A DNA stretch of 64,000 bases from contig NZ_LT607751.1 in NCBI RefSeq assembly GCF_900090305.1, forward strand, positions 4,154,001 to 4,218,000, read 5' to 3'. Position 1 is the stretch's first letter; each line of letters begins with the position of its first letter. The notes beneath the pieces are model-generated. The model saw nothing but the letters and a program-made list of their open reading frames with translations. It was not told the origin of the DNA and ran no database searches. A program made the position numbers and the translations under genes. This DNA is from Micromonospora siamensis (GTDB lineage Bacteria; Actinomycetota; Actinomycetes; Mycobacteriales; Micromonosporaceae). Positions 1-64,000 of this stretch are shown here, piece after piece.

Positions 1-315
1 CCCGACCGAGAAGTCGGCGGCGTGCATCGACCCGCCCCGGCCCCGGTTCGACCCGGTCTCCCGACCGCACAGCTCGGCCATCGTCCGGGCCGGGTCGGCG
101 CCCTTGGCGAGCACGTGGCCGTGCCCGCGGTGGGTGCCGGTGACCAGGTCCGTCGGCCGCAGCGCCGCGCACACCCCGGCGGCGATCCCCTCCTGCCCGA
201 GGTACGGGTGGATGCCGCCGACGATGTGCCCGGAGCGGACCAGCTCGATCGCCCGCTCCTCGAACCGGCGGATCAGCCGGACCGTCCGGTAGAGCCGGAC
301 CGGGTCGTCGGTCAC
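1..315 (-). CDS. Thiamine-dependent dehydrogenase E1 alpha subunit (partial, runs off the left edge)
   Basis: This is the N-terminal 105 residues of an E1 alpha subunit of the pyruvate/branched-chain/acetoin dehydrogenase type, which decarboxylates a 2-oxoacid using thiamine diphosphate. The family signature is clear: THRGHGH at residues 61-67 and GRGGSMH at 92-98, in the region that lines the cofactor pocket. The GTG start (313-315) overlaps the TGA of the DUF3050 gene by four bases, so it is the last visible member of the left operon. The E1 beta gene would be expected further left, outside the window. In a cluster with a hydroxymandelate-synthase-like enzyme, PglB/PglC-like conversion of an aryl 2-oxoacid to an aryl-CoA is possible. 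That substrate is inference; the family is seen. Confidence 0.88.
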
Positions 316-1109
316 CGGTCGCGCCCCTCCTTGACGGCCGCCAGGATGTCGTCCCAGAGCCGGGCCCGGGCGGTGAGCGCCAGGTTGACCGTGTCGGCGC
401 ACTCCTGCCACTTGACGTCGTCGTCGCCGCACAGGTCGGCGAGCATCTGCATGGCCATCGGGGTGTGCTGCTCCCCGTCGACCTCGATGTGCCGCTCCAG
501 GTAGTCGACGAAGGTGTGCAGCCGGCGGCTGCGTTCGTTGACCGCGACGACCTGGGTGAACATGTCGGGGATCAGGTCCTCGCGGCCGAAGGCGAACGCG
601 GCGGCCTGGCAGTGCACCGGGGTCGACTCGATGATCTGCCAGGTGGTGGCGGCGAACCGGGCCGACGGTGCGGGCACGCCGGCCGCGGCCAGCGCCTCGG
701 TGACGCCGGTGCCGGCGCGCAGCAGCTCGATCAGCGCGTCCACGGCGGTGGTGTCGGCGCCGGCCTCCCGCATGCCCCGCACGTAGAGCTCGAAGTGGCT
801 GATGTAGCCCTCGCCGAGCTCGTCGCTCTCCTCCACCATCACGATGTCGTTGATCAGCCGGCGGCTGCCGGTCGGGCCGGTGGGGATCCACGGCACGGTC
901 ACGCAGGTCAGCTGCCGCTGCAACGACTTCAGCAGGGACATGAAGTCCCAGACCGCGAAGACGTGGTGCTCCATGAAGGTGACCAGCGACTCGTGGGTGT
1001 CCAGGTTGGCGTAGAGCGGGTGCTGCACGACCGCTTCGCGGCGGTCGGTCACCGCCTGCTCCAGCCGCTCGATGCCCGGGTGGGTCCTTCCCCAGTCGTA
1101 CCGTGACAT
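312..1109 (-). CDS. DUF3050 domain protein (heme-oxygenase-like fold family)
   Basis: A 265-residue protein recognised by the DUF3050 signature near residues 48-70, including [20 protein letters not shown], followed by a conserved His/Glu-rich body ([17 protein letters not shown]). The family is predicted to be all-helical and related to TenA/heme-oxygenase-like oxygenases, which can bind iron. No reaction is established. The ATG at 1107-1109 is chosen because AGGGAGG sits six bases upstream, inside the end of the dioxygenase gene, with a two-base gap between the genes. Its stop overlaps the start of the E1 alpha gene. Being coupled to two oxygenases and an oxoacid dehydrogenase suggests a biosynthetic oxidation or C-C cleavage step. 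That role is inference. Confidence 0.85.
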
Positions 1110-1111
1110 GT

Positions 1112-2044
1112 TCAGCCTCCCTGCGCGGCGCGGTGGCGCCAGATGACCGGGCAGTATTCGGGGTCCGCGTAGTCCGGCCGCCCGTCGTGGGTGCGGCGGA
1201 CCAACGCGTCGTGGTTGTAGCCGGCGAGGGTGCCGTCGGAGAGCGGGTACTCCCGCCAGGCGTTGTCGCCGTCCTGCAGGTGCAGCGAGATCGCCCGGCG
1301 GGGGCGGCCGCTGACGTTCGCGCCGCTGCCGTGGTAGGTGCGGCAGTGGTGGAAGGACATGTGGCCCTTCGGGATCACCATCGGGACCTTGCGGATCTGC
1401 GCGCCGTTGTGGGCCGCGTTCTCGGCCAGCATCTCCTCCAGCTGGTCGCGGTCGCGGTCGGCGAAGTGCCGCACCACGGTGTCGTCCGCGCCGATCTCGG
1501 ACCACCGGTGCGAGCCGTCGACCATGGTGATGGTGCCCATCTCCTCCCCGCAGTCGTGGAACGGGATGAAGGCGGTGAGCATCTTCTCCGACGACGAGGA
1601 CGCCCAGTAGTGCTTGTCGAAGTGCCAGGGCACGATGTTCGACGGCTCGCCGGAGATCGGCGGTTTCCAGATCAGCGTGGACTGGAAGACCCGGATCTCG
1701 TCGGCCCGGGCCAGCCGGGCGGCGACCGCCCCGATCAGCGGCTTGCGCAGGATCGCGCCGATCGCGTCGTGCTCGTGGTGCACGTAGTCGTTGTGCCGCT
1801 GCACGTCGCCCTTGGACGGGTCCCAGTACGCCAGCTTCGGCGGGCGTACCGGCAGCCGCCGGTCGCGGTCCCCGGCGTAGTAGCGGTCGGTGGCGGCGAC
1901 CAGGGCGTCCACCTCGTCGTCGGTGAGCAGCTTCTTCGACAGGTACCAGCCGTGCTCGGCGTAGTGCCGCACGTCGGTGTCGGAGGGAAGCAGCTCCTGC
2001 TCCGCGGCGGTCAGGGTCGGGGAGAACTCCTCGGTCGTGGTCAT
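1112..2044 (-). CDS. PhyH-family Fe(II)/2-oxoglutarate-type dioxygenase
   Basis: A 310-residue protein of the phytanoyl-CoA dioxygenase family, non-heme iron enzymes that hydroxylate their substrate with O2 and 2-oxoglutarate. The iron-binding HFD is at residues 141-143 ([10 protein letters not shown]). The distal His is near 238 (THYHGSG-like segment, seen as RTYHGSGAN), with a following Arg pair (RPRR, 247-250) for the co-substrate. Length is normal for the family. The ATG at 2042-2044 overlaps the TGA of the upstream HmaS/HPPD-type gene, so translation is coupled. It may hydroxylate a product of that enzyme or a carrier-bound acyl chain. The substrate cannot be read from the sequence. Confidence 0.85.
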
Positions 2045-3129
2045 GCCCCCACCCCCTGCGGGACGGACGCCGCAGCGGCCAACTCCCGTTCCTTGGCCTC
2101 GTAGAGCGCCTTGATGTTGCCGCTGCCGAAGGTGAGCGCCCCGCGCCGCTCGATCAGCTCGAGGAAGAGGGTGCGCCGCACGTGCATCGACTCGGTGAAG
2201 ATCTGCAGCAGCTGACCGCCGTGGTCGGAGTCGACCAGGATGCTCAGGTCCCGCAGCCGTTGCAGCGGCGCGTCGACCTTCCCGACCCGCCGTTCCAGGT
2301 CCTCGTAGTAGGCCGCCGGGGCGCCGCCGGCGAAGCGCACCCCGCGCTGCGCGAGGGCGCCCACGGCGGTGACGATGTCGTCGGTGCGCAGCCCGAGGTG
2401 CTGCACCCCGGCGCCTGCGTGCCAGCGCAGGAAGTCCTCGATCTGGCCGGGCCGGGCGCTGGTGTCCGGCTCCAGCAGCACCAGCGTGACCCGCCCGGAC
2501 GGGCTCTGCACGACCTTGGAATTCATCGCCTGCCCGGCGACCTCGACGTGCTCGGCGAAGATCTCGGCGAAGCCGAAGACCGTCGTGTAGTGCCCCACGG
2601 TCTCGTCGAGCTGCCCGGGCGGCACGCAGACCGCCAGGTGGTCGATCTCGGCCAGCAGCCGGTCGTCGTCGACGGCCGGCAGCATGTCCACCGCGCCGGG
2701 CAGGAACTGCGTGCGGTCGCCGCGCCGCTGCACCAGCCGGTGCAGCACGTCGCCGAAGCCGCCGACCTCCGCGGTCACCACCTCGGCGTCCGCGCAGGTG
2801 AAGGTCCGCGGGGCGCTCACCCCGACCGCGCCGCGTTCCAGCAGCTCCGCGTACGCCCCGGCGACGTCGTCGACCTCCAGCGCCACCACGGCGATGCCGT
2901 CGCCGTGCCGTTGCACGTACGCCGACGCGGGATGCTCGGCGGTCAGCCCGGAGGTGAGCACCATCCGGATGTCGGCCTGGGCCAACAGCAGCGACCGCTG
3001 GTCGGCCAGCCCGGTCTCCGGGCCGCCCTGGCCGCGCAGCCGGAACCCGACCGCCGTGCCGAAGTAGAAGGCCGCCTGCCGGGCATCCCCGACGTACAGC
3101 TCGATATGGTCTATTCCCCTGATTTCCAC
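2041..3129 (-). CDS. 4-hydroxymandelate synthase / 4-hydroxyphenylpyruvate dioxygenase family enzyme
   Basis: A 362-residue two-domain vicinal-oxygen-chelate dioxygenase acting on an arylpyruvate with O2. The three iron ligands are present: His164 (EIDHLAV), His244 (GVQHLGL) and Glu324 (FLELIER). Several segments look more like hydroxymandelate synthase (HmaS) than [15 protein letters not shown], the VLLEPD stretch where HPPDs have an INEP motif, and C-terminal [13 protein letters not shown]. The length is also HmaS-like. The GTG at 3127-3129 is preferred because AAAGGGG lies eight bases upstream; a GTG at 3138 has no spaced ribosome site. It starts a sub-group (HmaS, PhyH, DUF3050, E1 alpha) after a 70-base gap. 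The family is certain; HmaS rather than HPPD activity is likely but unproven. Confidence 0.87.
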
Positions 3130-3199
3130 GTTCTTCACCCCTTTCCCATGTCCCCCGTGCCAGCCGTCCGGGCGTCGCACCGCCCGGTTGGAGCACCGA

Positions 3200-4453
3200 T
3201 CACCTCCCCGGCGCGGTCGCCCGCGTGCCGGCGGTCCGGCGCAGCAGCAGGCTGACGTTCTGGCCGCCGAAGCCGAAGGAGTTGGTGATCGCCAGGTCCG
3301 TCCCGGTGGCCCGGGGTTCCTTGCGGACGTGGTCCGCCGGGCAGTCCGGGTCCGGGTCGTCCAGGTTGTACGTCGGCGGCAGCAGCCCCCGGTCCAGCGC
3401 CAGTGCGGTGGCCGCCGCCTCCAGCACCCCGGACGCGCCGAGCAGGTGGCCGGTGAGCGCCTTGGTGGAGCTGACCGCCACCCCGCCGACGCCGAAGACG
3501 TCGCCCAGGGCGGTGGTCTCGGCGATGTCGCCGAGTTTCGTGCCGGTGCCGTGGGCGTTGACGTAGCCGACGTCGCCGGCCGCGACGCCCCCGCTGGCCA
3601 GCGCCCGCCGCATGCAGGCCGCCGCCCCGGCACCGTCGGGGCGGGGCGCGGTCGGGTGGTACGCGTCGGTGTTCGCCCCGTACCCGGCCACCTCCGCGTA
3701 CGACCCGACGCCCCGGGCGGCGGCGTGTCCGGCGCGTTCCAGCACCAGCAGCGCCGCCCCCTCGGCCAGCACGAAGCCGTTGCGCCGCCGGTCGAACGGG
3801 CGGCTCGCCTCGGTCGGGTCGTCCCAGCCCCGGGCCAGGGCGCGGGCGTTGCCGAAGGTGTCGGCGAAGGTCGGGAAGAGCGGCGCCTCGCTCGCCCCGC
3901 AGACCACCACGTCGGCCTCGCCGGCCCGGATCAGGCGTACTCCGTCGGCGATCGCCTGGGCGCCGGAGGCGCAGGCCGTGCCGACCGAGGAGCTGTAGCC
4001 GCGGATGCCGTGCGCGATGGCGATGCGTGCCGACGGCATGTTCGGCAGGATCCCGGTGAGCAGGTACGGGCTGACCGCGGCCCGGCCCCGCTCGGCCCGG
4101 GCGAGGACCTGCCGTTCCAGGGTGGACATCCCGCCGACCCCGCCGACGATCACCGCGATCCGCTCCGGGTCGACGTCGCGGCCCACCTCGATGCCGGCGT
4201 CGGCGAGCGCCTCGGCGGCGGTGAGCAGGGCCAGCACCACGATCCGGTCCAGCACCTTGGTCTCCGGACCGGACGCGACGCTGCGCGGGTCGAGCTCCGG
4301 CAGCACGCCGGCGACCTCCAGCGACTCCCGAGCCGGGTGGCCTTCCGGCGGCCGGCTCAGCCCGGACCGACCGGTCGTCAGGGCGGTGAAGGTCTCCTGC
4401 ACGCCGTGCCCGGCCGGGGTGCGCAGCCCCATCCCGGTGATGACGGCGGTCAC
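3200..4453 (-). CDS. Beta-ketoacyl-ACP synthase (FabF-like, intact active site)
   Basis: A 417-residue KAS I/II-type condensing enzyme joining an acyl group to a malonyl-carrier unit. All catalytic residues are visible: Cys161 (VGTACASGAQ), His301 (VNAHGTGTKLGD), Lys331 and His336 (KALTGHLLGASG), plus the C-terminal NSFGFGGQN. The GTG start at 4451-4453 overlaps the TGA of the AMP ligase gene. It is more FabF-like than the type II PKS KS-alpha at 12878-14149, so it probably serves a separate carrier-bound chain. Its neighbours (two carrier proteins, another ketosynthase with a changed active site, a small ketosynthase-like protein) suggest a dedicated elongation set. Confidence 0.92.
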   Translation of the reverse strand: MTAVITGMGLRTPAGHGVQETFTALTTGRSGLSRPPEGHPARESLEVAGVLPELDPRSVASGPETKVLDRIVVLALLTAAEALADAGIEVGRDVDPERIAVIVGGVGGMSTLERQVLARAERGRAAVSPYLLTGILPNMPSARIAIAHGIRGYSSSVGTACASGAQAIADGVRLIRAGEADVVVCGASEAPLFPTFADTFGNARALARGWDDPTEASRPFDRRRNGFVLAEGAALLVLERAGHAAARGVGSYAEVAGYGANTDAYHPTAPRPDGAGAAACMRRALASGGVAAGDVGYVNAHGTGTKLGDIAETTALGDVFGVGGVAVSSTKALTGHLLGASGVLEAAATALALDRGLLPPTYNLDDPDPDCPADHVRKEPRATGTDLAITNSFGFGGQNVSLLLRRTAGTRATAPGR

Positions 4454-6066
4454 GACGCGGACCCGGTCAGGTACCGCTCGCGCAGCGCCACCTTGCGGAC
4501 CTTGCCCGTCACCGTGACCGGGATGTCCGCCGCGGCGACCGGCACCACCCGCCGCAGGGTCGCCCCGAGATCGGCGCCGAGGGCCGCGCGTACCTCGTCG
4601 ATGCGGTCCCGGGCCGGGTCCGCACCGGCGCCCAGTTCCAGCAGCACGTCGGTGACGACGGTGTCGCCGTCGCCGACGATGACCACCGTGCAGTCGGTGA
4701 CGTCGGCGCAGGCGGCCAGCACCCGCTCCTCCGACAGCGCGGTGAAGAACCACTTCCCGTCGGCGGTACGCACCGAGTCGACCGCCCGGTCCAGGTGGTG
4801 GTAGCGGCCCTCGTCGTCGGCGTACACCAGGTCACCGGTCAGGTACCAGCCGCGCAGCCGGGACCGCCAGGTGGTCACCGAGTCGTTCCAGTAGCCGCGG
4901 AACAGCGACGGCGAGTCGATGCCCAGCCAGCCCACCTGCCCGGGCGGCAGCTCGTCGCCCTGCTCGTCGAGCACGGCCACCTTCGTGAACCGGTACGGGC
5001 GGCCGACGCAGCGGCCGTACCGGTCGGTGTCCGGGGTGTGCGTGATGTGGAACATCGAGTGCCCCATCTCGCTGGAGCCCAGCCCGTCGATGAAGACCGA
5101 CCCGGGCACCCGGGTCACCCCCTGGCGGGTCACCACGTCCCGCGAGCCGACCGCGACCAGCCGCCGCACGTGCGGCTCGTGGGAGCAGTCGCCGGTGTTG
5201 AACCACAACCGCACCGAGTCCAGGTCGTAGCCGGTGAGGTCGAAGCGGGCCAGCTCCGCCCAGGTCACCGAGAAGCCGAACACCCCGTCGGGTCGCCAGC
5301 GTTGGATGGCGTCGAGGACCCGTTCGCCGCCCTGGTCGGACAGCAGGAACATCTCCGCCCGGTTGCCCAGCGCCTGGTTGACCATCAGCACGGTGGCGGT
5401 GTGCGGGGCGGGCAGCGCGTTGAGGATCCGCCGGGTGCCCTGCGCCTGCGGCATGGACAGCAGGTGCCGGGTGGCGGCGAAGAGGCTCGAGTGGGAGTGC
5501 AGCACGGCCTTCGGCACCCCGGTGGTGCCGGAGGTGTGGGTGATGACGATCGGGTCCTCGGCGTGGTGGCGGTAGTGCGCCGGGGCGGCGGCCGGGTCGC
5601 CGGCGCCGGCCTCGGCGGGCTCGCCGAGCAGCGGCGCGCCCAGCTCGTGCCCGGCCAGCAGCGCGGTGTGCGCGGCGTCGGCGAGCACCCCGGAGGCGCG
5701 CAGCCGGCGGATGTACTCGGCGGCGATCTCCGGGCGCAGCTTGCCGTTCATCAGCGCCGGGATCGCGCCGAGCCGGGTCAGCGCCAGGAAGCTGAGCACC
5801 ATGTCGGCGGCGCCGGTGGCCCACACCGCGATCGGGTCGCGCGGGCGTACCCCACGCTCGTGCAGCCAGGCCGCCCGGGCGGCGACCCGCTGGTCGAGCT
5901 GGCCCAGGGTGAGCGGATGCTCGGCCGGGTACCCGTCGACCGGGGTGTCGAAGGTCAGCCCGGGGCCGTCCGGGTCGGCGCCGTGCGCCAGCACCCGGGC
6001 CAGCACGTTCCCGGCGCCCAGTTCCCCGTCGGCGGCGAGCCTGCCGCGCAGTCCCTTGGTCCTCAT
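4450..6066 (-). CDS. AMP-dependent synthetase/ligase (acid-activating enzyme)
   Basis: A 538-residue adenylate-forming ligase that activates a carboxylic acid as acyl-AMP and transfers it to CoA or a carrier protein. The phosphate-binding P-loop THTSGTTGVPK lies near residues 177-187. GWYLTGDL and a linker follow, and a C-terminal TVTGKVRK carries the usual catalytic Lys. The substrate-pocket segment (GLGSSEMGHSMF) is not diagnostic. The ATG at 6064-6066 overlaps the preceding TGA, and the stop overlaps the ketosynthase start. It is one of two ligases in this operon; the other (8282-9682) is shorter and divergent. They may activate different acids, or one may load a carrier protein. The substrate is unknown. 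Confidence 0.9.
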   Translation of the reverse strand: MRTKGLRGRLAADGELGAGNVLARVLAHGADPDGPGLTFDTPVDGYPAEHPLTLGQLDQRVAARAAWLHERGVRPRDPIAVWATGAADMVLSFLALTRLGAIPALMNGKLRPEIAAEYIRRLRASGVLADAAHTALLAGHELGAPLLGEPAEAGAGDPAAAPAHYRHHAEDPIVITHTSGTTGVPKAVLHSHSSLFAATRHLLSMPQAQGTRRILNALPAPHTATVLMVNQALGNRAEMFLLSDQGGERVLDAIQRWRPDGVFGFSVTWAELARFDLTGYDLDSVRLWFNTGDCSHEPHVRRLVAVGSRDVVTRQGVTRVPGSVFIDGLGSSEMGHSMFHITHTPDTDRYGRCVGRPYRFTKVAVLDEQGDELPPGQVGWLGIDSPSLFRGYWNDSVTTWRSRLRGWYLTGDLVYADDEGRYHHLDRAVDSVRTADGKWFFTALSEERVLAACADVTDCTVVIVGDGDTVVTDVLLELGAGADPARDRIDEVRAALGADLGATLRRVVPVAAADIPVTVTGKVRKVALRERYLTGSAS

Positions 6067-6575
6067 TGGCCAGTTCCTCCCCCCAGCAGCACCGCGACCG
6101 CCGTCCCGGGCGCGTCGGGTGCCTGTTCGATCAGGACCAGCAACGCCTCGTCGGCGTCGCCGTCGTACAGCAGCAGGTCGACCTCGGCGGTCCCGTCAGC
6201 CTGCGGGTCGCCGGTCGGGGCGAGGCAGACCACCGGGCCGCGCAGCCCGTGCCGGGCGGCCACCAGCCCGGCCACGCTGTTCGGCACCGACTGGAAGAAG
6301 AACAGCGGTCCGACCCGGGCGCCGCCGGCCACGGCGGTCCGCACTTGCTCGGCGCTGGGCCGGTCGCCGCGGGCGCTGACCAGCACCACCGCCGTCCGTT
6401 CGCCGGGCGCGGTGCCCTCCGGGCGGCGGCTCAGGCAGCGCTGCGCCACGGCGGCCACCAGCGGGTGGAACGGCGAGTGCACGAAGCCGGGCAGCGGCGG
6501 CGGGGCCGCGTCGCCGGGCTCCGGCCACGCCGCCCGGGCCAGCACCACCGGCCCGTCGACCTTCGGGGCGGTCAT
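6063..6575 (-). CDS. Small ketosynthase-like protein (beta-ketoacyl synthase N-terminal-type domain)
   Basis: A 170-residue protein with the segment FFFQSVPNSVAGLVAARHGL followed by GPVVCLAP. This resembles the short beta-ketoacyl-synthase N-terminal-type domain (Ketoacyl-synt_2 like) found beside ketosynthases and chain-length factors in aryl-polyene-type systems. It has no His-containing C-terminal half, so it cannot be a complete condensing enzyme. It sits between a divergent ketosynthase and an AMP ligase and is coupled to both by four-base overlaps, which points to a partner or scaffold subunit. The ATG at 6573-6575 is the start consistent with the coupling. Family placement is moderate; the function is not known. 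Confidence 0.7.
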   Translation of the reverse strand: MTAPKVDGPVVLARAAWPEPGDAAPPPLPGFVHSPFHPLVAAVAQRCLSRRPEGTAPGERTAVVLVSARGDRPSAEQVRTAVAGGARVGPLFFFQSVPNSVAGLVAARHGLRGPVVCLAPTGDPQADGTAEVDLLLYDGDADEALLVLIEQAPDAPGTAVAVLLGGGTGQ

Positions 6576-7675
6576 GCCGCACCGACCAGCAGCGCGGTGT
6601 TGGCGCCGCCGAACGCCGCGTTGAGGCTCAACGCGTACGGGCTGCCGGCCGGGCGGGGCGCGTCGACGATCACGTCCAGCGGGCAGGCCGGGTCGGGGCC
6701 GAGCCAGCCGGCGTTGACCGGCAGCTTGCCGTGCCGCAGCGCCTGCACGGTCACCACCAGCTCCAGCAGTCCGGAGGCCTCCAGCGCGTGCCCGTGCACC
6801 GCCTTGGTGGAGCTGACCGGAACCCGCCCGGCGTGCTCGCCGAGCGCCGCCCGCAGCGCCGCCGCCTCGGCGGCGTCGCTGAGCCCGGTGCCGGTGGCGT
6901 TGGCGTTGACGTAGCCCACGTCGGCCGGCTCCAGGCCGGCGCGGCGCAGCGCCGCGGTCACCGCCCGGGCCAGGCCCCGCCCGGCCGGGTCGGGCTGGCA
7001 CGGGTGGTACGCGTCCCCGGCCCGCCCCCAGCCGCGTACGGTGGCCACCGGTTCGCCGCCGCGCCCGTCGGCCGCCTCCAGCACCACGGCGGCCACCCCG
7101 TCGCCGAGCAGCAGGCCGGTGCGGCCGGCGCTGAACGGTCGGGCGGCGCCGTCGGTGGCCAGCGCCCGGCCGGCGTCGAAGAGCGCGTACTGGTCCGGCT
7201 CGACCAGGTAGCCGGCGGCCACCACGACCCGGGTGACGTCGCCGCGGCCGATCATCGTGGCGGCGTCGGCGACCGCGGTGCTGGCCGAGACGCAGGCGCT
7301 GGTGTAGACCCGGGTGCGCCCGCCCAGCCCGCACCGGTCCGCCAGCCACCCGCCCAGGGCGGGCACCTCGGGCCCGCCGTCGGTGACCGGTCCGCCGTGG
7401 GTGGCCAGCAGCAGCGCCGACTCGCGCCGCCCGGCCCGGTCGAGGCCGGCGGCCCGGCAGGCGACGTCGACGGCGTCGGCCAGCTCCTCGGCGAGCGGTC
7501 CCACGTCACCGGCGGTGGCCGCCACGCCGACCCGCCGGCCGGTGACGTCGAAGCGGCGCACCGGCGCGAACGCCGGCACGCCGGCCAGCGCCCCGGCCAG
7601 CTGCGCCTCGGCGCCCCGCCCCAGGGCGCTGACCGCGTGTACGCCGGTGACGGCCACCGGCGTCCGCTCAACCAT
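6572..7675 (-). CDS. Divergent ketosynthase with Cys-Asn-His active site
   Basis: A 367-residue thiolase-fold condensing enzyme. The nucleophile region is kept (TSACVSAST, Cys128), and so are Lys291 and the second His (KAVHGHALEAS, His296). The first catalytic His of the usual NAHGTGT motif is replaced: the protein reads NANATGTG, with Asn259 at that position. In KAS I/II enzymes this His helps decarboxylate malonyl-carrier, so the protein may be a chain-length-factor-like partner, an acyltransferase, or a non-decarboxylating condensing enzyme. The ATG at 7673-7675 overlaps the end of the carrier-protein gene by eight bases. The family is secure; the catalytic consequence is inference. Confidence 0.88.
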   Translation of the reverse strand: MVERTPVAVTGVHAVSALGRGAEAQLAGALAGVPAFAPVRRFDVTGRRVGVAATAGDVGPLAEELADAVDVACRAAGLDRAGRRESALLLATHGGPVTDGGPEVPALGGWLADRCGLGGRTRVYTSACVSASTAVADAATMIGRGDVTRVVVAAGYLVEPDQYALFDAGRALATDGAARPFSAGRTGLLLGDGVAAVVLEAADGRGGEPVATVRGWGRAGDAYHPCQPDPAGRGLARAVTAALRRAGLEPADVGYVNANATGTGLSDAAEAAALRAALGEHAGRVPVSSTKAVHGHALEASGLLELVVTVQALRHGKLPVNAGWLGPDPACPLDVIVDAPRPAGSPYALSLNAAFGGANTALLVGAA

Positions 7676-7913
7676 CCGCGGCGGCGGTGAGCGAGGCGTG
7701 GAAGACCGCCAGGGCGTCGTCCACGGTGCGCACCGAGGCGAGCTGCTCGTCGGTGAGGTCGAGCCGCCGGTCGTAGCGCTGCTCGACCAGGTGGACCAGC
7801 CAGGCCAGCTCCATCGAGCCGACCCGCTCGGACACCTGCTCCACGGGTGTGGCGTTCAGTTCGGCGAGCATCGTCACCAGGTCAGCTCGCCCCAGGTCGG
7901 GCCGACCGGTCAT
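7668..7913 (-). CDS. Acyl carrier protein-like protein, atypical site
   Basis: An 81-residue acidic helical protein with the phosphopantetheine-carrier pattern. The likely attachment Ser is Ser33 in VGSMELAWLV, followed by the helix II/III pattern LTDEQLASVRTVDDAL. The usual Asp before the Ser is Gly here, so modification is likely but less certain than in the neighbouring carrier. ATG 7911-7913 forms a TGATG junction with the upstream carrier gene; a GTG at 7914-7916 is an alternative start. It probably holds the acyl chain for the adjacent ketosynthases. Two carrier genes in tandem suggest one for the loaded acid and one for the extender, which is inference. Confidence 0.82.
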   Translation of the reverse strand: MTGRPDLGRADLVTMLAELNATPVEQVSERVGSMELAWLVHLVEQRYDRRLDLTDEQLASVRTVDDALAVFHASLTAAADG

Positions 7914-8179
7914 CACGCGTCGGCGCGTCGCGCCCCGGCGACCCGGTCGGCGACCATCGTGGTGAACTCGCCGACCGTCATCAGGGCCAGCTTCTCCGAC
8001 TCGTCGTCGGCGAACTTCAGGCCGTAGCGGTCCTCCACCCGGACGGAGAGGTCCGCCAGGGCCAGCGACTCCAGGTCCACGCCGGCCGGGCCGAGAGTGG
8101 TGTCGTCGTCGATCTCCTCCACGTCGTAGTTCATGTCGGCGAGCTGCTCGATGACGAAGGTGCGGACCTCGTCTCGCAT
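7913..8179 (-). CDS. Acyl carrier protein
   Basis: An 88-residue acyl carrier protein with the expected four-helix pattern. The phosphopantetheine Ser is Ser38 in VDLESLALADL. The ATG at 8177-8179 is chosen over the in-frame ATG at 8189-8191 because GAGG lies six bases upstream of it. The protein is strongly acidic (EEIDDDTTL), as usual. It lies directly downstream of an AMP ligase and directly upstream of the second carrier gene, overlapping it at the stop codon. The ligase-carrier pairing suggests direct loading of an activated acid, as in aryl-carrier systems. Confidence 0.9.
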   Translation of the reverse strand: MRDEVRTFVIEQLADMNYDVEEIDDDTTLGPAGVDLESLALADLSVRVEDRYGLKFADDESEKLALMTVGEFTTMVADRVAGARRADA

Positions 8180-8281
8180 GTCTGACCTCATTTCATTGAC
8201 CGGTTACCGGTGCCCGGTCGGGGCACCGCGTACGGGGTGGAGCTGCCGCGCGCACCGGGTGGGTCGCGCGGTCGTGGGTGG

Positions 8282-9682
8282 TCATGAGCCGGCGGCGCGC
8301 AGCGCGGTGGCGGAGCGGACCAGCTTGCCGGTGGTGGTACGGGGCAGCTGGTCGAGCAGGCGCAGGTTGCGCGGGCGCTTGTAGCCGGCCAGCCGTTCGG
8401 CGAGCAGCGCGTCCAGCGTGTCCTCGGTCAGCGGGCCGTCGGGCTGGACGTAGGCGGTGATCCCGTCGTCCCAGACCACCACGGCGGAGGCGACGCCGGG
8501 CAGCCCGGTGAGGGTGGACTCGACCTCGGTGAGGTCCACCTTCATCCCGCCGACCGAGACCTGCGAGTCGAGCCGGCCCTTGATGGTGACCAGCCCGGTG
8601 TCCGGGTCGACGACGCCGGCGTCGCGGGTGTGCAGCCAGCCGTCGGACCACCGGGTCGGGTCGGCGAGGCCGACGTACGGGTTGGCGGGGCAGCTGACCC
8701 ACAGCTCACCGGTGGACGACTCTCGTACCTCGATGCCGGGGGCGGGGGCGATGGCCGGGCGGTGCCGCCCGTACAGGTCGGTGCCGATGACGCCGACCTC
8801 GGTCATCCCGTACATGTTGCCCAGCGGGACGCCGTACCGGTCGGTGAAGGCGCGGGCCACCGCGGCGGGCACCAGCTCACCACCGGTGGTCATCCGCTTG
8901 AGCTGCGGCAGCGGCCCGGGCGGGGTGGTGGAGGCGAGCAGTCCGATGTGGAAGGGCACGCCGAGCACGGTGGCCGGGGTGTCCCGGTCGGCCACTGCGG
9001 CGAGGATGGCGTCGCCGCTGAGCCGTTGCGGCGGCACCAGCTCCACCCGGGCGTGCAGCCCGTAGAGCAGCCCGCCGACCAGGCCGAGCACGTGCACCAT
9101 CGACGGCAGCAGGATGATCCGTTCGCCGGGCAGCGCGACCCCGTCGATGTGGGTGTAGCGGCGTACCTCGGCGGCGAGGTCGGCGGCGGTGCGACCGATC
9201 ACCTTGGACGGTCCGGTGGAGCCGGAGCTGAGCTGGACGACCGCGTGTCCGCTGCCGGCCGGCCGGCCGGAGTAGGCGTGCACGCCGGCGGTCACGTCGT
9301 GGAAGATCCGCAAGCCCCCGCCGCCGGTGCGGACCGGCGCCACCACCACCTGCGGGGTGAGCCGTTCCAGCGCCCGGTCGACCTCGTGGTCGGTGAGCCG
9401 GTGGTCGAGCAGGATCGCCTGGGCGCCGCTGCGCCAGGTGGCCAGCAGGTGCACCACGTACGCCAGCGAGGGGGGCAGCCGCAGCGCGACGGCGCCGCCG
9501 CGGCGCAGCCCGGCCTCGGCGAGCCGGGTCCGCGCGTCGGTCACCAGCCGGCGCAGGGTGGCCCGGTCGACGGGGTCGGGCAGCCGGAGGCAGACGTCAC
9601 CCGGGTCGCCGTCGAGCAGCAGCTCGTCGACCCATTCCGGGTCCGTTCCGAGGGCGTCTTCCGCCACAGGTTGCCTGGTCAC
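8282..9682 (-). CDS. AMP-dependent acyl ligase (short form, first gene of left operon)
   Basis: A 466-residue adenylate-forming ligase with P-loop LSSGSTGPSK, the motif YGMTEVGVIG, the hinge-region segment GWLHTRDAG and C-terminal TTTGKLVR with the catalytic Lys. It is shorter than the ligase at 4450-6066 and only distantly similar to it. The shorter N-terminal half resembles carrier-protein or CoA ligases for aromatic or short acids. The start is GTG at 9680-9682. A 100-base gap separates it from the carrier gene, then tight coupling follows. As the first gene of the block it is likely transcribed from the 9683-9943 spacer. The substrate is not predictable from the sequence. Confidence 0.88.
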   Translation of the reverse strand: MTRQPVAEDALGTDPEWVDELLLDGDPGDVCLRLPDPVDRATLRRLVTDARTRLAEAGLRRGGAVALRLPPSLAYVVHLLATWRSGAQAILLDHRLTDHEVDRALERLTPQVVVAPVRTGGGGLRIFHDVTAGVHAYSGRPAGSGHAVVQLSSGSTGPSKVIGRTAADLAAEVRRYTHIDGVALPGERIILLPSMVHVLGLVGGLLYGLHARVELVPPQRLSGDAILAAVADRDTPATVLGVPFHIGLLASTTPPGPLPQLKRMTTGGELVPAAVARAFTDRYGVPLGNMYGMTEVGVIGTDLYGRHRPAIAPAPGIEVRESSTGELWVSCPANPYVGLADPTRWSDGWLHTRDAGVVDPDTGLVTIKGRLDSQVSVGGMKVDLTEVESTLTGLPGVASAVVVWDDGITAYVQPDGPLTEDTLDALLAERLAGYKRPRNLRLLDQLPRTTTGKLVRSATALRAAGS

Positions 9683-9943
9683 GACCGCCCACCGCCCAGC
9701 ATGAAAAGTGGGCCAAATATGCCCAACAGGTGCGTTCTCCGGGGTGCTGACGGAACCCTACGACAGCGGCGCGAGGCATTGCTAGATGCGAATGGCTAGA
9801 TCAGAAAGAACGCCCGGCGGGATTGCCGACGCTCGATCGGACGGGCAGGATCGAGCGCGAGCGCCGGCCAGAGGAGACCGGCGAGCCGGCTCCGCCGTGC
9901 CCCGGGTCCGGCCCCTGTCCGAATGCGACCGGGGGTCGGTGGG
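9683..9943. promoter_or_regulatory. Upstream region of left operon with palindrome and short direct repeat
   Basis: This 261-base spacer separates the AMP ligase gene from the SMR gene and is more AT-rich than its surroundings. It contains an interrupted palindrome at 9709-9725 (TGGGC, 7 bases, GCCCA) only 27 bases upstream of the ligase start. Further upstream is a direct repeat of GCTAGAT spaced 14 bases apart around 9780-9800. The position fits a promoter/operator for the minus-strand operon. No convincing -35/-10 pair was identified, so the promoter is inferred from position. Confidence 0.4.
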
Positions 9944-10264
9944 TCAGTGGGCGCCGCCCAGGTTGAGCACCACCACACCGGCGATCACCAGCGCGACGCC
10001 GACCACCTTCGGGATGCTCAGCGGCTCGCCGAGGAAGACCGCGCCGATCGCCACGATCGCCGCCGTCCCCAGCCCGGACCACATCGCGTAGGCGACCCCG
10101 ACGGGGATGTCGCGCACCGCCAGGGCGAGCAGCCCGAAGGCGACCGCGTAGGACAGCAGCATGCCGAGGGTCGGCCAGAGCCGGGTGAAGCCCTCGGTGG
10201 CCTTGAGCAGGCTGGTCCCGAAGACCTCGGACGCGATCGCGAGCAGCAGGTAGACGTACGCCAT
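9944..10264 (-). CDS. Small multidrug resistance (SMR) family efflux protein
   Basis: A 106-residue, four-helix membrane protein of the EmrE/Qac family, exchanging protons for cationic compounds or guanidinium. The membrane-embedded Glu13 (ASEVFGTSLLKA) aligns with EmrE Glu14, and YAMWSGLGT in helix 3 is the conserved family segment. The ATG at 10262-10264 is preceded by GGGAGG. It sits between the two biosynthetic blocks, next to a phosphotransferase, so a self-resistance or product-export role is possible. SMR genes are also common housekeeping genes and may simply export guanidinium. A search upstream did not show a convincing guanidine riboswitch. Confidence 0.93.
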   Translation of the reverse strand: MAYVYLLLAIASEVFGTSLLKATEGFTRLWPTLGMLLSYAVAFGLLALAVRDIPVGVAYAMWSGLGTAAIVAIGAVFLGEPLSIPKVVGVALVIAGVVVLNLGGAH

Positions 10265-10570
10265 GGGCTGATCCTCCCCCGGCCGGGCCCGCGCCGGCGT
10301 GCGACGCGGCCTCCGGAGTGTGGTCCCGGCCGCTACGGACCTGAGAGCACAGACGACTCACGGTCGCGGCGCTGTCCCGCGTCGGGAGAAGGTCGGACGC
10401 GGCGGCGGCGGTCGGACGCGGCCGAGCCACCGCGAACCCACCGAACCGCCGACGACTCTCCCGCCGGTGAGTCGTCCACGCTCTCAAGTCTGTAGGGAGC
10501 TGACGACATACCCCAGCGCCACGGTGACCGGCCGCGGTCGGTGCGGGTCCGCGCACAACCGCCGGCCCGC
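10265..10570. repeat. Non-coding spacer with a long imperfect inverted repeat and nested hairpin
   Basis: No gene is visible in these 306 bases. Arms at about 10331-10361 and 10467-10497 form an imperfect inverted repeat. The inner 10 bases (GACGACTCAC / GTGAGTCGTC) match exactly, then a 7-base exact block (TGAGAGC / GCTCTCA) and further partial matches follow. A third GACGACTC at 10451 pairs with 10469-10476 to form an 8-bp hairpin. The layout could be the remains of a small MITE-like element, or a regulatory structure ahead of the SMR gene. No target-site duplication was found. Confidence 0.55.
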
Positions 10571-11563
10571 TCAGGTCAGGTAGCCGCGCAGGTAGCCGAA
10601 GGCGGCGGTGGTGTCCTCGCTCTCCCGGTGCGAGCGCCGGAAGTCCGCCACGAAGCCGGCAATGTCGGCGACGTCCCAACGCAGCCGGTACAGGGCGAGC
10701 GCGTCCGGGTCCACCGGGCGGCCCGTGGACGCGGTCCAGCCCACCAGCGCGTCCGTCCCGGTGTCACCGGCCAGGAACCACAGGTCCCGCTCGGGCGGGC
10801 CGAGCCGCACGGTGTCCCAGTCGACCAGCCGCAGCCCGGCACCGGTCCACATCAGGTTGCCCGGGTGCGGCTCACCGTGGGTGACCACCCAGTCGGAGCC
10901 GGTGGCGGCGACCCGGGCGACCAGCCGGTCGACCTCGGCGAGCAGCCCGGCGACGTGGTCGGCCCGGTCGGCGAGCAGCCGGCGGGCCGGCTCGGCGAAC
11001 GGCCCGCCGGTCCACGGCCGGTCGAGGTCGCGCAGCGCGGCGAGCAGCCCGTCGCGTCCGGGCACGTCCAGGTCGGCGCGCTGCACAGTGCCGGCCACCG
11101 CCGAGGTGGCGGCGTGCAGCCGGGCCAGCAGGTCCAGCACCTCGGGCACGTCCCGCGGCCGGTGTGGCCCGAACCGCCCGGCGGCGCCGTCGACGAGCGG
11201 GAACACGGAGACCGCGTAGCGGGCGTCCAGCCGGCGCACCGGCTCCCCGGTCGTGGCGGGCACCGGGGCGACCACGAACTCCAAACCCGCCTCGCGCAGC
11301 GCCCCGGCGGTCGCCAGCGCGCGGGCCAGCCCGGCGTGCACGACCTCCGCCGGCTCGGGATCCACCGTCAGGTCGTCGACGGTGACGAACCAGGACCGGC
11401 CGTCGCCGTCGGTCGCCGTCCAGTGGTACGCCCCGAACCCCACCGGCCGGTACGTCAGTGAGTGCGGCTGCCAGCCCCAGCCGGTGGCCAGCGCGGCGGT
11501 GAGGTCGGCGTCGTCGAGTCCCTCGGGTCGGTCCAGCACGGTCGCCGATCCTGCCACCGCCAC
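10571..11563 (-). CDS. APH-type phosphotransferase (aminoglycoside/choline-kinase fold)
   Basis: A 330-residue kinase-like protein. The catalytic loop THGEPHPGNLMW (with Glu in place of the more common Asp of HGD) and the metal-binding LVDWDTV are both visible in the C-terminal half, followed by RDLWFL. It resembles spectinomycin/hygromycin-type phosphotransferases but the substrate cannot be assigned. The GTG start is at 11561-11563. It lies 73 bases after the KS-beta gene in the same direction, so it may be co-transcribed with the PKS and give self-protection or modify a product. That is inference from position. Confidence 0.85.
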   Translation of the reverse strand: MAVAGSATVLDRPEGLDDADLTAALATGWGWQPHSLTYRPVGFGAYHWTATDGDGRSWFVTVDDLTVDPEPAEVVHAGLARALATAGALREAGLEFVVAPVPATTGEPVRRLDARYAVSVFPLVDGAAGRFGPHRPRDVPEVLDLLARLHAATSAVAGTVQRADLDVPGRDGLLAALRDLDRPWTGGPFAEPARRLLADRADHVAGLLAEVDRLVARVAATGSDWVVTHGEPHPGNLMWTGAGLRLVDWDTVRLGPPERDLWFLAGDTGTDALVGWTASTGRPVDPDALALYRLRWDVADIAGFVADFRRSHRESEDTTAAFGYLRGYLT

Positions 11564-11588
11564 CGGCCGGCGCGACAGCGGTTTTGCC

Positions 11589-11652
11589 CCGCCGGCCGGC
11601 GGCGGTCACGGCCACGCCGGCCGGCGGCGGTCACGCCTACGCCGGCCGGCGG
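11589..11652. repeat. 25-bp tandem repeat, two full copies and a partial third
   Basis: A 25-base unit beginning CCGGCCGGCGGCGGTCACG is repeated at 11589 and 11614, with a partial third copy from 11639. It spans the end of the KS-beta gene and the spacer before the phosphotransferase. Each unit contains the self-complementary CCGGCCGG, so it can form hairpins and may act as a transcription or mRNA-stability element. It may equally be slippage-derived. Confidence 0.7.
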
Positions 11653-12881
11653 GGTTGCGGTTCCGCGCCGCGGACCACCAGGGCGGTGTTGAAGCCGTCG
11701 AAGCCGCGGGCGCCGACCAGCGCGACGCGGTGCCGGGGCGCCCGGTGCTCGCGCAGGAAGTCCAGCTCGCAACCCTGCGCCGGGTCGTCCGGCCCGGCCG
11801 AGGCGGGCAGCGTGTCGTGGGCGAAGGCGAGCAGCGCGGTGGCCACATCCAGCGCCGAGCCGCCCTGGTGGGCCCGGCCGGTCAACGGTTTCTGGGTGCT
11901 CACCGGCGGCGGCCGGTCCCCGAAGACCGTCCGCAGGGCGTCGGCCTCGGCCCGGTCGTGCGCCGGCACACCCAGCGCGTCGGGGAACACCACGTCGACC
12001 TCCCCCGGGTCGACCCCGGCCCGCTCCAGCGCCTGACGCATCGCCCGGGCGTAGTGGACGGCCTCGGCCCCGTCGGGTCGGGTCGGCGCGGCGTCGTGGG
12101 TGGCCGCCCACCCGGTCACCTCGCCGTAGATCCGCGCCCCCCGGGACACGGCGTGGCCGAGTTCCTCCACGACGAAGACCGCGCCACCCTCGGCGGGCAC
12201 GTAGCCCTGGGCGTCGCGATCGAACGGCCGGTACGCCCGCCGTGGGTCCGACACGTCGCTGAGCAGCCCGGAGCGCAGCTGGCAGGCCAGCGCGTACGGG
12301 CTCAGCGGGCACTCGGTCGCGCCGGCGATCACCACCGGGGTACCCCGGCGGATCGTCCTGGCGGCGTGCGCCAGGCTGTCCAGCCCACCCGCCGACTCGG
12401 CGACCAGCACCCCACAGGGGCCCTTGAACTGGTGGTGGATGGAGAGCTGCCCGACGCTCGCGGCGTAGAACCAGGCGATCGACTGGTACGCCCCCACCGT
12501 GCGCGACGTGCCACCCCAGAGCCGTTGCAGCTCCCGCTGGCCGAACAGGTTCCCCCCGGACGAGCTGGCCAGGGTGACCGCGTAACCGTACGGGTCGGGG
12601 GCCCGCTCCGGCAGCCCGGCGTCGGCCAACGCCAGCCGGGTGGCGGCGAACCCCAGGTGGGTCCAGCGGTCGGTCTGCACCAGCCGCCGCTGGTCGGCCC
12701 AGGCGGTGGCCTCGAAGCCGGGCACCTCCCCGCCGACCCGCGTCGGGTAGCCCGCCGGGTCGAACAGGGTGATCGGCCCGGTCCGGCGCTCGCCCGCGGT
12801 CACCGTCGCCCAGTGCGCGTCGGCGCCGATCCCGCTCGGCGCCACCACCCCGATGCCGGTGACCACCGCCCGGGCGCTCAT
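11637..12881 (-). CDS. Type II PKS chain-length factor (KS-beta)
   Basis: A 414-residue ketosynthase-like partner of KS-alpha that helps set polyketide chain length. At the position of the catalytic Cys the sequence reads [13 protein letters not shown]. The Glu before and AGGLD after match chain-length factors, but Ser163 stands where Gln is typical. No catalytic HGT motif is kept. [14 protein letters not shown] and the C-terminal [10 protein letters not shown] are family features. The ATG at 12879-12881 overlaps the KS-alpha stop by four bases, as is usual for these heterodimer pairs. The stop (TAG at 11637-11639) falls in a tandem repeat. Confidence 0.93.
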
Positions 12882-14145
12882 CCGGCCACCCCGGCGAGCC
12901 GGCGGAACAGCATCGCCGACTGGAAACCGCCGAAGCCGCTGCCCACCGAGAGCGCCACGTCCACCGGCACCTCCCGCGCCTCGTTCGGCACGTAGTCCAG
13001 GTCGCACTCCGGGTCACGGGTCGCCCAGTTGGCCGTCGGCGGCACCACCCCGAACTCGATGGCCAGGGCGCAGGCGGCCATCTCGATCGAGCCGATGGCG
13101 CCCAGCGAATGCCCCACCATCGACTTGATCGAGCTGATCGGCACCCGGTACGCGGCCTCGCCGAGGGCGCGTTTGAACGCGGCGGTCTCGTGCCGGTCGT
13201 TCTGCCGGGTGCCCGAGCCGTGCGCGCTGATGTAGGAGACCTGCTCGGGGGCGAGCCGGGCCTGTCTCATCGCCGCGCTGATCGCCAGCCCCATCTCCAC
13301 CCCGTCGGGACGCAGGCCGGTCATGTGGAAGCCGTTGCTGCGGCTGGCGTACCCGGCGACCTCGCAGTAGACGTGCGCGCCCCGGCGGCGGGCGTGCCCG
13401 TACTCCTCCAGCACCAGCACCGCGGCGCCCTCGGCGAGGACGAAGCCGTGCCGGTCGGCGTCGAACGGCCGGGAGGCGTGCGCCGGGTCGTCGTTGTCCG
13501 GGCTGGTCGCCCCGATCGCGTCGAACGAGGCGACGGTGACCGGCGAGATCGGCGAGTCGGCCGCCCCGGCGAGCACCACGTCGGCCTCACCGTCGGCGAT
13601 CAGCTGGTGGGCGTAGCCGATGGCGTCGATGCCGGAGGTGCAGCCGGTGGAGACCACCTGCGCCGGGCCGTACAGGCCGTGCCGGCAGGCCACGTCCGCG
13701 GCCAGGCTGCTGGGCACCAGGGCCTGGTAGAGGTACGGGCCGCCGAGGCGGTGGTCGACCAGCCAGTGCCGACCGGAGTCGCTGACCCGCACGTACTCCT
13801 GCTCCAGGGCCATGGTGCCGCCGACGGCGGTGCCGAGCACCACCCCGGCCCGCTCCCGCTGCGCGTCGGTGAGCTCCAGCCCGCTGTCCGCGACCGCCTC
13901 CGCCGCGCAGGCCAGCGCGAACTGCACGTACCGGTCGGCGCGCTGCCGCTCGGCCACGGTGATCCCCGCCGCGTCGGGGTCGAAGTCGCACTCGGCGGCG
14001 ATCTGGGAGCGGAACGGCGACGGGTCGAAGAAGCTGATCCGCCGGGTCGCCGTCCGCCCCTCGGTGATGGTCTTCCAGAACCGGTCCCGGGTGACGCCGC
14101 CCGGGGCGACCACCCCGACCCCGGTCACCACCGTGCGGCGCCCGC

Positions 14146-14149
<4 letters not shown>
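12878..14149 (-). CDS. Type II PKS ketosynthase (KS-alpha)
   Basis: A 423-residue condensing subunit of an aromatic type II polyketide synthase. Catalytic residues are Cys170 ([14 protein letters not shown]), His310 ([15 protein letters not shown]), Lys342 and His347 ([17 protein letters not shown]). The C-terminal [11 protein letters not shown] is also typical. It forms the minimal PKS with the KS-beta gene it overlaps and the carrier domain of the ACP-cyclase fusion at 14531-15241. The GTG start at 14147-14149 overlaps the cupin stop. The overall set (cupin, KS-alpha, KS-beta, ACP, aromatase, TcmI cyclase) resembles spore-pigment and pentangular-polyphenol clusters. Confidence 0.96.
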
Positions 14150-16674
<2,525 letters not shown>

Positions 16675-16692
16675 CGCCGCGCCCCCGCCGTC

Positions 16693-17151
16693 TCAGGCCG
16701 GGTCCAGGGCGACCAGCGGCTGGTCGTACTCGACCGGCTTGCCGTCCTCGACCAGCAGCTCGACCACCCGACCGGCCCGGTCGGCGGTCACCTCGTTGAG
16801 CAGTTTCATCGCCTCGACGATCCCCACCACCTGCCCGGGCCGGACCTGGTCACCGACGGCCACGAACGGCGCCGCGCCCGGCTCCGGGGACCGGTAGAAG
16901 GTGCCGACCATCGGCGCGCGGACCAGCAGGGCGGCGGCCGGCTGCTCGGCGGCGGCGACCGGCTGGCCGACCGGCGCCTCCCGGGGCGTCGGCACCGGCT
17001 GGGCGGGACCGTGCCACTCCACCTCCAGCACGGTGTCGCCGCTGCGCAGCCGTACCCGCCGGACCGGGCCGGCGAGCTCGTCGACCAACTGCCGGGCGTG
17101 CCGGCGCAGCTCGGTGAGCACGCCGTCGTCGGACGTCGGCCCGGCGTTCAC
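16693..17151 (-). CDS. accB: Acetyl-CoA carboxylase, biotin carboxyl carrier protein
   Basis: A 152-residue biotin carrier protein. The biotin-accepting Lys116 is in [10 protein letters not shown] near the C-terminus. A Pro/Ala-rich linker (about residues 50-78) separates the N-terminal part from the biotinyl domain, and [13 protein letters not shown] begins that domain as in BCCPs. The GTG at 17149-17151 overlaps the accDA stop by four bases. It moves the carboxyl group from AccC to the carboxyltransferase. Its place in the cluster shows a dedicated malonyl-CoA supply. Confidence 0.94.
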
Positions 17152-18929
17152 CGCTTCACCACCAGCGAGCCGGCGGCGCCGAAGCGGCGGAACCGTTCCC
17201 GTCGGCGGCGCACCAGCGCGGCCCGGGGCACGTCCAGCAGGGGGGCCAGGTTCGCCGACACCGCCCGGCGCAGCTCCTCGGCCGCGGCCTGCGGGTCGGC
17301 GTGGGCGCCGCCGTCCGGCTCGGACACGATCTGGTCCACCACGCCGAGGCGGGACAGGTCCGCGGCGGTCAGCCGCAGCGCGCGGGCGGCGCGCGGGGCG
17401 GCCGGGCTGTCCGGCCAGAGGATCGCCGCGCAGCCCTCCGGACTGATCACCGAGTAGACGGCCCGGCGCAGCATCAGCACCCGATCGGCCACGGCCAGGG
17501 CCAACGCCCCGCCGCTGCCGCCCTCGCCGGTGACCACGGCCACGACGGGCGTGGGCAGCGCGGTCATCGTCAGGATGCTCTCGGCGATCGCCGCGGCCTG
17601 CCCCTGTTCCTCCGCGTCGACGCCCGGGTCCGCGCCGGGGGTGTCCACCAGGGTCACCACCGGCAGGCCCAGCCGGGCGGCCAGCCGCATCAGCCGCAGC
17701 GCCTTGCGGTGTCCCGCCGGGCTGGCCATCCCGAAGTTGCGGGCCACCAGCTCGGCGGTGGTGTGCCCCTTCTGGTGGCCGATCACCATCACCGGCCGCC
17801 CGTCCAGCCGGGCCAGACCGCCGACCACCGCCGGGCAGTCCGCGCCGAGCCGGTCGCCGTGCAGCTCGACGAAGCCGTCGAAGGCGCTGTCCAGGTAGTC
17901 CAGGGCGGTGGGCCGGCCCGGGTGCCGGGCGGCCCGCACGGTGTCCCAGGCGTCGACCGGGTCGCCCCCGCGCCGGTCCACCGGGGACCCCTCGGGTACG
18001 TCCGGCCTGACGCCCGCCGCCAAGGCGGGCGCGGATCCGGCGACCCGCGGAGCGGGAACGGCCGCGGTGGACGTACCGCCGCTCGCCACCTGCCCGGCGG
18101 CGCTCCCCACCGTGGCGGGCCCGGTGACGCCGGCGGCCGCGGCGAGCAGCGCCGCGAGCCGGCCGCGCAGCGCCCGGCGCGGCACCACCATGTCGACCTG
18201 GCCGTGCCGCAGCAGGAACTCGGCGGTCTGGAACCCCTCCGGCAGCGGCCGGCCGGTGACCTGGCGGATCACCCGGGGACCGGCGAAGCCCATCCGGGCG
18301 CCGGTCTCGGCGAGCACCAGGTCGGTATTGGTGGCGAAGGAGGCGGCCACCCCGCCGTACGTCGGGTCGGTCAGCACGCTGACCGTCAGCAGCCCGGCCT
18401 CCCGCAGCACCCCGATCGCCTGGCTGACCGTGGCCATCTGCATCAGCGACAGGGCGCCCTCCTGCATCCGCGCCCCGCCGGACGCGGTGACCAGCACCAG
18501 CGGCACCCGGTCGGCCAGCGCCCGCTCCGCCGCCCGGGTGATCAGCTCACCGACCGCGCAGCCCAGGCTGCCGCCGAGGAACCGGAAGTCCATCACGGCC
18601 AGCACGGCCGGCTGCCCGGCGATGGTCGCCGTGCCGCAGAGCACCGCCTCGTCCAGGCCGGTGCCGGTGCGGGCCGCGGCGAGCCGGTTCGGGTACGGCA
18701 GGACGTCGACGAAGCCGATCGGGTCGACCTCGACGGCACGGTCCGGCAGCGCCCGGAACGAGTCCGGGTCGACCAGCTGCGCCAGCCGCTGCGGTGCGCC
18801 CAACCGCACGTGCGTGCCGCACTCCGGGCAGACGTCCAGGTTGCGCCGCAACCGCTTGCGGTACAGCAGGGAGGAGCAACCGGCACAGCGGGACCAGAGC
18901 TGCTCGTCCCGAGGAGCGGTGGTGGTCAC
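17148..18929 (-). CDS. Fused acetyl-CoA carboxylase carboxyltransferase (AccD-AccA)
   Basis: A 593-residue single-chain carboxyltransferase. The N-terminal beta (AccD) part has the zinc ribbon Cys15, Cys18, Cys34, Cys37 (RCAGC...CPECG) and [18 protein letters not shown]. The C-terminal alpha (AccA) part has [35 protein letters not shown] and [14 protein letters not shown]. An Ala/Pro/Gly-rich linker of about 70 residues, near residues 280-350, joins them. The GTG at 18927-18929 is chosen because the zinc ribbon begins close behind it; longer in-frame starts up to 19115 exist but add no domain. Fused CT subunits are known in actinomycete aromatic PKS clusters. Confidence 0.93.
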
Positions 18930-19477
18930 GGCCGCCACCCGGTGGCCGAGGCTCCCCCGCGTTCGGCCCGGTACGCCACCACGGCCCCGGCGACACCTGC
19001 GGCCCGCTCCTGCGCGGGACGGAACCCCCTCGCGGCGATCGGCCAACGGTCCATCGAACATCTCCCCCTCCGGCGCGCGTCCGGCTCCGGCGGTGACGGC
19101 CGCAGCCCGGGACAACTCGTCGCGAGCATGCGGCGAGGACCGTCAACCGGGCGTCACCACAGGCCGCCTTCGGGCCCTGCACAGTCGTGACGATGCGTTG
19201 ACGCAAGCTGTGCGCGAGATAAGCGTGAGCTGCACTCGCGTCACCCCCACTTACCTCTTATCCGCAGTTCAGAGCCGTTCCAGGAAAGGCCTGCGGGCAG
19301 TCGCCATGGCGACCATCTGTTGACTGAGTGTAACTGTGATTGATAATCTTCAGCACGGCCAGCCCGGCGCACCGGGGCGGGTGCGACGCTCCGGCCGACG
19401 GCCCCGACAGCGGTGTCACGTGCCTAGCCGGGTCTTCTGGTGAATCCGGACTCCGCTTCCGCTGCAGGGGGTGCCAC
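18930..19477. promoter_or_regulatory. Divergent control region of the PKS cluster
   Basis: A 548-base gene-free region between the acc/PKS operon (minus) and the SARP gene (plus). Within it, TGACG occurs at 19188-19192 and again at 19199-19203, an 11-base pitch like the heptamer repeats bound by SARP regulators. The central part (about 19195-19350) is distinctly AT-richer than its surroundings. A plus-strand promoter is listed separately. A minus-strand promoter for the acc/PKS operon must also lie here but no clear -35/-10 pair was found for it. Confidence 0.6.
19320..19347 (+). promoter_or_regulatory. Sigma-70-type promoter for the SARP gene
   Basis: TTGACT at 19320-19325 and GATAAT at 19342-19347 are separated by 16 bases and point towards the SARP gene. 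Both hexamers are close to the vegetative consensus, which is rare in DNA this GC-rich. Transcription would start near 19354 and give a leader of about 120 bases before the GTG at 19478. Confidence 0.7.
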
Positions 19478-20290
19478 GTGGCCTCTGATCCGTCCGCACC
19501 CGCCGACCCGACCGCGGAAACCGTGCACCTGCGCCTGCTCGGCGGCTTCCGGCTGCTGCGCGGTGGCACCCCCGTGATCGTGCCGAGGGGACTGCAACGG
19601 GTCATCGCGCTGATCGGCCTGCGACCCGGCGCCACCCGCAGCAACCTGGCCGGCCTGCTCTGGCCGGACACGTCGGAGGAACGCGCCCTGTCCTCCCTGC
19701 GGACCGCCCTGTGGCGGTTGCGCCAGGACCCGTGCTGCCCGATTCGCACCGACGGCGACACCGTACGCCTGGACCCGGTGGTCCGACTCGACGTCGACGA
19801 CCTGGTCCGCACCGCCAGCCGGGTCCGCGAGGGCGAGAACCCGCGCACCCTCGCCGACGCCATCGACGCCGGCCGCCACGACCTGCTCCCCGGCTGGTAC
19901 GACGACTGGGTCCTGCTGGAACGGGAACGACTGCGCCAACTGCGCCTGCACATGCTGGAGCAGATCGCCGGCAACCACCTCGCCGCCGGCCGGCACGGCG
20001 AGGCGCTGCAGGCCGCCCTGGAGGCGATGGCCGCCGAGCCGCTGCGCGAGACCCCGCACCGGTTGGTGGTCCGGATCCACCTCGCCGAGGGCAACGCCTT
20101 CGAGGCCGTGCACGCCTACTACGTCTACCGGGACCTGCTCCTGCGGGAGCTGCGGCTGGAGCCCTCCCCCGCGATGTCCGCGCTGCTCGACGACACCCTC
20201 GGTCCGATCCGGCGGGCCACCCGGGACACCGGCCGCCCGGGCGCCACCACGACGGCCGACGCCGCGTCACCGGCCCGCCGGGGCACGTGA
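19478..20290 (+). CDS. SARP-family transcriptional activator (BTAD domain)
   Basis: A 270-residue Streptomyces-antibiotic-regulatory-protein type activator. Residues about 10-95 form the OmpR-like winged helix (LRLLGGFRLLRGGTPV, LIGLRPGATRSNLAGLLWPD, LSSLRTALWRLRQ). Residues about 100-250 form the bacterial transcriptional activation domain (DLLPGWYDDWVLLERERLRQ). The GTG at 19478 is preferred over the more upstream ATG because GCAGGGGG precedes it and the winged helix begins right after. It is divergent from the acc/PKS operon and is the likely cluster-specific activator, binding the 11-base-pitch repeats in the shared spacer. Confidence 0.93.
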   Translation: MASDPSAPADPTAETVHLRLLGGFRLLRGGTPVIVPRGLQRVIALIGLRPGATRSNLAGLLWPDTSEERALSSLRTALWRLRQDPCCPIRTDGDTVRLDPVVRLDVDDLVRTASRVREGENPRTLADAIDAGRHDLLPGWYDDWVLLERERLRQLRLHMLEQIAGNHLAAGRHGEALQAALEAMAAEPLRETPHRLVVRIHLAEGNAFEAVHAYYVYRDLLLRELRLEPSPAMSALLDDTLGPIRRATRDTGRPGATTTADAASPARRGT

Positions 20291-20380
20291 CGACCGGATG
20301 ACACGGCCGCGGCCATGGTGAACGCCCAGGGTGTCGTCGTGGTGCTCGACGGACCCCCCACCGGCGGAAGGGGTGCCCCC

Positions 20381-20743
20381 ATGAGTCGTCTGCTGATCGT
20401 CAGCCGGATCAGTCCCGGGTCCGAGGGTCGGGTCGCGCAGATCTTCGCGGAGTCCGACGCGACCGAGCTGCCCGCCCTCACCGGCGTCCGGCACCGGTCG
20501 CTGTACTGCCTGCACGACCTGCTCGTCCACCTGGTGGAGACCGCACAGGTCGACGCCGACGCGCTCGCCGCCGCCCGCAGCCACCCCCTCTACCTCCAGG
20601 TCAACGAACGGCTCTCCGCCCACACCACGTCCTACCTGCCCACCTGGCGCTCCCCCCGGGACGCCGTCGCCGGCTGCTTCTACCGCTGGGACGCCACCGG
20701 GCCCGACGCCACCGGCATCCGCCGCTTCGCCGTCGGCGGCTGA
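20381..20743 (+). CDS. TcmI-family aromatic polyketide cyclase
   Basis: A 120-residue protein of the ferredoxin-like TcmI/WhiE-ORFVII cyclase family that closes late rings of aromatic polyketides. The start SRLLIVSRISPGSEGRVAQ and the segments RHRSLYCLHDLLVHLVE and GCFYRWD fit the family, although the protein is about ten residues longer than TcmI. The ATG at 20381 is preceded by GGAAGGGG; an earlier in-frame ATG at 20315 lacks this. It lies 90 bases after the SARP gene, probably in the same transcript. With the fused ACP-aromatase it completes the ring-forming set of a tetracyclic or larger polyphenol. Confidence 0.88.
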   Translation: MSRLLIVSRISPGSEGRVAQIFAESDATELPALTGVRHRSLYCLHDLLVHLVETAQVDADALAAARSHPLYLQVNERLSAHTTSYLPTWRSPRDAVAGCFYRWDATGPDATGIRRFAVGG

Positions 20744-20910
20744 CCGGCACGCCGCCGCCACACGCTCGGTCACCCGACGACCACCGCTGGACACCGGCCG
20801 TCCCACCAGCGACGCGAGCCACCGACCTCCCTGTCGCCCGCGCCGTACGTGTGCAAAGCTGCCCCGAGTTTTCTCGCGACTTTTTCACGTACATAAAAGG
20901 GAGGTTCGCC

Positions 20911-22020
20911 GTGCCGTCGACTGTCGGGCAATGGCTGATCGTGATCCTGGCCCTGCTGGTGGGCCTGGCAGCCGGATGGGTAGTGAGTGGCTGGCGGGCC
21001 AGGACGAACCCGGTGCGGCCCATCGTGGAGGGTGACCCGGTCGCCGGCGTCACCGACCTGGACGCCGAGCCGCCCATGCGTGCCACCGTCGACCAGCAGC
21101 GGCCCGAGGTCACCCTCGACGAGACCCCGCCCGCCGCGGTGACCGTCGACGCCACCCCGGTCGAGACCGAGGCCGCGCCGGCCGCCGCCACCCTGGCCGC
21201 CGCCGCGACCCCGGTCCCCGAGGTCGAGCCCGCCTCCGCCACCACCGGCGCGGTGTCGCCGCCCACCACCGGCGCCGTCGACACCGCCCCGCTCGCCGAG
21301 ACCTCACCGGCGGCCGACGCTCAGACCGCCGACCGCGGGGCCGATGACCTCGGGACCACGGAGAGCGCCGACGCCATCGACGTGGAGGCGGCTCCGGGCG
21401 ACGCTCGCGTCCCGGCCGCCGCCGCCCCGTCCAACGAGGTCACCGCCGGGCAGTCGGACACCGACGCCGACCCGTCGGTCCTGCCCGCGCAGCGCACCGA
21501 CGAGGAGCGGGTCGGCTCCGCAGCCGACGAGGAGAAGGCCGGCGCCACGGCCGACGAGGAGAAGGCCGGCTCCGCAGCCGACGAGGAGAAGGCCGGCGCC
21601 ACGGCCGACGAGGAGAAGGCCGGCGCCACGGCCGACGTGGAGCGGGTCGGCGCCACGGCCGACGAGGACGCCCCGGCCGCCAGCACGTCCGCGGTCCCGG
21701 CCGGCGCCGTTCCGGCGCCGCGTACCGCCGTCCACGACAGCGACCCGGCCACCGCGCCGGCCGCCGACGGGCCGGCGGACGACTTCCGTCGCATCCAGGG
21801 CGTCGGCCCGAAGATGGCCGCCGCGCTCCAGTCGGCCGGCATCCGCACCTACGGGCAGCTCGCCGCGCTGGACGAGGCGGCGCTGCGGGAGACCATCCGG
21901 GCCGCCGGTCTGCGCGCCGCCCCCAGCCTGGCCACCTGGGCGCAGCAGGCCAAGCTCCTGGCCGGCGCCCCGGCCGAGGCCGAGCGGGTGCTGCCGGTCG
22001 GGACCGGCGCCGAGGCGTGA
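20911..22020 (+). CDS. Membrane-anchored helix-hairpin-helix protein with 9-residue tandem repeats
   Basis: A 369-residue protein in three parts. One transmembrane helix lies near residues 7-27 (QWLIVILALLVGLAAGWVVSG). A long acidic Ala/Pro/Thr-rich region follows, including six 9-residue repeats of the form DEEKAGATA around residues 197-250. The C-terminal helix-hairpin-helix domain (DFRRIQGVGPKMAAALQSAG) is of the kind that binds DNA or mediates protein contacts. The GTG at 20911 has AAGGGAGG upstream and places the membrane helix at the N-terminus. Similar membrane-plus-HhH proteins are common in actinomycetes, but no function is established. It is not obviously part of the PKS cluster. 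Confidence 0.85.
   Translation: MPSTVGQWLIVILALLVGLAAGWVVSGWRARTNPVRPIVEGDPVAGVTDLDAEPPMRATVDQQRPEVTLDETPPAAVTVDATPVETEAAPAAATLAAAATPVPEVEPASATTGAVSPPTTGAVDTAPLAETSPAADAQTADRGADDLGTTESADAIDVEAAPGDARVPAAAAPSNEVTAGQSDTDADPSVLPAQRTDEERVGSAADEEKAGATADEEKAGSAADEEKAGATADEEKAGATADVERVGATADEDAPAASTSAVPAGAVPAPRTAVHDSDPATAPAADGPADDFRRIQGVGPKMAAALQSAGIRTYGQLAALDEAALRETIRAAGLRAAPSLATWAQQAKLLAGAPAEAERVLPVGTGAEA
21499..21660 (+). repeat. Six tandem 27-bp coding repeats
   Basis: Six head-to-tail 27-base units inside the helix-hairpin-helix gene. The middle four differ at only a few positions (GCCACG versus TCCGCA). The first and sixth are more diverged and encode ERVG instead of EKAG. They encode a charged spacer of nine residues per unit, and copy number is likely to vary among strains through slippage. 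Confidence 0.9.
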
Positions 22021-22026
22021 ACCACT

Positions 22027-22065
22027 CCCGCCGGGCCGGTCGCACGTCGCCACCGGCCCGGCGGG
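22027..22065. terminator. Bidirectional hairpin terminator between convergent genes
   Basis: A perfect 14-bp stem (CCCGCCGGGCCGGT at 22027-22040 with its complement at 22052-22065) with an 11-base loop lies in the 45-base gap between two convergent genes. There is no U-tract, as is common for actinomycete hairpin terminators. Position and symmetry suggest it serves both sides. Confidence 0.7.
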
Positions 22066-22947
22066 TCACCGGCGTTCGGCGCGGATCGCGTCGAGCGTCG
22101 AGCAGGCCGTGGCGGCCTGTCCCGGGTCGTCCCGGGTGATCAGCGCCTTCCACAGCGCCCAGCCCCGCGCCCGCGCCCACGTGTCCCCGTCGTACGACAG
22201 CGCCGCCCGGAACGCCTCCCGGGCCGGGGCCGGCAGCAGGGTCCAGGCCACCGTCAGGTCGCAGGCCGGGTCGCCCACCCCGCAGCAGCCGAAGTCGATG
22301 ACCGCGGCCAGCCGGCCGTCGCGGACCAGCAGGTTGCCCGCGGCCACGTCGCCGTGGAACCAGACCGGTGGACCGGTCCACACCGAGTCGAGCGCCTCGG
22401 CCCAGATCGCGGTGGCGTCGGCGGCGAGGTCGCGGTCGGCGAGCCCCCGCACCGCCCGCCGGGTGTCGGCGTCGCAGCTGGACAGGGGCGCGCCGCGGAA
22501 GGCGCTGTGCGCCCCGGCGGGCGGGCCGCCCACCGGCTCTGGCCGGTGCAGCGCGCAGAGGAAGCCGGCGAGGTCGACCGCGAACTCCACCGGGTCGGCG
22601 ATCCGGTCCGGGGTCGCCGTCCGCCCCTCGATCCAGCCGTACACCGACCAGGGGAACGGGTAACCCGCGCCCGGCACGCCCACGGCCACCGGCACCGGCA
22701 CCGGCAGCGGCAGCCCGGGCGCCAGTCGGGGCAGCCAACGCTGTTCCTTGGCCACCTGCGGCACGTACCCGGGCGCGCTGGGCAGCCGTACGGTCATCGC
22801 GTCGCCGAGGTGGAAGGTCCGGTTGTCCCAGCCGCCCGCCTCCACCGGCCGCACCTCGAGGCCGGTCCACCCGGGAAACTGCGTGGCGACCAGCCGACGC
22901 ACCAGGGCGACGTCGATCGTCGGCGCCTTCTCGTCCTGTCCACTCAT
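22066..22947 (-). CDS. APH-family aminoglycoside phosphotransferase-like protein
   Basis: A 293-residue kinase-fold protein. The ATP-binding side shows GGWDNRTFHLGDAMTVRLPS. The catalytic loop is VWFHGDVAAGNLLV and the metal site IDFGCCGVGDPACDL, both intact. Chromosomal APH-like proteins of this type are common in soil actinomycetes and often have unknown substrates, so resistance should not be assumed. The ATG at 22945-22947 begins MSGQDEKAPTIDVALV, and a longer in-frame reading has no support. It is divergent from the LtrA gene and convergent with the helix-hairpin-helix gene. Confidence 0.9.
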   Translation of the reverse strand: MSGQDEKAPTIDVALVRRLVATQFPGWTGLEVRPVEAGGWDNRTFHLGDAMTVRLPSAPGYVPQVAKEQRWLPRLAPGLPLPVPVPVAVGVPGAGYPFPWSVYGWIEGRTATPDRIADPVEFAVDLAGFLCALHRPEPVGGPPAGAHSAFRGAPLSSCDADTRRAVRGLADRDLAADATAIWAEALDSVWTGPPVWFHGDVAAGNLLVRDGRLAAVIDFGCCGVGDPACDLTVAWTLLPAPAREAFRAALSYDGDTWARARGWALWKALITRDDPGQAATACSTLDAIRAERR

Positions 22948-23101
22948 CCGGCCCAGCCTGGAGCGCCCGGGCGGTGGGCGCAATCCGTTTCCCCGGGCGA
23001 CGGGATCGCGCCGAAAGCCCGATAACGGACACCTTCCGGCGGGTGGATCGCTAGCGTCGGTGCTGGGCCACCGGCCCACCGAGCCGGCCTCAGGAGCAAC
23101 C

Positions 23102-24307
23102 GTGCCCAACGCCGCGCCCGGGCCGCCACCGGACCGGGCCCACCCACCGGTACGCGACCCCGAGTCGCCCCGTCGGGTGACGCTGCTCGAACTCTTCTTC
23201 GACCTGGTGTACGTCGTCGCGCTGGCGCTGGTCTCCCGTGGACTCGTCCACCACATCGGCTGGGAAGGCGCGCTGCAGTCCCTGATCGTGCTGATGGCCG
23301 TCTGGTGGACCTGGGCGATCACCACCCTGGTCACCGACATGTACGACCCGGAACGCCCGGAGATCAAGCTGCTGATCACCGCGGTGATGTTCGGGGTGCT
23401 GCTGATGACCACCGCCATCCCGGAGGCCTTCGACCGGCGCGGGCTGGTCTTCGCCGGCACGTACGTGGCGATCCACCTGGGCCGTGGCCTGTTCCTCATC
23501 CCGGCGGTCCGGCACCACCGGCAGACCCAGAAACGGGCCGCGCGCATCTTCATCTGGTTCGCCGTCTCGACCGTACCCTGGCTGGTCGGCGCCTTCGCCC
23601 ACGACGACGCGCGGGAGGCGCTCTGGGCGGTGGCGCTCGGCATCGACTACCTGGGCTTCCGGCTGGCCTACCCGGTGCCCGGGCTGGGCGCGGTGCCGGA
23701 CGCGCAGCGCAACGTGACCGCCGAGCACCTCTCGGAGCGGTACCAGCAGTTCTTCATCATCGCCCTGGGCGACGCGATCCTGACCATCGGCACGATGTTC
23801 AGCGTCAACCACTCCGAGGTGGAGAACATCGGCGCGTTCACGGTGGCCTTCGGCACCACGTTGCTGCTCTGGCGGATCTACGTGCACAAGTCGGGCCAGC
23901 TGCTGCCGGAGGCCATCGCCCGGTCCCGGCAGCCGAACCGGTTCCTGCTCACCGCGCCGTACACCCATCTGTTGATGGTGGCCGGCGTGGTCACCACGGC
24001 GGCCGGGTTCGACCTGGTGCTGCACGAACCGACGGGGCGTACGCCGCCGGCCTGGGCGGCGGTCATCCTGGGTGGACCGGCGCTGTTCCTGACCGGGCGG
24101 GCCTGCTTCGAGTACGAGGTGTTCAGCCGGGTGTCGCTGTCGCGTCCCGGTGGCCTGCTGGCCCTGCTCACCATCGCCCCGGGGGTGCTCTTCGTCGCGC
24201 CGGTGTGGGCCGCCCTCGGCGCCATGCTGGTGCTGGCCGGGGTGGCCGTGGCTGACCATCGTCGCAGCCGGGGCCGGCCGCCCGAGGATCCCGCGCCGCC
24301 GCACTGA
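23102..24307 (+). CDS. Low-temperature-requirement A (LtrA) family membrane protein
   Basis: A 401-residue polytopic membrane protein with about ten predicted helices. The LtrA family N-terminus is clear: RRVTLLELFFDLVYVVALALV followed by VWWTWAITTLVTDMYDPERP. AEHLSERYQQFFIIALGDAIL is a second conserved family segment. The GTG at 23102 is preceded by AGGAG and starts a protein of normal family length. LtrA was named from a Listeria cold-growth phenotype; its molecular role is not known. A small membrane-protein gene follows 114 bases later. Confidence 0.9.
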   Translation: MPNAAPGPPPDRAHPPVRDPESPRRVTLLELFFDLVYVVALALVSRGLVHHIGWEGALQSLIVLMAVWWTWAITTLVTDMYDPERPEIKLLITAVMFGVLLMTTAIPEAFDRRGLVFAGTYVAIHLGRGLFLIPAVRHHRQTQKRAARIFIWFAVSTVPWLVGAFAHDDAREALWAVALGIDYLGFRLAYPVPGLGAVPDAQRNVTAEHLSERYQQFFIIALGDAILTIGTMFSVNHSEVENIGAFTVAFGTTLLLWRIYVHKSGQLLPEAIARSRQPNRFLLTAPYTHLLMVAGVVTTAAGFDLVLHEPTGRTPPAWAAVILGGPALFLTGRACFEYEVFSRVSLSRPGGLLALLTIAPGVLFVAPVWAALGAMLVLAGVAVADHRRSRGRPPEDPAPPH

Positions 24308-24421
24308 GCCGGCGCGCCGGAATCGGACGGCATGACCGACACCGATCACCGTTTGCGCGCGCCCCGGGACTGGGTACAACGGCTGCACCTCAAATCCACC
24401 ACAACCCCGTGGAGGCAACCC

Positions 24422-24631
24422 ATGCGCGGCACGTCGATCTTCGGTGTCCTGGTCGTCATCTGGCTCGTCATCGGCGCCATCGCCGCCGGACAGCGTGGCT
24501 ACTTCGGCGGTGACGACGACACCAACTGCGCCGAGGCGGGCACCATCCTGGTGACCATCGTGGCCGGCCCGCTGAACTACATCGGCGCCAATCCGAAGGT
24601 GGACTGCAAGCTGCCCGAGCCGTCGAAGTAG
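24422..24631 (+). CDS. Small single-helix membrane protein, unknown function
   Basis: A 69-residue protein with a membrane helix at about residues 7-26 (FGVLVVIWLVIGAIAAGQ), a second hydrophobic stretch near 47-60, an acidic GGDDDTN turn and two Cys residues (near 41 and 62) that could pair outside the membrane. The ATG at 24422 has GGAGG nine bases upstream, which decides against the longer in-frame start at 24332. I recall similar short proteins in Micromonosporaceae but none has a known role. A strong terminator follows. Confidence 0.8.
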   Translation: MRGTSIFGVLVVIWLVIGAIAAGQRGYFGGDDDTNCAEAGTILVTIVAGPLNYIGANPKVDCKLPEPSK

Positions 24632-24645
24632 GACGCAGCTCCGCC

Positions 24646-24680
24646 GGCCCGCGCCCCGCTCCCCCGGGTCGCGGGCCTTT
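24646..24680 (+). terminator. Rho-independent-like terminator
   Basis: An 8-bp stem GGCCCGCG/CGCGGGCC (24646-24653 with 24670-24677) followed by TTTCG lies 15 bases after the stop of the small membrane protein gene. The short T run and location fit a terminator. Confidence 0.75.
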
Positions 24681-24816
24681 CGCTGCCCGTCGCCGGGCGG
24701 ATCACACCCTCTACGGCTTCCTAGGAGGATGGGTCGGTGGGATCGGGCCGGGTTTGCCGCCCCCGTCAGCGGGAACGGGCTTGTTTTCGACGACGCACCG
24801 GGAGTGGTGATCGGGC

Positions 24817-25776
24817 ATGCAGATCGGCTACAAGCTGGCCTCGGAGGGCTTCGGACCGCAGGAGATCATCCGGCAGGCGGTCCGCGCCGAGCAGGCCGGA
24901 TTCGACTTCGTGGAGATGAGCGACCACTACCACCCCTGGCTGGACGAGCAGGGCCACTCCTCGTTCACCTGGAGCGTGCTGGGCGCGATCGCCGCGAAGA
25001 CCAGCACCCTCGGCCTGGCCACCGGCGTCACCTGTCCCACCGTCCGGTACCACCCGGCGATCATCGCCCAGGCCGCCGCCACCATGGCGCTGATCTCCGA
25101 CGGCCGGTTCACCCTCGGCGTGGGGGCCGGGGAACGGCTCAACGAGCACGTGGTCGGGCTGGGCTTCCCCAGCGTCCGCGGCCGGCACGAGCGGCTGCGC
25201 GAGGCGCTGGAGATCATCCGACTGCTCTGGCAGGGCGGCTACCGGTCGTACGAGGGCAAGCACCTCCAGCTCGAGGACGCCCGGGTGTTCGACCTGCCCG
25301 ACACCCTCCCGGTGATCGCCGTGGCGGCCAGCGGCAAGGCGTCGGCGACCATGGCCGCCGAACTGGGCGACGGGCTCTTCGTCACCGAACCGGAGTCCTC
25401 CATCATCGAGCACTTCACCGCGGCCGGCGGCAAGGGCCCCCGGTACGCCGAGGTGCCGCTCGCCTGGGCCACCGACGAGGAGCAGGCCGTGCAGGCGGCG
25501 TTGAAGACCAACCGCTGGGCGCTCACCGGGTGGAAGGTGATGAGCGAGCTGCCCAACCCGGTGAACTTCGACGCCGCGTCCGCCACCGTCGAGGAGCACC
25601 ACATCCGCCAGCAGTTCGCCGTCGGGCCGGACGTCCAGGCGCACGTCGGGAAGGCCCAGGCTTTCGTCGAGGCCGGCTACGACCACATCGTGCTGATGAA
25701 CGCCGGTCCCGATCCGGACGGCTTCCTCGACTTCTGCCGCGACGACCTGATCGCGCGGGTCCGCGCGCTCGGCTGA
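24817..25776 (+). CDS. F420-dependent LLM-class oxidoreductase (G6PDH-related family)
   Basis: A 319-residue TIM-barrel flavin/F420 enzyme of the luciferase-like family, close to the F420-dependent glucose-6-phosphate dehydrogenase subfamily. Family segments are MQIGYKLASEGFGP, EMSDHYHPWLDEQGHSSF, LGLATGVTCPTVRYHPAI, LGVGAGERLNEHVVG and VAASGKASA. The active-site-like His/Trp around DHYHPW is kept. Proteins of this group use coenzyme F420 to reduce or oxidise various substrates; the exact one is not predictable. It appears monocistronic, with the ATG at 24817 and repeats after the stop. Confidence 0.9.
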   Translation: MQIGYKLASEGFGPQEIIRQAVRAEQAGFDFVEMSDHYHPWLDEQGHSSFTWSVLGAIAAKTSTLGLATGVTCPTVRYHPAIIAQAAATMALISDGRFTLGVGAGERLNEHVVGLGFPSVRGRHERLREALEIIRLLWQGGYRSYEGKHLQLEDARVFDLPDTLPVIAVAASGKASATMAAELGDGLFVTEPESSIIEHFTAAGGKGPRYAEVPLAWATDEEQAVQAALKTNRWALTGWKVMSELPNPVNFDAASATVEEHHIRQQFAVGPDVQAHVGKAQAFVEAGYDHIVLMNAGPDPDGFLDFCRDDLIARVRALG

Positions 25777-25833
25777 GGCGCGGCCTGGGCCGGGCCGCGC
25801 AGCCCGGCGTCGCCTGGCGCCGGCTGCGGGCGG

Positions 25834-25893
25834 TGTCAAGAAGGGGTCCCTGCTATCCCGGAGGCGTTAAGCGGGGGCCCCTGCTTGCGCCTC
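25834..25893. repeat. Palindromic intergenic repeat
   Basis: GTCAAGAAGGGG at 25835-25846 is the exact complement of CCCCTTCTTGAC found twice at 60397-60439. A second palindrome follows at 25863-25893 (arms around AAGCGGGGG and CCCCTGCTT). It lies between convergent genes, so it may also terminate transcription. Similar short palindromic repeats are scattered in Micromonospora genomes as far as I recall; that comparison was not run. Confidence 0.65.
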
Positions 25894-27988
25894 AGCCGCC
25901 GACGTGGATGCCGGGGCGGTGGGTGGGATCGGGCTCGGACTTGCGGATGATCTCCCGCACCACCGGCGGGGTGTCCCCGCGACCCAGGATCAGATAGCGC
26001 AGCAGGTGCGCGATCGGGTTGCCCTCCGACCACTCGAAGTGGGCGTGCGGCCGGACCCCGGTGGCGTCCCGCAGGGCCAGCAGGATCGCCGCGATCGCGT
26101 TCGGGGCGGCCGGGCTGCTGGCCCGCAGGATCCGGTAGCCGCCGACCTCCACCCCGTGCACCCGCAGCACGTGGCTGAACTGGGACGGGTCGGAGACGTC
26201 GATCTCCAGGAAGAGCACGTCGGCGGCGCCCGGGACCGGGTTCATCCCGCGCTGCGCCCGCTCCTTGACCTTGTATTCCTTGACCGAGCCGCTCTGCCGC
26301 TTGTTGGCGATCAGGTGCAGCCGCCCGTCGTGGGCGATCGAGTCGGCGATGAACCGGCGGGCCGCCTCGTCGAACTCGATGCGCTCGGCGCGCAGTTCGG
26401 TGGTGCGGGTGACCCGGGAGATCAGGGACACCGCGATGATGCCGGCGATGAACAGCGCGGAGATGGCGATGCCGTCCGGCTTCTCCACCACGTTCTCGGC
26501 GAGGGCGTAGAGCAACACCGCGGTCAGCACGGTGAAGCCCAGCCCGGCGAACCGGTGCCGCGCCCGGTAGGCCGCGATGGTCACCGCGATCGCCCCGGAG
26601 ACCATCATCGCCAGGATCCCGGTGGCGTACGCGCCGGCCTGGGCGTTGACGTCGGCGCGGAACGCGACGGTGATGGCGATGCTGATCGCCGTGTAGACGA
26701 TCACCACCGGGCGGACGGCCCGGCCCCACTCCGGCGCCATGCCGTAGTCCGGCAGGTACCGGGGCACGATGTTGATCAGGCCGGCCATCGCCGACGCGCC
26801 GGCGAACCAGAGGATCAGCACGCTGCTGATGTCGTAGACGGTGCCGAACGCCTCCCCCAGGTGCTCGTGGGCCAGCCAGGCCAGCGCCCGCCCGTTGGCC
26901 GCGCCACCCGGGGCGAACTGCTCCGGCGGGATCAGCACGGTGGTGACGAAGGTCGTCGCGATCAGGTAGACCGACATGATCAGCGCCGCGGTGGCGAGCA
27001 ACCGGCGGGTGTTGCGGATCCGGGCCCGCAGCCGGGCCTCGGCGTCCGGTCCGTCCCCCCGGACCAGCGGCATCATGCTGACCCCGGTCTCGAAGCCGGA
27101 CAGGCCCAGCACCAGCAGCGGGAAGGCCAGGACGCTGGTCCGCAGGACGTCGCCCAGACCGCCTACGCGGGTCAGCCGCGAGGTCCAGTCGGCCAGCACC
27201 GACGGGTCGGCGACGACCTCCGCGACCCCGGCGGCCACGATCACCGCGTTGAGGCCGAGAAAGACGGCGACCAGCGGGATGGCCACCTGGACGGCCTCGC
27301 TGAACCCCATCAGGAACACGCCGCCCAGCACGAGCAGCAGCAGCACGGTCACCACGACCGCCGCGGTGGTGCCGTGCGGGAACGACTCCGGCAGGTACGG
27401 GTTCTCCAGCAGGTGCACGGTGGCGTCGGCGGCGGACAGCGTGATCGTGACGATCCACGAGGTGGCCACGAAGCCCAGCAGCACCAGGACGAAGATCTTG
27501 CCCCGCCAGAACGGCAGCAGCCGCTCCAGCATCGCCACCGAGCCCTGGCCGTGCGGGCTCTCCCGGGCCACCCGCCGGTACATCGGCAGCATCCCGAGCA
27601 GGGTCAGCGCGACGATCAGCAGGGTGGCCAGCGGGGAGACCGCGCCCGCCGCGACCGCGGCGATGCCGGGCAGGTAGGACAGGGTGGAGAAGTAGTCGAC
27701 GCCGGTCAGGCACATCACCTGCCACCAGGAGTGCGCCTTGGCCTCGGTCTCCCGGGTCTCCGGGCCGACCGGCTGCACCCGGTGCTGGAACAGCCAGCGG
27801 GACAGTCCACTGGCCGGCTCCACCGGGCGGACCGGGCTCTGCACCACCGCCGGCACCGCCCGAGGTCCGTGGCTCTGCCCGTTGCCCGGGTCCCGGGCCG
27901 CCCGTAACGCGCGGCCGGGGCCGGCCGGCGCGGTGTTGCGCCGCCCGCGGTTGCGTCGGGGCTGCGCCCCCTCCCGACCCTGCGTCAT
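25892..27988 (-). CDS. APC-superfamily amino acid permease with C-terminal cytoplasmic domain
   Basis: A 698-residue transporter. About twelve membrane helices span residues 75-530, starting with [20 protein letters not shown], a typical APC helix-1 segment. The N-terminal 70 residues are Arg/Gly/Pro-rich and probably cytoplasmic. A soluble tail of about 170 residues follows ([20 protein letters not shown] and later [20 protein letters not shown]), which may be regulatory. The ATG at 27986-27988 has GGAAGGTGG about ten bases upstream; a GTG 16 codons earlier is possible. The substrate is not predictable from the sequence. Confidence 0.88.
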
Positions 27989-28109
27989 GCCCGTGTCCCA
28001 CCTTCCGACCCTGAACCGACCGTAGGCGGTACCCACGGCCCCGCCCCGCCGAACCCGGGAAGCCGGGAAGATCGCCGGAGCGCGCAGGAGCGTACCCCCG
28101 GCCCGCCGG

Positions 28110-28493
28110 TCAGGTGGTCAGGGCCCGGCACAACTCGTCGGGGTCGGCCACGGTGACCGTGGCCCCCGGGTGGGCCGGCCAGCGTCCCGGCGCAAGGGCC
28201 GGGACCGGGGTGACGAACCGGACGCAGACCCCGGCCACGGTGCCGGTGCCGAAGGTGACCCCGCGGTCGGCCAGCGACAGGTGCGGTCCGACCGCCCGCC
28301 ACCAGCGGTAGGGGCCACCGACCTGCGCCCCGGCGACGTTGTCGCGCGGCGTCCGCAGCCGCCACGGGCCGAACCGGATCTCCAACGCCTCGTCGTCGAC
28401 GAGCACCCAGGAGGTCTCCGGCCGCACCCCGAGCAGGGCCAACGGGACCCGGAAGGCCGGATCGAAACGGAACGCGCTGCGGTGTGCCGGCAT
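28110..28493 (-). CDS. Conserved protein of unknown function
   Basis: A 127-residue soluble protein with alternating hydrophobic strands and many Trp/Pro turns ([71 protein letters not shown] end). I recall similar sequences in other actinomycetes without an assigned role. The sheet-like pattern could fit a PH-like or lipid-contact fold, but that is a guess. The ATG at 28491-28493 begins just before the conserved part; an upstream in-frame ATG at 28529 would add 12 Gly/Pro-rich residues. Confidence 0.75.
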
Positions 28494-28595
28494 GGTCTCC
28501 GGCGTACCCGGCCCGGGCCCGGGCCACACCCCGCCGCGACACGGACGCGTCCCCGCGCCCCGTTCTCCACGGAGCGCGGGGACCCCCCGTCCCGG

Positions 28596-29366
28596 CTACT
28601 GCAGGAACGCCCCCAGCGGCGAGAGCAGCAGCCGGCCGAGCGCCGCGGCGTTGTCGTCCAGCCGCGTACGCTCACACTCGCGGGCGTCGGGATCGTGCCG
28701 GCAGCGCCAGATCTTCTGGGCGTTGCGCCAGGCCACGTTCCGGGTGTATTCCACCAGCTCGCCCTGGTACCAGTCGTCGATGTCGCCGTTCAACATGTCG
28801 ATCATGAGCTGCCAGTTGTCCAGGTAGCCCCGACGCAGCTCCGGGATCCGCTCCGCGAAGATCTTGTTGATCTCCAGGTAGTCGCGGTGCTGGTCGCTGC
28901 CGTCCACCGGCTCCGACTCCAGGCTCTCCAGCGTGGTCACCAGCGCGAACGGCAGGTCGTAGTTGATGTGCGCGTTCACGCCCGCGGCGGCCGACGGCAA
29001 CGGGCGGGCGTCCGGCCCGCGCATCCGCCGGAACAGGCAGGACCAGGCCTTCGGGGTGCTCGGGCTGGACTCCGTCCAGTAGCGCAGCGCGTCGAAGTAG
29101 CGGGCGGCGAACTCCACGTCGAGCCGGGCCAGGAAGGCCGGGTCGGCGAAGCGGTCGTCGTACAGGCCGTCCAGGACGCTGCTGGTGATGGTCAGGTACA
29201 GCTCGTTGAAGTCCGCGAGCGGGCAGCTGCGTTCCAGCGGAGGCAGCCGGACCAGCAGATCCTGCAGCTTCGTGAGGTGGTCCACCACCGCCGGCACGTC
29301 CGCCGGACGGTCGGCCAGCAGGCCGACGACGTCCTGGTGGACCGGACCCCAGACCGGCTCGTCCAT
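28596..29366 (-). CDS. DUF5995 family protein
   Basis: A 256-residue, mostly helical soluble protein. DFNELYLTITSSVLDGL and AAGVNAHINYDLPFALV are the recognisable family segments, with several conserved Asp/His residues that could bind metal. No function is known. The ATG at 29364-29366 is chosen because GGAGGAG lies directly upstream; the longer in-frame start (29420) adds a Ser/Gly-rich stretch without support. It lies downstream of the LuxR gene in the same direction, with an operator-like site between them at 29456-29471. Confidence 0.82.
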   Translation of the reverse strand: MDEPVWGPVHQDVVGLLADRPADVPAVVDHLTKLQDLLVRLPPLERSCPLADFNELYLTITSSVLDGLYDDRFADPAFLARLDVEFAARYFDALRYWTESSPSTPKAWSCLFRRMRGPDARPLPSAAAGVNAHINYDLPFALVTTLESLESEPVDGSDQHRDYLEINKIFAERIPELRRGYLDNWQLMIDMLNGDIDDWYQGELVEYTRNVAWRNAQKIWRCRHDPDARECERTRLDDNAAALGRLLLSPLGAFLQ

Positions 29367-29455
29367 GACTCCTCCACTGTGCTCGTCAGGCACCCCCGTG
29401 CCGCCCGCGGAACTGTCCACAGCCTGTCAGCGCGGGGCGGGACGCCGGATCAGTA

Positions 29456-29471
29456 GAACGACGTATGTCGG
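29456..29471. promoter_or_regulatory. Operator-like 16-bp site, copy 1
   Basis: GAACGACGTATGTCGG here is the exact reverse complement of the site at 32523-32538. It sits just past the end of the LuxR gene, about 90 bases upstream of the DUF5995 start. The core CGACGTATGTCG is nearly self-complementary, as expected for a dimeric regulator. Confidence 0.55.
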
Positions 29472-29497
29472 CCGCCGCCGGCCGAGGTACGTACGCC

Positions 29498-32425
29498 TCA
29501 GCCGGCCGGGTTGCGCAGGAAGATGGCGCTGGCCTGGACCCGCGTGCGCACCTGCAACTTGTCGAAGATGTGCGACACGTGCACGCCGATGGTCCGTTCG
29601 CTGATGAACAGCCGCTGGCCGATCTCCCGGTTGGTCAGCCCCTCCGCGACGGCGGCGAGCACCTCGCGTTCCCGGGCGGTCAGGCCGGCCAGCTCGTCGC
29701 CGCCGGACCCGACCGGCGCCGACACCGCTCGGGGCGCGGCCGGGCGCGCCACGACGGCGGGCCGCTCCTCCAGGGTCACCCGGGCCCGACCGGCCAGGGT
29801 ACGGATCTCCGAGCTCAGCGGCTCCGCGCCCAGCCCCTGCGCCATCCGGTACGCCTGCCGCAGCAGCTTCCCGGCGGTGGCCACCCGGGACCGCCGACCC
29901 AGCAGCGCCTCGGCCTGCCGCAGTCGGGAGTACGCCGCCGGGTACGGGTGGTTGCGCCGGTCCCACTCGGTGACCGACCGGGCCCACAGCTCCGGGTCGC
30001 CGCGCCCGTCGTCGAGCCGGCTCACCTCCGCCGCGCAGAGCGCCAGGAAGCCCTCGGCGACGTAGCGGACCGGCCGGGCGGCCTGCCCGCTCTTGGCGGC
30101 CACCCGCTCGACGACGCCGCGCAGCCGGCGTACCGCGGTGTGGTCCACCTCGGCGGTGCGGTCGGCGTACGCCTCGGCCTCGGCCCGCAGGCCGTGCCAG
30201 GCCAGGGTGGCCAGCACGATCACGTCGTCGGAGCGGCTCTCGGTCAGGCCCCGCGCGACGGCCTGCCGGGCCAGGTCGGGCCGCCCCTGCCACATGGCCA
30301 GCCCGGCCCGCAGGATCAGCATCGGCAGCACGTGCCGGGCGCCCCCGCCGGCCAGCATGGTGGCCACCGCGTCCAGGTCCCGGTCGGAGGCCTCGACGTC
30401 GCCGTAGCCGACGGAGAGCCGGCAGCGGGCCAGCAGCAGTTCCACCGCGTCGGCGCCGGAGGGACGGTGCCGCAGCGCGGCCGCGACGACCTTCTCCGCC
30501 TCGGCCCACTGCCCGACCCGGAACAGCCCGTTGGTGGCGATGGCCAGCAGCCGCGTCTCGTAGGTGCGGCCCAACCCCAGCTCGGCCACCCGCTCTGCGC
30601 CGCGGCGGGCGACCACCACGCCCTCCTCGAGGACGTTCAGCGGGCCGGTCAGCAGCTCGGCGAGGTGCAGGTACGCGCAGGCCACGTCCTCCGGCCGGCC
30701 GGACCGCTCGGCGACCTCGAGGGCCTCCCGGACGGCGGCCAGGCCGCTCTCCGGATCGGCCAGGTAGGCCTGGCTGAAGCCCAGTGCCGAGCTGGCCAGC
30801 ACCACCTCGGAGGCGGCGCCCTCGACGTCGGCGGCCAGCGCCAGCGCCTCCCGGGCCCGGTCGCCGGCGTCGGCGTACCGGCCGAGGTGCAGCAGCAGCT
30901 CGGCCAGGTGCGCGGCGGCGGTGGCGCGTTCCCGGGGCGAGCAGTCGGCCGCCGCCAGGGCCGACCGGTACTCCGCCTCGGCCGGCGCGGACCGGCCGGC
31001 GGCGGCCAGGTAGCGGGCCCGACGGATGTGCAGCTCACAGGTGGTCGGGCCGCCGGGCCCGGCGGCCAGCTCCGCCAGCAGCTCCAGGGCCCGCGCGTGC
31101 TCGCCGCAGTGGTGGGCGGCCTCCGCGGCGCGTTCCAGCAGGCGGGCCCGGTCCGCGCCGGCGGTCGGGTCGGTGGCCGTCGCGGCCAGCTGCAACGCCG
31201 CCGACCAGTGCCGGTGCGCCTCGGCGAAGCCGTGCAGCCGCTCGGCCTCCTCGGCGGCGGCGATCGCCGCGGGCAGCGCGCGGGCCGGCTCGCCGGCCAG
31301 CCGCCAGTGGTGGGCCAGCCGGGCCTGGTGCAGGTCGGCGGGGACGGCGGTGAGCGCCTCGGCGTACCGCCGGTGCAGGGCGGCCCGCTCGGCCGGCAGC
31401 AGCTCGTCGGCGAGTACCTCGGCCACCAGCCGGTGCCGCAGCCGGTAGCCGTCGTCGGCGCCGACCAGCAGCCGGTGGGAGACCGCGGCCCGGACCGCCT
31501 CGATCAGCTCCTGCTCCTCCAGCGGCACCGCCCGGGCCAGCAGCCAGTGCTCCACCGGCTCGACGCCGGCGGCGACCGCCTGCATCACCGACCGGGCGGG
31601 GGTCGGCAGCGCCTCCACCCGGGCGAGGAAGATCTCCCGCAGGGTGTCGGAGAGGCCGTGGTTACCGTCGCGCAGGTCGCGGGCGAGTTCCTCGACCACG
31701 AACGGGTTCCCGCCGCTGCGCTGCCAGACCAGCTCGGCGGCCTCCGGGGTCAGCGCGGGTCCGGCGATGGCGGCGGCCAGCTCGTCGGTGTCGGCGCGGT
31801 CCAGCGGCGCCAGGTCGACCACCCGGACCGAGCGCAGCCGGCGCAGCTCGGTCAGCACCCGGCGCAGCGGGTGGGCGCCCTGCAACGACTCGGCCCGCAC
31901 CGCGGCCAGCACCGACAGTTGCAGGTCGCCCAGGCCGGCGAGCAGATAGAGCAGCAGCTGCCGGGTGCTGCGGTCGGCCCACTGGAGGTCGTCCAGGACC
32001 AGCACCAGCGGCCGGCCCTCGGCGATCAGGCTCAGTCCGCGGGAGACCCGTTCCAGCAGCGCCCCGGCGCCGTCGGGCCCGGTGGTCTCCTCGGTGAACA
32101 CCTGCAACAGGCCCCGCACCGTGGACGAGGTGCGGGCCCGGCCGGCGGTCAGCTCGGCGTCGAAGCGGCGCAGCGCGTGCCGCAGCGGGTGCAGCGGGGA
32201 GGCGTCGCCGATGTCCAGGCAGGAGCCGGTGAGCACCACCGCCCCGCCGCCGCGCAGCCGGTCGCCCACCTCGTGCAGCAGCCGGGTCTTGCCCACCCCG
32301 CTCTCACCGGTGAGGAAGACCGCGGCGGTGTGCCCCGCCGGTACGTCGTCGAGCAGCGCGGACCGCAGCGTCGACACCTGGTCGGCCCGGCCGACGAGGG
32401 GCGGACTGTCCACGTCGCTGGCCAT
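29498..32425 (-). CDS. Large ATPase LuxR-type transcriptional regulator (LAL/AAA family)
   Basis: A 975-residue regulator. The N-terminal ATPase has Walker A GESGVGKT (residues 40-47) and Walker B LVLVLDDLQWAD. A long TPR-like helical middle (about residues 330-850) follows. The C-terminal LuxR helix-turn-helix is LTAREREVLAAVAEGLTNRE continuing to TIGVHVSHIFDKLQVRTR, about residues 905-965. Such LAL regulators activate secondary-metabolite or catabolic genes in response to a ligand. The gene starts at ATG 32423-32425, divergent from the cyclase-like gene. Exact 16-bp sites flank it on both sides and suggest autoregulation. Confidence 0.93.
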   Translation of the reverse strand: MASDVDSPPLVGRADQVSTLRSALLDDVPAGHTAAVFLTGESGVGKTRLLHEVGDRLRGGGAVVLTGSCLDIGDASPLHPLRHALRRFDAELTAGRARTSSTVRGLLQVFTEETTGPDGAGALLERVSRGLSLIAEGRPLVLVLDDLQWADRSTRQLLLYLLAGLGDLQLSVLAAVRAESLQGAHPLRRVLTELRRLRSVRVVDLAPLDRADTDELAAAIAGPALTPEAAELVWQRSGGNPFVVEELARDLRDGNHGLSDTLREIFLARVEALPTPARSVMQAVAAGVEPVEHWLLARAVPLEEQELIEAVRAAVSHRLLVGADDGYRLRHRLVAEVLADELLPAERAALHRRYAEALTAVPADLHQARLAHHWRLAGEPARALPAAIAAAEEAERLHGFAEAHRHWSAALQLAATATDPTAGADRARLLERAAEAAHHCGEHARALELLAELAAGPGGPTTCELHIRRARYLAAAGRSAPAEAEYRSALAAADCSPRERATAAAHLAELLLHLGRYADAGDRAREALALAADVEGAASEVVLASSALGFSQAYLADPESGLAAVREALEVAERSGRPEDVACAYLHLAELLTGPLNVLEEGVVVARRGAERVAELGLGRTYETRLLAIATNGLFRVGQWAEAEKVVAAALRHRPSGADAVELLLARCRLSVGYGDVEASDRDLDAVATMLAGGGARHVLPMLILRAGLAMWQGRPDLARQAVARGLTESRSDDVIVLATLAWHGLRAEAEAYADRTAEVDHTAVRRLRGVVERVAAKSGQAARPVRYVAEGFLALCAAEVSRLDDGRGDPELWARSVTEWDRRNHPYPAAYSRLRQAEALLGRRSRVATAGKLLRQAYRMAQGLGAEPLSSEIRTLAGRARVTLEERPAVVARPAAPRAVSAPVGSGGDELAGLTAREREVLAAVAEGLTNREIGQRLFISERTIGVHVSHIFDKLQVRTRVQASAIFLRNPAG

Positions 32426-32522
32426 GGACGCAGCCTAGTCACAGGGTCGGGCGGCGCTCTACTGCGTTCCGGGGCCTGCGGTACTCCTCGGGTCGCGATT
32501 GCGACTGAACGGTTGCGGGGGC

Positions 32523-32538
32523 CCGACATACGTCGTTC
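32523..32538. promoter_or_regulatory. Operator-like 16-bp site, copy 2
   Basis: CCGACATACGTCGTTC matches, in reverse complement, the site at 29456-29471 at all 16 positions. It lies in the divergent spacer about 100 bases upstream of the LuxR gene and about 80 bases upstream of the cyclase-like gene, where an operator controlling both would be expected. Confidence 0.6.
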
Positions 32539-32619
32539 GGCAGATCCACCGTCGGCCCGGTGGTGCGAATCTCGGTGCGGTCATCAGCCACCAGTGGGGG
32601 GAAGGCAGGTGCGACGCCA

Positions 32620-34629
32620 GTGTCCACACTCGTGACCGGCCCGGAGCCGGAGACGTCGATCCGCTGGCCGGCGCCGGAGGAGCGGCGCACGGTCAGCGTG
32701 CTCTTCGCCGACATCGTCGGCTCGACCGCGCTGGTCGAACGGCTGGACCCGGAGGACGTCCGGGCCCTGCAACGCGACTACTTCGACACGGTCGCGGCGG
32801 TGCTGCGCCGGTGGGGTGCCACGGTCGAGAAGTACGTCGGCGACGCCGTGATGGCGCTCTTCGGCGCCGGCCGGTCCGACGGCTTCGACGCGTACCGGGC
32901 GGTGCGGGCCGGGCTGGAGATCCAGCGGGTGCTGGACGGGCGGCCACTGGCCGGCGGCTCGGCGGTGCGGATCCGGGTCGGGGTCGCCACCGGTGAGGTG
33001 CTGGTGGACGTGCCCGCCACCCGCGACGGGGCGCACGGCACGGCCAGCGGCGCGGTGATCACCACCGCGGCCCGCCTCCAGGAGTACGCCCCGCCCGGCG
33101 CGGTGGCGCTCTGTCCGGCCACCCACCGGGCCACCGTCGACCTGGTCGAGCAGCGACCGCTCGTCTCGACGTCGATCGCCGGCAGGACGATGCCGCTGTG
33201 GCGGGCCGTCGGGACCGCCGCCCCGCGCCGCGCCCGGCACCAGGGCCCGCTGGTCGGGCGCCGCCGCGAGCTGGCCAGCGCCGGTGACGAGATCCTCCGG
33301 GCCCTGCGCGACCGCCGGCCGGGCCGGGTGGCGCTGGTCGGCCTGAGCGGCAGCGGGCGCAGCCGGTTGCTGCACGAGCTGGCCCGGACGGTGTCGACGG
33401 TGGACGGTGTGCCGGTGCGCTGGATCGTCGCGCACTGCCCGCCGTACCCGGAGCAGCCCCTCGCGCCGCTGGCCGGTCTGGTCCGCGACCTGACCGGGGT
33501 CGGCGCGGGTGAGCCGCCGGCGGTCGTGCGGCGGCGGCTGGCCGAGGCGCTCGGCGGCCTGCTACCGCCGGCGCTGGGCGAGGCCGCGGTGCCCGCGCTG
33601 GCCGACCTGCTCGCCGCCGCCGAGGGCACGGGTACGGCCGGTCGCGGGTCGACGGTCTGTCGGCAGGTGCTGCTGGCCCTGGCCGCCGGTCAGCCGGTGG
33701 TGGTGGCGGTGGACGACGCGGACCGCGCCGGCCCGGCCCTCGGCCGGTTCCTGCGGGTGCTCCTCGCCGAGGCGACCCTGGGCCGGGCACGGCTGGCGGT
33801 GGTGACGACCCACGGCCCGGACCGGGCCGAACCGCTGACCACCGGCGACCGGGTCCACCGGGTGCCGCTTCCCGCGCTGGGTGCCGTGGACACCGGACGC
33901 CTGCTGCGCCACCTGCTCGACCGGACGGGCCGGCCGGCCGCGCTGGCCCGGCTCCTGGTGTCCCAGGTCGGCGGCAACCCGGGCGTCGCGCAGGCCTACG
34001 TACGTGCGCTCGCCGAGGAGGGCGCCCCCGCGACGCCCGGCGCCGCCGTGCCGGAGCGGGTCCGCCGGATCGCCGACGCCCGGCTGGACCGGCTCGACGG
34101 CGCGCAGCGGGCGGTGCTGGCCGCCGCCACGGTCCTCGGCACGGGGGTCACCGGCACCGCCGTGGACCGGCTGCTCGGCTGGTCACCGGGGCGGGCCGCC
34201 GGGATGCTGCGGCTGCTGGTGGCGGCGGGGCTGCTGCGCCGCTCCCGTCGCGGCGGCCACCTGCTCACCGAGCCGGCGCTGGGCCGGGTGGCGCACGGCC
34301 GGCTGCCGCGCCGGGTGCAGGCCGAACTGGCCCGTCGCGCCCGCCGGCGCACCGCGCCGACCGGAACGGCGACGGTCGCCGCCGACGTCACCACGGTCCC
34401 CGCCGACGTCGCGGCCGGGGCGACCGCCGCCAACGGCCAACCCGCCGCGGTCTCCGCCGGCCACCCCGCCGCGGTCATCGCCGGGCCGGTCGGGCCGGCG
34501 GGACCGCCCTCCTGGGCACGGCCGTCCTGGAGCGGACCCGTCGGCGCCGCGCGGCCGGCCCGGCGGACCGCTCGCCGCACCGGTCGCGTCCCCCGGGCGG
34601 CGCCCGCCTCGGGGCTCACCGCGGCCTGA
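32620..34629 (+). CDS. Class III nucleotide cyclase-like / AAA ATPase-like signalling protein, degenerate
   Basis: A 669-residue protein. Residues about 22-190 are a class III cyclase homology domain. Both metal-binding Asp are present (Asp31 in LFADIVGST, Asp75 in EKYVGDAVMALFG). However, the segment usually GDTVNTAARLQ reads GAVITTAARLQ, so the Asp and the transition-state Asn are lost; Arg152 remains. The following ATPase part has GLSGSGRS with Arg in place of the P-loop Lys. After about residue 560 the chain is Ala/Thr/Pro-rich and probably disordered. The GTG at 32620 is the best-placed start; 32560 is an alternative. It may be a sensor or scaffold rather than an active cyclase. It is divergent from the LuxR gene. 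Confidence 0.85.
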   Translation: MSTLVTGPEPETSIRWPAPEERRTVSVLFADIVGSTALVERLDPEDVRALQRDYFDTVAAVLRRWGATVEKYVGDAVMALFGAGRSDGFDAYRAVRAGLEIQRVLDGRPLAGGSAVRIRVGVATGEVLVDVPATRDGAHGTASGAVITTAARLQEYAPPGAVALCPATHRATVDLVEQRPLVSTSIAGRTMPLWRAVGTAAPRRARHQGPLVGRRRELASAGDEILRALRDRRPGRVALVGLSGSGRSRLLHELARTVSTVDGVPVRWIVAHCPPYPEQPLAPLAGLVRDLTGVGAGEPPAVVRRRLAEALGGLLPPALGEAAVPALADLLAAAEGTGTAGRGSTVCRQVLLALAAGQPVVVAVDDADRAGPALGRFLRVLLAEATLGRARLAVVTTHGPDRAEPLTTGDRVHRVPLPALGAVDTGRLLRHLLDRTGRPAALARLLVSQVGGNPGVAQAYVRALAEEGAPATPGAAVPERVRRIADARLDRLDGAQRAVLAAATVLGTGVTGTAVDRLLGWSPGRAAGMLRLLVAAGLLRRSRRGGHLLTEPALGRVAHGRLPRRVQAELARRARRRTAPTGTATVAADVTTVPADVAAGATAANGQPAAVSAGHPAAVIAGPVGPAGPPSWARPSWSGPVGAARPARRTARRTGRVPRAAPASGLTAA

Positions 34630-34948
34630 CCGTGGCACCGACCCGCCGGTCGCCCGCGGGCGGCGGTCGATGCCCGGACCCGCCCGCGCCGCGGCGGATG
34701 CCGTACGATGCGCGCAAGGACAGCCCTCAGCCAGGTCAGACGAATCGGGAACGATGCCTCCGGCCGGCGCTGCGGCCCCCTCTCCGACGTTTCCGGCACC
34801 CGCGGTTGGGCACCGGCCCATCGAGTCCCCGAGGGCTCGGGGGAAGGCCGCCGGCGGGCGCCCGTCGGGGTACGGGTCGCACGGGTCGCCCGAGCCGGTC
34901 GATCGAGCCCCGGTGCCCGACGGGCCGGTTGGATGGAGGTGTCGCGCG
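34630..34948. other. Gene-free spacer before the response regulator
   Basis: These 319 bases contain no supported coding region; reading frames here are incidental. The only feature seen is GGAGG at about 34936, six to eight bases ahead of the response regulator GTG. No clear terminator or promoter was identified. Confidence 0.5.
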
Positions 34949-35413
34949 GTGCGCAGCGATCTGATGCTCGTGGTGGAGGACTCCGACGAGGACGTCGAGG
35001 CCATCACCCGGGCCGTCGGCCGCTCCCACCCCGAGGTGGTGCTCGAGGTGCTGCGCAGCGGCGCGGAGGTGCTGCCCCGGCTCACCGATCCCCGGGCGCC
35101 CCGCCCCGGGCTGGTGCTGCTCGACCTCAACCTCCCCGGCGACGACGGGCACCGGGTGCTCGCCGACATCCGCCGGCGACCCGAGTTCGCCGAACTGCGG
35201 GTGGTGGTCTTCACCTCGTCGACCGCCCCGGACGAGGTCGCGGCCTGCTATGCCGCCGGCGCCGACAGCTACCTCTACAAGCCGGTCAGCTTCGCGTTGT
35301 TCCAGAGCGTGCTGCGGGGCGCCCTGGACTACTGGCGCGGTTCGTCCTCCGCGGCCGGCAGGGTCAACCGGACCGACGTGCCGCCCTCCGGGCCGTCGGA
35401 GATCCAGACCTGA
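34949..35413 (+). CDS. Single-domain response regulator (CheY/Rcp1-like)
   Basis: A 154-residue receiver domain with no output domain. The acidic pocket is EDSDED near residues 10-15, the phospho-accepting Asp59 is in LVLLDLNLPGDDG, the switch Thr/Ser in VVFTSSTAPDEV, and the conserved Lys in SYLYKPVSFALF. It resembles receivers paired with bacteriophytochromes (Rcp1/BphR). The histidine kinase gene next to it is convergent and overlaps its last 85 bases, so the two are likely partners. The C-terminal 20 residues extend past the domain and are polar. The start is GTG 34949 with GGAGGT upstream. Confidence 0.88.
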   Translation: MRSDLMLVVEDSDEDVEAITRAVGRSHPEVVLEVLRSGAEVLPRLTDPRAPRPGLVLLDLNLPGDDGHRVLADIRRRPEFAELRVVVFTSSTAPDEVAACYAAGADSYLYKPVSFALFQSVLRGALDYWRGSSSAAGRVNRTDVPPSGPSEIQT

Positions 35414-37617
35414 CCGCCGTGCCGCTCGACCAGCCGCTTGACGATCGCCAGACCGGCACCGGAGCCACCGCCGTGGGCGGACTGCGGATGCAGCCGACGG
35501 AACAGTTGGAACACCTCGCCCCGTAGGTGGGCGGGCACACCGATGCCGTTGTCGGTGACGGCGACCGCGGGGACCGGCTCGGTGGCCCCCGGCGGCACCG
35601 CGTCCAGCATTTCCACGGCGACCCACCGCGGCTGCTCCTCGCGGGCGTACTTGGCGGCGTTGACCAGCAGGTTCACCAGGATCTCCGCGAACCGGTCCAG
35701 GTCCACGTCGACCGTCGCCGCCCCGCGCTCGGGCATCCGCAGTTCCATCGCGGCGTCGCGCAGCCGGGGCCCGGCGATCTCCAGGGCGTGCTCGACCGCG
35801 GTGCGCAGGTCCACCAGGCGTCGGCGCAGGCTGGTCTGCCCCACCCGGGCGAAGTAGAGCAGCGAGTTGAGCAGCTCGTCCATGCGTACGGCGAGCCGCT
35901 CCACGGTGCGCAACCGGCGCAGGGTCACCTCGTCGACCTCGGAGCCGGCGTCCTCGAGGATGAAGGTCGCGGCGTTGGCGATGCCACGCAACGGCTCCTT
36001 CAGGTCGTGCGCGGCGACGTGGGCGAACGACTCCAGGTCGAGGTTGATCCGGCTCAGCTCCCGGTTGAGCCCGGCGAGCGCGGCGGCGTGCCGCAGGATC
36101 ACGTCCGTGACGGCCCGGCCCAGCTCGGTGGCGACCGTGGCGTCGGTGACCGTCCAGGGCCGGCTGTGCCCGCGTACGGTGGCGAGGAAGACGGCGGCGG
36201 AACCGCGCGGGGTGAGCCGCTCGCCGTTGGGCCCGAGCACCACCGGCGCACCCGGGTCCGCCGCCCAGCGACGTTCGACGGTCCGTTCCCGGCGCAGCCA
36301 GGCGATGCAGTCCCCGGCCCGGCTCAACGGCAGCACCAGCGCCCCGCTGACCTGACCGTCGTGCCGCCAGCCGCCCGGCAGCGCGCCGGCCAGGTGGTCG
36401 GAGGACCACGGCCGGCCGGGCGTCGACGCCGGCAGTCCGGCCCAGAGGTCGTCGACCAGTTGCGGTGGCAGCGGCGCCCCGCGTACCGCGGTCTCGTCAC
36501 CCAGGCGCACCACGACGGAGTCGGCGTCGACCAGGGCCAGCAGGTCGACCGGACCCTCCAGCAGGGCGGTGGGCAGGGCGTCGGCCATCGTCTCCGTCGC
36601 GCGGGCGAGCGCGGCCCGGCCCCGCTCCAGCCCGACCGCCTCGTCCCGGGCCCGCAGCGCGGCCAGGTGCAGCGAGAGCGCGACCCCGAAGAACTCGCAG
36701 GCCGACCGGAGTTCCGCGCCGAGCCGGCGGGGCCGGCGACCGTGGCAGGCGATGAGCCCCCAGAGTCGCTCCTCGGCCAGCAGCGACACCGACATCGACG
36801 AGGCGACGCCGATGTTACGCAGGTACTCCAGGTGGAAGGGCGAGACGGTCCGCAGCACCGAGCGGGACAGGTCAAGCGGCGCGCCGGTGTCGGCCAGTCG
36901 GGGCGGCGTCAGCGAGGCGGTCGGGTCCTCGACGTCGGCGATCACCCGGATCCAGTTGCGTTCATAGAGGCGACGGGCCTGCGGTGGGATGTCCGTGGCG
37001 GGGAACCAGAGACCGAGCCAGGGCTCCAGCTCGGCGGCGCGGTCCTCCGCGACGACCTCCCCCGGCCCGTCGAGGGTCTCGAACCGGTACGCGACCACCC
37101 GGTCGTACCCGGTGATGGCGCGCACCTCGCGGACGGCGGCCTGGCAGGCCTCGGTCACCGAGGTGGCCCGTTGCAGCCGGGTCAGCGCCTGCCGGACCAG
37201 GGTGTAGAACCGGGTGAACGGCGGCCGGTCGGGCTCGGCCGGCTCGAACTCCAGGACCAGCCGCCCGTCGACGCGGTGCAGGGTGAGGTCGAAGGCACGC
37301 CGGTGCGGGCCGGCGGTGACCGGCAGCACGGCCGTCTCGCCGGTGTCGGCCTGTTCCAGGGTCAGCGCGGCGTCGATCTGGTCCGGGGACAGCAGCCGGC
37401 TCAGTGGGGTGCCGACCAGTTCGGCCGGCGCGACGCCCAGCACCGCCCCGGTGTTGCTGCTGGCCACCGCAACGACGCTGTCGCGCACCGCCACCAGGGC
37501 GCCGTACGACTGGACGCCGCCGAGCAGGTGGATCTGCTCGCGTACGCACTCGGTGAAGTCGAACGGCGTGCCGACGCTCTGCTCGGCCCTCGCCTCGCGG
37601 TCCCACCGGCTTTCCAC
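35329..37617 (-). CDS. Bacteriophytochrome-type sensor histidine kinase
   Basis: A 762-residue red/far-red light sensor kinase with PAS, GAF and PHY domains (to about residue 500), then HisKA and HATPase. The biliverdin-binding Cys24 (FTECVREQIHLLGGVQSYGA), the GAF PATDIPPQARRLY segment and the His in SPFHLEYLRNIGV are present, so it should bind biliverdin. The kinase core has VAAHDLKEPLRG (phospho-His), DNGIGVPAHLRGEVFQLF and GSGAGLAIVKRLVERHGGQV. The GTG at 37615-37617 is preferred since AGGAGGTGA lies eight bases upstream; a GTG 11 codons earlier is the alternative. No heme oxygenase gene is nearby, so biliverdin must come from elsewhere. It is convergent with the response regulator. Confidence 0.92.
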   Translation of the reverse strand: MESRWDREARAEQSVGTPFDFTECVREQIHLLGGVQSYGALVAVRDSVVAVASSNTGAVLGVAPAELVGTPLSRLLSPDQIDAALTLEQADTGETAVLPVTAGPHRRAFDLTLHRVDGRLVLEFEPAEPDRPPFTRFYTLVRQALTRLQRATSVTEACQAAVREVRAITGYDRVVAYRFETLDGPGEVVAEDRAAELEPWLGLWFPATDIPPQARRLYERNWIRVIADVEDPTASLTPPRLADTGAPLDLSRSVLRTVSPFHLEYLRNIGVASSMSVSLLAEERLWGLIACHGRRPRRLGAELRSACEFFGVALSLHLAALRARDEAVGLERGRAALARATETMADALPTALLEGPVDLLALVDADSVVVRLGDETAVRGAPLPPQLVDDLWAGLPASTPGRPWSSDHLAGALPGGWRHDGQVSGALVLPLSRAGDCIAWLRRERTVERRWAADPGAPVVLGPNGERLTPRGSAAVFLATVRGHSRPWTVTDATVATELGRAVTDVILRHAAALAGLNRELSRINLDLESFAHVAAHDLKEPLRGIANAATFILEDAGSEVDEVTLRRLRTVERLAVRMDELLNSLLYFARVGQTSLRRRLVDLRTAVEHALEIAGPRLRDAAMELRMPERGAATVDVDLDRFAEILVNLLVNAAKYAREEQPRWVAVEMLDAVPPGATEPVPAVAVTDNGIGVPAHLRGEVFQLFRRLHPQSAHGGGSGAGLAIVKRLVERHGGQVWISDGPEGGTSVRLTLPAAEDEPRQ

Positions 37618-37776
37618 GGTGCGACTCACCTCCTGTTCCGCGTGGTTCACACCGGCGCCATCCGGCGGTTACGGCGAGCCGTTCCGCTGTCGTTCCCTGC
37701 TGCTAAAGTCGGCCGCACGCACTGTACTCGTTGCAGTAGAGCAAACAAGTCCACCGCACGCCGGGAGACGGAGCAG

Positions 37777-40700
37777 ATGAGCGGCAGGCACGGCACCGAG
37801 ACGTCCGTCGCGGAGGCCGAGTCCCTGCGCCGCCGCGTCGCGATGCTCCGTGCCGCGTGCGCCACGGCCCTCTCCGCCGACGAACTGATCGCCATCGCGA
37901 TCGCGCAGGCCCGGTCGGCGACCGGCGCGGACGGCGCGGTGCTCTTCCTGGCCGACGACGACGATCTGGTCATCGCGGCCGGCGAGGGCTACCCTCCCGA
38001 TCTCGCACCGCTCGGCGCCCGGTTCCCGATCGCCGGCGAGACGCCGGCCGGGTTGGCCGCCCGTAACCGACAGTCCGTGTGGGTCACCGACGAGGGGGTC
38101 CGGGACTCCTGCTTCCCGTCGGTCCGGCGGGAGCGCACCGGCTACTCGTCCCTGGTCGCGCTGCCGCTCGTCGCCCACGACCGGGTGCTGGGCGTCCTGG
38201 GGATCTCGTTCCGCGCGCCACGCGAGTGCAGCGGCGTGGAGCAGCTCTACCTGCTGGTGCTGGCGGACCAGGTGGCCGTCACGCTGGACCGGCTCCAGGG
38301 CCACGACGCCGGCCCGGCCGGCGTCATCGACAACCGGCTGGTCCACGACCCGGTTCGCCGGGAGACAGTGCGTGAGCTGCTGGCCGCCCTGGTCGACGCC
38401 GGTGACACCGTCGATCGGCTGACCGCCCTCGCGGCCGACCTGTGCGGGGCGCCCAGCGCCCAGGTCTCACTGATCGGGGCGGAGCAGACGGTGGCCGGGA
38501 CGGCAGGCGGCGCGCCGGAGGCGGGGACGGTCGGGCCGGCGGCCGACTCGTTGTGCACCGTCACCATGTCGCTGCGCGCGCCGCTGGTGGTCACCGACGC
38601 CACCGGTGACACCCGGGTCAGCACCTTGCCACCGGTGCGGTCGGGTGCCGTCGGGGCGTACCTCGGGGTGCCGCTCAGCGTCGACGGAACGCTGGTCGGC
38701 GCCCTGTGCGTGTACGACGACCAGCCGCACGACTGGCCCGCCCGTGGGCGGGAGATCCTGGAGGCGCTCGCCGCGTCCGTCGGCACCGAGCTGCGGCTGC
38801 GCCGTCTGGCCACCCGGGACGCCCAGACCATCCGGTTGGCCCGGGACCGCCAGGACCTGACCGACCGGCTGGCCGCCGCGGCAAGTGCGCAGCAGGTAGG
38901 CGCGGTACTGGCCGACGCCTGCGCCGCGCTGGACGGCGTGGTCGCCGCGGTGGTGGTGCGGCACGACACCGACGGCGGCGGCCAGCACCTCGGCGCCCGT
39001 GGCGTCGACCCGGACAGCCGGGCCGCGTTGCTCGACCTTGCCGTCCGGCTGGGACCCGGCACCACGGCCAACCGGGTCTGGGGCCTCACCGAGCTGGTGG
39101 ACCGCTTCGCACCGGACGCCGCCCGGCTGGTGTGCTCCGGCACCCGCCAGGTGGCCGTCGTACCGCTGCGCGGGCAGCTCGCCACGGCCTCGCTGGTGGC
39201 CGCGCTGGACGGCGCGGCGGACCTGACAGCCGCCTGGAGCCGCCTCACGGAGCTGGCCCCGCTCGCCACGGCGGTGCTCGACCGGGCGGTGGCGCACGAG
39301 CAGAACCACACCGCCCGGGCCCGCGCCGACCTGCTCACCTACGCCTCGGCCGAGCTGGCGTCCTCGTTGGACGTGGACGAGATCCTGCAACGGCTGGCCC
39401 GGCTCGTCGTGCCCTCTTTGGCCGACGGCTGCCTGGTGCACCTGCAGGATCAACGCGCTCTGCGGCTCGTCGCGGCGAGCCACGTCGACGCCCGGGCGGA
39501 GCTGACCATGCCGGCCGTGCTGGGCGCCCACCCCGAGCTGCTCCAGCTGGTCGGGGCCTGCCTGGCCGGTGGCCCACGCGCGGGCGCCCTCGCGCATCCG
39601 ACACTCGCGTTGGACCGGCTGCGGATCGTGCCGCTGCTCGCCCAGGGCCACCCCATCGGCGCGCTCACCCTGGTCGAGCCACCGGCCGGCGGCCGGCCCC
39701 GGCTGCTCGACGACGGGTTGCTGGACGAGCTGGCGGTCCGGGCCGCGGTGGCGGTGGACAACGCCCGGCTGTACGCCAAGCGCTCGGCCGACGTCCAGGC
39801 GTTGCAGTACCGGCTCCTCCCCTCGCGTCTGCCCGACGTGCCCGGCTTCGACCTCGCCGCCTGTTATGCGCCTGGGGAACGGTCCCTCGACGTCGGCGGC
39901 GACTTCTACGACGTCGTCCCGCTGGCCGAGGATCACCTGGTGCTGGTGGTCGGGGACGTCTGCGGCCGGGGGGCCGGCGCGGCAGCGATCACCGGCCATG
40001 CCCGGTCGGTGCTGCGCACCGTGGTGCAGGATGGCGCCTCACCGGCGCAGGCGCTCCACCGACTCAACAGCGCGCTCCGCATGACCTGGGACAACGGCGA
40101 GTTCTGCACGGCCGTGGTGGCGGAGATCCGCGCCGCCGGGGACGGCCGGCACAGCCGGCTGCGGGTCGCCTGCGGTGGGCACCCCAGACCGCTGCTGCGC
40201 CACGACGGCGTCGCGTCCGAGATCGGCCGGGGCGGTCCGATGCTGGGCATGCTGGCCGATCCGGTGTTTCCCGAGACGGAGCTGCTGCTCGACCCGGACG
40301 ACGTGGTGCTGCTGTTCACCGACGGCATCACCGAGGCCCGCCGCGGCGACGAGCTGTTCGGGGTGGACCGGCTGGCCGCTGTCCTGGCCAAGGCCCCAGG
40401 CCCGGCCGACCTGGTGCTCGACACCGTCCACCGTACGGTCGAGGGCTTCCACGACCACGAAGGCGACGACATCGCGATGCTCGCGGTACGACCCCGCGGC
40501 CGGGTGCTGGACCGCCTCGACATCGCCGACGCCGCGGACGACGCGCAGCGGCGGGCGGCGGACCGTTGGCTGGACGCGCTACCGACTGTCGGTCCGGGCC
40601 GGGATGCGTTGCGACAGCGACTGACCACGGCGTTGACCGACCTGACCGGTCCGGTACGCCTCACCGCGCTCACGGTCGGCGACAACCATCGGGTGGAGGT

Positions 40701-40821
40701 CACCCGCCAGCTGGCCCCGGCCGGCCCACCGTCCGCCCGGCGGCCGACCGGAAACGCGCCAGCGGCCGGTCCACTGCGTCCGGGTGCCCCCACCCTGACC
40801 TGGGTCGAGGCTCCCCGCTGA
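37777..40821 (+). CDS. Multi-GAF SpoIIE-family PP2C phosphatase
   Basis: A 1014-residue signalling phosphatase. Up to four GAF-like sensor domains fill residues 1-690 (for example ATGADGAVLFLADD, LVALPLVAHDRVLGVLG, GAYLGVPLSVDGTLVGALCV, SLADGCLVHLQD). The SpoIIE-type PP2C domain follows at about 700-905, with metal-binding Asp residues in DVGGDFYDVV, VVGDVCGRG, FTDGITEAR and GDDIAML. The C-terminal 110 residues are an extra, less conserved part. Such proteins dephosphorylate anti-anti-sigma factors. It is divergent from the phytochrome kinase, and the shared 160-base spacer suggests co-regulation. Confidence 0.92.
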   Translation: MSGRHGTETSVAEAESLRRRVAMLRAACATALSADELIAIAIAQARSATGADGAVLFLADDDDLVIAAGEGYPPDLAPLGARFPIAGETPAGLAARNRQSVWVTDEGVRDSCFPSVRRERTGYSSLVALPLVAHDRVLGVLGISFRAPRECSGVEQLYLLVLADQVAVTLDRLQGHDAGPAGVIDNRLVHDPVRRETVRELLAALVDAGDTVDRLTALAADLCGAPSAQVSLIGAEQTVAGTAGGAPEAGTVGPAADSLCTVTMSLRAPLVVTDATGDTRVSTLPPVRSGAVGAYLGVPLSVDGTLVGALCVYDDQPHDWPARGREILEALAASVGTELRLRRLATRDAQTIRLARDRQDLTDRLAAAASAQQVGAVLADACAALDGVVAAVVVRHDTDGGGQHLGARGVDPDSRAALLDLAVRLGPGTTANRVWGLTELVDRFAPDAARLVCSGTRQVAVVPLRGQLATASLVAALDGAADLTAAWSRLTELAPLATAVLDRAVAHEQNHTARARADLLTYASAELASSLDVDEILQRLARLVVPSLADGCLVHLQDQRALRLVAASHVDARAELTMPAVLGAHPELLQLVGACLAGGPRAGALAHPTLALDRLRIVPLLAQGHPIGALTLVEPPAGGRPRLLDDGLLDELAVRAAVAVDNARLYAKRSADVQALQYRLLPSRLPDVPGFDLAACYAPGERSLDVGGDFYDVVPLAEDHLVLVVGDVCGRGAGAAAITGHARSVLRTVVQDGASPAQALHRLNSALRMTWDNGEFCTAVVAEIRAAGDGRHSRLRVACGGHPRPLLRHDGVASEIGRGGPMLGMLADPVFPETELLLDPDDVVLLFTDGITEARRGDELFGVDRLAAVLAKAPGPADLVLDTVHRTVEGFHDHEGDDIAMLAVRPRGRVLDRLDIADAADDAQRRAADRWLDALPTVGPGRDALRQRLTTALTDLTGPVRLTALTVGDNHRVEVTRQLAPAGPPSARRPTGNAPAAGPLRPGAPTLTWVEAPR

Positions 40822-40833
40822 GCGGGCCGTGGC

Positions 40834-41244
40834 TCAGCCGTCGCCGGACAGGGTGCGGCTGCGTCCCCGGAACTCGGCGACCACCTCGTCATCGCGGCGG
40901 ACCGTGACGTCGTAGATGCCGCTGCGGCCGTAGCGGGTGCGCTCGGTGGCGGTGGCCTCCAGCAGGTCGCCCTCGCGGACCGGGCGCAGGAAGCTGATCT
41001 CGCCGCCGGCCGCGACGGTGACCGGGCCGTGGCTGTTGCAGGCCAGCGCGAACGCGGTGTCGGCGAGCAGGAAGACGAAGCCACCGTGGCCGATGGCGTG
41101 CCCGTTGAGCATCGCGGCGGTGACCCGCATCCGGGCCACCGCGGCCCCGTCACCGGCCGAGACCAACTCGATGCCGAGGCCCTTGGAGGCCACGTCGGCG
41201 TCGAACATCGCGTGTGCGGCGCTCCGGCCGTCGCCGGCGGTCAC
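40834..41244 (-). CDS. paaI: PaaI-type hotdog thioesterase
   Basis: A 136-residue hotdog-fold acyl-CoA thioesterase of the hydroxyphenylacetyl-CoA (PaaI) group. The active-site region LNGHAIGHGGFVFLLADTAF, with its Asp, and the strand GPVTVAAGGEISFLRPV are family-typical. The GTG at 41242-41244 begins one base after the phenylacetate-CoA ligase stop, so the two genes form an operon. Together they likely activate phenylacetate and release stalled or toxic CoA esters. No other paa catabolic gene is visible nearby. Confidence 0.9.
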   Translation of the reverse strand: MTAGDGRSAAHAMFDADVASKGLGIELVSAGDGAAVARMRVTAAMLNGHAIGHGGFVFLLADTAFALACNSHGPVTVAAGGEISFLRPVREGDLLEATATERTRYGRSGIYDVTVRRDDEVVAEFRGRSRTLSGDG

Positions 41245-41245
41245 C

Positions 41246-42553
41246 TCAGCGCTCCCGGCGCTGGTCGACGATGCGGCGCATCTTGCCCATCGAGCGTTCC
41301 ACGCCGTCCGGGGCGATCACCTCGACGGCGACACTGACCCCGATGGTGTTCTTGACCTGCTCCACCAGGGCCCGGCCGGCCCGCTCGGCCACCTCGGGCG
41401 CCACGCCGGGACGGCGCTCCACCTTCACGGTGAGGCCGTCCAGCCGGCCCTGCCGGTCCAGCACGCACTGGAAGTGCGGCGACAGCGCGGGGGTACGCAG
41501 GATCAGCTCCTCGATCTGGGTGGGGAAGACGTTCACCCCGCGGACGATCATCATGTCGTCGGTCCGGCCGGTGATCTTCTCGATCCGCCGCATCGGGCGG
41601 GCCGTGCCGGGCAGCAGCCGGGTCAGGTCGCGGGTGCGGTAGCGCACCACCGGCATCGCCTCCTTGGTCAGCGAGGTGAGCACCAGCTCCCCCCGCTCCC
41701 CGTCGGGCAGCACCTCCCCGGTGACCGGGTCGATGATCTCCGGATAGAAGTGGTCCTCCCACACGTGCAGGCCGTCCTTGGTCTCCACGCACTCGACCGC
41801 CACCCCGGGACCCATCACCTCGGACAGGCCGTAGATGTCCACCGCGTGCATGTCCAGGCGCTGCTCCATCTCCCGGCGCATGTCCTCGGTCCACGGCTCG
41901 GCGCCGAAGATGCCGACCTTCAGCGAGGTGGCGCGCGGGTCGACGCCCTGGCGTTCCATCTCGTCCACGATGGCCAGCATGTAGCTGGGGGTGACCATGA
42001 TGACCTCGGGTTCGAAGTCGCGGATCAGCAGCACCTGCCGCTCGGTCATCCCGCCGGAGACCGGGATGACGGTGCAGCCCAGCTCCTCGGCGCCGTAGTG
42101 GGCGCCCAGCCCGCCGGTGAACAGCCCGTAGCCGTACGCGACGTGCACCCGGTCGCCGGGGCGGCCGCCGGAGGCGCGGATGGAGCGGGCCATCAGCCGC
42201 GCCCAGGTCGTCAGGTCCTGCTTCGTGTAGCCGACCACGGTGGGACGGCCGGTGGTGCCGGAGGAGGCGTGCAGCCGGGCGACCCGCTCCCGAGGGACGG
42301 CGAACATGCCGAACGGGTAGTTCTCCCGCAGCTCGGCCTTGCCGGTGAACGGGAAGCGGGCCAGGTCGGCCAGGTCGCGGCAGTCGTCGGGACGCACCCC
42401 GGCCGCCTCGAACGCCCGCCGGTAGTGCGGCACGTTGTCGTACGCGTGCCGCAGCGACCACCGCAGTCGCTGGAGTTGCAGCGCCCGCAGCTCGTCGACG
42501 CCGGCCCGCTCCACGGGCTCAAGCTCCTCCGGACGAGGGGTGCGGTCCTGCAC
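41246..42553 (-). CDS. paaK: Phenylacetate-CoA ligase
   Basis: A 435-residue AMP-forming ligase that makes phenylacetyl-CoA. Diagnostic segments are FPFTGKAELRENYPFGMFAV, the P-loop-like ASSGTTGRPTVVGYT, GAEPWTEDMRREME and the C-terminal IEKITGRTDDMMIVRGVNVFP. The GTG at 42551-42553 is preceded by AGGAGG and gives the usual family length. The paaI-type gene follows with a one-base gap. Phenylacetyl-CoA could feed the degradation pathway elsewhere or supply aryl units. A link to the PKS cluster 20 kb away is not supported by the sequence. Confidence 0.94.
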   Translation of the reverse strand: MQDRTPRPEELEPVERAGVDELRALQLQRLRWSLRHAYDNVPHYRRAFEAAGVRPDDCRDLADLARFPFTGKAELRENYPFGMFAVPRERVARLHASSGTTGRPTVVGYTKQDLTTWARLMARSIRASGGRPGDRVHVAYGYGLFTGGLGAHYGAEELGCTVIPVSGGMTERQVLLIRDFEPEVIMVTPSYMLAIVDEMERQGVDPRATSLKVGIFGAEPWTEDMRREMEQRLDMHAVDIYGLSEVMGPGVAVECVETKDGLHVWEDHFYPEIIDPVTGEVLPDGERGELVLTSLTKEAMPVVRYRTRDLTRLLPGTARPMRRIEKITGRTDDMMIVRGVNVFPTQIEELILRTPALSPHFQCVLDRQGRLDGLTVKVERRPGVAPEVAERAGRALVEQVKNTIGVSVAVEVIAPDGVERSMGKMRRIVDQRRER

Positions 42554-42728
42554 GGTGGCCTCCTCAAGGTGGCACGGCCGGCGCCGCGGCACGCCGGCGG
42601 ATGCCGCTCACCGTACGCCCGTACGGCAGGTCCTGCCAGGTCAGCGCGGAGACATGCCCCGGGGTCGATGGCGACGTAGCGAAGCGGCAGAATGGCGCAC
42701 AGTGGCCACGAGAGCGGGAGGCACGAGG

Positions 42729-43802
42729 ATGACGCGTACCGACAGCCCGGGGGCGCAGGCCGTCGGCACGGCGACGGGCCCGGTGGAGGCGCCTCGGGCG
42801 ACCCGGCGCGAGGACCTCCTGACGGTCCTGCTCGGGACCCTCCTGGTCGGCGGCGCCCTCGCCGACGGGTGGGCGCACATCAACATCGTCGAGACCCTCG
42901 AGGGGTTCTTCACCCCGTGGCACGGCCTGCTCTACGCCGGCTTCACCGCGACCGCCGCCTGGACGTTCTGGCTCGCGTACGGGCGGCGCGACACCGCGCC
43001 GCGCTGGTGGCGGGACGGCTGGCCACGCGGCTACCGGCTGGGGGCGCTGGGCGTCGTCCTCTTCGGCGTGGGCGGCCTGGCGGACATGGTGTGGCACGAG
43101 ACCCTCGGCGTCGAGGTCGGACTGGACGCTGCCTTCAGCCCCAGCCACATGCTGCTCGACACCGGAGCGGTGCTGCTGCTCACCAGCCCGCTGCGCTCCT
43201 GGTGGGCGGGGGGTGAGGGTGGCGCGCGGGCGGCCACGGGGGTGGCGTCGCTGGCGCTCGGGGCGATGGCGTCGACGATCCTGCTCACCCACTCGCACGC
43301 GTTCCGCACGAGCACGCCGACCCGGCCGCTCGGGCCGGAGGTCTATCCGCCGCTGACGATCCTCGGCGTCGACGCGTACCTCGTCACCACGGTGGCCCTC
43401 GGCGTGCCGTTCCTGTTGGCTTTCCGGCGGCGCGCGACGATCGGCACGGCGGCCGCGGTGGTCGCCGGCCCGGCCCTGTTCTGCCTGGTGATGTTCGAGT
43501 TCCCGCGCCTGCAGGTCTGGGCGGCGGCGGGGGCCGTGCTGGGCGCCGTGCTGGCCGACCTGGTGCTCGCGCGGCTGGACGCGGTGCGCGGCCCGGACGC
43601 GTCGCTGCGGTTGCCGCTGGCCGGCGCGGCCTTCGCCGCCCTGGTGTGGGGCGGCCACCTGCTCGGCTTGGCGCTCGCCGACGGCGTCCGCTGGACGCCG
43701 GAACTGTGGACCGGGATCATCACGCTGACCGCGATCGAGGGCGCGCTCCTCGGCGGCCTGGCGGCCCGTCCCGCCGCGCCGGGCCGGGGTCCCGCCGTCT
43801 GA
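42729..43802 (+). CDS. Polytopic membrane protein of unknown function
   Basis: A 357-residue protein with about nine hydrophobic helices, among them LLTVLLGTLLVGGALADGWAH, YRLGALGVVLFGVGGLADMV and VVAGPALFCLVMFEF. Conserved-looking polar residues inside the helices (DGWAHINIVETLE, WHETLG, SPSHMLLDTGAV) hint at a His/Glu cluster in the membrane that could bind metal or heme. I do not recognise the family with confidence. The ATG at 42729 has GGGAGG upstream. It is divergent from paaK, sharing a spacer of 175 bases. Confidence 0.8.
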   Translation: MTRTDSPGAQAVGTATGPVEAPRATRREDLLTVLLGTLLVGGALADGWAHINIVETLEGFFTPWHGLLYAGFTATAAWTFWLAYGRRDTAPRWWRDGWPRGYRLGALGVVLFGVGGLADMVWHETLGVEVGLDAAFSPSHMLLDTGAVLLLTSPLRSWWAGGEGGARAATGVASLALGAMASTILLTHSHAFRTSTPTRPLGPEVYPPLTILGVDAYLVTTVALGVPFLLAFRRRATIGTAAAVVAGPALFCLVMFEFPRLQVWAAAGAVLGAVLADLVLARLDAVRGPDASLRLPLAGAAFAALVWGGHLLGLALADGVRWTPELWTGIITLTAIEGALLGGLAARPAAPGRGPAV

Positions 43803-43803
43803 C

Positions 43804-43856
43804 GCGCCGGCCGCCGCCCGGCGGCCGGCGCGGCGGCGCGGCGGCGCGGCGGCGCG
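43804..43856. terminator. GC-only hairpin followed by 8-bp repeats
   Basis: A perfect 12-bp stem (GCGCCGGCCGCC with its complement, four-base loop) at 43804-43831 begins just after the membrane protein stop. Three tandem copies of GGCGGCGC follow. It lies between convergent genes and probably terminates both; there is no U-tract. Confidence 0.65.
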
Positions 43857-43895
43857 CGCAACGGTGGGCAGGCCGGAGAGCCGCAGGTGGCGGGT

Positions 43896-44345
43896 TCAGC
43901 CGGCGGCGGGGAGCCGGTGCAGGGCGGTCACCAGCGGGGCCAGCTCGGGGGTCCGCTCCCCCTCGGCGAGGGCGTCGGTGAGCACCCGGTCGTGGGTGGG
44001 CCGGGCCCGGGCCAGCAGCTCGGAGCCGGCCGGGGTGAGCTCGGTGTAGATGCCGCGCCGGTCGTCGGCGCAGAGGATCCGGGTGAGCAGGCCACGTTCC
44101 TCCAGGCGGGTGACCAGCCGGGTGGTGGCGCTGCCGGAGAGCGCGGCGGCCCGGGCCAGCTGGCGCATCCGCATGTGCCAGCCGTCCTGCCGGGAGAGCG
44201 CGTCGAGCACGGTGTACTCCACCACCGAGAGGTCGTGCTCCTGCTGGAGCGCGCGTTCCAGTGCGGTCTCGATCAGGCCGTGCAGGGCGGCGAGCGTACG
44301 CCAGCCCTGGGCACGGACCTGTACCGCGTCGTCGCCGATGCCCAT
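43896..44345 (-). CDS. MarR-family transcriptional regulator
   Basis: A 149-residue winged-helix repressor. The DNA-binding core is MRQLARAAALSGSATTRLVTRLE, with the wing at DDRRGIYTELTPAGSELLARA. The ATG at 44343-44345 is preceded by GGAGGGGG. An upstream reading with a Gly-rich extension has no support. The divergent MFS gene and the palindrome in the spacer make this a repressor of that efflux gene, relieved by a small aromatic ligand, as is typical of the family. Confidence 0.92.
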   Translation of the reverse strand: MGIGDDAVQVRAQGWRTLAALHGLIETALERALQQEHDLSVVEYTVLDALSRQDGWHMRMRQLARAAALSGSATTRLVTRLEERGLLTRILCADDRRGIYTELTPAGSELLARARPTHDRVLTDALAEGERTPELAPLVTALHRLPAAG

Positions 44346-44405
44346 GCCGCCCCCTCCGCCGTGATCCGGCTCCCATGCTAGCACGCTTGCGCAGGTAGCA
44401 GGCGC

Positions 44406-44441
44406 GTGCAACTATTTCGTTGTCGACGCGGTTAGTTGCAC
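44406..44441. promoter_or_regulatory. Candidate MarR operator palindrome
   Basis: GTGCAACTA at 44406-44414 and its exact complement TAGTTGCAC at 44433-44441 form an inverted repeat with an 18-base spacer in the marR/MFS divergent region. The surroundings are unusually AT-rich (AACTATTTCGTTG). This is where a MarR dimer would be expected to block both promoters. Confidence 0.7.
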
Positions 44442-44491
44442 ACGCGTCATGTCTTCGTAAGCACAAAATCCGACACACGGATGGGAACCTC

Positions 44492-45715
44492 ATGTCTCAG
44501 CGCGCCTCCGCCCTGCCGGGCGGGCTGATCGCCCTCGCCGTCGGGGCGTTCGGCATCGGCCTCACCGAGTTCGTGATCATGGGCCTGCTCCCCCAGGTCG
44601 CCGCCGACTTCGCCGTCACCGAGGCGGTCGCCGGCCGGCTGATCTCCGGCTACGCGCTCAGCGTCGCCGTCGGCGGGGTCGCCCTCACCGCCGCGGTCAC
44701 CCGGCTGCGCCGCAAGCCGGTCCTGCTCGGCCTGATGGTGCTCTTCATCGCCGGCAACCTGACCTCCGCGCTGGCCGGCGACTACGCCACCATGATGACC
44801 GGCCGGATCGTCGCCGCGCTCTGCCACGGCGCGTTCTTCGGCATCGGCGCGGTGGTCGCCGCCGGCCTGGTCCCGCCGGCCCGCCGGGCGGGCGCCATCG
44901 CCATGATGTTCGCCGGCCTGACCATCGCCAACGTGCTCGGGGTGCCGTTCGGCACCCTGCTCGGCCAGCACCTGGGCTGGCGCTCCACCTTCTGGGCGAT
45001 CACCGGGATCGGCGTGCTGGCACTGGTCGGGCTCGCCCTGCTGGTCCCCGGCCGCGGCCCGGCCACCGACGCCGCCGCCAGCGGTGGGCTCCGCGGCGAG
45101 CTGCGCGCCTTCACCCGACCGCAGGTCTGGTTCTCGCTGGTCGTCACCGTCCTCGGCTTCGGTGGCATGTTCGGCGCCTTCACCTACATCGCGTACACCC
45201 TGACCGAGGTCAGCGGCTTCGCCACCGCGACCGTGCCGTGGCTGCTGGTGCTCTTCGGCGTCGGGCTCTTCGCCGGCAACCTGGCCGGCGGCCGGGCCGC
45301 CGACGCGAACCTGTCGCGCACCCTGGTCACCGTGCTGGCGGTGCTGACCCTCGTGCTGACCGGCTTCGCGCTCACCGCCGCCAGCCCGGCGCTGACCATC
45401 GCGTCGCTGCTGCTGATGGGGGCCTTCGGCTTCGCCACCGTGCCCCCGCTGCAGATGCGGATCATGAAGTACGCCCACCAGGCGCCCACTCTCGCCTCCG
45501 GCGCCAACATCGCCGCCTTCAACCTCGGCAACGCCCTCGGCGCCTGGATCGGCGGCATCACCATCAGCGCCGGCCTCGGCTACACCTCCCCGATCTGGGC
45601 CGGCGCCGCCCTCACCCTGCTCGGCCTCGGCGTGCTCCTGGTCGCCGAGCGCAGCGCCGCCCGTACGCCGGCCGCCGCGCCGCCCGCCGCCGAGCTGGTC
45701 CACACGGCGGTCTGA
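44492..45715 (+). CDS. MFS efflux transporter (DHA1-like)
   Basis: A 407-residue transporter with twelve predicted helices, close to the arabinose-efflux/chloramphenicol-resistance type of drug:H+ antiporters. GAFGIGLTEFVIMGLLPQVAAD begins helix 1 and is a strong subfamily sign, and RLRRKPVLLGLMVLF matches the loop 2-3 motif. The ATG at 44492 is the first good start after the operator. It is divergent from marR and likely induced by the compound it exports. The substrate is unknown. Confidence 0.92.
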   Translation: MSQRASALPGGLIALAVGAFGIGLTEFVIMGLLPQVAADFAVTEAVAGRLISGYALSVAVGGVALTAAVTRLRRKPVLLGLMVLFIAGNLTSALAGDYATMMTGRIVAALCHGAFFGIGAVVAAGLVPPARRAGAIAMMFAGLTIANVLGVPFGTLLGQHLGWRSTFWAITGIGVLALVGLALLVPGRGPATDAAASGGLRGELRAFTRPQVWFSLVVTVLGFGGMFGAFTYIAYTLTEVSGFATATVPWLLVLFGVGLFAGNLAGGRAADANLSRTLVTVLAVLTLVLTGFALTAASPALTIASLLLMGAFGFATVPPLQMRIMKYAHQAPTLASGANIAAFNLGNALGAWIGGITISAGLGYTSPIWAGAALTLLGLGVLLVAERSAARTPAAAPPAAELVHTAV

Positions 45716-45750
45716 GCCGGCCGCCGGCGCGGCGCTATGCTCGCCGCACC

Positions 45751-46227
45751 GTGACCACTCCACCGCCCGAGCACCGCGTCGACCCCGACGTCGACCTGCA
45801 CGTACCCGCCGACCGGGGGGAGCTGACCGCCCACCCGGCGGCGGTGCTCGGCGCGATCTCCGCTGGCGGGGTGCTCGGCGCGCTGGCCCGCGCCGGCCTC
45901 CAGGCCGCCGTCCCGCACGCCGCCACCGGCTTCCCGTGGGCCACCTTCGGCATCAACGTCACCGGCTGCCTGCTGATCGGGGCGCTGATGGCGGTGGTCA
46001 CCGGCCGCCCGACCGGCCCGCTGGTCCGGCCGTTCCTCGGCGTCGGGGTGCTCGGGGGTTTCACCACCTTCTCCACGTACGCGGTCGACGCGCAGCGGCT
46101 GCTGGCGGCCGGCGCGGCCGGGACCGCGCTGGCGTACCTGGCGGCCACCCTGGTCGGGGCGCTGCTCGCCGTCGGCGCCGGGGACGCCGTCGCCGGCCGG
46201 TTACTGGCCCGGGGAGCGCGCCGGTGA
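45751..46227 (+). CDS. crcB: Fluoride channel subunit CrcB/Fluc, first copy
   Basis: A 158-residue four-helix membrane protein that lets fluoride leave the cell. The family signature GVLGGFTTFSTYAVD is intact, and FGINVTGCLLIGALMAVV carries the conserved Asn. About 35 extra hydrophilic residues precede the first helix. The GTG at 45751 is 35 bases after the MFS stop. It overlaps the second crcB gene by four bases. In many Gram-positive bacteria two such proteins form a heterodimer. Confidence 0.93.
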   Translation: MTTPPPEHRVDPDVDLHVPADRGELTAHPAAVLGAISAGGVLGALARAGLQAAVPHAATGFPWATFGINVTGCLLIGALMAVVTGRPTGPLVRPFLGVGVLGGFTTFSTYAVDAQRLLAAGAAGTALAYLAATLVGALLAVGAGDAVAGRLLARGARR

Positions 46228-46586
46228 GCGTCCTGCTGATCGCGCTGGGCGCGGCCCTCGGCGCCCCGCTGCGCTACCTGACCGACCGCGCCGTGCAGGC
46301 CCGGCACGACTCGCCGCTGCCGTGGGGGACGCTGACGGTCAACATCACCGGGTCGCTGCTGCTCGGCGCGGTGGCCGCCGTCCCGGCCGACCCGGCGCTG
46401 ACCGCGCTGGTCGGCACCGGCTTCTGCGGGGCGCTGACCACCTGGTCCACGCTGAGCTACGAGACGCTGCGGCTGAGCCGCGACGGGCACCGCGGGCACG
46501 CCCTGGCGTACGCGCTGGGCAGCATGCTCGCCGGGCTCGGCGCGGCGTGGACCGGCTACGCCCTGACCCACGCCGTCACCGGCTGA
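46224..46586 (+). CDS. crcB: Fluoride channel subunit CrcB/Fluc, second copy
   Basis: A 120-residue CrcB protein with the signature GTGFCGALTTWSTLSYE (Phe replaced at some positions by Cys/Trp) and WGTLTVNITGSLLLGAV. The GTG at 46224 overlaps the first copy's TGA, ensuring matched expression. Differences in the Phe-box residues between the two copies are consistent with a heterodimer in which each subunit lines one pore. No fluoride riboswitch was recognised upstream. Confidence 0.93.
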   Translation: MSVLLIALGAALGAPLRYLTDRAVQARHDSPLPWGTLTVNITGSLLLGAVAAVPADPALTALVGTGFCGALTTWSTLSYETLRLSRDGHRGHALAYALGSMLAGLGAAWTGYALTHAVTG

Positions 46587-46596
46587 CCGGCCGCCG

Positions 46597-49107
46597 TCAG
46601 GCGCCGACCCGGAAGCTGCGGGTGGCGTACGGGCCGAGCGGCACCCGGTCACCCATCGGCCCCGCACCGAGCGGCCGCTCGGCGAGATCGCACTCCACCA
46701 GCGCACCGGGGACACCGGCGACAGTGGCCACCACCTCGGCCGACGTGGGGTTGACCAGCCGCAGCACCGCACCTGTCCCGTCCTCGGCCGGCTTGTACGC
46801 CGACACCAGCGCACCGTCCACCCGCAACCCGCCGGCCGGGGCGGGCGTGGGCGTACCCGGGCGCAGCTGCCAGGCCCGCAGCGGCGCCCGCCGGCGGGCA
46901 GCCGCCGCGGTGACCGACGCCTCGTCGTCGGCGAGCCGGACGCCAACCGCCGCGCTGATCCGCCGTCGGCACTGGGCCTCGGGGGTGGGCAGCTGCGGCC
47001 CCGCCCCGGCGGTCCGGGCCCGCAGGTCGGGCCGGGAGAGCCAGCCGACCGCCCGGAGCACGGTGACGGCGAGCGACGGCCGCTCCCCGGTGATGCCCTG
47101 CACCTCGGGCAGCCCCGGGGCGAGCACGGCCAGGCCGGGCAGCAGGGCCAGCGACCGGACCGGCGCGACCCCGGCGTCGGCCTCGTAGCCGCGCTGCTCG
47201 GGCAGCGGGCCCAGCGCCGGCTTGAGCGGCCGGTCCAGCAGGCTGAAGTGGGTGTCGGCGCGCCAGGAGGTGGCCGCCACGTCGGTCGGGAAGTGGGCCT
47301 GGAGCCGGTGGTCGTCGGCGGTGTTGTCGAACTCGACCCGCCAGTCCAGCTCCCGCGCCCCGGCCCAGACGGTGGCGGTGACGGTCAGCGGGATGGTCAC
47401 CCGCTCGACGGAGCGGGCGGTGCGGTCGGCGGTCAGCCCGGCCGGCACGGTCAGCTCGGCGCGGGCGACGATCCGGGAGGCGACCTCGCTGTCGTACACC
47501 CGGGCGTCCCGGAGCACCGGGCTGGCCGCCTCGTCGAGGCGCGGCGGGTCGTAGGTGTAGGTGTCGCCCGCGTCGCCGGAGTCGACCAGCCGGCCCAGCC
47601 CCGGCAGGGTACGCCCGCTCGCCGCGTCGACCAGGGTGAACGAGGCGTCCTCGGCGACGGTCAGCGTCCAATCCCCCCGGGTCACCGTCCGGCCGGACGT
47701 GCCCGCGTCCGGGATGGCCGCCTCCCCCGGGACGACGGTGGCGGTGTAGCCGGTCCAGCCGCCGGCCGGCGGGTCGGCGACGAACGCGATCCGGTGCCGC
47801 AGGGTGTCCCGGGTGTCCGGGAGGATGTCCAGGTCGGCGCAGAACAGCGGGGTCGGCTCGGTCTCCACCAGCTCGTACGGCACCGGGACGCCGGCCGCGT
47901 CGACCAGGCCGCCGACCGTGTGGCCCGGCGCGGTGTACACGTCCACGGTGACCGGGCCGGCCGCCGGCGCGGCGTGCGGGTTGACCACCACCAGCGCGGC
48001 GGCGTCGGTGACCGGTTCGCCGGCCAGCCGGGTGTCCAGGCCCAGGTCGAGCAGGGCCCGCTCGACCAGGTGCTCGCCGGCCTGCCGGGCCCGGTCGAAG
48101 CGGACCTCGTTCTCCCGGTGCACCTCGTCGACCGAGCAGCCGCAGATCGAGTCGTGCGGCGCGTTGCGGAGCAGCAGGTCCCAGGCGTGCCGCAGCAGCC
48201 CGACCGCCTCGCCCCGCCCGGCGCGTACGGTCAGCGGCTCGGCCCACGACTCCAGCAGCGTCTCGGTGGCGGCGTTGGCCTGCTTCAGATAGAGCCGGGT
48301 GGAGAGCGTGCCGGCCAGCACGAAGGTCAGCCAGTCGCCCGGGTACCGCAGCTCACCGTCGACCACCGCGTCGGCCGGCACGGCGCCCCGGATCGCGGCG
48401 AAGTACTCGGCCAGGGTGCTCTCCCGCGCCGCGCCGTCGGCCAGGCCGGCGGGCAGCGGCCGGGGCGCCAGGTGGTCCCCGCCGTTGAGCAGCAGGTACG
48501 GCCCGTCGGCGTCCCGCCCCGCCTGCTTGTCGCGGAACGTCGCCAGCCGGTCGGCGGCCGAGGCCGCCTCCCAGAGCACCTCCGGCTCGTAGTAGCCCTG
48601 ATTGACGGCGGTGACCGAAGAGCCGTCCGGCGAGCGCCAGGTGAACCGGGGGTACGCCGGTGGCGCGCCCCGCCAGACCAGCGCGGTGTCCAGGCCGAAG
48701 CCGCGCAGCACCCGGGGCAGGTCGGCGGGGTGGCCGAAGGCGTCCGGGCAGTAGCCGATCGGGGCCAGCTCCAGTCCGAGGTCGGCGGCGACCCGGCGGG
48801 CGGTGAGCAGGTTGCGGATCAGGTTCTCGCCGGAGACGAGCTGGTTGTCGGCCAGCACGTGCCAGGGGCCGACCTGGATCCGGCCGGCGGCGGCGTGGGC
48901 GCGTACCCGCCCGGCCAGGTCGGGGCGGATCTCCAGCGCGTCCAGCGCCGTGATCGTCTGCCCGTCGAGGTGGAAGCGGCCCAGCTCACCGGCGTCGAGC
49001 TGGGCACAGACCCGGGCGACCAGCTCGGCCAGCCGGGCCCGGAACGACTCCATCGGCCGGTACCACTCGCGGTCCCAGTGGGTGTGGTTGACGACGTGCA
49101 CGGTCAT
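46597..49107 (-). CDS. GH38 alpha-mannosidase-type glycoside hydrolase
   Basis: An 836-residue retaining mannosidase (MngB-like). Zinc-site His/Asp residues are in VVNHTHWDREWYRP, and the nucleophile Asp in IGYCPDAFGHPADLPRVL. LLRNAPHDSICGCSVDEVH is another conserved segment. The middle and C-terminal beta domains (residues about 380-836) are of normal size. No signal peptide is seen, so it acts in the cytoplasm on imported or phosphorylated glycans. The ATG at 49105-49107 overlaps the epimerase stop, and it is the last gene of the operon. Confidence 0.92.
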   Translation of the reverse strand: MTVHVVNHTHWDREWYRPMESFRARLAELVARVCAQLDAGELGRFHLDGQTITALDALEIRPDLAGRVRAHAAAGRIQVGPWHVLADNQLVSGENLIRNLLTARRVAADLGLELAPIGYCPDAFGHPADLPRVLRGFGLDTALVWRGAPPAYPRFTWRSPDGSSVTAVNQGYYEPEVLWEAASAADRLATFRDKQAGRDADGPYLLLNGGDHLAPRPLPAGLADGAARESTLAEYFAAIRGAVPADAVVDGELRYPGDWLTFVLAGTLSTRLYLKQANAATETLLESWAEPLTVRAGRGEAVGLLRHAWDLLLRNAPHDSICGCSVDEVHRENEVRFDRARQAGEHLVERALLDLGLDTRLAGEPVTDAAALVVVNPHAAPAAGPVTVDVYTAPGHTVGGLVDAAGVPVPYELVETEPTPLFCADLDILPDTRDTLRHRIAFVADPPAGGWTGYTATVVPGEAAIPDAGTSGRTVTRGDWTLTVAEDASFTLVDAASGRTLPGLGRLVDSGDAGDTYTYDPPRLDEAASPVLRDARVYDSEVASRIVARAELTVPAGLTADRTARSVERVTIPLTVTATVWAGARELDWRVEFDNTADDHRLQAHFPTDVAATSWRADTHFSLLDRPLKPALGPLPEQRGYEADAGVAPVRSLALLPGLAVLAPGLPEVQGITGERPSLAVTVLRAVGWLSRPDLRARTAGAGPQLPTPEAQCRRRISAAVGVRLADDEASVTAAAARRRAPLRAWQLRPGTPTPAPAGGLRVDGALVSAYKPAEDGTGAVLRLVNPTSAEVVATVAGVPGALVECDLAERPLGAGPMGDRVPLGPYATRSFRVGA

Positions 49108-49793
49108 GACATCTCCGCTCTGGTGACGAGGGCGGCGGCGAAGCGGGCGGTGACCACGGCCGGACGGGTGATGGCGGTGCCGACGACCACGGCGTGCGCG
49201 CCGCGGCGCAGCGCCTCGGCGGCCTCCTCGGGGGTGTTGATCCGCCCCTCGGCCACCACCGGCACGGGCAGCGCCGCGGCCAGCGCGCCGACCAGCGCCA
49301 GGTCCGGGTCGTGCGGCACAGCGCCGCCGGTGTAGCCGGCGAGGGTGGTGCCGACCAGGTCGACCCCGGCGGCCACGGCGGCGTACGCGTCGGCCTCGGC
49401 GGCCACGTCGGCCATCACCAGCACACCGGGGTGCCGCTCGCGCAGGGCGGCGACGGTCTCGGCGAGGGTGCGCCCGTCCGGGCGGGGCCGGCGGGTGCCG
49501 TCCAGCGCGACCACGTCGGCGCCGGTGGCGGCGACCGCTTCGGCGTGCGCCAGGGTCGGGGTGATGTAGACGCCGGACGCGCCGTCCTTGATCAGGCCGA
49601 TCAGCGGGGTGTCCGGCAGGGCGGCCCGCAGGGCCCGCAGGTCGCGCAGGCCCTGGGCACGGATCGCGGCGGCGCCGCCGTTGCACGCCGAGCGGGCCAG
49701 CGCCACCATGTGCGCCGGGTCGTCGAGCGGCTCCCCGGCGTCGGCCTGGCAGGAGACGACGAGCCGGCCTCGGATGTCGTCGAGCACGGTCAT
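49104..49793 (-). CDS. nanE: NanE-type N-acylmannosamine-6-phosphate epimerase
   Basis: A 229-residue TIM-barrel epimerase converting ManNAc-6-phosphate to GlcNAc-6-phosphate. RGRLVVSCQADAGEPLDDP, AIRAQGLRDLRALRAAL, IGLIKDGASGVYITPTL, VALDGTRRPRPDG and VVAEGRINTPEEA are family segments with the catalytic Lys and Glu present. The ATG at 49791-49793 overlaps the FAD oxidoreductase stop. With the ROK kinase it forms a route from an N-acetylated mannosamine sugar into amino-sugar metabolism. Confidence 0.92.
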   Translation of the reverse strand: MTVLDDIRGRLVVSCQADAGEPLDDPAHMVALARSACNGGAAAIRAQGLRDLRALRAALPDTPLIGLIKDGASGVYITPTLAHAEAVAATGADVVALDGTRRPRPDGRTLAETVAALRERHPGVLVMADVAAEADAYAAVAAGVDLVGTTLAGYTGGAVPHDPDLALVGALAAALPVPVVAEGRINTPEEAAEALRRGAHAVVVGTAITRPAVVTARFAAALVTRAEMS

Positions 49794-51457
49794 CGGGTGG
49801 GGTCCTCCAGTACGGCGCCGAAGGCGCGATGGGTGTCCACGGCGGACGGGTCGGCGCCGAGGGCGGTTGCGGCGCGGCGGGCGGCGTCGGCGTCGGCCGG
49901 GCCGGCGGGACGGTCGGGGTCGACCGCGAGGGTGGCGGCCCGTTCCCCCTCCAGGGCGCCGTGTGCTGCGGCGAGCTGCACCGCGCCGAACAGGGGGTGG
50001 TCGACGTCCACGTCGGCGACCCAGGCCAGCGGCACCCCGGCCGCGACCAGGTCCCGCTGGACGGCGAGCAGGAAGGCCGGCTCGTCCACGGCGCTCACCG
50101 GCCGGCGGTCGCGTACGGCGCGGGCGGCGAGCGTGCCGGCCGCCTCCCCCACCGCCCACTCCCCGTGGTGCACCCGGTACGCCGCCGCGGCGACCTGGGT
50201 GGCGCCGAGGTTCTTCGCGGCGGCGAGCAGGTTCTCCGCGCCGGCCGGCACCAGCGCGGCGGCGGGGATGGTGAACGGCGCGGTCTCCCGGTACACCGGC
50301 GCCGGGTGGCCGGTGCGTTCGTGCAGGTCCACGTGGTACCAGGTGACGCCGAGCGAGCCGGGCAGGTGCCGGGCCCGGGCCCGGCCGTCGACCGGGGCGA
50401 GGTCGTGCCCGGTGACCGGGGTGTCGACCACGATCCGCCGGGACTCCCGCAGGTACGGCGCCTCGGCGAAGCCGTCCGGGGTGCCGGCCGCCTCGGGTGC
50501 CAGCCGCAGGCCGGGGAAGCCGTGCCCGCCGTCCTCCCGGGGCGCCTCGGTACGCAGCCAGTGCACGAACGCGGCGGTCAGCTCCCGTCCGGCGCGCTCC
50601 GCCCCGGCCGGGTCGCGTAGCGGGTCCTGCCCGGCGCAGTCGTTGGACGCCCAGTTCAGCACGGCCAGTTCCGGTGCGGTGGCGCGGAGCCGGCGGTAGG
50701 TCCAGAACGGCGGCCGGCCGTCCGGTCCGTCGGAGAACATCCGGTACCGGTGCACGCCGCCGTCCCAGCCGGCGATGTCGAAGGTGAGCCGGTCGCGCAG
50801 GGCGGCGTAGTTCGCCGGGGCGGGGCCGGTGAAGTCGGCGCCGGGGTGGTGCTCGACCAGCGCGCACCAGGTGAAGGACTGTTGGGCGCCCGGGTCGGGG
50901 GCGCCGGGCACCGCGTCGGGTTCGCCGTACGCGTCGGACCCCTCGGATCCGGTGACGGTGGCGAAGCCGGACAGCGGGGCCAGGTCGCCGCGTTCGGTGG
51001 CGTCGCAGAAGACGGTGGCGGCGAGCACGGTGCCGTCGGTGAGGGTGACGTCCCGGATCCGGTTCCGCTCGACTCGGGCGGCCACCGGCGCGAGGCCGGT
51101 CAGCACGGTCACCTTCGCCTCGGCCAGGCTCGTGTCGAGCACCCGCTGGGCGACGGCCGGCTCCACGCAGAGCCGGCTGACCCAGCCGCCGCCGGGGTTG
51201 GCCGTCCCGCCGTAGGCGGCGCGCAGCGCGTCGCGCAACGCCCGGTAGCTCGCCGAGCGGCCGAAGCTCTCCACGTGCGGATGCTCGTCGAGGGCCGGCA
51301 GGGCCTGGGTGGTGACCTGCCCGCCGATCCGGGAACACTCCTCGACCAGGACGACGGAGACGCCGGCCCGGGCGGCGGCGAGCGCGGCGGCCACCCCGCC
51401 GAGCCCGCCGCCGACCACGGCCACGTCGGTGGTCAGGGTCGGGTCAGGACTGGGCAC
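49790..51457 (-). CDS. FAD-dependent oxidoreductase (PF12831-like)
   Basis: A 555-residue flavoprotein. The dinucleotide-binding motif VVGGGLGGVAAALAAARAG is at about residues 14-32, followed by VLVEECSRIGGQVTTQ, where the cofactor adenosine contact and redox region lie. CDATERGDLAPLSG and the C-terminal ENLLAAAKNLGATQVAAAAY are typical of FAD-dependent oxidoreductases found in glycan-use operons. The reaction is not established for this group. The GTG at 51455-51457 overlaps the DUF4127 gene by 14 bases. A role in oxidising a sugar or an N-acyl derivative is inference. Confidence 0.85.
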   Translation of the reverse strand: MPSPDPTLTTDVAVVGGGLGGVAAALAAARAGVSVVLVEECSRIGGQVTTQALPALDEHPHVESFGRSASYRALRDALRAAYGGTANPGGGWVSRLCVEPAVAQRVLDTSLAEAKVTVLTGLAPVAARVERNRIRDVTLTDGTVLAATVFCDATERGDLAPLSGFATVTGSEGSDAYGEPDAVPGAPDPGAQQSFTWCALVEHHPGADFTGPAPANYAALRDRLTFDIAGWDGGVHRYRMFSDGPDGRPPFWTYRRLRATAPELAVLNWASNDCAGQDPLRDPAGAERAGRELTAAFVHWLRTEAPREDGGHGFPGLRLAPEAAGTPDGFAEAPYLRESRRIVVDTPVTGHDLAPVDGRARARHLPGSLGVTWYHVDLHERTGHPAPVYRETAPFTIPAAALVPAGAENLLAAAKNLGATQVAAAAYRVHHGEWAVGEAAGTLAARAVRDRRPVSAVDEPAFLLAVQRDLVAAGVPLAWVADVDVDHPLFGAVQLAAAHGALEGERAATLAVDPDRPAGPADADAARRAATALGADPSAVDTHRAFGAVLEDPTR

Positions 51458-52922
51458 CGGTCTCCTCCAGGGCGAAGTCGATCTCGTACGTGCGCTGCCA
51501 GGGCAGGGTCACCGAGCCGGCGGTCGGGGTCAGGCCGGGCACGGCGGCCAGCTCCCGCCAGCGCTCGGTGAGCAGTTCCTCGATCCGGGCGGTGACCGCC
51601 GGGACGTCGGCGGCGGCGATGTGGTCGTGCCGGGTCGGGTCGGTGCCCAGCTCGGCGCGGAGCCGGGGCCGGGCGTACGACATCCAGCCGTGGTCGTCGA
51701 GCAGCCGGTGGGCGAGCAGCCGCCGCGCGGCGGACTCGTCGAGGGTGCCGGTGACCCGCCCCACCTGGTAGGCGACCAGGGTGGCCAGGGCGCTGCCGAC
51801 GGTGTTGCCGGCGGTGTTCCAGCCGGCGTACCCGGCCAGCCGGGCGTAGCTGCCGTCGGCGGCGAGGTCGGCGACCAGTCGGGGGTCGGCGCCGTTGCCG
51901 AGGGCGCAGTCGGCCAGCGCCACGGTCCGCCCGTCGGCGAGCAGCCGGCGGACCAGGACGGCGGTCCGGGCGGCAGGGCCCGGGTCGGTGTCGGCGGGCG
52001 GGGCGGTGGCCCAGTCGGCGTCGCCGGGCTGCGGCGGGTGCACCACCAGCACGGCGGCGGCGTCGTCCGCGTCCACCACGGTCGCGCCGGCGGCGACGGC
52101 CTGGCTGGCGATCCCGGCGCCGACCGGCACCGGCTCGTAGCGGGCGATCCGGGCCAGCCCGTCCGGCTCGGCGCAGGCCACCGCGATCCGGGGCGAGCGT
52201 CCGGCGGCGGCGGTGAGCGCCCGGGCCACCAGCACCGCGCCGATCTCGTCGGCCCCCGGGTGGGCGAGCACCCGGTCGCCGAGCTCCAGCCAGCCGGTCC
52301 AGGTGCGCAGCCACTGCCACTCGGCGGTGCCGACCGCGGCGACGGCGGTGTCGTCGGCGCCGACCACCAGGGTGTCCAGCACGCCGTCGGCGGCCAGCCC
52401 GAGGGCGACCTGGTTGAGCACGTGGTTGCGCTGCCGGCGGCGCAGGAAGTCGTGCCGGATCTCGGGCGGCACCTCGGTGGGCGGGGTGTCGCCGGTGCCG
52501 AGCGCCCGGTGCAGCGCCGCCGACCAGGCGTGCAACTTCCGGCCGAGCCGCGCCCAGTAGTCGGGTTCCTCACCGGCGTCGTCGGCGTCCGGGGTGCGTT
52601 GCACGACGGTCGAGGCGTACACCGGTCCGGCCACGTCGGACAGTGCCGCCCAGCGGCGCAGCACCGCCGGGACCGGGTCGTCGCGCAGCCGGGAGGCGAT
52701 CAGCCCACCCAGGCCGAGGGTCTCCAGGGCGACCACCGCGGCGTCGGCGCGGCGGGTGCCGAGCCAGTCGGCGAGCGCGTCCGGGTCGCCGGGGCGGCGC
52801 CCGGCGGGCAGCAGCGCCGCCGGTGGCGTCTCGACGGTCGCCCCGGCGACGGCGGCGACCAGGCCGGGCAGCATCCGGCACACCGGCCGGTCGTCCAGCG
52901 GCAGCAGCGCGATCCGGATCAT
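51444..52922 (-). CDS. DUF4127 family protein
   Basis: A 492-residue protein of the DUF4127 family: MIRIALLPLDDRPVCRM at the start, LETLGLGGLIASRL, STVVQRTPDADD, RRQRNHVLNQVALGLAADGV and ADCALGNGAD. GYAGWNTAGNTVGSALATL is another conserved stretch. No signal peptide. The family is widespread in Firmicutes and Actinobacteria within sugar operons, but no reaction is known. Conserved Asp/Arg residues at the N-terminus suggest an enzyme. The ATG at 52920-52922 overlaps the kinase stop. The operon suggests it acts on the same imported sugar. Confidence 0.85.
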   Translation of the reverse strand: MIRIALLPLDDRPVCRMLPGLVAAVAGATVETPPAALLPAGRRPGDPDALADWLGTRRADAAVVALETLGLGGLIASRLRDDPVPAVLRRWAALSDVAGPVYASTVVQRTPDADDAGEEPDYWARLGRKLHAWSAALHRALGTGDTPPTEVPPEIRHDFLRRRQRNHVLNQVALGLAADGVLDTLVVGADDTAVAAVGTAEWQWLRTWTGWLELGDRVLAHPGADEIGAVLVARALTAAAGRSPRIAVACAEPDGLARIARYEPVPVGAGIASQAVAAGATVVDADDAAAVLVVHPPQPGDADWATAPPADTDPGPAARTAVLVRRLLADGRTVALADCALGNGADPRLVADLAADGSYARLAGYAGWNTAGNTVGSALATLVAYQVGRVTGTLDESAARRLLAHRLLDDHGWMSYARPRLRAELGTDPTRHDHIAAADVPAVTARIEELLTERWRELAAVPGLTPTAGSVTLPWQRTYEIDFALEETGAQS

Positions 52923-53914
52923 CGGGCCACCTCCTCGCCCGGCGCGGACCCGGCCACGACGGCGGGCGACGGCGCGGCGACGGGACCCGGCGCGGTGGCC
53001 GGCCCGGCGCCGGAACCGGCGGCCAGGGCGCGCAGCGCGGCCTCGGCGGCGCCGACCAGTTGGGCGTCGGCGCCGAGGGCGGCGGGCACCAGCGGCACCG
53101 CGCCGAGCACCGGCATGCAGGCCGCGGCGAAGGCCGGCCGGGCGGCGGCGAGCAGCTCGGGGACGGCGGCGCCGCCACCGACCACCACCCGGTCCGGGTC
53201 GAGGGTGTTGGCCAGTCCCGCCAGCGCGACGCCGAGGGCCGCACCGGCGTGGGCGATCACCTCGACGGCGACCGGGTCGCCGGCCCGGGCCCGGCGGACC
53301 ACCTCGGGCAGGTCGACGGTCGCGCCGGTGCCCGCGGCGTAGGCAGCGGCGATCGCCGGCCCGGCGGCGACGGCCTCGACGTGGCCGACCGCGCCGCACG
53401 GGCAGGGCCGCCCGGTGGCCTGCGGCACCGGCACGTGGCCGAGGTGCCCGGCCGCGCCGAGCCGCCCGGTGAGCAGCGTGCCGGCGGCGTGCACGCCGCC
53501 GCCGACGCCGGTGCCGACCGCCACACCGAGCACGGTGGGCAGGCCCCGGCCGGCGCCGTGCACGGCCTCGCCGAGGGTGAACGCCTGCACGTCGTTGAGG
53601 ACCACGCCGGGCAGGCCGAGCCGGTCGGCCAGCCCGCCCGGGACGTCGACGGCGGACCAGCCGTGGATCGAGGAGGTGGCGGCGGTGACCAGGCCGGTGG
53701 TCGGGTCGACCAGGCCGGGCGCGCCGACGCCGACGGCGACCGGCGCCTCACCGAGGGAGCGGACCAGCGCGGCGGCGGTGTCCAGGACGGCGGCGGCGCC
53801 GTCGCGGGCCGGGGTGGCCGCCCGGGTACGGGTGAGCACGGCGCCGCCCCGCACCAGCGCGGCGGCCGTCTTCGTGCCGCCGATGTCGACGGCGGCGACG
53901 AGGGGGGCGGTCAT
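52919..53914 (-). CDS. ROK-family sugar kinase
   Basis: A 331-residue ROK kinase with N-terminal ATP loop AAVDIGGTKTAAALV and the catalytic-base region LNDVQAFTLGEAVHGAG. GVAVGTGVGGGVHAAG follows, and the zinc-binding part is RPCPCGAVGHVEAV. It likely phosphorylates ManNAc, GlcNAc or a related sugar, the substrate for the NanE gene downstream. The Ala/Pro-rich tail after about residue 290 is unusual. No DNA-binding domain is present, so it is a kinase rather than a ROK repressor. The ATG at 53912-53914 overlaps the GntR stop. Confidence 0.92.
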   Translation of the reverse strand: MTAPLVAAVDIGGTKTAAALVRGGAVLTRTRAATPARDGAAAVLDTAAALVRSLGEAPVAVGVGAPGLVDPTTGLVTAATSSIHGWSAVDVPGGLADRLGLPGVVLNDVQAFTLGEAVHGAGRGLPTVLGVAVGTGVGGGVHAAGTLLTGRLGAAGHLGHVPVPQATGRPCPCGAVGHVEAVAAGPAIAAAYAAGTGATVDLPEVVRRARAGDPVAVEVIAHAGAALGVALAGLANTLDPDRVVVGGGAAVPELLAAARPAFAAACMPVLGAVPLVPAALGADAQLVGAAEAALRALAAGSGAGPATAPGPVAAPSPAVVAGSAPGEEVAR

Positions 53915-54636
53915 GGTGTCCTTCGGGTCACGGTGATGCGGAAGTCGTACCGGTCGGCGCGGTAGATGCTCTCGGCGCGCTCGACGGCCCGCCCGGCGTC
54001 GTCGTAGGTGATCCGGTCCACCCGCAGCGCGGGCGAGTACGCGGCCACCTGCAACAGCCGGGCCTGGTCGTCGTCGACGACGGTCGCGGCGATCACCTGG
54101 TCGGCGTGGTGCGGGCGGACGCCCCGCGCGGCGAGGGTCTCGTAGAGCGACCCGGCGACGGTGTCGGCGTCGAGTTCACCGACCCGTTCGGTGGGCAGCC
54201 AGACCTCCTCGACGCACATCGGCAGGCCGTCGGCGAGCCGCAGCCGGCGGATGTGCACGACCTCCGCGCCGGGCGAGACGGAGAGGTCCCGGGCGACCAC
54301 CACCCGGGCCGGTACGACGGTGAGGTCGAGCAGCCGGGAGTCGGGGGTGAGCCGGCGGCTGCGCATGTCCTCGCTGAACGAGGTGAGCGCGAGGGACTTG
54401 GAGATGGTGGCCGGGTCGGCGACGAAGGTGCCGGAGCCCTGCGCCCGGTAGACCAGGCCCTCCTCCTCGAGCCGGCCGACGGCCTGCCGGACGGTGGCCC
54501 GGCTGACGCCGAACCGGGCGACCAGTTCCCGTTCGCTGGGCAGCGGGTCGTGCGGGCGCAGGGCGGAACCGATCTCGGCGCGCAGCGCGGTGTAGAGCGC
54601 CTCGTGCTTGAAACCGACCTTGTTGGCGACGCTCAT
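53911..54636 (-). CDS. GntR/HutC-family transcriptional regulator
   Basis: A 241-residue repressor. The winged helix (residues about 8-75) is recognisable by PLPSERELVARFGVSRATVR and VYRAQGSGTFVADP. The effector-binding UTRA domain follows (VHIRRLRLADGLPMCVEEVW, LRVDRITYDDAGRAVERAES). It is embedded between the permease genes and the catabolic genes, overlapping both by four bases. DasR-like sites TGGT-N4-ACCA in the 57804-57963 spacer are its probable operators. The ligand is probably a phosphorylated sugar from this pathway. Confidence 0.93.
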   Translation of the reverse strand: MSVANKVGFKHEALYTALRAEIGSALRPHDPLPSERELVARFGVSRATVRQAVGRLEEEGLVYRAQGSGTFVADPATISKSLALTSFSEDMRSRRLTPDSRLLDLTVVPARVVVARDLSVSPGAEVVHIRRLRLADGLPMCVEEVWLPTERVGELDADTVAGSLYETLAARGVRPHHADQVIAATVVDDDQARLLQVAAYSPALRVDRITYDDAGRAVERAESIYRADRYDFRITVTRRTP

Positions 54637-55535
54637 CCCTTGACCCCACCCTCTCCGATGCCCCGGAAGAACAGCCGTTGCAGCGCGAAGAAGACGGCGA
54701 GCAACGGAACGACCGCGATCATCGTGCCAGCGGCGACGACCCGCTGGTCGTTGGTGAAGGTGCCGGAGAGGTACTGGAGGCCGACGGTGAGGGTGAAGTT
54801 GTCCGGGTTCTTCAGCACGATCAGCGGCCAGAGGAAGTCGTCCCAGGCGAACAGAAAGCTGAACACGCCGACCACCGACAGCGAGCCGCGGACGCTGGGC
54901 AGGGCGACCCGCCAGAACCGGGCCCACTCCCCCGCGCCGTCCATGGCGGCGGCCTCCTCGGTCTCCTTGGGCAGGGCGAGGAAGGCGGTCCGCATGACCA
55001 GGATGGACAGGCCGGAGACCGCGCCGGGCAGCAGCACGCCGAGCAGGGTGTCGACCAGGCCGAGGCTGCGGACGGTGAGGAAGACGTTCACCATGATCAC
55101 CTCGAAGGGGACGACCAGCGAGGCGAGCACCGCGGCGAAGACCGCACCCCGGCCGCGGAACCGCATCCGGGCCAGCGCGTAGCCGGCCATCGCTCCGAAG
55201 AAGCAGTTGGTGACCACGCTGGCGACCGCGACGATCGCCGAGTTGCCGATGTAGCGCCAGACCGGGATGACCTCGGCGACCTTGCCGAAGTTGCCCAGCG
55301 TGGGGTCGGCGGGCAGCCAGGTGGTGTCCGGGCCGTAGATCGGCTCGCCGGTGCTCTTGAGCGAGGTGAGCAGCTGCCACAGGAACGGGCCGACCAGCAG
55401 CACGGTCATCAGCACCAGCAGCAGGTAGCGCAGGGTGTGACCGGCGTACCGGGCGGCGCCGCCGGTGCGCCGGGTGCGGGGTGCGGGCCTGGTCTCCTGG
55501 TGCCGCGCCGGCGCCGGGGTGGTCGCCGTGCTCAT
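54633..55535 (-). CDS. Sugar ABC transporter permease (MalG-like)
   Basis: A 300-residue inner-membrane permease of a carbohydrate ABC importer with six helices. The EAA loop, which contacts the ATPase, reads EEAAAMDGAGEWARFWRVAL. The start LRYLLLVLMTVLLVGPFLWQL and WDDFLWPLIVL near the end are typical of MalG. The ATG is at 55533-55535 and the stop overlaps the gntR start. No ATPase gene is present in the operon, so a shared MsiK-like ATPase from elsewhere would power it, as is common in actinomycetes. Confidence 0.93.
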   Translation of the reverse strand: MSTATTPAPARHQETRPAPRTRRTGGAARYAGHTLRYLLLVLMTVLLVGPFLWQLLTSLKSTGEPIYGPDTTWLPADPTLGNFGKVAEVIPVWRYIGNSAIVAVASVVTNCFFGAMAGYALARMRFRGRGAVFAAVLASLVVPFEVIMVNVFLTVRSLGLVDTLLGVLLPGAVSGLSILVMRTAFLALPKETEEAAAMDGAGEWARFWRVALPSVRGSLSVVGVFSFLFAWDDFLWPLIVLKNPDNFTLTVGLQYLSGTFTNDQRVVAAGTMIAVVPLLAVFFALQRLFFRGIGEGGVKG

Positions 55536-56416
55536 GCCTCGCTCCTCTCGCTGCGCCGGCGGGCCACCAGGGCCAGCACGGAGAGGCCGAGGGTGCCGAC
55601 GAAGAGGACCAGGCTCATCGCCGAGGCGTACCCGATCTCGCCGTCGACGCCGAGGCCGACCTCGCGGATGTAGTAGACGATCGACTTGGCCTGCCCGCCG
55701 GGGCCCGCGGTGCCCGACGACATCACGTAGATCTCGGCGAAGACCTTGACGGCCGAGATGGCGGAGAGGGTGCCGACCAGCAGCATGGTGGGGCGGACGG
55801 TCGGCACGGTCACCGAGCGGAACCGGCGGATCGCGCCGGCGCCGTCGACCCGGGCCGCCTCGTGCAGCTCACCGGGGACGTTGGCGAGCGCGGCCAGGTA
55901 GATCACCATGTAGTAGCCGAGGCCCTTCCAGACGGTGACCAGCATGCAGGAGAAGAGCAGCAGGGTGGAGTCGGTGAGGAAGGGCAGCGGCTCGGCGACC
56001 ACCCGCAGCTTGAGCAGGACCGCGTTGACCAGGCCGTCGGAGGAGAGCAGCCAGCTCCAGATCAGCCCGACCACGACCATCGAGGCGATGACCGGCGAGT
56101 AGAACACCGCCCGGAACGCGCCGATGCCGGGCAGCTTCGTGTGCACCAGCTGGGCCAGCAGCAGCGGCAGCAGCACCAGCGCCGGGACCACCACGACCAG
56201 GTAGAGGGCGGTGTTGCCGATCGCCCGGAAGAACTGGTCGTCCTGGGCCAGCCGGGAGAAGTTGGCCAGCCCGGTGAAGTGCCCGCCGCCGAGGGCCTGG
56301 GCGTCGGTGAAGGCGAGCACGCCGGTGTTGGCCAGCGGCCCCCAGGTCATCGCCGCGGTGACGACCAGCGCCGGGGTGAGGAAGAGCCAGGGTACGTACC
56401 ATCGACGGCCGATCAC
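55532..56416 (-). CDS. Sugar ABC transporter permease (MalF-like)
   Basis: A 294-residue permease with six helices. The EAA loop is LHEAARVDGAGAIRRFRSVT and the N-terminus RRWYVPWLFLTPALVVTAAM fits MalF-type proteins. The GTG at 56414-56416 begins 74 bases after the binding-protein gene. The stop overlaps the second permease start. Together the two permeases form the channel for the sugar brought by the lipoprotein at 56490-57803. Confidence 0.92.
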   Translation of the reverse strand: MIGRRWYVPWLFLTPALVVTAAMTWGPLANTGVLAFTDAQALGGGHFTGLANFSRLAQDDQFFRAIGNTALYLVVVVPALVLLPLLLAQLVHTKLPGIGAFRAVFYSPVIASMVVVGLIWSWLLSSDGLVNAVLLKLRVVAEPLPFLTDSTLLLFSCMLVTVWKGLGYYMVIYLAALANVPGELHEAARVDGAGAIRRFRSVTVPTVRPTMLLVGTLSAISAVKVFAEIYVMSSGTAGPGGQAKSIVYYIREVGLGVDGEIGYASAMSLVLFVGTLGLSVLALVARRRSERSEA

Positions 56417-56489
56417 GTCGGTGAGCTCCTGTCGTCAGGGGTGGTGGCGCCGCCCGGTGGTCGTCCCGGCCGGGCGGCGCCGTGCCGCG

Positions 56490-57803
56490 TCAGCGGGCGA
56501 GCAGCGTGTTGGCCTCGTCGACGGCCTGGTCCAGGGCGGTCTTCGGGTCGAGGTCGCCCTTGACCGCGAGCTGGACCTTGCCGATCACGGCGGCCTTGGT
56601 CCGGTCGTCCCACTGCACCGGGGTGAGGTTCTGCGCCTTGGCGATCTGCTCGGCGGAGATCTTGCGGGCCACCGAGGTGGGGTCGCTCTCGCTGACCTGG
56701 GTGAAGTACGGGTCCTTGAGCGAGTCGGCGGTGGACGGCAGGATCGTCACGATCTTGGCGAAGGCCAGCTGGTTCTCCGCGTTGCTGACGAACTTGGCGA
56801 ACTCCAGCGCGGTGGCCGGGTTCTTGCTCTTCTTCGGCACCAGCAGGCCCATCACCGACATGTTGGTGGTGCCGTCGGCGCTGGCGATCTGCGGGGCGAC
56901 GCCGGTGGCCTTGGCGACGGCGGGGGCGTTCTCGCCGATCACCTTGAGGAAGTTCGGGCCGGAGGGGAAGAGCGCGACCCGGCCGGCGGAGTACGCCTCG
57001 GTCTCCTTGGCGTGGTCCTGGGTCAGCCAGTCCGGCGCGATGGCCTTGCTGGTGTACAGGTCCCGCATCTTCGTCACGTAGTCGACGGCCTCGGGGGTGT
57101 TGAACGTCCACTTGCTGGCGTCGTCGTTGAGCAGCGGCACGCCCAGCTTGGCCAGGTTGGGCACGAAGCTGTTCTCCAGCGCCGGGTGCCAGCCGTAGAA
57201 CTTGCCCTTGCCGGCGGTGGAGAGCTGCTTGGCCTGGGTGAGCAGTTCGTCGACGGTCTTCGGCGGGGCGGTCGCGGCCATCCCGGCCTTGGCGTAGAGG
57301 TCCTTGTTGTACATGGTGACCTCGCTGGTGAGGTACCACGGCAGGCCGTACGAGCCGGCCTGGCCGGGGACCTTGAAGGCGTCCCAGGCGCCCGGCACGT
57401 AGCTCGGCTTCACGTCGGCCGCGTTGGCCTCCATGTCGACGAAGACGCCCTGCTTCTCCAGCTTCTGGGCGAAGTTCGGGTTGAGGTTCACCACGTCCGG
57501 CAGGGTGCCCGCCTGCGCGTCGTTGGTGATCTTCTCCTGGGCGCCCTGGAACGGCAGGTCGATCCAGTTGACCTTGGTGCCGGGGTGCTTGGCCTCGAAG
57601 TCTGCGATCAGCTTGTTGATGTAGTCGTCGAAGGTCGGCTTGAGGGCCAGCGTGGCGAAGGTGATGTCACCCTTCACGTCGCCGCTGACCTTGTCGCCGG
57701 AACCGCCGCCCGCAGCGGTGTCGTCACCGCTGGACAGGCCGCAGCCGCTGAGGAAGAGCGCGGCCGCCGTCGCGACGGCTGCGAAGGCGCGGGTACGCCT
57801 CAT
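56490..57803 (-). CDS. Sugar ABC transporter substrate-binding lipoprotein
   Basis: A 437-residue extracellular lipoprotein. The signal peptide RRTRAFAAVATAAALFLSGC ends in a lipobox (LSGC), so the mature protein starts at Cys21. NFVPNLAKLG-like and YGLPWYLTSEVTMYNKDLY segments, and the periplasmic-binding fold throughout, fit the family binding oligosaccharides (COG1653 type). The ATG at 57801-57803 follows the divergent operator region and opens the operon. Expected ligands are glycans carrying mannose or N-acetylmannosamine-type sugars, judged from the downstream genes. Confidence 0.94.
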   Translation of the reverse strand: MRRTRAFAAVATAAALFLSGCGLSSGDDTAAGGGSGDKVSGDVKGDITFATLALKPTFDDYINKLIADFEAKHPGTKVNWIDLPFQGAQEKITNDAQAGTLPDVVNLNPNFAQKLEKQGVFVDMEANAADVKPSYVPGAWDAFKVPGQAGSYGLPWYLTSEVTMYNKDLYAKAGMAATAPPKTVDELLTQAKQLSTAGKGKFYGWHPALENSFVPNLAKLGVPLLNDDASKWTFNTPEAVDYVTKMRDLYTSKAIAPDWLTQDHAKETEAYSAGRVALFPSGPNFLKVIGENAPAVAKATGVAPQIASADGTTNMSVMGLLVPKKSKNPATALEFAKFVSNAENQLAFAKIVTILPSTADSLKDPYFTQVSESDPTSVARKISAEQIAKAQNLTPVQWDDRTKAAVIGKVQLAVKGDLDPKTALDQAVDEANTLLAR

Positions 57804-57963
57804 AGGGGTCCTCCATGCGTGGGGGATGTAGGTGGTACGGACCAGTGCCGTGACTCTGGACCACGATCACTCTTCTGGTCAAGCCCTAGCAGCGAATTCA
57901 CGCTGAGCGTCCCGTTTGACCACCGAACCGAGGTCTTGACTTGTCCGTACCACTGGGCACACC
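57804..57963. promoter_or_regulatory. Divergent control region with matching operator-like sites
   Basis: GTGGTACGGAC at 57832-57842 and its exact complement GTCCGTACCAC at 57943-57953 lie at the two ends of this 160-base spacer, one next to each divergent gene. The first is part of TGGTACGGACCA, a TGGT-N4-ACCA inverted repeat like those bound by HutC/DasR-type GntR proteins. The regulator at 53911-54636 is the likely binder, coordinating uptake genes and the secreted hydrolase. Confidence 0.7.
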
Positions 57964-60387
57964 ATGGCCCGCATGCCATCCCCCACACCGCTGCGAAGGA
58001 CCGCCGTGACCGGCGCGGCCGGAGTCGTCCTGCTCGGACTGCTCACCGCCCCGGCCGCCGCCCGGGCCACCGGATCCCCCACCACCACCGGCCAACCCAC
58101 CGTGGTCACCGCCGACGGCGACACCGCGGTCATCGACGCCATCGACCCCTCCTCCCGGGCCGCCGGCATGCTCGCCCTGTTCACCCCCGACGCCGGCGCC
58201 GAGACCCGCACCAACGCCTACGGCGGCGAGGCCGTGCTGCGTGCCCTCGGCGGCGGCTCCTACCAGGTGCTCAGCGTCTGCACCGTCTTCGACGCCTGCG
58301 CCAAGCCCGGCAACAACGCCATCCCGGCCGACGGCGCGGTGCTGTCGGCGTCCCCGCCCGAGACCGGCGGCACCGACGACCGGCGGTTCCTCCGCGACCA
58401 GCTGCGCGCCGGGGAGACCGTGCAGCTGCGCAACCTGCTGATCCGCCGGGCCACCAGCACCCTCGACGCCACCGACCCGACCGCCGCCAGCAACCCCGAC
58501 GGGGTCGACCCGGCCAAGGGGCAGTGCTTCCCCGGCTGCCGCGGGGCGGAACAGTTGATCGCGTACACCCCGGCGGCCGGCCGGGAGCGGACCGGGACCA
58601 ACGACTACGGCTTCGAGGTCACCGTCCGCGACGGGCGGGTGGTCGCCCGGCAGGGCGGCGACAGCCCGATCCCCGCCGACGGCTTCGTGCTCTCCGGGCA
58701 CGGCACCCGCGGCTCCTGGCTCGACGGCAACGCGCCGCTGGGCGCGAAGGTCACCCTCGACGGCGACGCCGTCGCCGTCGACGTGGACGCGCAGAGCTAC
58801 CTGCTCGGCGCGGAACGGGCCGCCGCCGCGGCCCGCGCCGCGAAGGGCGCCGCCGTCGACTCCTGCCTCGACATCGACCCCACCGCCGTGGACGCCGCGC
58901 TGGCCGACGCCACCGGGCTGCTGGAGCAGGCCCGGGCCGCCGCCACCGAACAGCCGGAGCGCGCCGCCGAGCTGGCCCGCGACGCCACCCGCCGGGCCGA
59001 CGTGGCCGGCTACCGCACCCGCGAGTCCCGTCCCGTCGAGGGCCGCGGCCTGTGGGTACGCCCGATCGAGACCAGCCCCGAGCAGATCCGCGCGTCGCTG
59101 GACCGGATCGAGACCGCCGGATTCAACATGGTCTTCCTGGAGACCGTCTGGGGCGGCTACACCATCTACCCCAGCGCCGTCGCCGAGCGGGCCGGCATCC
59201 CCGCCCAGCGGCCCGAGATGCGCGGCTTCGACCCGCTGAAGGTCTGGATCGACGAGGCGCACGCCCGGGGCATCGAACTGCACGCCTGGACGCACACCTT
59301 CTTCGTCGGCATCGAGTCCGGCGGCGGTCCGGTGCTGCGGGCCCACCCCGAGTGGGCCGCCGTCGAGCGGGAGGACGTCGGCAAGGCCGGACCGCAGCCG
59401 TCCCGGATGGAACCCGGCTACTTCTGGGTCGACGCCGCCATCCCCGCCGTCCGCCAGCACGTGCTCGCCACCTACGACGAGATCCTGCGCGGCTACGACG
59501 TCGACGGTCTGCACCTGGACTACATCCGCTACCCGGTCTCCCTGCCGTACGGCGCCGACTTCTCCTACTCGGCGTACAGCCGGCAGACCTTCGCCGCCGA
59601 GCACGGCGTCGACCCGTACACGCTGAACCCGCAGTCGCCGCAGTGGCCGACCTGGAACGCCTGGCGGGAGAAGCAGATCACCACCTTCGTCGACCAGGTA
59701 CGCCAGCTCCAGCGGCGGATCGCCGCCGACCGGAAGCTGTCCGCGGCCGTCTTCGCCGACCCGACCGACGGGCTGGCCAAGAAGTTCCAGAACTGGGGCG
59801 CCTGGGTCGACGCCGGCACCCTGGACTTCCTCACCGGGATGTCGTTCGGCACCTCCGCCGGCTCGGTGGGGCACGACACCGCGGTGATGCGCGAGCGGGT
59901 CGGCGACGTGCCGCTCTACACCGCCACCTACGGGCCGCTGCGCGGCTCCGCCCCGGACCTGATGCTCGACCAGGTGCAGGCGGTCAACGACGCCGACTCC
60001 GACGGCGCGGCGCTGTTCGCGTACAACCAGCTCAACGCCCGCCAGCAGGAGGCGCTGCGGGAGGGCACCTTCCGTACCCGGTCGGTGGTCCCGCACGCCG
60101 ACCACCGCGCGGCCGCCCGGACCGGCGCCGCCGCGCTGCGCGCCTCGCTGGAGCGGGCCACCGCGTGCGCGCCGGCCGCGGTCACCGCCGAGGTCCGGGC
60201 CCGGCTCGCCACCGCCGAGCGGCTGCTCGCCGCCGGCCTGCCGGCGGCCTCCGTCGACGCGGCCGCCGCGCAGCTGAAGAAGGCCGCCGCCGCGGCGGCC
60301 GGCTGGGGCGCCGCGGTGCCCGCCGAGCTGACCCGGCGCACCATCCGCGACCTGCGGATGTACGCCCGCTGGGCCGCCCTGGCCTGA
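57964..60387 (+). CDS. Secreted GHL10-type glycoside hydrolase-like protein
   Basis: An 807-residue exported protein. A signal peptide lies at the N-terminus (RRTAVTGAAGVVLLGLLTAP with AAARA cleavage region). Residues about 45-330 are an unrecognised Asp/Ala-rich part with a Cys pair region (SVCTVFDACAKPGNN). Residues about 360-680 are a GHL10/DUF187 TIM barrel (RGLWVRPIETSPEQIRASLD, GIELHAWTHTFFVG, GLHLDYIRYPVSLPYG). The C-terminal tail is helical and Ala-rich. Conserved acids in LDYIRYP are the catalytic candidates. It is divergent from the sugar operon and shares the operator, so it probably breaks glycans outside the cell. The start may instead be the ATG three codons later. Confidence 0.88.
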   Translation: MARMPSPTPLRRTAVTGAAGVVLLGLLTAPAAARATGSPTTTGQPTVVTADGDTAVIDAIDPSSRAAGMLALFTPDAGAETRTNAYGGEAVLRALGGGSYQVLSVCTVFDACAKPGNNAIPADGAVLSASPPETGGTDDRRFLRDQLRAGETVQLRNLLIRRATSTLDATDPTAASNPDGVDPAKGQCFPGCRGAEQLIAYTPAAGRERTGTNDYGFEVTVRDGRVVARQGGDSPIPADGFVLSGHGTRGSWLDGNAPLGAKVTLDGDAVAVDVDAQSYLLGAERAAAAARAAKGAAVDSCLDIDPTAVDAALADATGLLEQARAAATEQPERAAELARDATRRADVAGYRTRESRPVEGRGLWVRPIETSPEQIRASLDRIETAGFNMVFLETVWGGYTIYPSAVAERAGIPAQRPEMRGFDPLKVWIDEAHARGIELHAWTHTFFVGIESGGGPVLRAHPEWAAVEREDVGKAGPQPSRMEPGYFWVDAAIPAVRQHVLATYDEILRGYDVDGLHLDYIRYPVSLPYGADFSYSAYSRQTFAAEHGVDPYTLNPQSPQWPTWNAWREKQITTFVDQVRQLQRRIAADRKLSAAVFADPTDGLAKKFQNWGAWVDAGTLDFLTGMSFGTSAGSVGHDTAVMRERVGDVPLYTATYGPLRGSAPDLMLDQVQAVNDADSDGAALFAYNQLNARQQEALREGTFRTRSVVPHADHRAAARTGAAALRASLERATACAPAAVTAEVRARLATAERLLAAGLPAASVDAAAAQLKKAAAAAAGWGAAVPAELTRRTIRDLRMYARWAALA

Positions 60388-60392
60388 ACGGA

Positions 60393-60460
60393 GGGGCCCC
60401 TTCTTGACGCCTGGCGTTCAGGGGTGACCCCTTCTTGACACCCGACGCTCAGGGGTGGCC
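60393..60460. repeat. Tandem palindromic intergenic repeats
   Basis: Two units of 28 and 31 bases, each containing CCCCTTCTTGAC (60397-60408 and 60428-60439), followed by a third partial GGGGTGGCCC. The GGGGCCCC core makes each unit partly palindromic. The same 12-mer, inverted, occurs at 25835-25846. They lie between convergent genes and may form terminators. Confidence 0.7.
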
Positions 60461-60492
60461 CGCCGGAACCGGGCCGCCCCTGAGCACGGTCG

Positions 60493-60828
60493 TCAGCGCG
60501 CCCGGCGCTCCGGGTGGGCCCGGTTCCAGGCCCGCATCCGCTCCGGGTAGCCCGTCCGGGCCGCCTCGTAGAGCGGCACCGCGTGCCGGTGGGCGAGCTT
60601 CGCCGCCGCCCCGGGCGACCCGGTACGCCGCCGGATCCACTCCCCGTCGTGGGCGATGGCCACCACGGTGGTGTCGGTGGCGGTGGTCTCCGGTTCCAGG
60701 TAGAACTCCACCCCCTGCCGGCTGGACACGAAGTCCGCCAGCGCGGCCAGGTCGTCCCGGTCACCCTCGCGGTCCAGTTTCGTGGGGATCGTCCCGTCCG
60801 GGCGGGACCGCCGGTTGAACCAGCCCAT
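60493..60828 (-). CDS. Small protein of unknown function
   Basis: A 111-residue basic soluble protein beginning MGWFNRRSRPDGTIPTKLDR. An alpha/beta pattern follows (GVEFYLEPETTATDTTVVAI, GEWIRRRTGSPGAAAKLAHR). The second half is Arg/Ala-rich and ends ERRAR. The ATG at 60826-60828 has a purine-rich AGGAG upstream. I believe related proteins occur in other Micromonospora genomes, but no function is known. It is divergent from the gene at 60965. Confidence 0.75.
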   Translation of the reverse strand: MGWFNRRSRPDGTIPTKLDREGDRDDLAALADFVSSRQGVEFYLEPETTATDTTVVAIAHDGEWIRRRTGSPGAAAKLAHRHAVPLYEAARTGYPERMRAWNRAHPERRAR

Positions 60829-60964
60829 GTCGGCTCCTCTCGCTCGGCGTACCCCCAGTGCAGCACCGGGGGCTGGCAATCCGCTGCGAGCCGGATGGGA
60901 GATCCCTGCGCCGCCGCGGCGATATCGCGCGACACCGGCCACCCGCCGCCCCTACCCTGCCCCG

Positions 60965-61615
60965 GTGGATCCGATCACCGCCGCCGCCCGGGACAACGCC
61001 GACTGGTGCGCCGCGGTCTGCGCCGCGCACGGCCTGACCGGCGTTGTCGACACCGACGCCTGGTCGGTGCCGCGCCGGTCTCCACCGCTCTACCCGGACG
61101 CCGTCACGCTCCGCCCGGGCGTGGATCCCGGCGCGCTGCTGGCCCGGATCGACGCCGGTCCCGGCGCGTCGGTGAAGGACAGCTTCGCCGACCTCGACCT
61201 GCACCGACACGGCTTCCGGGTGCTCTTCGCCGCCGAGTGGATCCACCGCCCGCCGGTCGACCCACCCGCCGCACCGGCGCTCACCCCGGTGACCACGGCC
61301 GCAGCGCTGGCCCGGTGGGCGGCGGCGCACGGCGGCGGCCCGGCGTTCCGGCCGGCGCTGCTGGCGGCCCCCCGCATCACCGTGCTGGCCCGGTACGCCC
61401 CCGACGGCACGGTCACCGGTGGCGCCGTGCTGACCCGAGGGCCGGTCGTCACCGGGGTGTCGAACGTCTTCGGCGAAGGCGTCTGGCCGGCGGTCTGCGG
61501 GTCCGCCTCGTCGGGCGTCGCACTGGTCGGCTACGAGTCGGGAGACGACCTGGCCGCCGCCGCCCGGGTCGGCTTCACCGCCGTCGGTCCGCTGCGGATC
61601 TGGCTCCGTGACTGA
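60965..61615 (+). CDS. Protein of unknown function, possible GNAT-like acetyltransferase fold
   Basis: A 216-residue soluble protein. The N-terminal part (TGVVDTDAWSVPRRSPPLYPDA) and the central GASVKDSFADLDLHRHGFRVLF resemble actinomycete proteins annotated as GNAT-like. GAVLTRGPVVTGVSNVF could be the core strand. The acetyl-CoA binding motif is not clear, so the call is weak. The GTG at 60965 is the first plausible start. Its neighbours give no clue to function. Confidence 0.7.
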   Translation: MDPITAAARDNADWCAAVCAAHGLTGVVDTDAWSVPRRSPPLYPDAVTLRPGVDPGALLARIDAGPGASVKDSFADLDLHRHGFRVLFAAEWIHRPPVDPPAAPALTPVTTAAALARWAAAHGGGPAFRPALLAAPRITVLARYAPDGTVTGGAVLTRGPVVTGVSNVFGEGVWPAVCGSASSGVALVGYESGDDLAAAARVGFTAVGPLRIWLRD

Positions 61616-61659
61616 CCGTCCGGCCCGCCGGCAGAGGTCGCCCGGCCCGCCGGCGGAGG

Positions 61660-62880
61660 TCAGCGCGCCGGGCGGCGGGTGGCCGGGACCAGCAGCAGCG
61701 CCGGCAGCAGCAGGATCGGCACCACCAGCAGGGCGCGCAGCGTACCGGTCCGGTCGCCGAGCAGGCCGAGCAGCGGCGGCCCGGCGAGGAACGCGGTGTA
61801 CGCGATCGCCGCCACCACACTGACCCGGGCCGGCGCCCGGTCCTCGTCGTCGGCGGCGGCGCTCATCCCCACCGGGAAACCGAGCGAGGCGCCCAGGCCC
61901 CACATCGCCACCCCGGCCACGGCCAGCGCGCCCGAGCCGGCCAGCACCGTCACGGTCGCGCCGACCACCGCGAGCAGCATCGTCGCGAGCAGCACCGGCA
62001 CCCGGCCCCACCGGTCCAGTGCGACGGTGCCGGCGGTCCGGCCGACCGTCATGCCGAGCACGAACACGCCGAACACCGCGGCCCCGGCGGCCTCGCTGAG
62101 CCCGTACCCGTCGATGAAGGCCACCGCGATCCAGTCGTTGGCGCTGCCCTCGGTGAACCCCATGATCAGCACCAGTACGCCGATGAGCAGGGTGCGCGGC
62201 TCCTTCCAGGCGGCCAGCACGCTACGCCGGCCGCTCGGCGCCGGGCCCGTGCCGGCCGGGGCCGACGGGGCGGCGGGAAGGAAGAACCGGGCACCGGCCA
62301 GCGTGCCGGCCAGCACCACCGCGGCCAGCACCGACAGGTGCACGCCGATCGGCACGCCCAGGCGGGCCGCCCCGGCGCCCAGCGCCGCCCCGGCCACCGT
62401 GCCGAGGCTCCAGGCCGCGTGGAAGCGGGGCATCACGGTACGCCCCAGCCGTCGCTCGACCACCGCCCCCTCGACGTTCATCGGCACGTCGCAGGCGCCC
62501 GAGCCGTAGCCGACGGCGAACAGGCCCACCGCCACCCCGGCCAGCGAACCGAACAGGCCGGCGGCCAGCCCGACCCCGACCAGCCCCAGGGCCAGCAGGG
62601 TGGTCGCCGCGCGTACCGTGCGGGCGGCGCCGAACCGCTGGGTGATCAGGCCGGCGGTGGGCAGGGCCAGCAGCGACCCGCACGACATGGCGAGCAGCAG
62701 CAGACCGAGGCGGCCCGGGGTGAGCGCCAGCTCCTCGCGTACCGCCGGGACCCGGGAGAACCAGGAGGCGAGCGCGAACCCGTTGAGCGCGAAGACGACG
62801 GCGACGCCGGTGCGGGCGGCGCGGACGCGGCGCGGGGTCAGCTCGGCCGGGTCGATCACCGGCGTGGTGGTGCCACTCAC
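61660..62880 (-). CDS. MFS transporter (FucP/YfiS-like)
   Basis: A 406-residue membrane protein with about twelve helices. TGVAVVFALNGFALASWFSRVPAVRE is helix 1 with its loop, close to MFS members related to nucleoside/sugar permeases of the YbjJ type, and GSLLALPTAGLITQRFG matches the loop 2-3 motif. The GTG at 62878-62880 gives normal length and follows GAGGGG. The substrate is unknown. It lies divergent to the LacI remnant, which may once have regulated it. Confidence 0.88.
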   Translation of the reverse strand: MSGTTTPVIDPAELTPRRVRAARTGVAVVFALNGFALASWFSRVPAVREELALTPGRLGLLLLAMSCGSLLALPTAGLITQRFGAARTVRAATTLLALGLVGVGLAAGLFGSLAGVAVGLFAVGYGSGACDVPMNVEGAVVERRLGRTVMPRFHAAWSLGTVAGAALGAGAARLGVPIGVHLSVLAAVVLAGTLAGARFFLPAAPSAPAGTGPAPSGRRSVLAAWKEPRTLLIGVLVLIMGFTEGSANDWIAVAFIDGYGLSEAAGAAVFGVFVLGMTVGRTAGTVALDRWGRVPVLLATMLLAVVGATVTVLAGSGALAVAGVAMWGLGASLGFPVGMSAAADDEDRAPARVSVVAAIAYTAFLAGPPLLGLLGDRTGTLRALLVVPILLLPALLLVPATRRPAR

Positions 62881-63012
62881 AGGGCCCGTTTCCCCTCCCT
62901 CAGGTCCAGGCCGGACGGGCCTGGACGGTGTCTGGGCACAATCCCACACCTGAGAGCGTTACCACTTCAAACCGGCCTCCGCCCCTTACCGCCGGGGCCG
63001 CGTCACCGGCGC

Positions 63013-63288
63013 ATGATGCCAGGGTGGGCCGGGCGGGCGCCGGCCGACCCGACCGCGCTGGGCGTGCTGTCCGGGCCGCGCGGGCTGGGGGTCGAGGTGC
63101 CCGGGGACGTGGCGGTGGCCGGCTTCGACGACATTCCCCTCGCGGCGCTCAGCACTCCGGCGCTGACGACGGCCAGCCATCCGGTGGGCCGGATCGCCGC
63201 CGCGGCGGCCACCGCGGTCGCCGAACGGAGGACAGCCGGACCGGTCACCACCTTCCCGTCGACGCTGGTCCCCAGGGAGAGCGCCTGA
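63013..63288 (+). pseudogene. LacI-family regulator, C-terminal remnant
   Basis: About 80 residues match the end of LacI-type repressors: ADPTALGVLSGPRGLGVEVP, then GDVAVAGFDDIPLAALSTP, LTTASHPVGRIAAAAATAV and a final LVPRESA. The DNA-binding domain and most of the sugar-binding domain are missing. An in-frame ATG pair at 63013-63018 could express a 91-residue stub but it would have no known function. It is therefore called a degenerate gene. It sits in the spacer beside the MFS transporter gene. Confidence 0.8.
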
Positions 63289-63356
63289 TCGCCGGTTAAC
63301 CCCTGGTGGACGGGGTAGACGCCCGGGACGGCCGCCTGCCCGAGGAGAAGCCCGAC

Positions 63357-64000
63357 GTGTCCGAGCCCGCGCCACCGCACCGGCAACCGGAGGAGAACCC
63401 CCGGCACGGGCGGCTGACCGCCCGCCCGGTGCCGCCGGTGACCACGGGCGGTTCGGGCCGCACGCCGCTGACCGGCCCGGACGGCGAGGCGCTGGGGCTG
63501 GCGTACGCGCCCGCCGGCACCGCCGGGCGGCCGCTGCGGCTGGTGCTGCTGCTGCACGGCGCCGGGGGCACCGCCGAGCAGGGCCTGGACCTGCTGTTGC
63601 CGCTGGCCGACCGGCACCGGCTGCTGCTGGTCGCGCCGCAGGCGGTGGCCAGCAGCTGGGACCTCGTCGTGGAGGGCTTCGGCCCGGACGTACGCCGGAT
63701 CGACCTGCTGATGGCCGCCGCGTTCCAGGCCTGGCCGGTGGAGTGCGTGGTCGCCGGTGGCTTCTCCGACGGCGCGTCGTACGCGCTCAGCCTCGGCCTG
63801 ACCAACGGTGACCTGTTCGCCGCGGTGCTGGCCTTCTCCCCCGGTTTCGCCGCGCCGATGGTGACCCACGGCCGGCCCCGGGTCTTCGTCTCGCACGGCA
63901 CCGGTGACCAGGTGCTGCCGGTGGACGTGTGCAGCCGTCGGCTGGTGCCGCGACTGAACACGCTCGGCTACCAGGTCGACTATCACGAGTTCGACGGGGG
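63357..64000 (+). CDS. Alpha/beta-hydrolase (esterase/phospholipase type), partial
   Basis: The first 214 residues of a hydrolase that runs off the right edge. RLVLLLHGAGGTAEQGLDLL is the oxyanion-hole region. The nucleophile elbow is VAGGFSDGASYALSL (Gly-x-Ser-x-Gly). RVFVSHGTGDQVLPVDV carries the catalytic Asp of the triad; the His would lie near or beyond the visible end (DYHEF is close to it). It resembles carboxylesterase/phospholipase-type or PHB-depolymerase-like enzymes. No signal peptide is seen. The GTG at 63357 has GAGGAG upstream. The substrate is unknown. Confidence 0.88.
   Translation, partial: MSEPAPPHRQPEENPRHGRLTARPVPPVTTGGSGRTPLTGPDGEALGLAYAPAGTAGRPLRLVLLLHGAGGTAEQGLDLLLPLADRHRLLLVAPQAVASSWDLVVEGFGPDVRRIDLLMAAAFQAWPVECVVAGGFSDGASYALSLGLTNGDLFAAVLAFSPGFAAPMVTHGRPRVFVSHGTGDQVLPVDVCSRRLVPRLNTLGYQVDYHEFDG

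What the first reader, a model, noticed from the sequence alone, without database searches (positions are those of the whole stretch)
1..3129. Possible new route to an aryl starter unit: HmaS-like + PhyH + DUF3050 + E1 alpha
The order of an arylpyruvate dioxygenase with hydroxymandelate-synthase-like residues, a PhyH oxygenase, a DUF3050 protein and an oxoacid dehydrogenase E1 subunit fits a path arylpyruvate, mandelate, arylglyoxylate, aryl-CoA. The E1 step would parallel PglB/PglC of phenylglycine biosynthesis. No such set linked to ketosynthases and a type II PKS is known to me. Seen: the families and the coupled operon. Known: HmaS and PglB/C chemistry. Inferred: the route and its role in priming.
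Basis: partly seen in the sequence, partly recalled or inferred. Interest (0 to 1): 0.85.

Follow-up and report, generated by a model that had tools for sequence, protein, structure and literature searches.

The report
Tyrosine-derived aryl-unit gene cluster
A set of genes shared by many soil and marine actinobacteria appears to turn a tyrosine precursor into a hydroxymandelate and hydroxyphenylglycine type building block, and adds two enzymes of unknown role whose chemistry has not been described in this setting.

Summary
The genes are real. The operon continues left of the window: E1 beta overlaps E1 alpha, followed by an ATP-grasp-like protein. No E2 lies nearby. The dioxygenase is of hydroxymandelate synthase (HmaS) type by tree and residues; the genome has a separate HPPD.

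The route differs from the proposal. A mandelate-oxidase-like (Hmo) gene and an HpgT-like aminotransferase gene lie about 20 kb left. On the E1 beta contig, Hmo-like genes lie within 30 kb in 16 of 18 related genomes tested, HpgT-like genes in 18 of 18. So the backbone looks like the 4-hydroxyphenylglycine pathway, and PhyH is not needed to oxidise mandelate. A Streptomyces plasmid has HmaS-Hmo-PhyH-HpgT-exporter-prephenate dehydrogenase without annotated E1, suggesting that PhyH acts on a free member of that series.

Conserved partners resemble the avenalumate/p-coumarate type II PKS set in gene content; the aromatic CLF was seen beside the core only in Micromonospora and Salinispora. DUF3050 is dispensable. 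The E1 step (aryl 2-oxo acid to activated aroyl or acyloin unit) stays inferred. No product is known.

The parts
1..315 (-). E1 alpha of a 2-oxoacid dehydrogenase (N-terminal part; the gene continues left to genome 4153347; 322 aa in all; ThDP motif GDG..NN present)
   Evidence: PF00676 E 5.5e-62; ThDP motif; E1 beta follows outside the window with 1-nt overlap
312..1109 (-). DUF3050, haem-oxygenase-like fold protein; dispensable in the cluster family
   Evidence: PF11251 E 1.9e-97, PF14518 E 2.9e-9; PDB 9vwb 199 bits; 66 of 80 loci
1112..2044 (-). PhyH-family oxygenase; His-x-Asp and a distal His invariant in an 11-row alignment (their role as iron ligands is recalled)
   Evidence: PF05721, alignment A1, 66% identical to PhyH of the S. 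angustmyceticus HmaS-Hmo-PhyH-HpgT operon
2041..3138 (-). Hydroxymandelate-synthase-type dioxygenase (HmaS)
   Evidence: Tree, residues, PDB 2r5v best
3200..4453 (-). KS1, FabF-like ketosynthase with Cys-His-His present
   Evidence: 69 of 80 loci, and on the same contig, farther off, in Saccharothrix and Labedaea genomes
4450..6066 (-). Adenylate-forming enzyme closest to AvaA6- and Tri17-type enzymes
   Evidence: NF058622 504 bits, below cut-off 975; PDB 8ztz 417, Tri17 8tf7/9bq0 328, 9xb8 280 bits, next ligase 94 bits
6063..6575 (-). AmcG-like partial ketosynthase-fold protein
   Evidence: PF13723; NF058659 43 bits, below cut-off 80
6572..7657 (-). AmcF-like ketosynthase-fold protein; Cys kept, HGTGT read as NATGTG
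   Evidence: PF02801, PF00109; NF058662 152 bits, below cut-off 325; sequence
7668..7916 (-). cp60, short putative carrier protein (GSMEL motif; no Pfam hit)
   Evidence: 70 of 80 loci
7913..8179 (-). Acyl carrier protein
   Evidence: PF00550, 23.1 bits, cut-off 20.8
8282..9667 (-). AL62, acyl-adenylating ligase
   Evidence: PF00501, PF13193; 69 of 80 loci

Best explanation
The four genes are part of a widespread actinobacterial cluster that builds an aryl unit from 4-hydroxyphenylpyruvate. HmaS makes 4-hydroxymandelate; the linked Hmo-like enzyme oxidises it to 4-hydroxyphenylglyoxylate; the linked HpgT-like enzyme can transaminate that to 4-hydroxyphenylglycine. PhyH oxidises a free member of this series (which one is unknown). 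E1 alpha/beta, which has no dedicated E2, takes the 2-oxo acid branch. It most likely decarboxylates the arylglyoxylate (or a PhyH-modified form) to a thiamine-bound aroyl unit, which is passed on to the AL62/ACP/KS1/AmcF-AmcG machinery (an avenalumate-like type II set), either as an aroyl thioester or by carboligation. In Micromonospora an ATP-grasp ligase probably closes an amide. Shown by sequence: the families, linkage, conservation and HmaS type. Inferred: every substrate, the role of PhyH and DUF3050, the E1 step and the product.
For: HmaS-side grouping and residues; a separate canonical HPPD in the genome. Hmo-like and HpgT-like genes about 20 kb left in the own genome, and in related genomes on the E1 beta contig: Hmo-like 16 of 18, HpgT-like 18 of 18. 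Core conservation over 80 named loci: PhyH 80 (the query), HmaS 80, E1a 78, E1b 76, AvaA6-like 74, cp60 70, KS1 69, AL62 69. S. angustmyceticus operon HmaS-Hmo-PhyH-HpgT-DMT-prephenate dehydrogenase. Gene content resembling ava/cma: acyl-ACP ligase, two ACPs, KS, CLF, A6 (passages of PMC10777205). An E1 gene pair with no E2 named in its operon has a precedent in PglB/C (passages of PMC7089894). Glutathione-synthetase-like fold of g050, from a weak model.
Against: No product, assay or substrate. The cluster E1 alpha is nearest to PDH-type E1 (NCBIfam 272 bits, cut-off 394; best PDB chain human PDH E1 alpha, 181 bits), which says nothing of arylglyoxylate use. No KR or DH was recognised in the core, so a highly reducing PKS is not established. 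Streptosporangiaceae genomes of L135, L137 and L138 lack a close KS1, so HmaS-PhyH-E1 is not strictly tied to it. Two of 18 genomes (L135, L138) have no linked Hmo-like gene. L051 shows HmaS-PhyH-DUF3050 with no E1, KS1 or AvaA6-like hit in its 20 kb. The S. angustmyceticus operon has no annotated E1.
Confidence: 0.5

Rival explanations
1. One reading: PhyH (or DUF3050) oxidises mandelate to arylglyoxylate, and E1 with a borrowed E2 makes aryl-CoA that primes the neighbouring aromatic KSalpha/CLF type II PKS.
For: Gene order and coupling; E1 beta present; KSalpha/CLF next to the core in the window.
Against: A linked Hmo-like oxidase in 16 of 18 genomes; DUF3050 not found in 14 of 80 loci (one of these, L133, is a 3.5 kb contig); CLF seen in 24 of 80 loci, all Micromonospora or Salinispora (flank at most 10 kb); the one Kribbella genome searched has no second KS on the cluster contig at E <= 1e-60.
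Confidence: 0.12
2. E1 alpha/beta acts as a Pgl-type enzyme: it turns 4-hydroxyphenylpyruvate into 4-hydroxyphenylacetyl-CoA for priming, while HmaS/Hmo/HpgT separately supply 4-hydroxyphenylglycine for an amide partner.
For: PglB/C precedent; both activities would use the same precursor; ATP-grasp-like or condensation/PCP proteins occur in the family.
Against: PglB/C sequences could not be compared here; no test of substrate.
Confidence: 0.2
3. E1 alpha/beta is a stand-alone carboligase that joins an aroyl or acyl anion to a carrier-bound acceptor (acyloin chemistry).
For: No E2 match in 100 loci; of 80 loci E1a is in 78, cp60 in 70, AL62 in 69.
Against: No direct sign of the reaction; a borrowed E2 is equally possible (four in the genome).
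Confidence: 0.15
4. The cluster makes an N-N or N-O compound from the arylglycine amine: the AvaA6/Tri17-like enzyme and DUF3050 are the key enzymes.
For: g057 aligns nearly full length with Tri17 and 8ztz; DUF3050 protein MgoB lies in the mgo operon; a different cluster has DUF3050 next to an AvaA6-like enzyme, with a carrier protein (L054).
Against: g057 is below the AvaA6 cut-off (504 vs 975 bits); no nitrite-forming gene pair was recognised, but I annotated only one member each of 19 of at least 28 shared non-core families in 25 loci and did not search for such genes; DUF3050 is dispensable.
Confidence: 0.15

Closest known systems
4-Hydroxyphenylglycine pathway of glycopeptide antibiotics (HmaS, Hmo, HpgT; recalled, HmaS and Hmo also named in passages of PMC7089894)
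   Same: HmaS by tree and residues; Hmo-like FMN oxidase and HpgT-like aminotransferase linked in most genomes tested (16 and 18 of 18)
   Different: PhyH and E1 alpha/beta are added, and ketosynthases, ligases and small carrier proteins accompany them
Phenylglycine pathway pglABCDE of pristinamycin
   Same: E1 alpha/beta gene pair proposed to act on an aromatic 2-oxo acid, no E2 named in the operon; an aminotransferase
   Different: HmaS and Hmo-like genes are present here; PglA is called a dioxygenase or a dehydrogenase in the passages seen, and its sequence was not compared
ava/cma clusters (avenalumic and p-coumaric acid; highly reducing type II PKS)
   Same: acyl ligase, two small carrier proteins, KS, CLF-like protein and an A6-type adenylate enzyme in one cluster (gene content from passages of PMC10777205)
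S. angustmyceticus plasmid operon NZ_CP104318 (HmaS-Hmo-PhyH-HpgT-DMT-prephenate dehydrogenase)
   Same: PhyH 66%, Hmo 48%, HpgT 53% identical to those of the window's genome
   Different: no E1, DUF3050, ligase, ACP or KS annotated nearby; product unknown

Membership tests
Hydroxymandelate synthase (HmaS) | Groups with HmaS, not HPPD | tested here: met
   33-row tree: 7 HPPD rows and 26 others, with 2r5v, parted by a 100/100 branch of length 1.22. Rows were called HPPD by source name, by score or residues, or by a homogentisate dioxygenase neighbour. 7yvv, 3zgj and several plasmid rows on the HmaS side carry HPPD names from their sources. The program flagged long branches (3zgj, L161, L167)
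Hydroxymandelate synthase (HmaS) | HPPD Pro/Asn/Phe active-site letters replaced (which positions matter is recalled, from no call) | tested here: met
   Window VTLVLLEPD and GNIKALY, 2r5v VTLTLIEPD and SNIKALY, HPPDs of the type VKFPINEPA and GNFKALF. At the Pro position the window has Val where most HmaS-side rows have Thr
Hydroxymandelate synthase (HmaS) | Makes 4-hydroxymandelate from 4-hydroxyphenylpyruvate | not testable with these tools
   needs an assay
Hpg pathway | HmaS, Hmo and HpgT together | tested here: met
   own genome, 20 and 21 kb from E1 beta; Hmo-like 16 of 18 and HpgT-like 18 of 18 related genomes. Assigned by family, not by comparison with characterised Hmo or HpgT
Pyruvate/branched-chain dehydrogenase complex | E1 alpha, E1 beta and E2 in one operon | tested here: not met
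   E1 alpha and E1 beta present; no E2 in the operon; four E2 genes elsewhere
AvaA6 diazotase equivalog | Score above NF058622 cut-off 975 bits | tested here: not met
   504.3 bits
ava/cma-type highly reducing type II PKS | Acyl ligase, two ACPs, KS, CLF and reductive genes | tested here: inconclusive
   ligase, ACP, carrier-like protein, KS and CLF-like proteins present; no KR or DH recognised in the core
Pgl phenylglycine pathway | PglA-E homologues | not tested

The most novel reading that the evidence does not exclude
An E2-less E1 alpha/beta uses the arylglyoxylate made by HmaS and Hmo as an aroyl donor, loading a carrier protein or a growing chain of an avenalumate-like type II PKS. That would be a tyrosine-derived route to an aroyl (starter or acyloin) unit, conserved in at least nine named actinobacterial genera and with no described product.
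Probability: 0.28. Interest if true: 0.8.

Novelty: new variant of a known kind. Interest (0 to 1): 0.55.

Why it matters
If right, many Micromonospora, Salinispora, Kribbella and Saccharothrix genomes carry a conserved cluster that joins arylglycine chemistry to a thiamine-dependent acyl-transfer step and a type II PKS set. It gives two defined enzyme questions (the substrate of this PhyH group; what an E1 pair does without E2) and a genome-mining handle for an unassigned metabolite family.

Tried and rejected
HPPD/homogentisate reading: rejected by tree and residues; the genome keeps a separate HPPD. Against this, the NCBIfam 4HPPD model calls the window protein HPPD, and public annotation calls its relatives hppD.

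Normal PDH operon: rejected. The nearest full set (E2, E1 beta, E1 alpha) lies 35-38 kb left of the window start in L007; its E1 proteins are 36-38% identical to the cluster's.

An early note said that Saccharothrix-type clusters have no KS. One search corrected this: a 59% KS1 lies on the same contig, 16-35 kb from E1 beta in L119, L129 and L131.

Dynaplanin (PMC9239090; outline with abstract, and section 8) was read as a possible match and dropped: different genes. PMC8154892 had no passage on DUF3050.

The PhyH structure prediction failed (mean pLDDT 43) and was not used. The g050 model is weak (mean pLDDT 54); its fold match is used only as a hint.

A phylum-wide PhyH search at E <= 1e-30 found 3 of 396 genomes: the own one, one of the same genus and one 42% relative.

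Searches for print: DUF3050, hydroxymandelate synthase + type II + polyketide, HmaS with Micromonospora and related terms, diazotase terms, conserved-cluster terms, highly reducing type II PKS starters, PDB codes, PglA/phytanoyl, hydroxymandelate + phytanoyl-CoA dioxygenase (no paper). In the titles and abstract starts listed I saw no description of this cluster; some lists were capped and the library holds open-licence papers only. Passages were seen of PMC3298696, PMC4520260, PMC7089894, PMC10685826, PMC10777205 and PMC11705231; no paper was read whole.
Full report
What is there. The window is part of a 6.25 Mb genome in one contig (window = 4154001-4218000). The closest named relative in the loci fetched is Micromonospora mirobrigensis (cluster proteins 90-100% identical, one APH fragment 77%). 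All genes of the finding lie on the minus strand. From AL62 (9667) down to the ATP-grasp-like gene left of the window they form one run, with gaps of -4 to +102 nt: AL62 ligase, ACP61, carrier-like cp60, AmcF-like, AmcG-like, AvaA6-like enzyme, KS1, HmaS, PhyH, DUF3050, E1 alpha, E1 beta, ATP-grasp-like protein. E1 beta has PF02779 and PF02780. No E2 follows.

The dioxygenase. In a 33-row tree the window protein sits in a clade of 15 proteins of the same cluster family (99/97). That clade lies inside a 26-row set with the solved chains 2r5v, 7yvv and 3zgj, parted from seven HPPD rows by a 100/100 branch. The program warned that 3zgj and other rows have long branches. That 2r5v is HmaS is recalled (its depositors' name is PCZA361.1); 7yvv and 3zgj are deposited under HPPD names. 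The letters at the HPPD Pro/Asn/Phe positions are of the 2r5v type in the window, with Val in place of Thr at the first. The genome has a second, canonical HPPD at 214950 (436 vs 343 bits to the 4HPPD model).

The arylglyoxylate step. Some related loci carry an FMN alpha-hydroxyacid oxidase and a MocR-type aminotransferase. The own genome has both, adjacent, at 4132505-4133518 and 4131158-4132438, 20 and 21 kb from E1 beta. They lie beside an alpha/beta hydrolase, a P450 and a GDSL hydrolase. I tested 18 of the 80 named loci, chosen to span genera. E1 beta is found in 18 of 18 genomes, a HpgT-like gene (51-81% identical to the own one) on its contig in 18 of 18, and an Hmo-like gene (49-75%) in 16 of 18, at distances of 1.7-30 kb. 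In the other two (L135, L138) the best Hmo-like genes are 40 and 47% identical and lie on other contigs. This is the gene set of 4-hydroxyphenylglycine biosynthesis, so a mandelate oxidase is already at hand.

PhyH. A Streptomyces angustmyceticus plasmid carries HmaS, Hmo-like, PhyH (66% identical to the window's), HpgT-like, a DMT exporter and prephenate dehydrogenase, with no E1, DUF3050, carrier or KS annotated in the 37 kb shown (this collection's gene table is incomplete by its own statement). PhyH therefore probably acts on a free member of the HmaS-Hmo-HpgT series, and prephenate dehydrogenase points to 4-hydroxyphenylpyruvate as the feed. Which compound PhyH oxidises is not shown.

Conservation. 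A scan of the 84,980-species collection with a PhyH alignment found 238 relatives, of which the best 80 were kept. Counts over these 80 (tblastn at 38% identity or more; some contigs short): PhyH 80 (the query, so by construction), HmaS 80, E1a 78, E1b 76, AvaA6-like 74, AmcG 70, cp60 70, KS1 69, AL62 69, DUF3050 66, AmcF 65, ACP61 64, ATP-grasp 62, CLF 24, KSalpha 5. Named genera are Micromonospora, Salinispora, Kribbella, Labedaea, Saccharothrix, Actinophytocola, Longispora, Dactylosporangium and Catellatospora, one record named Streptomyces, and unnamed Streptosporangiaceae. In a phylum sample PhyH is rare (3 of 396 genomes). DUF3050 alone is commoner (78 of 250 same-family genomes), and in 9 of 20 stretches fetched around it HmaS and PhyH are absent. 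One of the other 11, L051, shows HmaS-PhyH-DUF3050 without E1, KS1 or AvaA6-like hits in its 20 kb.

Which PKS. The CLF seen beside the core occurs only in Micromonospora and Salinispora loci (24 of 80, flank at most 10 kb), and the one Kribbella genome searched has no second KS on the cluster contig, so the aromatic type II PKS looks like a local neighbour. The conserved partners (acyl ligase, two small carrier proteins, KS1, AmcF/AmcG, AvaA6-like enzyme) recall the ava and cma clusters as tabulated in PMC10777205 (passages). Three Streptosporangiaceae genomes lack a close KS1 (best 43-45%), so the HmaS-PhyH-E1 set is not strictly tied to it.

The E1 pair. E1 alpha keeps the thiamine motif. 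The pair is 36-38% identical to the genome's own E1 pair that lies next to an E2. That E2 finds no match in 100 related loci (L043-L142), while the own E1 proteins do match there. The genome's four E2 genes lie elsewhere. PglB/C of pristinamycin is the nearest described use of such a pair on an aromatic 2-oxo acid that I saw (passages of PMC7089894; PMC10685826).

Other proteins. g057 (4450-6066) aligns nearly full length with 8ztz (417 bits) and with Tri17 (8tf7/9bq0, 328 bits; identified as Tri17 in PMC11705231), far above the next ligases (94 bits), yet below the AvaA6 cut-off. DUF3050 is haem-oxygenase-like (passages of PMC4520260), is found in the mgo operon, where its loss only lowers mangotoxin (passages of PMC3298696), and in one unrelated cluster stands next to an AvaA6-like ligase, followed by an amine oxidase and a carrier protein (L054). 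These are leads to N-oxidation or N-N chemistry, not evidence of it here.

Verdict. The aryl-unit idea is strengthened by the linked Hmo-like and HpgT-like genes. The specific route (PhyH or DUF3050 making arylglyoxylate, E1 making aryl-CoA for the aromatic PKS) is revised. The E1 step and the product remain open.

Noticed in passing
window 11637-18938 (-): Aromatic type II PKS block: CLF, KSalpha (TGCTSG), cupin, an ACP fused to a polyketide cyclase in one protein (g068), biotin carboxylase, a BCCP-like protein (by motif only) and a fused AccD-AccA carboxyltransferase.
   Followed up: partly
window 4450-6066 (-): Adenylate-forming enzyme close to the N-N bond enzyme Tri17 and to the AvaA6 model, but below the AvaA6 cut-off.
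   Followed up: partly
window 9944-10264 and 10571-11539 (-): SMR-type efflux protein and an APH(9)-like kinase (236 bits, cut-off 675) between the two PKS blocks.
   Followed up: no
window 6572-7657 (-): AmcF-like KS-fold protein keeps the Cys but reads NATGTG in place of HGTGT.
   Followed up: no
L009 11024-12376 (-), left of the window: 450-aa protein, weak ATP-grasp match, glutathione-synthetase-like fold in a low-confidence model; up to three copies in Kribbella loci.
   Followed up: partly
L054 4495-9900 (-): Different small cluster: DUF3050, AvaA6-like ligase, flavin amine oxidase, carrier protein, AL62-like ligase.
   Followed up: partly
L159 15723-22369: S. angustmyceticus plasmid operon HmaS-Hmo-PhyH-HpgT-DMT exporter-prephenate dehydrogenase, perhaps for a free modified arylglycine.
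   Followed up: partly
L157 and L158 (Burkholderiaceae plasmids): PhyH relatives (35%) beside two octopine/nopaline dehydrogenase family genes and a tyrosinase family gene.
   Followed up: no
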